A stretch of 34,207 nucleotides of DNA from a virus. The notes below the pieces were generated by a model. The model worked only from the letters and a program-made list of their open reading frames with translations. It was not told where the DNA came from and did not search any database. Positions within the stretch are counted from its first letter, which is position 1, and each line of letters opens with the position of its first letter. Location: IMG/VR virus record IMGVR_UViG_3300025889_000466, positions 1 to 34,207 of that record. The stretch is one strand, 5' to 3'. Shown piece by piece: positions 1-34,207 of the stretch. Position numbers and translations under genes: made by a program.

Positions 1-51
1 AATGCCCACAAAACGGCTAAGAAAACGGCCAAAAAGAACATGAAAGGTTAA
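1..51 (+). CDS. C-terminal end of a Lys-rich protein (partial)
   Basis: The window opens inside a gene. Reading from base 1 gives 16 codons ending KTAKKTAKKNMKG and a TAA stop at 49-51. The start lies outside the window. The tail is strongly basic, with a KTAKKTAKK repeat, and it matches the composition of the five basic mini-proteins that follow, so it probably belongs to the same island. The next gene starts 2 bases after the stop. No function can be assigned from 16 residues. Confidence 0.6.
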   Translation, partial: NAHKTAKKTAKKNMKG

Positions 52-53
52 TC

Positions 54-320
54 ATGACACCCAACGAAATGCGTAAAAAAGCGGATGAAATCGAAGCAGA
101 GGGTGGCCCTATGGCGCTAGAACGCGCCAACAAACTTCGTGACGATGCGAACGATATGGAATCTGGCGCTTACGAAGCCGACCGCAAAGCTGGTAAGTTA
201 AATAACAAAGGCGGCATGGTTGGCTACAAAAAAGGCGGTATGCCCAAAAAGATGAAGGGCGGTGGCTCTGTCCGTGGTTATGGCTTGGCTCGCGGTGGCC
301 GCGCCTGCAAAATGGTCTAA
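54..320 (+). CDS. Small basic protein with C-terminal Gly-Gly motifs (88 aa)
   Basis: The ATG at 54 follows an AAAGG-type ribosome site in the end of the preceding gene. The N-terminal half (residues 1-50) is charged and predicted helical (NEMRKKADEIEAEGG). The C-terminal half is a low-complexity run of Lys and paired Gly (KGGMVGYKKGGMPKKMKGGG, then SVRGYGLARGG). The GG-x-V-x-GY pattern recurs in the 148-, 635- and 1072-residue proteins of this window. I recall such proteins as common hypotheticals in aquatic phages, but no function is known to me. The basic tail would suit nucleic-acid or virion binding, which is inference. It stands 12 bases before the next gene. Confidence 0.8.
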   Translation: MTPNEMRKKADEIEAEGGPMALERANKLRDDANDMESGAYEADRKAGKLNNKGGMVGYKKGGMPKKMKGGGSVRGYGLARGGRACKMV

Positions 321-332
321 GGGTGTAACAAA

Positions 333-779
333 ATGGCATTTAATCCAAAAAACCGCAAGCTCGACAAGCGCGGTAACCCAATTGTCACCAAAGAAGAGTT
401 AGAAGCCTCGGGTATGTCTCTGCGCGATTTCTTGAACAAAGAGCGTGGGTTAAAACGTCGTGGCAATTCAGATACCGACGAACGCGTGATGATGGGGGAA
501 ACCCGTAAACGTGCTGCTGCACCAATCACAAAAGCCGAGATGGCTGACGATGAGCGGAAAACGTATAAACCTGACACCACTGCTGGCGAAGCTGAGGCGC
601 GGGCAACCGCACCTGATGGTGGTATGGAAGCCGCCCAAGAAGCCCGGGATTACGCAAAACGTCAACGTGCAGCAAAAATGGAGTCGCAATACGGCGGCGG
701 TCTGAAAAAAGGCGGCATGGTTAAGAAAGGCCGTGATGGTTTAGCCCAGCGTGGTAAGACCAAAGGAAGGATGTGCTGA
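333..779 (+). CDS. Basic protein with GG-x-KKGG C-terminus (148 aa)
   Basis: The start at 333 follows AAGGG. The protein is charged and largely hydrophilic, with no membrane segment. Residues 1-30 are basic and end in a helical stretch (TKEELEASGMSLRDFLNKE). The middle is Ala/Glu/Arg-rich and the last 30 residues are basic with Gly pairs (YGGGLKKGGMVKKG). This tail is close in style to that of the 88-residue protein upstream. Function unknown. Its place in a run of basic mini-proteins before the head-tail connector genes suggests a packaged or assembly-related protein, by inference. Confidence 0.75.
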   Translation: MAFNPKNRKLDKRGNPIVTKEELEASGMSLRDFLNKERGLKRRGNSDTDERVMMGETRKRAAAPITKAEMADDERKTYKPDTTAGEAEARATAPDGGMEAAQEARDYAKRQRAAKMESQYGGGLKKGGMVKKGRDGLAQRGKTKGRMC

Positions 780-780
780 C

Positions 781-1164
781 ATGATGAATTGTCGCGGTAT
801 GGGTCGGGCTATGAAGCCTGTTGCCTTTAGCAATAAAGGCCGGGTAAAGACTACCGAAAAAAGTGGCCCAGAAGGTCACCGCGATGATGAATGGCGTTAT
901 GTGCCGCCCAAAGGTCAGCGCAAGATGCCGTATTACCCCCCTAAAGACGAAGGCGACAAGGTCGTAGAAGCTAAAAAGGGCGGTAAGGTCAAGTCAAAAG
1001 TAAATCAGGCTGGTAACTACACCAAGCCCAGTATGCGTAAGGCTTTGTTTGAGTCTATTAAGGCGCAAGCAGTCCAAGGTACAGCCGCTGGTCAATGGTC
1101 AGCCCGTAAGGCACAGTTGCTAGCTAAGAAGTACAAAGAGAAAGGCGGTGGTTATCGTGGCTAA
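781..1164 (+). CDS. Basic protein with conserved GQWSARKAQ C-terminal module (127 aa)
   Basis: I chose ATG 781 rather than an in-frame GTG 30 bases upstream, because AAAGGAAGG at 762-770 lies about 10 bases before it and the upstream gene stops at 779. Residues 1-70 are polar, with a Pro/Tyr-rich stretch (MPYYPPKDEG). The last 50 residues form a module I recognise from many phage small proteins: NYTKPSMRK, then GQWSARKAQLLAKKYKEKGG. It is Lys/Arg-rich and probably helical. I know of no proven function. The last codons overlap the start of the next gene. Confidence 0.8.
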   Translation: MMNCRGMGRAMKPVAFSNKGRVKTTEKSGPEGHRDDEWRYVPPKGQRKMPYYPPKDEGDKVVEAKKGGKVKSKVNQAGNYTKPSMRKALFESIKAQAVQGTAAGQWSARKAQLLAKKYKEKGGGYRG

Positions 1165-1534
1165 ATCTGAATACATACGCCCCGCAAGCCTTACATCAGG
1201 CGAAAGCGTAAAAGACATAGTCCCCAAATCTAAGATTCCGCTTTCTGCCGCTCGTTTAAGAGCGTCTGGTACTAAAGCGCCGGAGAAAGACAAAGACGCT
1301 TTGGATATGCTAGAGGCGTTTGAAAAACTTAACCGCAAGAAAAAAGAAGTCACAGCCAAAAGCGGCAAGTGGATTCAAAGCGCAATTAAGAAGCCCGGAG
1401 CTTTGAAGAAAGCTATGGGTGTTAAAGCTGGGGAGAAAATCCCAGCTAAGAAACTTGCTAAGGCGGCACAAGCCCCGGGCAAGATGGGTCAACGTGCTCG
1501 TTTAGCCCAGACTCTGCGGAAGCTGAAAAAGTGA
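1157..1534 (+). CDS. Lys-rich basic protein (125 aa)
   Basis: GTG at 1157 is preferred to GTG 1148 because the purine-rich AAAGGCGG at 1141-1148 then sits 8 bases upstream. The gene overlaps the previous one by 8 bases. The C-terminal half is extremely basic and contains a pattern I have seen in phage and large-virus small proteins: a WIQSAIKKPGAL core, then IPAKKLAKAA and RARLAQTLRKLKK. It looks like a helical nucleic-acid-binding tail, but that is inference from charge. The TGA stop overlaps the next start in GTGA. Confidence 0.75.
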   Translation: MAKSEYIRPASLTSGESVKDIVPKSKIPLSAARLRASGTKAPEKDKDALDMLEAFEKLNRKKKEVTAKSGKWIQSAIKKPGALKKAMGVKAGEKIPAKKLAKAAQAPGKMGQRARLAQTLRKLKK

Positions 1535-1776
1535 AAAAACCGCAGCAGTCTTTGAAGGCTTGGACAGCACAGAAGTGGAGAACCAAAAGTGGTAAAAAAT
1601 CTTCTGAAACAGGCGAAAGATACCTGCCAGAGTCTGCTATCAAAGCTCTTAGCCCTGCAGAGTACGCTGCTACAACTCGTGCAAAACGCAAAGGCAAAGC
1701 TGCTGGGCAGCAGTTCGTCAAGCAGCCCCAAAGAATAGCTAAGAAGGTGGCTCCGCACAGGAACAGAGGTAAATAA
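1531..1776 (+). CDS. Small basic phage protein, SLKAWTAQKWRTKSGK type (81 aa)
   Basis: It starts with GTG 1531 in a GTGA overlap with the preceding stop, which implies translational coupling. The pattern SLKxWxxQKWRTKSGKxS, then GERYLP, AIKAL and EYAAT, with a Lys-rich end (QPQRIAKKV), is one I recognise from many phage genomes as a conserved small family of unknown role. The whole protein is basic and lacks hydrophobic segments. It ends one base into the ATG of the next gene (AATAATGG region). It is the last member of the basic island. Being virion-packaged is possible but not shown. Confidence 0.8.
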   Translation: MKKPQQSLKAWTAQKWRTKSGKKSSETGERYLPESAIKALSPAEYAATTRAKRKGKAAGQQFVKQPQRIAKKVAPHRNRGK

Positions 1777-2468
1777 TGGCTACATCAGGCACCGCAACAT
1801 TCAATATGGACTTGACCGAGTTGGTCGAGGAGGCGTTCGAGCGTGCCGGAGCGGAAATGCGTAGCGGGTATGACCTTCGCACCGCACGGCGCAGCCTGAA
1901 TCTTATGTTTACTGACTGGTCTAACCGGGGCATTAACCTGTGGACAGTTGAGCAGGGGTCGCAAGTACTTACTCCGGGTACAGGCACATATACTTTACCG
2001 GCTGATACAGTTGATCTTATAGAGCACGTAATTCGTACAGACGCAGGGTCTGTGGCAAACCAAGCTGATTTAAGTGTTTCACGCATCAGCGTGTCTACAT
2101 ACTCTAGTATTCCGAATAAGCTCACGCAGGGTAGACCTGTACAGATATACATTGATCGCCAAGAGAGCGCCCCATCAATTAGCTTGTGGCCTGTGCCAGA
2201 TACAGCTCAAACTTATACGTTGGTGTACTGGCGCTTGCGCCGTATCCAAGATGCGGGTGGTGGCGTCAACACGATGGATGTTCCATTCCGGTTTCTCAAC
2301 TGCCTAACGGCTGGCTTGGCTTATTACCTAGCCATGAAGATTCCCGGCGCCCTTGATCGTATTGGGTTACTGAAACAGCAGTATGACGAAGCGTGGGAGC
2401 TTGCTGCTACTGAAGATAGGGAAAAAGCTACGTTCCAACTTGTACCACGGTACATGACTATAGGGTAA
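1776..2468 (+). CDS. Head-tail connector-like structural protein (230 aa)
   Basis: The start overlaps the previous stop by one base. The N-terminal helical part (DLTELVEEAFERAG, then LRTARRSLNLMFTDWSNRGI) resembles the helical connector proteins that sit below the portal in short-tailed phages, comparable in size and layout to P22 gp4-type tail accessory factors. A beta-rich middle (TGTYTLPADTVDLIE) and a C-terminal helical part with LKQQYDEAWELA follow. It lies just upstream of the zinc-ribbon protein and the SU10-type adaptor, which fits a head-completion role. The exact family is not certain. A general virion protein is the alternative. Confidence 0.6.
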   Translation: MATSGTATFNMDLTELVEEAFERAGAEMRSGYDLRTARRSLNLMFTDWSNRGINLWTVEQGSQVLTPGTGTYTLPADTVDLIEHVIRTDAGSVANQADLSVSRISVSTYSSIPNKLTQGRPVQIYIDRQESAPSISLWPVPDTAQTYTLVYWRLRRIQDAGGGVNTMDVPFRFLNCLTAGLAYYLAMKIPGALDRIGLLKQQYDEAWELAATEDREKATFQLVPRYMTIG

Positions 2469-2474
2469 ACCCCC

Positions 2475-2813
2475 ATGTCAGCTACTAAATACGCTCAGGG
2501 TAAATACACTATCGCCGACTGCGATAGGTGTGGATTTAGGTATAAGCGTAAGGTACTTAAAGAGTTGGTGGTTAACGAAGCACCGACCAATCTTCAGGTA
2601 TGTCCTCAATGCTGGGAACCGGATCATCCGCAGTATAAAGTTGGTAAATATCCTGTGGTTGACCCACAGGCAATTATGAATCCACGTCCAGATCGTTCGT
2701 TTGAATACACAGGAGCGCAGACAGCTTCTAGAGGTATTCAATGGGGCTCAAATCCATTGCTTGGATTGCAATCTTCGTGTACAGTTGGCACTGTTACGGT
2801 GACCATATCGTAA
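2475..2813 (+). CDS. Zinc-ribbon phage protein (112 aa)
   Basis: Two CxxC pairs (C16/C19 in CDRCG and C43/C46 in CPQCW) are spaced like a rubredoxin-type zinc ribbon. After them come a conserved-looking Pro-rich stretch (NPRPDRSFEYTG) and a short beta-rich C-terminus (TVGTVTVTIS). I recognise this domain order from small proteins placed between connector genes of many aquatic phages, where it is annotated as hypothetical. The ribbon might bind a partner protein or DNA. Only the metal-binding motif is seen directly. Confidence 0.8.
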   Translation: MSATKYAQGKYTIADCDRCGFRYKRKVLKELVVNEAPTNLQVCPQCWEPDHPQYKVGKYPVVDPQAIMNPRPDRSFEYTGAQTASRGIQWGSNPLLGLQSSCTVGTVTVTIS

Positions 2814-2822
2814 GGAGTTAGT

Positions 2823-2984
2823 ATGAATAAGACCGCTTGCTTGAACAAATACCAGCAGCCAAAGCCTGTACCCGTACCAAAAACGGCTGGGTACCCAGAA
2901 ACCGGAGTTAAAACCACAGGTGTAAAAACTCGTGGTAATGGCGCTGCAACCAAAGGTACGGTGGCCCGTGGGCCAATGGCGTAA
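2823..2984 (+). CDS. Small conserved-looking basic protein (53 aa)
   Basis: This is a short gene between the zinc-ribbon protein and the adaptor. ATG 2823 is preceded by AAGGAG at 2813-2818, and TAA 2982-2984 abuts the ATG of the next gene at 2985 with no gap. The product is Pro-rich in the first half (QQPKPVPVPKTAGYPETG) and ends in VKTRGNGAATKGTVARGPMA, a basic Gly/Ala/Thr tail that I recall as a recurring small-protein signature in aquatic phages. The tight spacing and strong ribosome site support a real gene. Function unknown. Confidence 0.75.
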   Translation: MNKTACLNKYQQPKPVPVPKTAGYPETGVKTTGVKTRGNGAATKGTVARGPMA

Positions 2985-3635
2985 ATGAACTACTCTGAGT
3001 TAACGACTGCCATACAGGACTACACCGAAAACACTTTCGGTGCGTCCGACCTTGCTACGTTCGTCGAGCAGGCCGAGCAGCGTATATACAACTCTATTCA
3101 GTTTCCGTCGTTACGTAAAAATGTGACGGGGACGGTATCTTCGACCACGCCATATTTGAGTGCGCCTGATGACTATCTGTCTACGTACTCTCTAGCTATC
3201 ATCAATGGGTCCGGTGACTATACGTATCTTCTAGATAAGGACGTTAACTTTATCCGAGAGGCGTACCCCAACACCAGCTCTACCGGGTTGCCAAAATACT
3301 ATGCTTTGTTTGGTGCTCAGAGTAATGACATAAATGAGTTGTCGTTTATCTTGGGGCCAAAACCCGATAGCGCGTATGCCGTGGAGTTGCACTACTTCTA
3401 CTACCCAGAGAGTATTGTGACGGCTAGCACCACGTGGCTTGGTGACAATTTTGATTCTGTGCTGCTGTACGGCTCGCTCGTCGAGGCTTATACCTTTATG
3501 AAGGGTGAGGCCGACATGATGCAGTTATATAACGGTAAATACAACGAAGCGCTCCAGTTGGCTAAACGGCTTGGCGATGGGCTAGAAAGACAAGACGCAT
3601 ATCGTTCTGGTCAGGCGCGGGTTCCAGTAACTTGA
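2985..3635 (+). CDS. Phage adaptor protein, SU10-like head-to-tail connector (216 aa)
   Basis: The protein fits the family of the adaptor that joins portal and nozzle in short-tailed phages such as SU10. The N-terminal helices (YSELTTAIQDYTENTF, then VEQAEQRIYNSIQFPSLRKN) are followed by a beta hairpin and YLSAPDDYLSTYSLAI, DVNFIREAYP and LPKYYALFG. A C-terminal helical stretch (MMQLYNGKYNEALQLAKRLG) closes it. Length is normal for the family. Position next to the 230-residue connector agrees. This is one of the best arguments for a podovirus-like virion. It forms a ring below the portal, by family knowledge. Confidence 0.8.
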   Translation: MNYSELTTAIQDYTENTFGASDLATFVEQAEQRIYNSIQFPSLRKNVTGTVSSTTPYLSAPDDYLSTYSLAIINGSGDYTYLLDKDVNFIREAYPNTSSTGLPKYYALFGAQSNDINELSFILGPKPDSAYAVELHYFYYPESIVTASTTWLGDNFDSVLLYGSLVEAYTFMKGEADMMQLYNGKYNEALQLAKRLGDGLERQDAYRSGQARVPVT

Positions 3636-3643
3636 GGTAAAAC

Positions 3644-4081
3644 ATGGCTATAACGCAAGCTGTTACTACGACCTTTAAGCTAGAGCTGATGAATGGGGTG
3701 CATGACTTCAGCACAGACACGTTTAAAGTCGCCCTGTATTCCCCCAATGCCACTTTAGATCAAACGATTGCCGTGTACACCGGTGTAAACGAAGTTGTTG
3801 GCGAAGGCTATACGGCTGGAGGCAATACCCTGACTCTTTCTGTGGCACCAACTTACGGGAATAACTTGTCTGGTGTGGGCACGGCATACGTTTCGTTTAA
3901 TAACACCTCGTGGCCGAATAGCACAATTACCACTCGTGGGGCGTTAATTTATAACAGCAGCAAGGCAAATAGGTCGGTTGCTGTAATAGATTTTGGGCTA
4001 ACTAAGATTTCCAATAACGATATTCTGGTAATCAACTTCCCGACCCCTGACGCAAACAATGCCATCGTGCGTATTTCTTAA
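3644..4081 (+). CDS. Beta-rich virion structural protein (145 aa)
   Basis: A GAGGT ribosome site precedes ATG 3644. The sequence is mostly short beta strands with Thr/Asn loops (FKVALYSPNATL, YTGVNEVVGEGYTAGG, TTRGALIYNSSKANRSVAVIDFG). I recognise this pattern from small structural proteins placed among tail genes of many phages. It has no enzyme motif and no membrane segment. It probably decorates the tail or a fibre, by inference from neighbours that are all beta-rich. Confidence 0.7.
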   Translation: MAITQAVTTTFKLELMNGVHDFSTDTFKVALYSPNATLDQTIAVYTGVNEVVGEGYTAGGNTLTLSVAPTYGNNLSGVGTAYVSFNNTSWPNSTITTRGALIYNSSKANRSVAVIDFGLTKISNNDILVINFPTPDANNAIVRIS

Positions 4082-4090
4082 GGAAAAAAC

Positions 4091-4666
4091 ATGAGTACTG
4101 AAATCAGCAAAGCACAGGATGCCGTAACGGCCTCTACTGTTATGCGTCCGAGTAACACCGATGGCGCTAAAGCTGGGGGTGTTTTCACCGTTGTGTGCCA
4201 TGACAAAGACGGTAACTTCAAGTGGCAAGACAACTTCCACAACTTGGTGGTTAACGAAGGTCTACAGGACATGAACACCAAGTACTTTAAGGGTTCGGCT
4301 TATACGGCTGCTTTCTACTTTGGGATTATTGACGGTGCTGGCGCTGGAAACACTTTTGCCGCAGGCGACACGCTGGCTTCTCATGCTGGCTGGACGGAGA
4401 ACACGGCGTACTCGGGCAACCGTGTATTAGTAAACTTTGGTACGCCAACCACAGCAGACCCATCTGTTATCACTAACTCCGGTTCTCCGTCGGTGTTTAC
4501 TATGACTTCCAACGGTCAGACAATTTCCGGGGCGTTTTTGACCACAGTGGCTTCCGGCACTTCGGGGGTTCTGTTCTCTGCGAATAATTTCTCCGGTGGT
4601 GATAAGTCAGTGGATAGTGGTGATACGCTGAGTGTGACGTATTCTTTCTCGCTTGACGCGGCCTGA
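4091..4666 (+). CDS. Beta-rich virion structural protein (191 aa)
   Basis: AAGGA lies 8 bases before ATG 4091. The protein contains the recurring phage pattern GGVFTVVCHDKDGNFKW, then NLVVNEGLQDMNTKYF, SHAGWTENTAYS and FSGGDKSVDSGDTLSVTYSFS, which reads as an immunoglobulin- or jelly-roll-like beta domain. I recognise the pattern from tail-region proteins of many phages. Function is probably structural in the virion, perhaps a fibre-base or decoration protein. No catalytic residues are evident. Confidence 0.7.
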   Translation: MSTEISKAQDAVTASTVMRPSNTDGAKAGGVFTVVCHDKDGNFKWQDNFHNLVVNEGLQDMNTKYFKGSAYTAAFYFGIIDGAGAGNTFAAGDTLASHAGWTENTAYSGNRVLVNFGTPTTADPSVITNSGSPSVFTMTSNGQTISGAFLTTVASGTSGVLFSANNFSGGDKSVDSGDTLSVTYSFSLDAA

Positions 4667-4678
4667 TAGGGTGTTTCG

Positions 4679-5086
4679 GTGTTTGGATATACCACTTTTG
4701 CCCAAGCACCTTACGCCTCTTTAGGCGGGAATTCGTTCACCGCTGCGCTTTCTGAATCGGTTTCGGCGGCTTCCGCGCTTTCTGCCGCTCGTGGTTCGGG
4801 CGGCATTGTGTTTGAGTCAGTAATAGCGACCGACACCCCCACGGCAGTAAGAAACCTGTTTGTGGCGTTAGCTGAAACTGCTACTGGATCGGATTCTTTG
4901 GTTGCTCGGATAGATGTTATTGGTGCTTTGTCCGATTCAGCCGCTATGTCGGATTTGACAAACGCTATTGCAACGCTTAACCCAACTATCAATGGCTTCC
5001 AACTTTACGTGTTGCCGGGGAACGTTTTGGTGTGGGTGCGTGTTGACGACTCACAAAATCCAAACTGGCAACCTATTCGTGTGTAA
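4679..5086 (+). CDS. Small virion-associated protein with ESV/ALSDS-type repeats (135 aa)
   Basis: GTG 4679 is the only reasonable start, with a weak AGGGTG upstream. The N-terminus (MFGYTTFAQAPYASLGG) is followed by degenerate acidic/Ser repeats (ALSESVSAASALS, ALAETATGSDSLV, ALSDSAAMSD). It ends with LYVLPGNVLVWVRVDDSQNP. I recognise this order from tail-region proteins of environmental phages in which the middle repeats vary in number. Here the copy number is low. A spacer or fibre role is inferred. Confidence 0.65.
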   Translation: MFGYTTFAQAPYASLGGNSFTAALSESVSAASALSAARGSGGIVFESVIATDTPTAVRNLFVALAETATGSDSLVARIDVIGALSDSAAMSDLTNAIATLNPTINGFQLYVLPGNVLVWVRVDDSQNPNWQPIRV

Positions 5087-5095
5087 GGAACAAAT

Positions 5096-6373
5096 ATGGC
5101 GCTAGTAGTAAAAGACAGGGTAAAAGAAACAACCACTACCACCGGTACTGGGACACTTACTCTCGCCGGAGCATCTGCTGGGTTTCAGTCTTTTTCTGTA
5201 ATCGGTGATGGCAATACGACCTACTACGCAATTATTGACGTAGCTGGTGGGGCTTGGGAAGTTGGTCTGGGGACTTATACGGCATCTGGTACTACTCTTT
5301 CCCGCGACACTATTTTGGAGTCCAGTAACGCCGGTTCAGCGGTAAACTTTGGCGTTGGCTCTAAGGACGTATTTGTTACATACCCAGCCGAACGCGCTGT
5401 GTATTTGGACGCCGCAGGGTCTGCGGTTACGGCGCTGGATGTTGCTACGCTGGGTGTAACAACGGCAAATATCACGGCTGGCACGGTGGCTACGGCACCA
5501 ACGTCTGCAAACGACTTAGCCAACAAAACTTATGTAGACACCATTGCCGCTGCTGGCCTGCACTACCATGACCCGGTTCGGGTTGAGTCACCGACTGCTT
5601 TAACAGTAACCTATAACAACGGTACTGCCGGTGTTGGGGCAACACTGACGAATGCAGGCACGCAAGCCGCATTGGTTATCGACGGGATAACGCTGTCAAC
5701 TAGCGACAGGGTATTGATTTATACCCAAACCGACGCCACCCAAAACGGCGTTTATACGGTTACTGACGTGGGTTCCGGCTCTACAAACTGGGTCTTAACA
5801 CGCGCTACTGATGCTGATACCTATGCTCCCTCTAGCCCGGATTCACTGGGTCAGGGCGATGCTTTTTATGTCACCGAGGGCGACACCGGGGCGGGCGAAC
5901 TGTACGTCTGCAACACGGAAGGCACGATTACTTTTGGCACTACAGACATTACGTTTGTTCAGATTTCTTCTGCTCAAATTTACTCTGCTGGTACAGGGTT
6001 AACCCTAACAGGTACTGAGTTTAGTATTACCAATACCGGTACGGCGGGGACTTACGGATCGGCTAGTTCTGTTCCGGTTCTGACAACCAACGCGCAGGGG
6101 CAGGTCACTTCTGTCACTAACACCGCCATTGCAATCAGTGGTGCGGCTGTGTCTGGGGATATTGCGGGTAACGCCGGTAGTGCCACAAATATTGCCGGTG
6201 GTGGGGCTGGTCAAGTGCCTTACAACACCGGGTCTGGGGCAACTAGCTTTGTGGCTGCGGGTACTTCGGGTCAAATCTTCCAGTCTAATGGCACCTCTGC
6301 GCCATCATGGGTTGACAACAGTGCGGCTCCCAAAGCCTACGTAAGCGCAATGAACATATTGTTCGGTCTATAA
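5096..6373 (+). CDS. Tail fibre protein (425 aa)
   Basis: The first 100 residues (ALVVKDRVKETTTTTGTGTL, then FSVIGDGNTTYYAIID, YTASGTTLSRDTILESSN, KDVFVTYPAERAVYL) form an N-terminal module that I recognise in many phage fibres. Residues about 155-290 are a beta-rich module starting LHYHDPVRVESP. Residues about 300-345 hold a fibre-shaft element (AGTGLTLTGTEFSI, VPVLTTNAQGQVTSV). The C-terminus is Gly/Ser-rich and ends in a short hydrophobic tail (KAYVSAMNILFGL). A trimeric shaft is likely, by family knowledge. The receptor is unknown. AAGGA precedes the ATG. Confidence 0.75.
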   Translation: MALVVKDRVKETTTTTGTGTLTLAGASAGFQSFSVIGDGNTTYYAIIDVAGGAWEVGLGTYTASGTTLSRDTILESSNAGSAVNFGVGSKDVFVTYPAERAVYLDAAGSAVTALDVATLGVTTANITAGTVATAPTSANDLANKTYVDTIAAAGLHYHDPVRVESPTALTVTYNNGTAGVGATLTNAGTQAALVIDGITLSTSDRVLIYTQTDATQNGVYTVTDVGSGSTNWVLTRATDADTYAPSSPDSLGQGDAFYVTEGDTGAGELYVCNTEGTITFGTTDITFVQISSAQIYSAGTGLTLTGTEFSITNTGTAGTYGSASSVPVLTTNAQGQVTSVTNTAIAISGAAVSGDIAGNAGSATNIAGGGAGQVPYNTGSGATSFVAAGTSGQIFQSNGTSAPSWVDNSAAPKAYVSAMNILFGL

Positions 6374-6382
6374 GGAGCACAA

Positions 6383-6871
6383 ATGGCTGTAACAAATTTC
6401 ACTCCACTGCTGGGCCTAGCGCTCCCTACGACGGGAGATTTGTCCGGTACTTGGGGTACTACAGTAAACGACTCGATTACCGGGTTGTTGGATTCGGCTG
6501 TAGCTGGCACGACAACTCTAAGCTCCGATGCGGATGTAACATTAACCACTACCACCGGGTCTAGTAATCAGGCAAGAAACGCCATAATTCTGTGGACTGC
6601 GTCTGGCACAGCTACTAGGTATATCACCGCCCCTGCACAATCTAAAGCTTATGTGGTCATAAACGCCACAGGCAGCACTCAGTCGATTGTGATTCGGGGC
6701 GCAGGCCCAACAACGGGGGTAACAGTTGCCGCTGGCGAAAGAGTTCTCGTTGCATGGGACGGATCGGACTTCATAAGTGTGTCCAGTGTGTCCGGTGGGG
6801 GCGGGGGCGGGGGTGGATCTTCCATTACCGCTGGTAAAGCAATTGCTTTTGATTTAATATTCGCTATCTGA
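6383..6871 (+). CDS. Fibre-like structural protein with polyglycine linker (162 aa)
   Basis: AAGGAG precedes ATG 6383. The N-terminal half (LLGLALPTTGDLSGTWGTTV, then SNQARNAIILWTASG) is a beta-structured module found in many phage tail proteins. It is joined by a run of eight glycines to a short C-terminus (ITAGKAIAFDLIFAI). That hydrophobic end resembles the end of the preceding fibre. It may be a short fibre or a minor tip protein. The Gly run is encoded by a G-rich tract described separately. Confidence 0.7.
   Translation: MAVTNFTPLLGLALPTTGDLSGTWGTTVNDSITGLLDSAVAGTTTLSSDADVTLTTTTGSSNQARNAIILWTASGTATRYITAPAQSKAYVVINATGSTQSIVIRGAGPTTGVTVAAGERVLVAWDGSDFISVSSVSGGGGGGGGSSITAGKAIAFDLIFAI
6794..6816 (+). 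repeat. G-rich tract, possible G-quadruplex
   Basis: Three runs of five G, separated by single C and flanked on each side by GG, occur within the Gly-linker codons of the fibre-like gene. The pattern satisfies the usual G-quadruplex rule on the coding strand. Runs of this kind also promote polymerase slippage. Function, if any, is not shown. Confidence 0.5.
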
Positions 6872-6881
6872 AGGAAGAAAC

Positions 6882-7259
6882 ATGGCTAATCCAAATATTG
6901 TCAGCGTTACAGCAATTTACGGCAATTCGTCGCAAACGGCTCTAACCACTACCAATGCCACCAGCTTGGTCGAAAACGCAGCGTCTAGCGGCAAGGTTTA
7001 CAAGATCAATTCGATCACTGTAGCCAACGTCGATGGTACGGCGGCGGCTGATATTACTGTCAGCGTCTACAGCGCGGCAGCACTGGGCGGTACGGCGTAC
7101 CCAATTGTGTCGACGGTCTCTGTGCCCGCTGACGCTACGTTGATTGTGACCGATAAGACGACGAGCTTCTACCTGAAAGAAAACCAGTCTATTGGCGCTA
7201 CCGCTGGCACTGCAAGTGATCTTGTGGTGAATTGCTCGTGGGAAGAAATCAACAGCTAA
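6882..7259 (+). CDS. Small beta-sandwich virion protein (125 aa)
   Basis: AAGGAAG precedes ATG 6882. The protein (VYKINSITVANVDGTAAADI, then YPIVSTVSVPADATLIV, KTTSFYLKENQSIG, LVVNCSWEEI) is a compact single beta-sandwich domain that I recognise as a frequent small structural protein near the fibre genes of aquatic phages. No enzymatic residues are visible. It probably decorates the tail or capsid. Function otherwise unknown. Confidence 0.7.
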   Translation: MANPNIVSVTAIYGNSSQTALTTTNATSLVENAASSGKVYKINSITVANVDGTAAADITVSVYSAAALGGTAYPIVSTVSVPADATLIVTDKTTSFYLKENQSIGATAGTASDLVVNCSWEEINS

Positions 7260-7271
7260 TAGGAATAAGCG

Positions 7272-9497
7272 ATGAGCTTACGATCCCCATCAGGGTTTAT
7301 CCGCCCTAACTACGACCCTCTTGAGGTTGCTGACGCACCTACGGCGGTTACTCCGACTGCGGGCAACACCTCCGCGTCTGTAGACTTCACCCCTCCCAGC
7401 AATGTTGGCGGCTCGGCTGTATCGGAATACTACGCAGTAGTAAATCCCGGCAATATTATTGTAACAAGTGTTACGCCTCCTATTGCGGTTACGGGGTTGA
7501 CGAACGGGGTTGAGTACACCACAAAGGTGTGGGCGAATAACAGCTACGGGCCTAGCCCGTACAGCGCAGAAAGCGCTGGGTTTATCCCCCAGTTATTCCC
7601 CTATGTGGAAGATGTCTTCAGTACCTACCTTTATACGGGTAATGGCTCTACGCAGACGATCACCAACGATATTGACCTAGCTGGTGAAGGTGGCATGGTT
7701 TGGGTTAAATGCCGAAGCGTTGGTTACAACAACAACCTCTGGGACACGGAAAGAGGCGCAACCAACTACTTAATTTCAAACCTGACTAATGCTCAAGCAT
7801 CTTCTGGCTCTGGAACGGGCGTTTCTGCATTTAATGCAGACGGGTTTACTTTAGGTAGCGGCGCAAACCTTTGGAATGGCAACGAAACCTACGTCTCATG
7901 GACATGGCGCAAGGCTCCAAAGTTCTTTGACGTTGTGACGTATACGGGGAATGGGGTTGCTGGTCGTACTGTTGCACACAACCTTGGTTCTGTGCCGGGA
8001 TGTATTATTGTTAAACGCACAGACACTACAGGGAATTGGGTGGTTTATCACCGAAGCCTAACATCTGCTGGGTATGCTTTATATTTAAATTCAAACCCTA
8101 GCGGAGAAATCTTATCTTCTAATTTTTGGAACAATACAGCACCTACTGATTCTGTTTTTTCAGTTGGAATCTCATCAAACGTAAATGCCTCTGGTGGTAC
8201 ATACGTTGCATACGTCTTTGCACACGATGCAGGGGGTTTTGGAAGTGACGGGCTACAAAATGTTATCAGTTGTGGTGGGTATACAGGTGACAGCACTACC
8301 AATGGAAGTAAAGTAATAAATCTAGGCTGGGAGCCTCAATTTGTACTTATCACAAAAAGAAACTCAAGTGGCGACTGGCTTCTTTATGACAATATGCGTG
8401 GTGTTGTTACTAATGGAATAGACACACAACTTGCGCCGAATAGTCCGTCCTCTGAGTCTTCTTTTGCAAGCAATAGCTACGATCTAATTGATTTTACAGC
8501 CAGCGGTTTTGCTGTTAAAGACTCTTTCGGCTCAGACATAAATCAACTAAATGACACCTACATCTACATAGCCATCCGCCGCCCAATGAAGACTCCAGAG
8601 TCAGGGACTGAGGTTTTTGCTATTGATAATATGACAAACGCTGCTACAGCGCCTCCCGGTTTAATATCTGGTTTTCCTGTAGATTTTGCAATTGAATACC
8701 AAAATGTGGTGTCAGGTTCTGCTGCAAACACAAGAACAACAACAAGACTTTTAGGTCAGACTCAGTTACAAACAAGTTCAACTGTCGCAGAGGCCGCAAA
8801 TACAGATCATAAAACAGATTATCAAAATGGGTTTTACGACTATACAGGCACAATATCAAATTTTTATGCTCACATGTTCCGCCGTGCCCCCGGCTTCTTT
8901 GATGTGGTGGCGTACACGGGTACGGGTTCTAACCAAAACGTAATCCATAGTTTGGGAGTAAAGCCTGACCTACTGATCGTAAAGGCTAGGACTCTTAGTG
9001 AAAGCTGGATTACTACAGCAAACGGGTTAGGCGTGGGATTTATTGTATTAAATAGTACTGATGTGTTCTCAAGCGCCATAACAAACAGACTGAATGAGAC
9101 AAACAATACCACAACAACTTTCTGGGTTGGGACTGACGGCTCTGTTAACTCCTCAGGTAATAGATTTATCGCTTATTTATTTGCAACCGTACCCGGTGTA
9201 AGTAAAGTTGGTACTTACACAGGTACAGGCGTCAATCCTCGGACTATTGATTGTGGCTTCTCGTCAGGTGCTCGTTTTATTCTAATTAAAAATCTAACTT
9301 CTACTGGAACCGGCTGGTACGTCTGGGATAGCGCACGAGGTATTAGTTCTGGCGACGACCCCTTCTTGACATTGAACTCCACATCGGGTCAAACTACTGG
9401 ACAAAACTGGGTTGACACAGCCTCAACTGGATTTCAAGTTACCGCCGTTCAAACCAACGCCTCAGGCTCCACTTATCTCTTTTTAGCGATTGCATAA
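7272..9497 (+). CDS. Large modular adhesin/tail fibre: FnIII plus repeated beta domains (741 aa)
   Basis: Residues about 22-113 form a fibronectin type III domain (ADAPTAVTP, then FTPPSNVGGSAVSEYYAVV, VTGLTNGVEYTTKVWANNSY). After it come about five copies of a beta-rich repeat recognisable by YTGNG or YTGTG followed by HNLG/HSLG and a hydrophobic IIVK-type strand: VVTYTGNGVAGRTVAHNLGS, VISCGGYTGDST, VVAYTGTGSNQNVIHSLGV, VGTYTGTGVNPRTIDCGFS. Each is rich in Trp and Asn. This is the build of receptor-binding fibres. The next gene, a fibre chaperone, supports it. Ligand unknown. Confidence 0.75.
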   Translation: MSLRSPSGFIRPNYDPLEVADAPTAVTPTAGNTSASVDFTPPSNVGGSAVSEYYAVVNPGNIIVTSVTPPIAVTGLTNGVEYTTKVWANNSYGPSPYSAESAGFIPQLFPYVEDVFSTYLYTGNGSTQTITNDIDLAGEGGMVWVKCRSVGYNNNLWDTERGATNYLISNLTNAQASSGSGTGVSAFNADGFTLGSGANLWNGNETYVSWTWRKAPKFFDVVTYTGNGVAGRTVAHNLGSVPGCIIVKRTDTTGNWVVYHRSLTSAGYALYLNSNPSGEILSSNFWNNTAPTDSVFSVGISSNVNASGGTYVAYVFAHDAGGFGSDGLQNVISCGGYTGDSTTNGSKVINLGWEPQFVLITKRNSSGDWLLYDNMRGVVTNGIDTQLAPNSPSSESSFASNSYDLIDFTASGFAVKDSFGSDINQLNDTYIYIAIRRPMKTPESGTEVFAIDNMTNAATAPPGLISGFPVDFAIEYQNVVSGSAANTRTTTRLLGQTQLQTSSTVAEAANTDHKTDYQNGFYDYTGTISNFYAHMFRRAPGFFDVVAYTGTGSNQNVIHSLGVKPDLLIVKARTLSESWITTANGLGVGFIVLNSTDVFSSAITNRLNETNNTTTTFWVGTDGSVNSSGNRFIAYLFATVPGVSKVGTYTGTGVNPRTIDCGFSSGARFILIKNLTSTGTGWYVWDSARGISSGDDPFLTLNSTSGQTTGQNWVDTASTGFQVTAVQTNASGSTYLFLAIA

Positions 9498-9507
9498 GGA
9501 AAACATC

Positions 9508-9975
9508 ATGGAAATTAGAGTACGAAGCACCGGCGCAGTCATGTATGAGTCCGAGTGGAAGGCATACATGAAGGAAACGACCGGCAAAAACTTTGGTCGC
9601 CTTGACGAAGCTACGTTGGACACCTACGGCTCGGATATTGTTTACGAGGGTCCACAGGCTACCGGCGGCACGGTTTATCAGTACAGCCAACGCGATGGCG
9701 TCCAAGAAATTGACGGTAAGTGGTACACCAAGTACATCCTCGGCCCTGTGTTTACGAGTGCTACGGCTGAAGCCGAATACAAAGCCCTTAGGGATGCTGA
9801 GCAAGCCACAAACGTACGCAGAGAGCGTGATGCAAAGTTAGCAGAAACTGACTGGACTCAATTGCCCGATGCCCCTGTTGGGTCAGTATCTTGGGCTGAC
9901 TACCGTCAAGCACTGCGCGATGTGCCTACACAAGACGGGTTCCCTTGGACAGTCATTTGGCCCGAGCAACCATAA
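9508..9975 (+). CDS. Tail fibre assembly chaperone-like protein (155 aa)
   Basis: ATG 9508 is chosen because AAGGA lies just upstream and the earlier in-frame TTG (9490) would overlap the fibre. The C-terminal 50 residues (RRERDAKLAETDWTQLPDAP, then WADYRQALRDVPTQDGFPW) match the phage tail assembly chaperone pattern (the family I know as Phage_tail_APC). The N-terminal part has beta strands (TGGTVYQYSQRDGVQEIDG). It follows the 741-residue fibre immediately, as such chaperones usually do, and could serve any of the three adhesins. It acts in the cytoplasm during assembly. Confidence 0.75.
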   Translation: MEIRVRSTGAVMYESEWKAYMKETTGKNFGRLDEATLDTYGSDIVYEGPQATGGTVYQYSQRDGVQEIDGKWYTKYILGPVFTSATAEAEYKALRDAEQATNVRRERDAKLAETDWTQLPDAPVGSVSWADYRQALRDVPTQDGFPWTVIWPEQP

Positions 9976-9987
9976 AAGGAGCGGCTG

Positions 9988-11196
9988 ATGCCAAGCTATT
10001 CAGGTGTATGGACCCTCCCTGCTCAGATGCAGGCCACTGCTGGACAAAATTGGCCTCAAGGCCCCGGAGCGCCTACTGGTATCATCGTAATAGCAGGTGA
10101 TACGGTAGCCACCGTATCGTTCACAGCGCCTACATTTACTGGCGTTCCGTCTGGCATCACAGGTTATCGTGTTACATCTAGCCCCGGGGGATTTAGTGCC
10201 ACTGGTGCTTCTTCCCCATTGACCGTTAACGGCTTAACCAATGGGACGTCTTATACGTTCGCAGTTCAGGCCACTAATTCGACTGGGTACGGCCTTGCTG
10301 GGACAAGCGGCAGCGCAACCCCCGGTGTTCCAACAGGGCTTTTTGCCGGGGGCTCAAATTCGGCTAGCTGGACTGTAATTGAGTCAGTTAACATTTCGAC
10401 TTTAGGCAATGGAACAGACTTTGGTGACACCTCGGCTAGGATTGAATACGCCTGTGGTCTTGCGTCGTCAACAAGAGGTTTATTTGCTGGGGGTGAATGG
10501 AACGGCACTAACGCAAATACAATAGAATACGTCACCATTGCGAGCGCCGGTAATTCGAGTGATTTTGGTGATCTGACAGCCGCTAGAGATTTTTCTGGTG
10601 GTTTTTCTAATCAAACCAGAGGTGTTGTTTGCGGCGGCGCACCGGGGCCGACCAGTACAACCCAATACGTAACAATTGCAACCACTGGTAACGCAATAGA
10701 CTTTGGGGTTTTAGTAGTGGCGGCACAAGATTTGGCTGGATGTTCAAGTCCGACAAGAGGCGTTGTTGCTGGTAGCGACTTCACAGGATCAGGCATTCAA
10801 AGTATTCAATACATCACGATTGCATCTACTGGGAATTCTACAAACTTTGGGAATTTAACAAACGGTAGAGAAAACATGTCGTCATGTTCTACATCTACCA
10901 GAGGAATTTTTGCTGGTGGTAGAGTCTCTGTAGAATCAAACATAATTGATTACATAACAATTGCTACGACGGGTAATGCCACAGATTTTGGGGATCTCAC
11001 ATCAGCAGCAGCTAGAGGAGCGGGGTGTTCAAATACTACTAGGGGAATTTTTATGCGCGGCTCCCCAGCAGTTAATACCATTGATTACATAACAATTGCC
11101 TCTACCGGCAACGCCGCTGATTTTGGTGATACAGCAGTTATACATGGTAGTGGCGCTGCCGGATTATCTAACACCAACGGGGGTGTCCAAATATGA
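9988..11196 (+). CDS. Adhesin with FnIII domain and kelch-like repeats (402 aa)
   Basis: AAAAGGAG precedes ATG 9988. A short N-terminal motif (SGVWTLPAQMQATAGQNWP) resembles one in the next gene. Residues about 27-110 form an FnIII domain (GVPSGITGYRVTSSPGGF, then LTVNGLTNGTSYTFAVQ). From about residue 112 come five to six repeats of about 45 residues with TRGLFAGG followed by IEYVTIASxGNxxDFGDLTxxR, the mark of a kelch-like beta propeller. Such propellers bind sugars or proteins, so this is a receptor-binding candidate. It overlaps the next gene in ATGA. Confidence 0.75.
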   Translation: MPSYSGVWTLPAQMQATAGQNWPQGPGAPTGIIVIAGDTVATVSFTAPTFTGVPSGITGYRVTSSPGGFSATGASSPLTVNGLTNGTSYTFAVQATNSTGYGLAGTSGSATPGVPTGLFAGGSNSASWTVIESVNISTLGNGTDFGDTSARIEYACGLASSTRGLFAGGEWNGTNANTIEYVTIASAGNSSDFGDLTAARDFSGGFSNQTRGVVCGGAPGPTSTTQYVTIATTGNAIDFGVLVVAAQDLAGCSSPTRGVVAGSDFTGSGIQSIQYITIASTGNSTNFGNLTNGRENMSSCSTSTRGIFAGGRVSVESNIIDYITIATTGNATDFGDLTSAAARGAGCSNTTRGIFMRGSPAVNTIDYITIASTGNAADFGDTAVIHGSGAAGLSNTNGGVQI

Positions 11197-12917
11197 GTAT
11201 CAAGCAATGGCCCGGTGGTGTAATCAGCGACAACCCCGTAGTACCAACAGGCCCGAATCTGGATGATACTGCTCCCGGTGTGTGGACGCTTGACCGCGTT
11301 GCTTATTGGCGTGCCCAAAATTTGTGGCCCACTGCTGGCTACATTAAAAATGCTTGGGATCTTGACTACATGCAGTTTTATACCCCGGCGGCTAATGCGT
11401 TTGATGTAACGACAGGGGCTACACCGTATGCGTTTGGGTCGAACTTAACTGATACCCCTTCAGGCAGCTTCTTTACTGAAGACGGTCTTACTCTTTTCTT
11501 GTCCTATAACGCAGATGATACTGTTAGGAAATACACGTTATCTAAGGCTTGGGACGTTACTACTTTATCGCAGGTTGCGTCTTTTTCTGTTCTTAACGAA
11601 ACAAACGCGCTTAACGGCCTATCCTTTAAGCCCGACGGCACCAAGATGTACATCATAAGTAATACTACCAATAATGTAGGTATTTATGAATACAACTTGT
11701 CTACGGCTTGGGATATTACAACGGCAGTAGTTGTTGTCTTTCGAACCGTTCAGCCTCAAGTATCAAACCCGAATTCTGTTAATTTTAAAACAGACGGGAC
11801 AAAAATGTTTGTCTCTAACACGGGGGTAGTATATGAGTACAACCTAAGCACAGCTTGGGATATTGATACCGCAACTTTTGGTCAATCTAAAACAACGACT
11901 ACCCTTACGTCACCGAGTGAAACACTTGCTCAATCCACTTGTTTTAGTCCAGATGGAACTAAATTATATTTAACAGGTTTAACCAATTACCGCATACACC
12001 AGCTTAGTTTGTCTCTTGCTTGGGATGTTAGCACTTTAGCTTTAGATGGTCTTTTTAACCCTAGTGATGCAAGTTCCGGTCCAGTAGGCGCTTTAGCGGT
12101 AAGTTCGGACGGGTTAAAGTTTTTCCGCTACAGAGGCACTGCTTTTGTACAGTACCCGCTATCGCCGACATTAAATGTTGTCTCCCAAGACGCTTCACCT
12201 ACGGGTTTGTTTTTTAAACCAGACGGAACTAAGTTGTATGTCGTTGGGTTAACAAACGATAATGTGTACGAGTACGACTTATCCACGGCTTGGAATGTAA
12301 GTACTGCTAGTTATGTACAAAGTTTTTCAGTAGCAACGTATGAAACAACTCCGAGAGACCTTTCTTTCAGTTCTGACGGAACCAGTATGTATGTCATCGG
12401 CACACTCGCCGATAATGTAACTCAATACAGTTTAAGCACAGCTTGGGACATTAGTACCGCATCTTACGTACAGCAGTTTTACGTCGGTTCTCAAGAACCA
12501 AACCCGTATGGTCTTGACTTTAGCCCAGACGGTACAAAAATGTTTATAGTCGGTGTTACAAACGATAACGTATACCGCTACAACTTGTCTACTCCTTGGG
12601 ACATCAGCACTGCGTCTTATGTGCAATATGTATCAGTATCAGGTCAAGATACAAACCCATTCGGACTTGCATTTGAAACAGATGGCACAAAAATGTACGT
12701 CCTTGGCGGCACTAACGACAAGATATATCAGTATGACTTGTCCACCGCTTGGGATCTGACGACGGCATCATACGTGACGTCCCAGCTCACATATACATGG
12801 AATTCAAGTTTAACGGGTAATCCATTCGGACTTTATTTTAGATCAGATGGAGGATTATTTTTTATCGTTGATTTAAGTTCCCGAACTGTGTTTTCGTACA
12901 ATTTCTCAAAAGCATAA
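11193..12917 (+). CDS. Adhesin with WD/YVTN-like beta-propeller (574 aa)
   Basis: Starts in an ATGA overlap. The N-terminus has APGVWTLDRVAYWRAQNLWP, like the preceding gene. From about residue 60 there are about nine repeats of about 45 residues built as PDGTKMYVVG..(N)DNVYEYDLSTAWD(I/V)STASYVQ. These are propeller blades of the YVTN or NHL type. One repeat near 12150-12200 is short: it lacks the AWD strand and reads SPTLNVVSQDASPTGLFFK. Virion adhesin is likely, sugar or protein binding inferred. Codon use is more A/T-rich than in the connector genes. Confidence 0.75.
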   Translation: MSIKQWPGGVISDNPVVPTGPNLDDTAPGVWTLDRVAYWRAQNLWPTAGYIKNAWDLDYMQFYTPAANAFDVTTGATPYAFGSNLTDTPSGSFFTEDGLTLFLSYNADDTVRKYTLSKAWDVTTLSQVASFSVLNETNALNGLSFKPDGTKMYIISNTTNNVGIYEYNLSTAWDITTAVVVVFRTVQPQVSNPNSVNFKTDGTKMFVSNTGVVYEYNLSTAWDIDTATFGQSKTTTTLTSPSETLAQSTCFSPDGTKLYLTGLTNYRIHQLSLSLAWDVSTLALDGLFNPSDASSGPVGALAVSSDGLKFFRYRGTAFVQYPLSPTLNVVSQDASPTGLFFKPDGTKLYVVGLTNDNVYEYDLSTAWNVSTASYVQSFSVATYETTPRDLSFSSDGTSMYVIGTLADNVTQYSLSTAWDISTASYVQQFYVGSQEPNPYGLDFSPDGTKMFIVGVTNDNVYRYNLSTPWDISTASYVQYVSVSGQDTNPFGLAFETDGTKMYVLGGTNDKIYQYDLSTAWDLTTASYVTSQLTYTWNSSLTGNPFGLYFRSDGGLFFIVDLSSRTVFSYNFSKA

Positions 12918-12919
12918 AA

Positions 12920-13732
12920 ATGGAATCTAAAGATCTGATTATAGGTAACATAAACACGGCTCTGGAGGTTAAAAAACCAGAGTACAACTTGATGTTGAAG
13001 AACATCCAAGACCGGATGCCCGCCGTCGTGCGTGATACCAGTAACTTCCATAAGTCACACAGCCAGTTTATGCAGGTTACTTTGGATGTGACGGCCATAA
13101 CACCGATTCGCTCCATCAAGCATACCTTAGCTGAGATCGATCATACCCGCTCTGCTTTACAAGAAGCCTATATTAAGTTGCGTAAGAAGCAAAACGAACT
13201 CAAGAAAAAAGAGCGTGAGCTAGAGTCATGCACGGATGACCTTGACCGTGAACTGCTTGAGATTGAGATTCTGGAACTAAACAGCCACATTGAGGGCACT
13301 CAGAACCATGTTAACGGTGCTTTGCGTAAAATGAATTTTATGGTCAACCAGCACGCACAATTGCTGGAGAAGGTCGGCAAAGACCAGATCACTGAGGAAG
13401 ACTACGAAAAAGAAGAAGCCCGCTACCACATCATGACCTGTATGAAGCAGGCGCTAAATGCCGCACGCTCACGCAATGGCATGATTGATGAGGGCAACCT
13501 GATCTATTTGTTTGACCTTGGCATCAACGCGGCTCAGGCGCAGGCTGAAGTGTTTGCTTACCTCAACATGGAAAACCAAATGATTTCCGAGGGCAGCGCC
13601 CCCACACACGAGATGACGGTGCGCTGGCTTGAGGCTTGTGCAGAGAAGTGGGAAAAAGACCCTGAGGTCTTTGCGGCACGCCGTGGCTTCTCCGTTTTTG
13701 ACGAGACCAGCCTGACAAACCGTTTAGAGTAA
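12920..13732 (+). CDS. Coiled-coil protein of unknown function (270 aa)
   Basis: ATG 12920 has no clear ribosome site; the upstream stop is 3 bases away, so coupling is likely. Residues about 75-125 are strongly charged and heptad-like (LRKKQNELKKKERELESCTD, then DRELLEIEILELNSHIEG), giving a coiled coil. The C-terminal part is helical (LFDLGINAAQAQAEVFAYLN, then MTVRWLEACAEKWEKDPEVF). There are no membrane segments. I do not recognise the family. It stands between the adhesins and the lysis cassette and ends 13 bases before the next gene. A structural or assembly role is as likely as a lysis role. Confidence 0.65.
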   Translation: MESKDLIIGNINTALEVKKPEYNLMLKNIQDRMPAVVRDTSNFHKSHSQFMQVTLDVTAITPIRSIKHTLAEIDHTRSALQEAYIKLRKKQNELKKKERELESCTDDLDRELLEIEILELNSHIEGTQNHVNGALRKMNFMVNQHAQLLEKVGKDQITEEDYEKEEARYHIMTCMKQALNAARSRNGMIDEGNLIYLFDLGINAAQAQAEVFAYLNMENQMISEGSAPTHEMTVRWLEACAEKWEKDPEVFAARRGFSVFDETSLTNRLE

Positions 13733-13745
13733 AGGGGGTTGTTTG

Positions 13746-14225
13746 GTGGACCCAATCAGCATCTTTATGGCAGCTACGGCTGCTTTTAACACCGTTAAGA
13801 AACTTGTAGAAGCTGGTCGGGAAGTTGAAGACGTACTGGGACAAATCGGTGCGTGGATGGGTAAGGCAAGTGAGCTTGCCGAACTCGACAACAAAAAACC
13901 CAGCATCTTCAAGCGTATTGGTGGCGGTAAGTCTGTTGAGCAAGAGGCAATGGAGCAGCTCCAGCGCCGAGAAGCCATCCGTAAGCAGCACCTAGAGTTA
14001 ATGAGTATGGTCAAGCTGGCCTACGGACCGCAGGCGTTTGAAGACCTGATGCACATGCAACGCCAGATCAAGCTCAAACGCGAACGCGAACGTATATTCC
14101 AAGCGCAGCGCCGCCGTGATGTAATTGGCTACATCTTTGTGGCTATCGTTTTTGCTCTCGCTGGCTGGGTTATCTGGCTTATGATCTCTACCGCCCTTGA
14201 GTGGAAGATAAACGGAGGACGCTGA
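13746..14225 (+). CDS. One-TM helical protein in lysis region (159 aa)
   Basis: GTG 13746 (MDPISIF) is preferred to TTG 13743 because AAAGGGGG lies about 8 bases upstream. The N-terminal helix (FMAATAAFNTVKKLVEAGRE, then VLGQIGAWMGKASELAEL) is amphipathic. The centre is a very basic coiled coil (MHMQRQIKLKRERERIFQAQ) and a single membrane segment lies at residues about 126-148 (VIGYIFVAIVFALAGWVIWL). I recall a similar small phage family but no function. Topology and position suggest a role in membrane lysis or holin control. It overlaps the next start in TGATG-type fashion. Confidence 0.65.
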   Translation: MDPISIFMAATAAFNTVKKLVEAGREVEDVLGQIGAWMGKASELAELDNKKPSIFKRIGGGKSVEQEAMEQLQRREAIRKQHLELMSMVKLAYGPQAFEDLMHMQRQIKLKRERERIFQAQRRRDVIGYIFVAIVFALAGWVIWLMISTALEWKINGGR

Positions 14226-14539
14226 TGACAGACGAATTTAAAAAGGCTGACATTAACGGTGATGGTGTATTGACACCTGACGAGTTTCAACTGGAGCTGA
14301 AGAGAAAGCGTTTAGAAATTGAAGACGCCGATGCTCAACGGGATCAGCAACGTAAGATGGTGTGGTGGGTGCTGGCAGGCATGCTTGGCTACCCTTTGTT
14401 TGTTATCGGCGCTAGTGTTCTTGGTTTAGACAAAGCTACAGACATTTTGGGGTCTATGGCAACCATCTACTTTCCTAGCACTAGCTTAATTTTGGCCAGC
14501 TTCTTTGGGGCTGCTGCTTACCAAGCGACGAAGAAATAA
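14225..14539 (+). CDS. EF-hand membrane protein, holin-like (104 aa)
   Basis: ATG 14225 overlaps the upstream stop, with GGAGGA at 14214-14219. A complete 12-residue EF-hand loop is present at residues 9-20 (DINGDGVLTPDE: D9, N11, D13, G14, E20). A charged helix follows (LKRKRLEIEDADAQRDQQRK), then two membrane segments (WWVLAGMLGYPLFVIGASVL and TSLILASFFGAAAYQ). The fold suggests a calcium-binding head on a two-TM anchor. Size and position in front of the 3-TM holin make an accessory holin or antiholin plausible. Calcium binding is by motif only. An EF-hand-like loop with a structural role is the alternative. Confidence 0.7.
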   Translation: MTDEFKKADINGDGVLTPDEFQLELKRKRLEIEDADAQRDQQRKMVWWVLAGMLGYPLFVIGASVLGLDKATDILGSMATIYFPSTSLILASFFGAAAYQATKK

Positions 14540-14542
14540 TAT

Positions 14543-14938
14543 ATGTTACAAGCACTTATTGGCCCTGTAACTGGGTTACTAGACAAGTTCATCGAGGACA
14601 AGGATCAAAAAAATGCGCTTGCACACGAAATCGCAACCATGTCTGAGCGTCACGCGCAAGAGCTTGCAATGGCTCAAATTGAAGTCAACAAGGCAGAAGC
14701 TGCTTCAAGCTCTGTTTTTAAAGGCGGATGGCGACCTTTCATTGGCTGGGTTTGTGGTTTTGCTTTTGCTTATCACTTTATTCTTCAGCCCATTCTTCTT
14801 TTCGGGACAGCTCTTGCCGGAGTATCTCTTCCACCTCTTCCTGAGTTTGATATGAGCCAGATGATGCCCGTGCTGCTGGGCATGCTGGGCTTGGGCGGTC
14901 TGCGTACCTATGAGAAGAAAACCGGGGTAGCCAAATAA
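14543..14938 (+). CDS. Holin, 3-TM family (131 aa)
   Basis: ATG 14543 is followed by a soluble helical N-terminus (residues 1-60: LLDKFIEDKDQKNALAHEIA, then RHAQELAMAQIEVNKAEA). Then come GWRPFIGWVCGFAFAYHFIL at about 62-83, QPILLFGTALAGVSLPPLP, and a C-terminal segment MPVLLGMLGLGGLRTYEKK. This is the pattern of the three-TM holin group known from gene-transfer agents and many phages (Phage_holin_3TM-like). It would form the membrane lesions that let the M15 endolysin reach the cell wall. It ends overlapping the next ATG (TAATG). Confidence 0.8.
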   Translation: MLQALIGPVTGLLDKFIEDKDQKNALAHEIATMSERHAQELAMAQIEVNKAEAASSSVFKGGWRPFIGWVCGFAFAYHFILQPILLFGTALAGVSLPPLPEFDMSQMMPVLLGMLGLGGLRTYEKKTGVAK

Positions 14939-15213
14939 TGTTGTGGATACCGGTCGCCTTCGTATGTATGGTGAACGGTGACTGCACTTTTCACTATTCT
15001 TTTGTCGAGCGGTATTTGTATGAGTGTGAAACGGCTAATCGCCGCGCAACGCAAAAGATGCAAGAAGACCCGGGTGTACGGGCCTACGATGTAACCTGTA
15101 TTCAGGTCTTGTTAAAGGAAACAGGAAATGCAACTAACAGCCAACTTCAGCCTAGCGGAAATGACCAAGAGCGATACAGCCTTACGCCTCGATATGGACA
15201 ATACGCCCGGTGA
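14938..15213 (+). CDS. Small Cys-containing protein in lysis cassette (91 aa)
   Basis: It begins in a TAATG overlap with the holin. The first 16 residues are hydrophobic (MLWIPVAFVCMVNGDC), like a signal peptide or short anchor. Four cysteines (C10, C16, C30, C54) suggest a disulphide-bonded periplasmic protein. The last 28 codons (from 15128) overlap the endolysin gene in another frame and read as polar, low-constraint sequence. No lipobox is seen. I do not recognise the family. A small periplasmic lysis accessory protein is the best guess. Confidence 0.55.
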   Translation: MLWIPVAFVCMVNGDCTFHYSFVERYLYECETANRRATQKMQEDPGVRAYDVTCIQVLLKETGNATNSQLQPSGNDQERYSLTPRYGQYAR

Positions 15214-15592
15214 AGAAGAGATTGCCAACATGACCGCCCTGTGCGAAAATGTGCTCCAACGAGTGCGCGACCATTATGGGATGGGAGTCAAGGTCAATTC
15301 AGGCTTCCGCCACCCCGATGTAAACGCTAAAGTTGGTGGATCGAAGACCTCGGATCACTGCAAGGGTATGGCTGCGGACATCGAAATCCCCGGTATTGCC
15401 AACGCAGACTTAGCGCAATGGATTGTGGACAACATGAATTTTCGTCAAGTTATCCTCGAGTTCTACACTCCCGGCATCCCGGATTCTGGCTGGGTGCATG
15501 TGAGCTACAACCCTGCTGACAACAAGAAGCAGGTGCTAACCGCTACCAAAAAAGACGGGAAAACTGTATATTTACCCGGACTTGTTGCATAA
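15128..15592 (+). CDS. Endolysin-like peptidase M15A, zinc D-Ala-D-Ala-type (154 aa)
   Basis: AAAGGAAACAGGAA at 15115-15126 precedes ATG 15128, 86 bases inside the preceding gene. The core motifs of the M15A peptidase family are present: SGFRHPDVNAKVGG at about 58-71, S75-x-H77-x2-G80-x-A82-x-D84 and the WVH motif with H124. The predicted zinc ligands are H77, D84 and H124. Length fits single-domain phage M15 endolysins, which cut the peptide part of peptidoglycan. There is no signal peptide, so export would depend on the holin two genes upstream. Virion-associated cell-wall entry peptidase is a less likely alternative. Confidence 0.85.
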   Translation: MQLTANFSLAEMTKSDTALRLDMDNTPGEEEIANMTALCENVLQRVRDHYGMGVKVNSGFRHPDVNAKVGGSKTSDHCKGMAADIEIPGIANADLAQWIVDNMNFRQVILEFYTPGIPDSGWVHVSYNPADNKKQVLTATKKDGKTVYLPGLVA

Positions 15593-15601
15593 GAGCACGC
15601 C

Positions 15602-17494
15602 ATGCCTTTACAGAAACTCTTACTAAAGCCCGGGGTAAACAGGGAAAACACCCGCTATACAAGTGAAGGTGGTTGGTATGAGTGCGACAAAATCCGTTTC
15701 CGGCAAGGTACACCAGAGAAGATAGGCGGTTGGACGCAGCAGTCTGACTATCGTTTTTTGGGTACATGTCGCGGACTATTAAACTGGGTTACCTTAGATG
15801 GTACGGATTTGATGGGCGTAGGTACAAACTTAAAGTACTACGTCGAACGCGGCACCGTTTTCAATGATATAACCCCGATTCGTCTCACAACAACAGCGGG
15901 TGATGTTACCTTTACCGCTGTTAGCGGTTCTGCGACTATTACTGTTACAGACACCGACCACGACGCGATAGTCAATGATTTTGTTACCTTTAGTGGCGCC
16001 GTCAGCCTTGGTGGGAATATTACCGCCGACGTGCTAAATAAGGAATATCAGGTTGTTAGTGTAGTGGATGCCAATACCTACACGATTACGGCAACCGCTA
16101 CTGCAAATGCTTCTGATACGGGTAACGGCGGCGCTTCAGTGGTCGGGGCGTACCAAGTCAATACCGGCCCTGCTGCACAGTTGCCCCTGACAGGTTGGGG
16201 TGCTGGCACTTGGGGTTTTGGGGCTTGGGGGGACACTTTTGGTTTAGGCTCTTTGCGTATCTGGAACCACGCTAATTTTGGTGAAGACCTAATCTACGGC
16301 CCACGCGGTGGTGGTATCTATTACTGGGATAAAACCTCCGGAGTGTCTACCAGAGGCGTGGCGTTAGCAGATTTGGCCGGTGCCTCAGACGCGCCCACTT
16401 TCCAAAACAACATTATTGTTTCTGACGTATCTAGATTTGTCTTGTGCTTTGGGGTAAACCCTATAACTGATACAACGGAAATAGACCCCATGCTGATTCG
16501 CTGGTCGGATCAGGAAGATGCCGGTAACTGGACACCCTCCGTTACAAACCAAGCAGGGGATTTGAGGTTATCTACAGGTAACGAGATCGTTGCTGCCCGC
16601 CAGCAGCGCCAAGAGATATTGGTTTGGACAGACGCGGCGCTTTATTCGTTGCAGTATCTTGGACCGCCGTATGTCTGGGGAGCGCAGTCTCTTGGGGAAA
16701 ACATTTCTATCATTGGCCCCAACGCCATAGCCACTGCGGCAAACGTGACGTACTGGATGGGCAACGGTAAGTTTTATCGGTACGATGGTCGTGTTCAGAC
16801 CATGCGTTGTGACCTACGTCAGTTTATTTTCCAAAACCCCGACAACGATTTGACCATAGACCTTTCGCAAAATCAGCAAGTGTATGCCAGCACGGTTGAG
16901 GCGTTTAACGAGGTATGGTGGTTCTACTGCTCCAATGGCAGGCCGTCGGTTGATTCGCCAGACCGGTACGTTGTATATAACTACGCCGAAGATATTTGGT
17001 ACTACGGTAGCTTAGAGCGTACTGCTTGGCTTGACACCAAGATTAGGGATACCCCCTTTGCTACATACGCTAACCGCCTAGTCCAGCACGAGGTTGGTGT
17101 TGATGATGACTCCACTGGCACACCAGCGGCTATCAATGCCTACATAACTTCTACCGAGATAGACATAGGCGACGGTCATAACTTTGCCTTTATTTATCGC
17201 GTCTTGCCAGATGTGACTTTCCGTGGTTCAACCACCGCCTCTCCAACCGCAGTTATGACGCTACAGCCTATGCAGAACTCGGGTTCTGGGTATAACAATC
17301 CAGCTTCCGTGGCGGGTAGTGCGTCTGCGTCTATAGTGCGTACTGCCACAGTGCCGATTGAAGAGTTTACGGGTCAGGTGTATACCCGTGTACGGGGCCG
17401 TCAGATTTCACTAAAGATGGAGTCTACCGGGTTGGGAACTACGTGGCAGCTTGGTGCGCCTCGCATTGACATTAAACCTGATGGGCGACGCTAA
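15602..17494 (+). CDS. Nozzle/DNA-stabilisation-like tail protein (630 aa)
   Basis: The N-terminus (LQKLLLKPGVNRENTRYTSE, then GGWYECDKIRFRQGTPEKIG) is a pattern I recognise from many podovirus-like genomes. The rest is beta-rich and WG/Gly-rich (LLNWVTLDGTDLMGVGTNLK, QLPLTGWGAGTWGFGAWGD, LGSLRIWNHANFGEDLIYGP, SLGENISIIGPNAIATAANV), as in propeller-like tail proteins. Size and role compare with P22 gp10 or SU10 nozzle proteins, which close the tail channel. The sequence match is by pattern only. An insertion at residues about 95-180 with Thr/Val-rich strands (SGSATITVTDTDHDAIV) may be an Ig-like domain. It overlaps the next gene in TAATG. Confidence 0.65.
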   Translation: MPLQKLLLKPGVNRENTRYTSEGGWYECDKIRFRQGTPEKIGGWTQQSDYRFLGTCRGLLNWVTLDGTDLMGVGTNLKYYVERGTVFNDITPIRLTTTAGDVTFTAVSGSATITVTDTDHDAIVNDFVTFSGAVSLGGNITADVLNKEYQVVSVVDANTYTITATATANASDTGNGGASVVGAYQVNTGPAAQLPLTGWGAGTWGFGAWGDTFGLGSLRIWNHANFGEDLIYGPRGGGIYYWDKTSGVSTRGVALADLAGASDAPTFQNNIIVSDVSRFVLCFGVNPITDTTEIDPMLIRWSDQEDAGNWTPSVTNQAGDLRLSTGNEIVAARQQRQEILVWTDAALYSLQYLGPPYVWGAQSLGENISIIGPNAIATAANVTYWMGNGKFYRYDGRVQTMRCDLRQFIFQNPDNDLTIDLSQNQQVYASTVEAFNEVWWFYCSNGRPSVDSPDRYVVYNYAEDIWYYGSLERTAWLDTKIRDTPFATYANRLVQHEVGVDDDSTGTPAAINAYITSTEIDIGDGHNFAFIYRVLPDVTFRGSTTASPTAVMTLQPMQNSGSGYNNPASVAGSASASIVRTATVPIEEFTGQVYTRVRGRQISLKMESTGLGTTWQLGAPRIDIKPDGRR

Positions 17495-18630
17495 TGGCTA
17501 ATGTCATTACAGCTAACGACGAGCTTAATAGGGTTACTGTACCCCGTCTTATTTCAGCTCCCGTTGCATGGGACCCGCAGTTTCAAGAACAGTACAGCAA
17601 TGTGCTACGTCTGTACTTTAATCAACTCAACAACATTCTAGGTCAGTTAGAGTGGAATAAGCCTATCGCTTATTTAGATTTCGATACTACTGGCACTGTT
17701 GCCCCCCATCAGACCGGGCGCTTAGATTGGGATTCTGACGACGCTACCCTTGAACTCGATATGGAGTATGGGGTTGTCCAGCAAATTGGGCAGGAGACCT
17801 ACGCTCGGGTGCAGAACAACACAGGGGTAACGATCCCCAACGGCACGGTAGTCGGTTTTGCGGGGGCGTCAGATAACGCTCTAAAGGTCGCTCCCTACCT
17901 CGCTGATGGCTCACAGCCCTCCCTGTATATCTTAGGGGTTATGACGCACGACTTGCCTGATACTGGTGAGCGCGGATACTGCACGGTTTGGGGCTTTGTT
18001 CGAGACATAAATACCAGCGCTTTCTCTCAGGGCGATATTTTGTATGCGTCTCCTACCGTGGCAGGGGCATTTACGAACGTCAAGCCGACTGCGCCAAACA
18101 ACGTGATCCCTCTTGCTGCGGTGATTAAAGTCGGTACGACGGATGGGATTATCTTTGTTCGCCCCACCATTGAGCAGCAGAAAAACTACGGCACGTTTAA
18201 TCGAGCAAGTAACTACGTTGCTGCCGCAGCAAATACTGCCTATGCGGTGCCGTTTACGTCAACGGCTGTTAGTAATGGGGTGAGCATTGGTACGCCAACC
18301 TCCCGGATCGTTGTCTCGCAGTCGGGGTACTACGACATCTCATGTACGCTGCAATACACCAGCACCAACTCTTCTCAAAAAGATGGATATACATGGATTC
18401 GCAAGAACGGGGTAGACATCCCCCAGTCGTCACGCATAACTACTCTAGCCCTTAACGGCGGGTATCGACCAGTCTTCATATCAGAGGCAATATCTCTTGC
18501 AGCGAATGACTACATTGAGATCATGTTTGCGACTACGGATACCGCTTTGAGTATAGTTGCGGCGCCTGCCACTGCGTTTGCTCCCGGCTCTCCAGCGGCA
18601 AACTTGATCGTTACACAGGTTCAGCAATGA
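17494..18630 (+). CDS. Tail fibre/receptor-binding protein with C1q-like jelly roll (378 aa)
   Basis: Begins in TAATG after the nozzle-like gene. The N-terminal part (VPRLISAPVAWDPQFQEQYS, then NVLRLYFNQLNNIL) is helical and likely the virion anchor. Residues about 100-225 form a beta-rich shaft module (ARVQNNTGVTIPNGTVVGFA, then AFSQGDILYASPTVAGAF). Residues about 237-378 look like a C1q/TNF-type jelly roll (AYAVPFTSTAVSNGVSIG, then VVSQSGYYDISCTLQY, YTWIRKNGVDIPQS, LAANDYIEIMFATTDT). Such trimeric heads are common at phage fibre tips and bind receptors. Ligand unknown. Confidence 0.75.
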   Translation: MANVITANDELNRVTVPRLISAPVAWDPQFQEQYSNVLRLYFNQLNNILGQLEWNKPIAYLDFDTTGTVAPHQTGRLDWDSDDATLELDMEYGVVQQIGQETYARVQNNTGVTIPNGTVVGFAGASDNALKVAPYLADGSQPSLYILGVMTHDLPDTGERGYCTVWGFVRDINTSAFSQGDILYASPTVAGAFTNVKPTAPNNVIPLAAVIKVGTTDGIIFVRPTIEQQKNYGTFNRASNYVAAAANTAYAVPFTSTAVSNGVSIGTPTSRIVVSQSGYYDISCTLQYTSTNSSQKDGYTWIRKNGVDIPQSSRITTLALNGGYRPVFISEAISLAANDYIEIMFATTDTALSIVAAPATAFAPGSPAANLIVTQVQQ

Positions 18631-18645
18631 CTTCCCATTTATCCC

Positions 18646-18674
18646 TTGACAGACTAAAATAAAAGCACTATGAA
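18646..18674 (+). promoter_or_regulatory. Possible sigma70-type promoter
   Basis: In the 39-base gap after the jelly-roll fibre, TTGACA (18646-18651, full consensus) and TATGAA (18669-18674) are spaced by 17 bases. The -10 box overlaps the start codon region of the 635-residue gene (ATG 18670 and 18676), so a transcript would begin near 18681, inside the coding sequence. It could serve the downstream giant genes by a later start such as ATG 18733, or be chance. Not tested. Confidence 0.35.
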
Positions 18675-20577
18675 CATGAGCCTACACCCCATTGCGGAAG
18701 CTGTTCGGTCACAAGGCCGAAACGGTGATTCCATGCTCGTTCACATGACCCCCGGCGAGGTAGCTGCGCTCCAGCGCATGGCCGAAGCAAACGGTGGGTC
18801 TCTTTCCATTAACCCCGAAACCGGTCAGCCCGAGGCGTTTTTCCTAGCCGCCTTGTTGCCAGCCCTTGCTGGCGCTGCTATGCCGAGTATCGCCGCAGCT
18901 ACTGGAATTGCTGCTTTAGCCAACCCCCTTACTTCTAGTCTGTTGATTGGTGGTTTGACAGGCGCGCTGACTGGGGATATGAAGCAAGGTCTAATGGCTG
19001 GCCTTGGCGCCTACGGTGGCTTTGGTCTTGGTGAATCTTTGACTGGTGCCGCAACGGCTGCTCCCGCCGCCGCTCAAGCTACTCAAGCTGCTAGTGTTGC
19101 TCAAGCGAATCAAGTTGCTAATGCTGCTCAGGCTGCTCAGGCTGCTCAGGCTACTCAGGCTGCTCAGGCCGCTCAGGCTACTCAAGCCGCTCAGGCTACT
19201 GCTGACCTCGCTGCCAAAACAGCCATGCCTGAAGTACAAGGCGCACTTAAACAATTAGGTCTTCCGCAGCCAGCCCTAACTGCCCCCCAAGTCGCTCCTT
19301 TCGGTACTCCTGTTCCTCCTCCCGTAGCTGCGGCTACTCCAGTTCCCCCTCCCGTTGTTGCTTCGCAGTACGCTACTCAGGCCGCTCAAGGTATTTCGCA
19401 AGTCCCACCCCCTTCAATTGCTGCTTCGCAGTACGCTACTCAGGTTCCTCCGGTTCCTCCGGTAACCGGCTTTGATCGCTTTGCCCAAGGCATTGAAACA
19501 ATGGGTCAGGGGGCTAAAAATATATACGACACCAAAGGTGGTATCGGGAAGTTCCTTGGCGAGAATATTGCTAACGTTACTATGGCTTCAGCCCCTTTGA
19601 TGGCTGCTGAAGACGGTGACATACCAAGAGACAACCTGCAGTACTACTATCCAGACTTTAAACGTCTGCCCGGTGGCGGGGTCTATTACGGTAAACGTGC
19701 AGAACGGCGTGTAGCGAAGGGGGGCAGCATCCCCGGTTATCAATATGGTGGAATCCCAGCTATGGTACCTCGTGGGGTCGAAGGCCCACAGGAGCCGCAA
19801 GAACCACAGGCTACAGCAAATCAGCGTGGTATTGCACGGGCGTTGCCGACTGCGTTAGGTCTAGCTGGAATGAATCCGCTGGGCGCTACGATTGCTGGAG
19901 TTGCAACTACATTAGCTCTTGAGCGTAATAATCCAGCATTGGCTCAAAGTATTAGTGGAGGTATCGTCCCTGCAATGATGGGCGGGTATCAAGACCCGGC
20001 ACCGGTAATCAACATGAACGACATGCGTGCAGTGTCCCCCGGTGGACCCGGACAGGCCCCTGTAATCACAAGTGGTTCTGGTGGTTCCGGTGGTTTTGCG
20101 CCTTCTAACCAAAACGACGTATCGTCTGGTGGTGGGTACGGTACGTTTGGCGATGGCGCCTCTATGGCTACTGGCGGTATTGCTTCTATGAGCTACAAAC
20201 GCGGTGGTTTGAAAGAGGACTCGTTTGTTGTCCCCGCCGACGTGCTCGCAGCTTTGGGTAACGGCAGTAATGATGCCGGGTTGATGGCCTTAAATAAGAT
20301 GTTGGCTAAAGCTGGCGCCCCACGTGCTGAGAAGATTGATGGCCCCGGGGACGGTATGAGTGACTCTATCCCCACTTCTATTGAAGGGCGTCAACCGGCT
20401 CGCGTAGCCAAAGACGAGGCTTATGTCCCAACCGAGGCAGTTCGCCGACTGGGTGGCGGCAACGTTAAGAAAGGCGCTAAGAAGCTGTATGACTTAATGG
20501 CCCGTGTGCGTAAAGCTGCTCATGGAGATGATAAGCAGCAGCGTAGGGTAAACCCCGATAAACTGGCACGTGCCTAA
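18670..20577 (+). CDS. Internal virion-like protein with Ala/Gln repeats (635 aa)
   Basis: The start is ATG 18670 or 18676; neither has a clear ribosome site. The N-terminus (SMLVHMTPGEVAALQRMAEA, then GGSLSINPETGQPEAF) is a module I recognise from virion-associated phage proteins. A Gly/Ala-rich hydrophobic stretch follows (LLPALAGAAMPSIAAATGIA). Residues about 135-178 are Ala-Gln-Ala repeats, and Pro-rich VPPP repeats with ASQYATQ come after. A GG motif (KGGSIPGYQYGG) and two related C-terminal segments (SFVVPADVLAALGNGS and EAYVPTEAVRRLGGGN) end it. It probably resides inside the capsid and may be ejected. Function unknown. Confidence 0.65.
   Translation: MNMSLHPIAEAVRSQGRNGDSMLVHMTPGEVAALQRMAEANGGSLSINPETGQPEAFFLAALLPALAGAAMPSIAAATGIAALANPLTSSLLIGGLTGALTGDMKQGLMAGLGAYGGFGLGESLTGAATAAPAAAQATQAASVAQANQVANAAQAAQAAQATQAAQAAQATQAAQATADLAAKTAMPEVQGALKQLGLPQPALTAPQVAPFGTPVPPPVAAATPVPPPVVASQYATQAAQGISQVPPPSIAASQYATQVPPVPPVTGFDRFAQGIETMGQGAKNIYDTKGGIGKFLGENIANVTMASAPLMAAEDGDIPRDNLQYYYPDFKRLPGGGVYYGKRAERRVAKGGSIPGYQYGGIPAMVPRGVEGPQEPQEPQATANQRGIARALPTALGLAGMNPLGATIAGVATTLALERNNPALAQSISGGIVPAMMGGYQDPAPVINMNDMRAVSPGGPGQAPVITSGSGGSGGFAPSNQNDVSSGGGYGTFGDGASMATGGIASMSYKRGGLKEDSFVVPADVLAALGNGSNDAGLMALNKMLAKAGAPRAEKIDGPGDGMSDSIPTSIEGRQPARVAKDEAYVPTEAVRRLGGGNVKKGAKKLYDLMARVRKAAHGDDKQQRRVNPDKLARA
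19072..19203 (+). repeat. Ala-Gln-Ala coding tandem repeat
   Basis: About fourteen GCT-CA(A/G)-GCT units (period 9 bases with variants in ACT) code for AQAAQAAQATQ-type sequence inside the 635-residue gene. The complement reads as a Ser-Leu-rich shadow frame. Such near-perfect short repeats slip easily, so copy number may vary between related phages. Confidence 0.8.
19359..19443 (+). repeat. Direct repeat, 22 bases, spaced 63 bases
   Basis: A 22-base segment at 19359-19380 recurs exactly at 19422-19443, 63 bases later, with the surrounding Pro-rich sequence also similar. It codes for ASQYATQ in both copies. It is a duplicated 21-residue unit within the 635-residue protein, not an attachment site. 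Confidence 0.75.
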
Positions 20578-20582
20578 AAAGC

Positions 20583-21041
20583 ATGCAGTATGAAGGTAAA
20601 TTAGAGTGGTTTGGGGGCAATCAAGATGCGCTCAATATGTACCGCATGTTTGTTGACCTATCGCACACATGGGACGACCTTGTTGATAAAGACAAAGACG
20701 TATCAGAAGATGCTATCAATTACGCATTTGCTATAGCCTTGGTCTATTTACCAGCAAACCCTTTCTACCAAAAAATACAAAGTCAGATACTGCCGATGTG
20801 GCTAACTGTCATAAGTGCGTATCAGACAGCAAACAAGTTTGAAAAAGAAAAAGACGAACACGGGTTAGAAATTGCACATACACTTAGATACGCCGCTGGT
20901 AACATAGTAGCGTACGCTGTTCACGTGTGTGTAGGCCAAGAAGAAGCTAAGAAGTATCTGCCCGAAGTATGGAAATCTATTGTTGTAGAGCGGTTCGACA
21001 ATTACCGCATGGAGCACACAAATGGTAATGCTTGCGAATAA
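20583..21041 (+). CDS. Helical phage protein of unknown function (152 aa)
   Basis: ATG 20583 follows the preceding stop by 5 bases without a clear ribosome site. The protein is all-helical, with several Trp and Asp residues (NQDALNMYRMFVDLSHTWDD, then LVDKDKDVSEDAINYAF, LVYLPANPFYQKIQSQILPM, YQTANKFEKEKDEHGLEIA, HTLRYAAGNIVAYAVHVCVG, LPEVWKSIVVERFDNYRMEH). I recall close relatives as hypotheticals near internal virion protein genes in environmental phages. It is small and soluble, between two very large virion-type proteins, and could be their chaperone, which is inference. Its end overlaps the next gene by 20 bases. Confidence 0.7.
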   Translation: MQYEGKLEWFGGNQDALNMYRMFVDLSHTWDDLVDKDKDVSEDAINYAFAIALVYLPANPFYQKIQSQILPMWLTVISAYQTANKFEKEKDEHGLEIAHTLRYAAGNIVAYAVHVCVGQEEAKKYLPEVWKSIVVERFDNYRMEHTNGNACE

Positions 21042-24000
21042 ATTTAACGGTTACTCTCCTGACGGTCGGCGCCTTTACAACATTGGTGGCGGTGGTGGTG
21101 GTGGGTCGTCAACTCAAGTAGTTGATGTACCTGACTGGGTAAAACCTTACGCTAAGGATGTTCTGGCAAGGTCAGCAGCAATGACAATGCCGGGGGAAGA
21201 AGGGGTTTCTGAAGCGCCAAAATACGGAGGTCAACGCGTTGCCGGGCTACAGCCTCTTGGGGTTATGGCTAAAGAAGCCGGTGCTGCTATGCGTTATTCC
21301 CCTCAATTAGACACTGCCACTAATATGGCTCAGCGAGCGGGGGAGATGGGGCTAGGTGCTGGTGAAGCCTATAACCAAATGATGTTGCCGGTTGTCCGAG
21401 ATAGATTATTTGGTGCTGGTAATGCCTATAACCAAGCCGCTGCTGGAGATATATCGTCTTTACGCGGTACTGGTGCAGCCTACGAACGAAAAGCTGCCCC
21501 AGATATATCGTCTTTACGCGGTGCTGGCGCTGCGTACGACAGGGCTTTGGCTCCTGATATTTCCACTGCCCGTGGAACTGGTGCGGATGTACAACGAAGA
21601 ATTGACCCCGCGCTTGAGGAGTCTTTGAGGGCCGGTAGAGCGTATCAAGCAATGGCTACTGACCCTAGCCAGATGGCTGCGTACATGTCTCCGTACATGC
21701 AAAATGTAGTTGACATTGAGAAACGCGAAGCGCAACGCCAAGCCGATATAGCCGCTACTGGTCGTGGTGCACAGGCTGCGCGTGCTGGAGCTTTTGGTGG
21801 TAGCCGTCAAGCAATTATGGAGGCCGAAGCCGGGCGTAATCTTCAGCAGCAGATGGCTGACATCCAAGCTCGTGGCGGTCAGCAAGCATTCCAAGCAGCG
21901 CAACAAGCGCAACAGTTTGGCTCTGAACTTGGTTTACGTGGTTTGGGACAAGGTTTGCAAGCGCAGCAAGCAGCGTCTCAGTTGGGTCTCAGCGGACTGC
22001 AACAAGCTATCCAAGCGCAACAATACGGCCAAGACTTGGGTCTTCGTGGCACTCAAGCCGCTTTGCAAGGAACTCAGTTCGGTTCCGATTTGGGTCTTCG
22101 TGGCACTCAAGCCGCTTTGCAAGGAATTCAGTTCGGTGCCGATTTGGGTCTTCGTGGTGCTCAGGCTGGGGTACAAGCTGCTCAGTTTGGTGCCGATTTG
22201 GGTCTGAGAGGCGCTCAACTGGGTTCACAAGCTGCTCAGGGTCTAGGCCAACTCGGCGCTACTCAGTTTGGTCAGCAGAAAGACATTATTGATATCCAAC
22301 GTCAACTCGGTAAAGACGAGCAAGCGCTTGAGCAGGCTCGGATGGACGTTGCGTATCAAGACTGGGTGGACGCACAAAAGTACCCGTACCAACAGCTTGG
22401 CTTCATGGCCGACATGATGCGTGGTGTGCCGGTTGGTCAAACAGCTACAACAATTGGGCCGTCAGCAAGTCCTTTATCTCAATTACTTGGCGCTGCTGGT
22501 ACAGCTTATTACGGGTCTAGTATTTTTGGTCGCGCGGCAGGCGGTTCAGTTCCCGGCTACGCTGAGGGTGGTGGCATTTCTAGCTTAAACCCCGTCCAGC
22601 GTGACGTTGCACTTGAAGGCATGGGTGACGCGCAAATGCAGGGGCTTATGGGTCTTGCTGATATTTCCCAGCTTGCCAAGCTGCAGGTAGCAGAGAAACT
22701 GCAACAGAACGCACAAATTCGTAAAGCCGCCGAAATGGCTCAGGCTGGACAACAGCCGCAACCACAAGCTACTGTGGCGGAAGAAGCCTTGATGCAGATG
22801 GGCCTTGGCGGCTTAGACGTACCCGAAGATATGGTTTCTGCCGCAGGTGGCGGCATCATGCGTTTTGCCGACGGGCCAGATAACGAAGACGAGCAAGAAG
22901 GTGTTCGGGCCAAAGAAGGTGATGTGCTGACCGAAAGCCAACGTGCGGAGTTGCAAACTCGTCCGGGCGTTAAATTTGACACAGTGCCACCTCAAACACC
23001 TACGCAAGAAATGCGGGACGAAGCCGCTTTATATAGTGCGGAAAGAGCCGGTAAAGCACCGGGGGTAGACTACGGTCGCCCAACTTATACATCGAGCGCT
23101 GCTCCTGCGTTTGTTGCCCCCTACAGCGCTGAAGACTACATGGCTATGCGGAAAGAGGCTATCGCGCCCGGTCAAGCTATGGAGATGGAAGCCCTTGCAG
23201 ACCAAGAAAGGGCAGATAGTGCGTTTATACAAAGCCTGAAAGAGGCGGAAGCAGGTCGTGAAAGAGCCGTAAAAGAGGCTGGTGAGTACGGAGTAGAACG
23301 AGAAAAGCGTGCTAAAGAACGCCTAGAAGGTATGGACAAAAAACGAGAAGATGCAAAACTCTCGTTTATCCGCGACGTTAGCGTTGGGTTACTGACTTCG
23401 CCGACTGGCAGTTTCCTTAGCGACTTAGGTATAGCTGTTGGTAAGAGCGGTAAGTCTTATGATGCCGCAATTGAGCGTATTGATAACGCTAAAGAGAAAC
23501 TCCAAGACGCAATCGACACCATCATGGACCAGCGTCGCGGCGATAAGATTACCAACGCTAAAGATAAGGCAGCAGCCGCAGGTAAACTGGCCGAAGCGCA
23601 AAAAGGTTTGGCTAATACGCTTGCCGGTAAGAAAGGTAAGCTCGGCGAAATTAGCAAAGCAGATGCTATGGATGCTGTTAAACAAGCCACAACTATCTCC
23701 ATGACAACTGCCGAACGTCAACACGCCGCTGCATTGTCTACATACGAGCAACAACAAGCTGCTGCGCGAGAAGCTGCAAGACCAGAGAGCCGCGATGTAA
23801 TGCAGGCTCGTATTACTAAGATGCTGGCTGATTCCAATCCGGCTGTTCGGGCGCGAGGCCAGATGCTGCTAAAGAACTTAGAAAAAGTAACCGAAGCGGG
23901 TACTTACAGAACAGCCCCGGGGGCTGTTACTCCAGCGGTTAACTTAAGAACGGTTGGCGGCATATACGACCAAGTGCGTGAAGAAGCGAATAAGTTGACT

Positions 24001-24240
24001 GGCCCAACCGCGAAGTTGTTGAAGGGTAAATCCCCAGTGGAAAAAGATCAGTGGATTCAAGACGAAGTCGAAAGGCGATATGATGCTTTAATGCAGAATG
24101 TTGGCGGTGCTCCTACTGGCGGCGGTGCTGGTGCTGTACCACAGCAGGCTATTGACGCTTTAAAGCAGAACCCATCCCTAGCCGCTCAATTTGATGCAAA
24201 ATATGGAGCAGGTGCCTCGGCAAAATACTTAGGGAAGTGA
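21022..24240 (+). CDS. Large internal virion-like protein with 18-residue repeats (1072 aa)
   Basis: ATG 21022 has GGAG about 7 bases upstream. The N-terminus has a polyglycine run (IGGGGGGGSS). Helical Ala/Gln repeats with 18-residue period occur at residues about 143-198 and 303-412 (LGLRGTQAALQGIQFGAD type). A motif MSPYMQNVVDIEKREAQRQA separates them. Later parts contain GG motifs (AAGGSVPGYAEGGG, then AGGGIMRFADG), a charged coiled coil (about 720-900) and a C-terminal module (LKQNPSLAAQFDAKYGAGAS). This is the build of phage internal/ejection proteins with tape-measure-like rods. It ends 1 base before the giant gene. No enzyme motif seen. Confidence 0.7.
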   Translation: MVMLANKFNGYSPDGRRLYNIGGGGGGGSSTQVVDVPDWVKPYAKDVLARSAAMTMPGEEGVSEAPKYGGQRVAGLQPLGVMAKEAGAAMRYSPQLDTATNMAQRAGEMGLGAGEAYNQMMLPVVRDRLFGAGNAYNQAAAGDISSLRGTGAAYERKAAPDISSLRGAGAAYDRALAPDISTARGTGADVQRRIDPALEESLRAGRAYQAMATDPSQMAAYMSPYMQNVVDIEKREAQRQADIAATGRGAQAARAGAFGGSRQAIMEAEAGRNLQQQMADIQARGGQQAFQAAQQAQQFGSELGLRGLGQGLQAQQAASQLGLSGLQQAIQAQQYGQDLGLRGTQAALQGTQFGSDLGLRGTQAALQGIQFGADLGLRGAQAGVQAAQFGADLGLRGAQLGSQAAQGLGQLGATQFGQQKDIIDIQRQLGKDEQALEQARMDVAYQDWVDAQKYPYQQLGFMADMMRGVPVGQTATTIGPSASPLSQLLGAAGTAYYGSSIFGRAAGGSVPGYAEGGGISSLNPVQRDVALEGMGDAQMQGLMGLADISQLAKLQVAEKLQQNAQIRKAAEMAQAGQQPQPQATVAEEALMQMGLGGLDVPEDMVSAAGGGIMRFADGPDNEDEQEGVRAKEGDVLTESQRAELQTRPGVKFDTVPPQTPTQEMRDEAALYSAERAGKAPGVDYGRPTYTSSAAPAFVAPYSAEDYMAMRKEAIAPGQAMEMEALADQERADSAFIQSLKEAEAGRERAVKEAGEYGVEREKRAKERLEGMDKKREDAKLSFIRDVSVGLLTSPTGSFLSDLGIAVGKSGKSYDAAIERIDNAKEKLQDAIDTIMDQRRGDKITNAKDKAAAAGKLAEAQKGLANTLAGKKGKLGEISKADAMDAVKQATTISMTTAERQHAAALSTYEQQQAAAREAARPESRDVMQARITKMLADSNPAVRARGQMLLKNLEKVTEAGTYRTAPGAVTPAVNLRTVGGIYDQVREEANKLTGPTAKLLKGKSPVEKDQWIQDEVERRYDALMQNVGGAPTGGGAGAVPQQAIDALKQNPSLAAQFDAKYGAGASAKYLGK
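21448..21610 (+). repeat. 54-base tandem repeat, N-terminal array
   Basis: Units starting at 21448, 21502 and 21556 (exactly 54 bases apart) each code for DISSLRGTGAAYERK-type sequence of 18 residues. The first two copies are nearly identical in bases and the third is diverged. They lie within the 1072-residue gene. Confidence 0.8.
21928..22251 (+). repeat. 54-base tandem repeat, six copies
   Basis: LGLRG- or LGLSG-coding units start at 21928, 21982, 22036, 22090, 22144 and 22198, exactly 54 bases apart; a degenerate seventh starts at 22252. The copies at 22036 and 22090 are almost identical, which points to recent duplication. Each gives 18 residues, five turns of an alpha helix, so the array should form a regular helical rod. 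Confidence 0.85.
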
Positions 24241-24241
24241 C

Positions 24242-27200
24242 ATGGCTAATTTCTTCGACCAGTTTGATGAATCGCAGGCTGGTTCAGCAGGTAACTTCTT
24301 TGACAAGTTTAATGAATCGCAGGCTGGTTTAGCGGGTAACTTCTTTGACAAGTTTGATGCGCCAGTAGAGAAAAAAGTCGCTCCAACTGCTAAACCGGGC
24401 GAAGAAGAGTTACCTTCGCAAGAGCAAGCCGACAACCAAAGTTTTTGGCGGTCTGTAATGGACGTGCCCTTGCAGTTCCAGCGTGGCGCGTTAATGATTG
24501 GTAAAGCTGGTGTAGATATTTTCGGCGCTGGGAGCGAAACGGCTAAAGCCCTTGAGCAAGCAGATACCCACATAGCTGCCCTACTAAGCGCTCAGGCTAA
24601 ACGCGATGCGGCTGAAGTCAGTCGTATTTGGGAAGACGCTAAAGACAAGGGTCTAGGCGATCAAGCACTGGCGGGTCTTGAAGCTCTTGCCGTAGCTCCT
24701 ATAGATTTGATGTCTCAAGCTCTTGGTACTGCTGTACCATCTTTGGCTGCGGGTGCGCTAGCTATAGCGTCTGGTGGCGGTGCATTACTAGCAGGTACTG
24801 CTGTTGGAGCCGTGGGTCTTGGAACCGGTATGGGCCTTATTAAAGGTGAGGTGTACGATGCAGTAGAAGCCGCGCTAAAGGAAAAGGGCGTTGCACCAGA
24901 AGAAGCTGCTGCAAAAGCAGACGCGGCTCAAAGTTACGCCGGTGAAAACCTAGATTTAATTCTTGCCGGTGGGGGTATTAACGCCCTTGCAGAACTTACA
25001 GGTCTTGGTAAGTCATTCATTCGCGGCAGGGTCGCTGCCGGTATAAAGAATACGCTGGGTAAAGAAGCCGCCGAAAGAGCCATAGCTGATACCGCTAAAG
25101 AAGAGGTTGCAAAAACAGCCGCACGGACTATGCCGGGCCAAGCAGCGCGAACCGCAGCGGTAGAGTCTCTCGGTGAAGGCGCTCAGGGTGGGTACGAACA
25201 GCTAGCTCAAAACATTGCACTGCAGCGCGAAGGATTTGATGTACCTACTATGCGAGGCGTAGTAACTTCCGGTGTGCTGGAAGCTGGTGCCGGTGCCCCT
25301 CTTGGTGCAGGTGCGGGTGCTCTTGAGGTTAGACAGGCTCGGCAGACTCTCCGAGCAATGGAAGATGCGGATATATTCAAAAAAGACATGGCTCGTGCAG
25401 AAGCTGAGCTTAAGGAACGCACCCGATTAGCTGAACTAGACAGCATCATTACCGGTAACCCTGTAATTGCTACTGATGAGCAAGGCGAAACTATCCGTGA
25501 CGAAAACGGCGTACCGGTAGTATCCGAAAGAACTTCTGGTCGAGAACTAACAGAAGAAGAGCAAACAGAGTACGACAGCCTGCGGTCTAAATTAACACCG
25601 ACAACTCCGGCACCGACAACGCCAGAAGAGCGAGAGGCTGCTGTTGAAGCTGAGTCCAATAGACTTTTAAAGTTGGGATACGAGGAAGCAGACGCCAAAG
25701 CACAAGCTCAAGCCAATATTGAGTATCAAGTCGCTGAAGACGAAGAGACTCGTAAAGATGAAGCAGCTCGTGTGTCTTCTCGTAAAGAGTTTGCCGCCCT
25801 TTACGATGAATATTTAGGCGCTGGCTATTCAGAAGAAGAAGCTACGCTACGAGCCTTAGAAACTTTAGACGACCAATTAGAAGCCGCAAAGCGTGAAGCG
25901 CAACGTGAAACAGAAACCCCCGCTGCGGATGTTACGGGTAGAGGGGTAACCCCAGAAGTTACTGCTGGGCAAGAAGTTGCTGATGTAATTGATTTAGGCG
26001 CTCCAGTGGACTTGACAGCTAACATGCCAGAAGTAGCATTAGGGCAGTTTAGTCCGGGGTCTACAGCTACCACCACTATTGAGCGCGATGGCAAAACCAC
26101 CACGACCACAATCCCTGCCAGAGCTGAACCAACTGATGTAAGCAACACAGAACTTACACGGCTTATTGAGCGTCGAATGGACGAGCGAGACGCGGCTGGT
26201 GATGGTACGCCAGAAGCTGCTGTTATTCAAAATGAAATCAATGAACTACAAGCAGAGCAACGGCGTCGTGAAGCTGGACGCCCGGTAGCACAGAAAACCA
26301 GTAAGGCTCAGCGTGATCTGTTTGAAGATGCAGGTGAAGGCGAACCTCAGCCTGATACGCAACTATCACGTACCGTAGACGACATCATTAAGTCTCTTGG
26401 CCCTGAAGCACAAGCTAGATACGAAGCAGCAACTGCAGAAGCAGAAAGACAACGTGCCGAACGTAGGGGTCGTGGTAGACCAGCGCTTACCAAAGAAGGT
26501 ACAGCGGAGCGTGCCGCACAAGAGAAAGAACGTAAGGCAGCTATTGCAGCTAACACCCGATACACAGGCATGCTTAAGCGGTTCACGGATCGGTTTAGCA
26601 AACTGTACAGAGCCGACGGTGGTCGAGAAGCGTTACTAGCCTCTGCGCTAGAAGAAGGCGGTGACAAAGCTAGCTTTGCGGTAGGCGAGTATTTAAAGAA
26701 GCTAAAGCAAAGAGAAGCTAGGTTAGTAACCGAAATGCTCTTTATGTACAACGCGATGCCTGATAGCATCCATCGTCGGCGTTTGGGGCAGCTCTTATAC
26801 ACGATCGATCCAGAAACTGGACGTAGGGATAAACCCAACCCAATAATTAGCGCGGACGTATTTAACAGAGCTGAACGTGCTTTTAAAGAAACAAGGGAAG
26901 AGGCTCGCCAAGCAGCGGCTGAAAAGCGAACAACCGCTATCTTAAATAAAGCCAGAAGCAATGCAAAGAAAGAAGCGGCTGGTAAAGACCGACAAGTAGC
27001 TACTATTAACGGTGACTTTAACAACGTCACTACAGTAAAAGGCGCGCTTAAGATTGTTGGGAAAACGGGCACTCCGTTTATGCGACTGCTGGCGAAGCGT
27101 ATCTCCAACGCTGTCGGCGATGCCAAATTTGTTGTTGTAGAGCGTGGCGATAAACTACCCGAAGCCCTTGAAAAAGACTCCAGTGCTGTCGGTATAACAG

Positions 27201-30200
27201 CTATAGAGAAAGACGCCGCTGGCAAGTTAAAGGTCACGGTTTATGTGCGTGGCGCTACTTGGGGTGAACGCTCTCAAGGCATCAACAACATAATCGTCTT
27301 ACACGAGGCTTTACATGCCGCGTTGGATAAAAAAGTTTGGGGTATAAAGCAAGCCGCAACTCTTGGTCTTACTATCACTAAAGCAGAGCGTGATTTCTAC
27401 AACGACATAGCGACGTTGATGGTCGAAGCCCGGGATAGATTTGTTGACATGGCTGCTGCCGATATGCGTAGCACTAGCCAAGACCCGGTCCAAACTGGTA
27501 ATCGGCTTTTATACAAAGCGTTGGCAGAAGTAGTGGCAGGTGCTAACGGTGCAATGTTTAACGACCCGCAAGAGTTTATAGCTTATGCACTTAGCGAGCC
27601 GGTGTTTGAAAACTTCTTGAACACCTTTAAACCTGCTCGTTCAAACCGCAGCGCTTACGGTAAGTTTGTTGACTTGGTGCGTAACTTGTTTAAGTTCGCA
27701 GAAAACCAAACCACTGCTTTTACAGAGTTGGTTTCTGCCATAGATGCTGGCATTAGTACTCCGTCTTCTAGAGGTGTTGTGCAAGCTCTGCAACAGTCTT
27801 TGCTGTCTCCGTCCGCCGCTAAGCGCTCAATAAAGACTAAAACCGACATGAAGAATCTTGTCAAGGAGCAAGATCGTGTGGCTAAAGGTTACGAAGAGAG
27901 CGAAAGCGCTACTAAGATCAACGACAGCATTAAAGAAAGCATAGATCTACGCAGCGGGAAAGCTGCTGTTGAAACTTTACAGACTGCGTATGCTACGGCG
28001 ACTGATAAGGGCAGAAGAAACTTAGCCAAGGTTCTCACTTTGGATTTGCTGGCTGAGATAGCCCAGCGCATGGGGCTCAAGTCTGTTGCAGACGGCGCGG
28101 CTGTAGTTCGCAAAATGAACTCTATGGCTGACAACATTTTGTTGGGCGCTCAGGAAACTCTGGACAACACGTTTAGAACTTTCCAAGGCAGGCCAAAGGC
28201 TATGTCTGCGTTTACAAGGCTAGCTCTAAACGCTACCTTGCTGAACATAGACCCGGCTACAGATGTTTCTAGCCCAATGCTAAACAAGCTGTACGCTGCG
28301 CTGGACGAAAAAGGTAAACGCGAGTACATCCGCATGCGGGATTATTTCCAAGGCATGACCCAGATGTACACCCGCTTCTTGGATGATCGAGTCAAGGGTT
28401 TGAGCCTTTCAAAGCAGGACCAAGAAAACGTTCTTGAAAAAATAAAGGCGATGTACGAGACGGGCGACAAGATTTATCCGTTCTTCCCGCTGAAGCGTTT
28501 CGGTGATTACTGGATTCGGATCGGTACAGGTAAGAACCGTAAGTTTTATACGTTCGAGTCAGAGTTTGCCCGCAACCAAGCTATAAAAGATTTTGCTAAG
28601 GAGAGTAAGAAAAGTGCGGACGAGTTTCTGGAGCAAAAAGACGTAAAGATTGGCAATAAGCTGGGTGATCTACGCGGTGAGTTGTTTGGCGACAATATGG
28701 CCAAGACGCTGCAAGAGGTGTTTAATGCCATAGATGGGATGGATATAACCGACGCCGACGCTAAAACCAAGTTAAAAGACGACGTTTACCAGACGTACTT
28801 GGCAACGCTGCCCGATCAAAGTATCCGTAGGCAGTTCCTACACCGTGAAGGTATTACCGGCTACTCAACAGATTTCTTACGCAGTTTTGTGGAAGCTGCA
28901 ACGCACAACGCTTTCCAACTGTCACGTATCAAGTACGGCCCAGAACTGCGACGCGCTGCTTCGGCTGGAAGAACGGCTGCTGGTAACGACATCGCGCTGC
29001 AGGTACTGGCTGAAGAGTTTGACAACCGCACCGACTACAACCTGAATACGTTTAACGAAAGCCCCGAGCAGAAGTTTCTGCGTCAGACAGTTTCGTTCTT
29101 AAACCAGAGCTCGTTCATCTACTACTTAAGCGCGATTGCTTCCCCCATGCTGCAGATGTTCCAGCTTGGCATTACCGGCTTCAATACGCTGGGTGCTAAC
29201 TACGGGTTTGCCAAAGCCACGGCGGAAATATCTAAGCTGGCAAAGGTTTGGAATCAGTACAGTGTGTTCAAGAAGAACGCCGACGGTTCCGTTACTATGA
29301 CTGCACCTACTCTTGCGCGTAGCAAGGCGGTTCAGATGAACGCTCGTGAGCGCAACGCTATGGAGAAACTGCTTCGTCATGACGTTATTAGAGTTACGTT
29401 GGCAGCAGAAATAACCGAACTTAGCAAACTACCGTCAAAGTCTTTAGAAGGTTCGTTTTCTCAGTCGGCTAAACAAATTGTTCAGATTCCGGGTAAGTTG
29501 ATGCAGGCAACGGAGCAGCTAGCTCGTGAAATGTTGGCGCTCACTGCTTATCGTTTGGCGTATAAAAAGCACGGTAACCACGAGACTGCTATTGAAGAAG
29601 CTGCATATCATGTAGCCGACGCTATGGGTAACTACGCTGCATACAACCGACCCCCTTTCATGCGCGGTCCGTTGGGCGGCTTGATGTTCCAGTTCATGAT
29701 GTTCCCAGTGCAGATGACTGGCTGGTTCGTCAAAAACTTCGCTCGGTCTATCCCGTTCTTAAAAGCTAACAAAGAAGGCAAGATGCTTGCGTTCAAACTC
29801 TGGGCGTCGTCTATGGCTTCGCTGTGGGTTGTTGCAGGTACTGCAGGCTTACCGTTCGGTCTCGGCACCATGATGCTGGGTGTTTTAAACCGACTGTTTG
29901 ACGAAGCTAAGGACGACGATGATTTCCCCGAAGAGTACAAAGACATGGACTTTGACTTCTATGTCCGTAAGATTTGGCTACCTTCGCAGGTTGGGCACAT
30001 AAAGATCAACGACGTGCCATTGGACATGATTATTGACTACGGGCCTTTGTCCGCACTTAGCGGTGTTGATTTCTCGTCTCGTCTTAGTATGAGCGGCATG
30101 TTTATACGCGAGAACAAAACAGAATCTACGTTAGAAGCTGAATGGCAGAATGCTTTAATTGATCGTATGGGCCCAGCGGTCAACATGATTACAAGTTTTG

Positions 30201-30715
30201 TTAAGGGTCTCGATGCTTTGCGTGTCGGCGACGTGCAAAAATTTGGGGAGAAAATAGCCCCCGCTGCTTTACGTGCCCCTATGTACGCAGAGAAATACTC
30301 TAGGCAAGGTATTGTTGACTGGGAGGGTACTGTGCTTACTCCAGCCGATCAAGTAGAGCTTGGGAAACTTTTGGCTCAAGCAATTGGTTTCCGTCCGTTG
30401 GAGTTGACGGAGCAAGGGTACAGAACTTTTACTCAGCGGGCTATCGAGCAAGCCATCCAATACGAGAAGAATCGTATCTATACGAAGTTATACAGAGCGT
30501 ATGTAGCCGACGATATGAAAGAGTTCGACCGCATCCTTGACGAAGAAGTAGAGAAGTTTAACGAGAAGCATAAGTCTTTCCCGATTGAAAGCGATGACAT
30601 CGAACGGTCACTCCAGAAACGTCTTGAGCAACGCGAAATCAAGCAAGATACTGGTGGTTTCAACCTAAACGAACGGAATGCTCCTTTGGTTTTCCCACTA
30701 ATACGTGAGGAATAA
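24242..30715 (+). CDS. Giant polyvalent virion/ejection protein with zincin motif (2157 aa)
   Basis: The largest gene in the window. N-terminus: three copies of a 15-residue NFFDxFDESQAGxAG unit. Residues about 160-205 are hydrophobic and Gly-rich, and about 450-560 are acidic coiled coil. RRGRGRP at 741-747 resembles an AT-hook. A zincin-type HEALH lies at 1021-1025, with E1111 (QEFIAYALSEP) a likely third ligand. Hydrophobic patches lie near 1626-1655, 1812-1835 and 1849-1886. The C-terminal 350 residues (FMRGPLGGLMFQFMMFPVQM, then MIIDYGPLSALSGVDFSSR) resemble a 'large polyvalent protein-associated domain' (LPD38 type). Such proteins are packaged, injected and act early on the host, by family knowledge. 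Protease activity is inferred from the motif. Confidence 0.7.
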   Translation: MANFFDQFDESQAGSAGNFFDKFNESQAGLAGNFFDKFDAPVEKKVAPTAKPGEEELPSQEQADNQSFWRSVMDVPLQFQRGALMIGKAGVDIFGAGSETAKALEQADTHIAALLSAQAKRDAAEVSRIWEDAKDKGLGDQALAGLEALAVAPIDLMSQALGTAVPSLAAGALAIASGGGALLAGTAVGAVGLGTGMGLIKGEVYDAVEAALKEKGVAPEEAAAKADAAQSYAGENLDLILAGGGINALAELTGLGKSFIRGRVAAGIKNTLGKEAAERAIADTAKEEVAKTAARTMPGQAARTAAVESLGEGAQGGYEQLAQNIALQREGFDVPTMRGVVTSGVLEAGAGAPLGAGAGALEVRQARQTLRAMEDADIFKKDMARAEAELKERTRLAELDSIITGNPVIATDEQGETIRDENGVPVVSERTSGRELTEEEQTEYDSLRSKLTPTTPAPTTPEEREAAVEAESNRLLKLGYEEADAKAQAQANIEYQVAEDEETRKDEAARVSSRKEFAALYDEYLGAGYSEEEATLRALETLDDQLEAAKREAQRETETPAADVTGRGVTPEVTAGQEVADVIDLGAPVDLTANMPEVALGQFSPGSTATTTIERDGKTTTTTIPARAEPTDVSNTELTRLIERRMDERDAAGDGTPEAAVIQNEINELQAEQRRREAGRPVAQKTSKAQRDLFEDAGEGEPQPDTQLSRTVDDIIKSLGPEAQARYEAATAEAERQRAERRGRGRPALTKEGTAERAAQEKERKAAIAANTRYTGMLKRFTDRFSKLYRADGGREALLASALEEGGDKASFAVGEYLKKLKQREARLVTEMLFMYNAMPDSIHRRRLGQLLYTIDPETGRRDKPNPIISADVFNRAERAFKETREEARQAAAEKRTTAILNKARSNAKKEAAGKDRQVATINGDFNNVTTVKGALKIVGKTGTPFMRLLAKRISNAVGDAKFVVVERGDKLPEALEKDSSAVGITAIEKDAAGKLKVTVYVRGATWGERSQGINNIIVLHEALHAALDKKVWGIKQAATLGLTITKAERDFYNDIATLMVEARDRFVDMAAADMRSTSQDPVQTGNRLLYKALAEVVAGANGAMFNDPQEFIAYALSEPVFENFLNTFKPARSNRSAYGKFVDLVRNLFKFAENQTTAFTELVSAIDAGISTPSSRGVVQALQQSLLSPSAAKRSIKTKTDMKNLVKEQDRVAKGYEESESATKINDSIKESIDLRSGKAAVETLQTAYATATDKGRRNLAKVLTLDLLAEIAQRMGLKSVADGAAVVRKMNSMADNILLGAQETLDNTFRTFQGRPKAMSAFTRLALNATLLNIDPATDVSSPMLNKLYAALDEKGKREYIRMRDYFQGMTQMYTRFLDDRVKGLSLSKQDQENVLEKIKAMYETGDKIYPFFPLKRFGDYWIRIGTGKNRKFYTFESEFARNQAIKDFAKESKKSADEFLEQKDVKIGNKLGDLRGELFGDNMAKTLQEVFNAIDGMDITDADAKTKLKDDVYQTYLATLPDQSIRRQFLHREGITGYSTDFLRSFVEAATHNAFQLSRIKYGPELRRAASAGRTAAGNDIALQVLAEEFDNRTDYNLNTFNESPEQKFLRQTVSFLNQSSFIYYLSAIASPMLQMFQLGITGFNTLGANYGFAKATAEISKLAKVWNQYSVFKKNADGSVTMTAPTLARSKAVQMNARERNAMEKLLRHDVIRVTLAAEITELSKLPSKSLEGSFSQSAKQIVQIPGKLMQATEQLAREMLALTAYRLAYKKHGNHETAIEEAAYHVADAMGNYAAYNRPPFMRGPLGGLMFQFMMFPVQMTGWFVKNFARSIPFLKANKEGKMLAFKLWASSMASLWVVAGTAGLPFGLGTMMLGVLNRLFDEAKDDDDFPEEYKDMDFDFYVRKIWLPSQVGHIKINDVPLDMIIDYGPLSALSGVDFSSRLSMSGMFIRENKTESTLEAEWQNALIDRMGPAVNMITSFVKGLDALRVGDVQKFGEKIAPAALRAPMYAEKYSRQGIVDWEGTVLTPADQVELGKLLAQAIGFRPLELTEQGYRTFTQRAIEQAIQYEKNRIYTKLYRAYVADDMKEFDRILDEEVEKFNEKHKSFPIESDDIERSLQKRLEQREIKQDTGGFNLNERNAPLVFPLIREE
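24248..24358 (+). repeat. 45-base tandem repeat coding FFDxFD units
   Basis: Units begin at 24248, 24293 and 24338, exactly 45 bases apart. Each codes for NFF-D-(Q/K)-F-(D/N)-E-S-Q-A-G and the third is cut after FFDKFD. They form the N-terminus of the 2157-residue protein and look like short linear binding motifs (aromatic plus acidic). Confidence 0.85.
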
Positions 30716-30738
30716 AAAAACCCCCGCATCGGCGGGGG
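30714..30738 (-). terminator. Intrinsic terminator of the leftward transcript
   Basis: A perfect stem CCCCCGC/GCGGGGG (30721-30727 and 30732-30738, loop of 4) is preceded on the + strand by seven A (30714-30720), i.e. followed by seven U on the - strand transcript. That is the classic Rho-independent form for genes read from 34207 towards 30812. On the + strand the hairpin is not followed by U, so it is a poor terminator for the late operon. Confidence 0.85.
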
Positions 30739-30742
30739 CTAA

Positions 30743-30796
30743 GTTGCGGGAGAAGATCGCAACAAGGAGACAATGGGTTGGCAACCGCTTGCCAAC
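30743..30796. other. Two further inverted repeats in the convergent gap
   Basis: GTTGCG (30743-30748) pairs with CGCAAC (30758-30763, loop 9). GTTGGCAA (30777-30784) pairs with TTGCCAAC (30789-30796, loop of CCGC). Together with the adjacent terminator they fill the 96-base gap between the convergent operons. They may help end the rightward transcript, but no U-run follows them. Function not shown. Confidence 0.5.
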
Positions 30797-30811
30797 GCTT
30801 TAATTATAGTC

Positions 30812-31006
30812 TCACTCGCGCCATACACGTAACCCCTTTACGCCATCATTTATAACGACTTTTGATACCACATTTAGCCCTAGTCTTTTTGTAACACGGG
30901 CTATTTGTTTTCGAGCGGCGGCATCATCTATGCAGGGTACAAAAAAAGATGTGCCTTTATGAAACTTGGCCCAGTTAATCCTGTACGTCACTGTCTCGAT
31001 TTTCAT
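30812..31006 (-). CDS. Small basic protein downstream of primase-helicase (64 aa)
   Basis: The likely start is the ATG complementary to 31004-31006 (MKIETVTYRINWAKFHKGTS), overlapping the end of the primase-helicase gene by 32 bases, with GGAAG just upstream. The longer reading from 31081 would overlap too deeply. The protein has a beta-alpha look (SFFVPCIDDAAARKQIARVT, then VVSKVVINDGVKGLRVWRE) with a basic helix. I do not recognise a named family. Translational coupling with the primase-helicase suggests a replication accessory, which is inference. The terminator lies about 75 bases after its stop. Confidence 0.65.
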   Translation of the reverse strand: MKIETVTYRINWAKFHKGTSFFVPCIDDAAARKQIARVTKRLGLNVVSKVVINDGVKGLRVWRE

Positions 31007-33806
31007 CTTCCAGCGCCCCAATCTGCAAGTAATCCGATCCTGATGCGTCAAACAGCAGTGCACGTACTGGGGGTAGCACAACTTTCAACCCTTTAGCCAT
31101 GCGTTTGTTGACTGCTTCTTTGAACACCCCAATCTTGCCCAGCTCTCTGAGCGAGTCTTTATAGTTGATCTGGAACTTGACGCAGTACTCTTTGTAGTGC
31201 TTCGCTGATATGTACAAGTGTTTGGTATCCGGCTCATATCGCACCACAAGTTCACCCCTTGGCTCCATAGTCGGCATCGCAGGCATGTTACTCCGTGCAT
31301 CAGCCTCGTCGTTAACCACCAAAGAGTTGTTGATGTAGTTACCCATGAACTCACCCAGCACCGTCAGTGGGGATGCCTCTGGCGGTTTGATCTCTTCGCG
31401 CATACCAGACAACATGCCAAGCATCCAGTTGTAAATCCGGGCTATGTCCCAGTTTATGAGGCCCAAGTTCTTGGCAATCAGCGCCCCTGCAATGTTGCAA
31501 GCGCATACTGCCGACCAGAACCGCTCACGGGATGTGAACTTTACTTCTCTGTCAATACGAGCTTGAACGTTACGTACTAGCTCCACGCACGATTCGAGGT
31601 TATCCACCAAGTATTTAGCGTATATGTCACCCGCATGCCCATAGTTCTCAAACAACTGATGGTCAAACATGCTCTTACCAGTAGCCAAGTCAATGACAGT
31701 GCTGGGTTTGATTTCGTACTCCAACAACCGCATGGACTCACCGTCGGGCGTATCTTTCAGGGCACCCAGCTTTTGGTAAAAGCTAGCGTTAGCCGACGCC
31801 AAAGTAATTGCGTTCCACGTTGTATTGTTGATCCGCATCTCATTGGACTGCGCCTTCATACGGTTCTTGCCACGTCCCTGCGACAGGCTGTAAGCCAAGT
31901 CAGAGAACTCCATAGCCGACGTGTTTGTAATTTCGTCTACGGTGTTAGGTAGATTGTTGAGTACGCCTAGCCTGTGGATTTTTGATGCGGGTGTGTCTTT
32001 CCAGATCGATGCCAGCTTCTTCGGGTTGCCCCAAATGCTGTTGCACATGTACAGCGTGGTTGATTTGCCTGACCCTGATGACTTGTGTATGACGTTTATA
32101 ATCGCACCACTCATACCAGTAAACTTGAGCAGGGGTGACCCAAACCCAGTCATTGCGGCGAAAGCGTTTGGCTCTAGCCCTTCTAAACCGTACAGGTTAA
32201 ATACTTCTTTCCACTTCTCCAACGTGCCTACGGGTTGGCACATCTCCGCCTCTTCTCTAGTAACGCTAGACGGTGGGCTGTAGAAGATACCGTCTTTAGT
32301 TATCTCCCGGTCACCGACAATAAACTTACTGTCTTTCTCGACCCAACCAAATTGTGTTCTCATTTGTTCTGCTCTTTGTGTCTCTTGTAGGTTGTTTACG
32401 CATGTGGCCAAGTACATGAAAATTAAATCTTGTCGCTTTGTACCGACCACAATCCCGTGATACCCGAGCGCATCTCGCAGTTTGTCTTTGGCCATGAGGT
32501 GCGACAACGGTACGGTAAACTCCTTGACCCCATCGCGGGGCATGTGCACCCTCAACAGAGCTGTCTCGCCGTAGTTGACATCGTTCATGCGCTTAACTAC
32601 ATACATGTCTCGCTCGTAGACAAGCGCTGGTGCCGCCTCAGAATCTTGCGGTGGGCGCAGGTAAACACCCCCAGTTAGTCCACGAAAGTACGGCTCTGGG
32701 TATGCCGGTATCTTGAACGTTTCAATCTCACCGTTTTCGTCTTCGACTTCAACTTCGTCGTCGTCAGGGTCGGCTTCGGCTATTTCTGTGCCTAGCAAGA
32801 TAGGTGTACTGATGCGTCCTTTGTTAGGACAGCCTTCGCACCCACTTGGGTTCAAACTCTCAAACGTACTGCACAGGTACGGGCCTTTTGTCTCGGCTGC
32901 TTTTTCTTCTGTCTGCTCGGGGTCATACCCTTCGTGCTTAGACGACATCTTGTGGATGGCATCTTCTCGATCAACGCATCGCTCTGCAATAGATAACGCG
33001 GCTCGCCACAACGGCTCTTCAATCGAGTTCTGGTTCTTGTAGCAGTGCAATAGTTGATTACAGCCGTCACCATTGACTGACCGCAACATGATTGTTTTAA
33101 ACCGCTTAACCTTGTTGCCCATCATGGACTCCATGAGTGGACTCATTCGGCGCGGAATAAATTCCTCTTCCTCCGGCGGGTCTGCTTTTAGCAGGTCTTT
33201 TATTTCTTCGTAGGTGTAAGGCTCGGTAGCGTGGAACAGTACGCTTACAGGCAGGGGCTCCGCTTTAAAGTTAAACGTGCCCGGTACCCGCAAGATACGC
33301 GATGCTTCAAAGACTGCTGGGTCAACGATCAACCCATGCTGTCTGCACAAATCCTTGAGCGCTTTGGCTAGGGGTTTCCAAGACTTTTGGTTAATCGTCT
33401 CAGTTAGCAACCAATAGACATGGATGCCGTTGCCTGAGTTTACGATTATGGGTCGGCGCAAACCGACTGTTTTACAAAACTTTTGGAATTCAACTAACCC
33501 AGTAGCTTGATCTATGTAGCCTTTGATGACGCCGTTTTCGTCGGGCTCGGCTTTGCTAGGACCGCAGTCGATGTCCATCCATAGTGCTTTGAAGTACTTG
33601 GCGTTCTCATGCTTGCGGTTGTCTAACTCGCCGTATTTGGCGCACCCAAAGAAAACGTTATCTCGCTTGGCTAGCAGAGATTGAATTTGTTCCTCGGCCT
33701 CTTCCCGAGTTGAAGCGAAGCGCTGGTCTACGTACCGGCCTATGCCCACGAGGCAGTACCTACCCTCTTCGGGCAGTACTGCGTCAAGTAAGTCAAAGTC
33801 GGCCAT
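30975..33806 (-). CDS. Primase-helicase fusion (943 aa)
   Basis: The ATG at 33806 (MADFDLLDAVLPEEG) is preferred to the TTG 36 bases upstream. N-terminal archaeo-eukaryotic-type primase (RepB_primase-like): catalytic MDID at 77-80, SGNGIHVYW at 124-132 and SRILRVPGTFNFK at 169-181. A small Cys cluster (C312, C323, C326) follows, then an acidic linker. The helicase half resembles DUF927-type P-loop ATPases: Walker A HKSSGSGKST at 574-583, Walker B TVDE with D624/E625 and a likely arginine finger near R693. It would prime and unwind DNA at the phage fork. The 64-residue gene follows, overlapping by 32 bases; the HTH gene precedes it by 45 bases. Confidence 0.8.
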   Translation of the reverse strand: MADFDLLDAVLPEEGRYCLVGIGRYVDQRFASTREEAEEQIQSLLAKRDNVFFGCAKYGELDNRKHENAKYFKALWMDIDCGPSKAEPDENGVIKGYIDQATGLVEFQKFCKTVGLRRPIIVNSGNGIHVYWLLTETINQKSWKPLAKALKDLCRQHGLIVDPAVFEASRILRVPGTFNFKAEPLPVSVLFHATEPYTYEEIKDLLKADPPEEEEFIPRRMSPLMESMMGNKVKRFKTIMLRSVNGDGCNQLLHCYKNQNSIEEPLWRAALSIAERCVDREDAIHKMSSKHEGYDPEQTEEKAAETKGPYLCSTFESLNPSGCEGCPNKGRISTPILLGTEIAEADPDDDEVEVEDENGEIETFKIPAYPEPYFRGLTGGVYLRPPQDSEAAPALVYERDMYVVKRMNDVNYGETALLRVHMPRDGVKEFTVPLSHLMAKDKLRDALGYHGIVVGTKRQDLIFMYLATCVNNLQETQRAEQMRTQFGWVEKDSKFIVGDREITKDGIFYSPPSSVTREEAEMCQPVGTLEKWKEVFNLYGLEGLEPNAFAAMTGFGSPLLKFTGMSGAIINVIHKSSGSGKSTTLYMCNSIWGNPKKLASIWKDTPASKIHRLGVLNNLPNTVDEITNTSAMEFSDLAYSLSQGRGKNRMKAQSNEMRINNTTWNAITLASANASFYQKLGALKDTPDGESMRLLEYEIKPSTVIDLATGKSMFDHQLFENYGHAGDIYAKYLVDNLESCVELVRNVQARIDREVKFTSRERFWSAVCACNIAGALIAKNLGLINWDIARIYNWMLGMLSGMREEIKPPEASPLTVLGEFMGNYINNSLVVNDEADARSNMPAMPTMEPRGELVVRYEPDTKHLYISAKHYKEYCVKFQINYKDSLRELGKIGVFKEAVNKRMAKGLKVVLPPVRALLFDASGSDYLQIGALEDENRDSDVQD

Positions 33807-33826
33807 AATTTGAAGACAGTTACCCC

Positions 33827-33842
33827 TTGGTCTTGCGACCAA
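33827..33842. promoter_or_regulatory. Perfect 16-base palindrome before the primase-helicase
   Basis: TTGGTC (33827-33832), four spacer bases and GACCAA (33837-33842) form a perfect dyad in the 45-base gap between the HTH gene and the primase-helicase start. As DNA it has the size of an operator for a small HTH dimer. As leftward RNA it folds into a stem with a GCAA tetraloop, extendable by two G-U and one C-G pair, that takes in the only SD-like AAGGGG. On the + strand five T follow, so a rightward terminator is another reading. Confidence 0.45.
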
Positions 33843-33851
33843 AAGTTTTTG

Positions 33852-34088
33852 TTAAGTACGTTTGAGTTTTGCTAGTAAGCGTTCTATTTCGGCACTGCGC
33901 TTACGGTCGGGGGCTCGCAACCCCCAAAACCAGTTGTAAATCGTAGCGCGAGTTACACCCAGTTTATCCGCAAGTTCAGACACCGAAATATTCTGCTTAA
34001 TGCACACTCGACCAAGGGCAACACCCAACGATTTCCCATCAGCTTTTTTGTTAGCTTCAATAAGCCGTTGACTGTAGCCGTAACTCAT
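33852..34088 (-). CDS. Cro/CI-type helix-turn-helix DNA-binding protein (78 aa)
   Basis: The start is the ATG complementary to 34086-34088, one base after the stop of the upstream gene. A helix-turn-helix lies at about 34-56 (ISVSELADKLGVTRATIYNW), of the Cro/CI or MerR-like small type. The N-terminal 30 residues form a helical leader (YSQRLIEANKKADGKSLGVA) and the C-terminus is a short basic helix (EIERLLAKLKRT). It has the size of a dimeric phage regulator. It may act on the palindrome just downstream, or be a replication-initiation helper. It lies between a replication-type gene and the primase-helicase. Confidence 0.75.
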   Translation of the reverse strand: MSYGYSQRLIEANKKADGKSLGVALGRVCIKQNISVSELADKLGVTRATIYNWFWGLRAPDRKRSAEIERLLAKLKRT

Positions 34089-34089
34089 A

Positions 34090-34207
34090 TCAGTCTTCGC
34101 CCCACTCGGCTAAGACATCATCCAAACCCTTTTTGGGGGTTGGCTCTACAGGTGCAGAGGCTTTCTTGGTCTCGCGCTTTTTGGGCGCAGGTACATCGTC
34201 TTCGACC
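34090..34207 (-). CDS. Acidic C-terminal end of an unidentified gene (partial)
   Basis: Reading leftward from the window edge gives 38 residues ending KKGLDDVLAEWGED and a TGA complementary to 34090-34092. The gene enters from the right and stops one base before the HTH start. The visible part is Lys/Pro/Ala-rich (VPAPKKRETKKASAPVEPTP), a flexible linker, followed by an acidic tip with Trp. Flexible linkers with acidic tips are typical of single-stranded-DNA-binding proteins, which would fit next to a primase-helicase. From 38 residues this is only a suggestion. Confidence 0.55.
   Translation of the reverse strand, partial: VEDDVPAPKKRETKKASAPVEPTPKKGLDDVLAEWGED

Follow-up and report, generated by a model that had tools for sequence, protein, structure and literature searches.

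The N-terminus of a giant phage protein and the C-terminus of the protein encoded directly upstream of it carry short peptides, here called tag and tail, that are likely to serve as cognate docking elements that hold two ejection proteins together; the giant would be the member in the position of P22 gp16. As our sequence comparisons demonstrate, tag and tail covary across unrelated protein bodies and are exchanged together. From these comparisons we infer direct binding of tag and tail, its place and timing, and the packaging and ejection of the giant. The tag is the most informative part of the giant, which as a protein adds a new member to a known family. The window, i.e. the whole stretch of DNA that was analysed, is a linear virus record of 34,207 bases and probably a fragment. 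The features concerned are:

21022..24240, plus strand: upstream protein in the P22 gp20 position, Ala/Gln-rich, 1072 residues, bearing the tail; directly 5' of the giant
24136..24237, plus strand: putative C-terminal docking tail VPQQAIDALKQNPSLAAQFDAKYGAGASAKYLGK, type a, the last 34 residues of the upstream protein
24242..30715, plus strand: giant PLxRFG polyvalent-type protein, 2157 residues, open frame (NF032893)
24242..24361, plus strand: putative N-terminal docking tag, residues 1-40 of the giant, three NFFD[QK]F repeats
24383..25369, plus strand: N-terminal domain, residues 48-376, with a hydrophobic stretch at 160-200 (identity to other giants; hydropathy)

The tag, overlooked in the initial annotation, consists of three copies of NFFD[QK]F in tandem, which span residues 3-38 at a spacing of 15 residues. 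The nearest relatives of the giant, L004 and L005, are 81% and 78% identical to it over the remaining sequence and open with unrelated tandem repeats, MPYSLTTPSGQVINDIPDDVP.. twice and ..DPDFLNANEATKAAIF../..DPDFANANEATQEAIR.., respectively. At the nucleotide level the identity to L004 is 0.24-0.58 at first and 0.91 from about residue 57 onward. The upstream protein, for which no family match was found in the profile libraries searched, has homologs upstream of the L004 and L005 giants that are 58-59% identical over the aligned parts, and these homologs lack its last ~50 residues. Within the window the NFFDxF tag is paired with AIDALKQNPSLAAQFDAKYGAGASAKYLGK, and the same tail is common to several NFFDQFD-tagged contigs, the upstream bodies of which are partly similar or dissimilar.

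Exact copies of MANFFDQFD were present in 63 viral contigs and headed a dozen unrelated bodies, one of which is 52% identical to P22 gp16. The exact motif FFDQFD occurs in one to three copies (mostly two) per tagged record, close together and confined to a single gene, by which we rejected the idea of a signal carried by several proteins per phage. The coding of the tag shows many synonymous spellings among the tagged records, which points to selection on the protein. To survey tags without recourse to the tags themselves, two locus collections were built from the bodies, comprising 80 gp16-type loci and 80 PLxRFG loci (the best 80 of 422). Exactly one of four tag types was present in each of 77 of the 80 gp16-type loci. 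The PLxRFG loci (best 80 of 422) included around 45 complete N-termini with roughly fourteen tag types, many of which come as tandem doublets or triplets. Both families contain types A, B and D, and type F is shared by L004 and the gp16-type L140. A comparison of types B, C, D and F with hhalign revealed no homology among them. In L210 a transglycosylase-like region comes first, followed by NPFAQIE twice.

An NFFDQFD tag was accompanied by a type a tail in 43 of 43 dereplicated tagged cases (after correction of the L050 frame). More generally, the 128 dereplicated pairs, with types that were named by hand-written patterns after inspection, yielded a near one-to-one table of tags and tails:

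tag NFFDQFD: tail NPSLxxQFDAKYGxGA
tag DPNYVNANEATK: tail VDxNNPLLK
tag WKDVIASxxYQAL: tail SSLWGD
tag NGKTFNFPDGTS: tail SKSGIQFTVE
tag LADGRILEFPDGTD, a relative of NGKTFNFPDGTS: tail LQFDAQGNL
tag LPDGFVLD: tail TATNPKTGQ
tag GRDLSAELF: tail ALKAKGYTIK
tags FTSFTPIEE and KFVPLSE: tail GKGTEVLKDGKVIGYA
tag IYEYQGKQYD: tail NPIKI
tag VTVTFGDGSSHIY: tail TVSNW

Over the analysis as a whole, two cases, L375 and L403, were off the pattern.

The open frame of the giant, reported initially as one chain of 2157 residues, is real, starting with ATG at 24242 and running without an internal stop to 30715, and the RRGRGRP described in it is present at residues 741-747 (identical in L005, KGRRGRP in L004). 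The N-terminal domain is around 35-43% identical to that of other giants with different C-termini. Residues 1-1330 had no family match in the libraries searched, and the Pfam, PHROGs and NCBIfam profiles allowed a single enzyme-type domain to be named in the chain. Searches of PDB sequences with the giant, the upstream protein and HK620 gp16 as queries gave nothing useful. The hydrophobic patches noted earlier do exist, yet in 19-residue Kyte-Doolittle windows the strongest is N-terminal (residues 173-200, 1.66) and the C-terminal patch at 1848-1881 is weaker (at most 1.54), which does not bear out a specifically membrane-active C-terminus.

The C-terminus itself was assigned to a different family than the initially suggested LPD38:

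28478..30670, plus strand: PLxRFG C-terminal domain, residues 1413-2143 (NF032893, E 1.7e-93)

The match to NCBIfam NF032893 ('PLxRFG domain') scored 314 bits against a curated cut-off of 100, which makes the giant a member, and a PLKRFG motif lies at residues 1416-1421. The Pfam model for LPD38 (PF18857) gave no match to the giant at E<=10 and this identity was rejected; the same model does match the related protein L010. According to the PHROGs, the C-terminal 730 residues match the C-termini of DarB-like giants, and they are shared with the PLxRFG/DarB-like giants of Bcep22-like phages (Bcep22, JC1, LASTA, Skulduggery). The giants of LASTA, Skulduggery and PEp14 differ in being longer and in lacking these tags at the start, where they appear, as read by eye, to open with a transglycosylase-like region. 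A structural model of the C-terminus was of low confidence (pLDDT 59) and matched mainly other large polyvalent-type phage proteins.

The enzyme-type domain lies upstream of this region:

27011..27754, plus strand: zincin-like domain, about residues 924-1171 (invariant residues; model)
27302-27316, plus strand: HEALH, residues 1021-1025
27572-27574, plus strand: E1111, candidate third ligand

The proposal that HEALH acts together with E1111 as third ligand was supported, as these residues are invariant in relatives and the predicted order of helices fits. More specifically, H1021, E1022, H1025, A1026 and E1111 are invariant in an alignment of 8 relatives of 18-81% identity. Among the best 80 of 422 PLxRFG relatives, some of which are incomplete sequences, the region was matched in 59 and had no match in 21. 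The H/E/H residues were retained by all 57 sequences of this set that align at them, and E1111 by all 58 that align at its position; HExxH is absent from some complete relatives within the set. The model of the region comprises three strands, the HExxH helix and a later helix with E1111, at a mean pLDDT of only 62. In a structural comparison zincin peptidases were among the top rows with Z below 5, so that the fold is backed more by sequence than by structure, and Foldseek gave no match below 1e-3. We therefore predict a zincin-like core with modest confidence. The same arrangement, with a three-strand sheet, an HExxH helix and a glutamate on a later helix, has been described for the zincin-like MPTase domains of polyvalent proteins, of which 12 clades were published (Iyer et al. 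2017, PMC5512222); the domain of the giant differs in that it matches no Pfam model. It probably acts as a zinc peptidase on the giant or a partner protein.

The invariant HExxH+E site, and the view that polyvalent proteins are injected effectors (PMC5512222), would also suit the original reading of the giant as chiefly an injected protease directed against host targets. We consider this unlikely. It leaves the tags, the tails and the gene position unexplained, and the tag/tail pair is general, whereas the zincin is without a match in the above 21 of the best 80 of 422 relatives. Moreover, Iyer et al. put self-processing of the large protein first and host targets as a further possibility (PMC5512222). 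An effector role is compatible with docking as a second function.

Returning to docking, the genes for tail and tag are adjacent or overlapping, with a gap of -15 to +13 nt in most, and the exchange boundaries are sharp. Both observations would also be expected if the upstream gene's 3' end and the 5' start of its downstream neighbour merely travelled as a recombination cassette and encoded peptides that do not interact, and linkage helps any co-variation because the two genes were adjacent in every case examined. The co-variation was also quantified free of the hand-made types, in 5475 pairs of contigs in which neither body is detectably related. Both elements were shared by 591 of these pairs, only the tag by 158 and only the tail by 36, although these counts by pair are statistically dependent and the type A contigs had in part been gathered by their tag. 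The expectation by permutation was a mean of 133 with a maximum of 226 in 1000, so that tag type predicts tail type across unrelated flanking bodies. Given the non-independence and the partial collection by tag, an extra scan was begun from the tail: in 8 bacterial genome records, 7 of the 8 downstream genes had N[FPI]FD[QR]FD repeats near the start.

For one pair both orientations were found. The module TATNPxTGxxxxxxGGxW was present as C-terminal tail in 54 distinct cases, in 51 of which the next gene could be read; every one of the 51 has PxGFx[LIV]D at its beginning, mostly in two copies. The arrangement is inverted in seven cases, where the module opens the downstream protein; PxGFxLD closes the upstream protein in six of the seven. 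Of 993 ORFs of other loci, 6 contain the PxGFx[LIV]D peptide within their first 90 residues, all six being pair members, and hence none of the 987 N-termini outside these pairs has it. A search for inversion of pairs A, C and D found no case. An inverted pair is not explained by simple DNA linkage without interaction, and the fidelity of pairing is kept between very diverged phages with unrelated bodies. Together with the finding that gp16 and gp20 of P22 and Sf6 function only when matched (PMC10883804), this renders linkage alone quite improbable.

Named phages show the same exchange. P22 and SI5 have gp20 bodies of 96% and gp16 bodies of 73% identity, with tails that are 20% and tags that are 12% identical; for L and SPN9CC the bodies are 95% (gp20) and 91% (gp16) identical, the tails 12% and the tags 22%. 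P22 and SPN9CC carry the pair SKSGI[KQ]FTVE/FP[DE]GTS, and Sf6, L, HK620, CUS-3 and SI5 the pair SSLWGD/WKDVIAS. In a study of SieA, P22 with either gene 16 or gene 20 of Sf6 alone formed no plaques, and P22 with both Sf6 genes, or with Sf6 gp7 alone, was functional; its authors, who cite earlier work on gene 16/20 mosaicism, infer a necessary gp16-gp20 interaction (PMC10883804). Matched pairs account for these hybrids, in which gp16 needs its own gp20, and would give the interaction an address, although the bodies differ too, so that the hybrids cannot separate tag and tail from them. Sf6 gp16 still entered the non-functional hybrid virions (PMC10883804). The finding that P22 accepts another pair type when gp16 and gp20 both change argues against the tag as a fixed capsid address, an option further weakened by the packaging of foreign gp16 (PMC10883804). 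It is very unlikely that tail and tag instead both bind one type-specific third partner (portal, scaffold, or another virion or host envelope protein) and not each other: such a partner would likewise yield matched types, but the Sf6 16+20 hybrid works although its gp7 and remaining structural proteins are still those of P22 (PMC10883804).

The docking reading relates the giant to the P22 gp20/gp16 system (PHROG 770, 'DNA transfer protein'), with which it shares the position as last gene of the ejection-protein run and the same neighbour relation; the pair types A, B and D are common to the two families. It differs from P22 gp16 in a body without detectable homology that carries zincin and PLxRFG domains. 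The giant gave no match to the PHROG 770 profile, and its N-terminal domain was rejected as a gp16 homolog (hhalign against gp16-type proteins, E 0.16). The delivery with the virion that was initially proposed is suggested for the giant by its gene position and by the tags shared with gp16-type ejection proteins; direct detection concerns a relative, the PLxRFG protein gp69 of JC1, which was found in virions by mass spectrometry with 51 peptides (PMC9144972).

The nearest functional analogues would be the docking domains of modular polyketide synthases and the gp15-gp16 contact of T7. The former are short matched C- and N-terminal elements that order large proteins; the tag/tail pairs differ in belonging to a virion machine, in their tandem tags and in the occurrence of one pair in both orientations. 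In T7 the contact is made by the inner-membrane ejection protein through its N-terminal part and by the tube protein through its C-terminal part, a similar meeting of an N-terminal with a C-terminal element, whereas exchangeable tag types are not described there (PMC8954989). FFDQFD, QFDAKYG, TATNPKTG, LPPGFVLD, LPEGFVLD, SSLWGD and NNPLLK were absent from the literature searched, which did not include most subscription papers, and the pair code is undescribed within that literature; an earlier description is possible.

Based on the above, the giant would be an ejection protein, encoded last in the run of ejection-protein genes. Its NFFD[QK]F repeats would bind its upstream neighbour at the C-terminal tail (..NPSLAAQFDAKYGAGA..). 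This contact may form inside the capsid, during assembly of the DNA conduit in the cell envelope, or at both stages; several tags in a row perhaps increase its avidity. The zincin would then cut the giant's chain or the partner. This tag/tail pair would be one of at least 10 cognate, mutually exclusive types, swapped as a small cassette that moves between unrelated ejection proteins, both P22 gp16-type and PLxRFG polyvalent.

Few virion parts vary as much as the ejection proteins, which are essential and poorly understood. We lean towards the view that short-tailed phages and prophages use a general address code, in which at least 10 and perhaps fourteen docking pairs link consecutive ejection proteins, unrelated cargo can be attached to one common delivery machine and hybrids fail once a code word has changed. 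If so, the pluggable cargo would comprise wall hydrolases, gp16-type channel proteins and giant polyvalent proteins. A matched code would explain why gp16 of P22 and Sf6 needs its own gp20, and gp16-gp20 recognition becomes testable by swaps of around 40 residues. It would further make the compatibility of ejection proteins readable from sequence, flag unknown giant proteins as virion cargo and offer a simple genetic handle on the attachment of cargo to the delivery machine.

Within and beyond the giant 2157-residue PLxRFG protein, the following features were noted:

26462-26482, + strand: RRGRGRP, AT-hook-like motif of the giant protein (residues 741-747)
30975-33842, - strand: DUF927 primase/helicase-like protein, 955 aa
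33852-34088, - strand: HTH regulator

The RRGRGRP motif is the same in L005 and changed in L004, the contigs that carry the two closest relatives of the giant protein. The products of the two genes on the minus strand are 94-98% identical to their counterparts on these contigs (matched part only), and the identity drops stepwise going to the upstream structural genes. Many longer giants (L233-L254 and similar relatives, ~2900 aa) have, besides a first HExxH near residue 1000, a second one (HELAH/HEMAH) near residue 1700-2150.

Elsewhere in the window, the adjoining genes at 9988-11196 and 11193-12917 both encode products made of short internal repeats, of the types TIASTGNxxDFGDL and SLSTAWDxxTASYVQ. 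Residues 235-354 of the 17494-18630 product weakly match the BclA C-terminal domain, as found in a trimeric fibre tip, with a score (22.8 bits) below the cut-off of 38. The C-terminal segment of the 18670-20577 product (residues 545-632) recurs, at ~45-53%, in proteins encoded on several further contigs, although their bodies showed no match; this segment may be another exchangeable module.

The pairing of N-terminal tags with upstream C-terminal tails has exceptions: L375 starts with TATNPxTG, yet the PxGF tail is absent from the upstream frame picked, and L403 has a type a tail, yet the FDQFD tag is absent from the next gene picked. In four gp16-type (P22 ejection protein-like) or transglycosylase-like proteins (L038, L052, L085, L091), the two copies of the FFDQFD type lie on either side of an inserted domain, which places a cargo domain between two tags.
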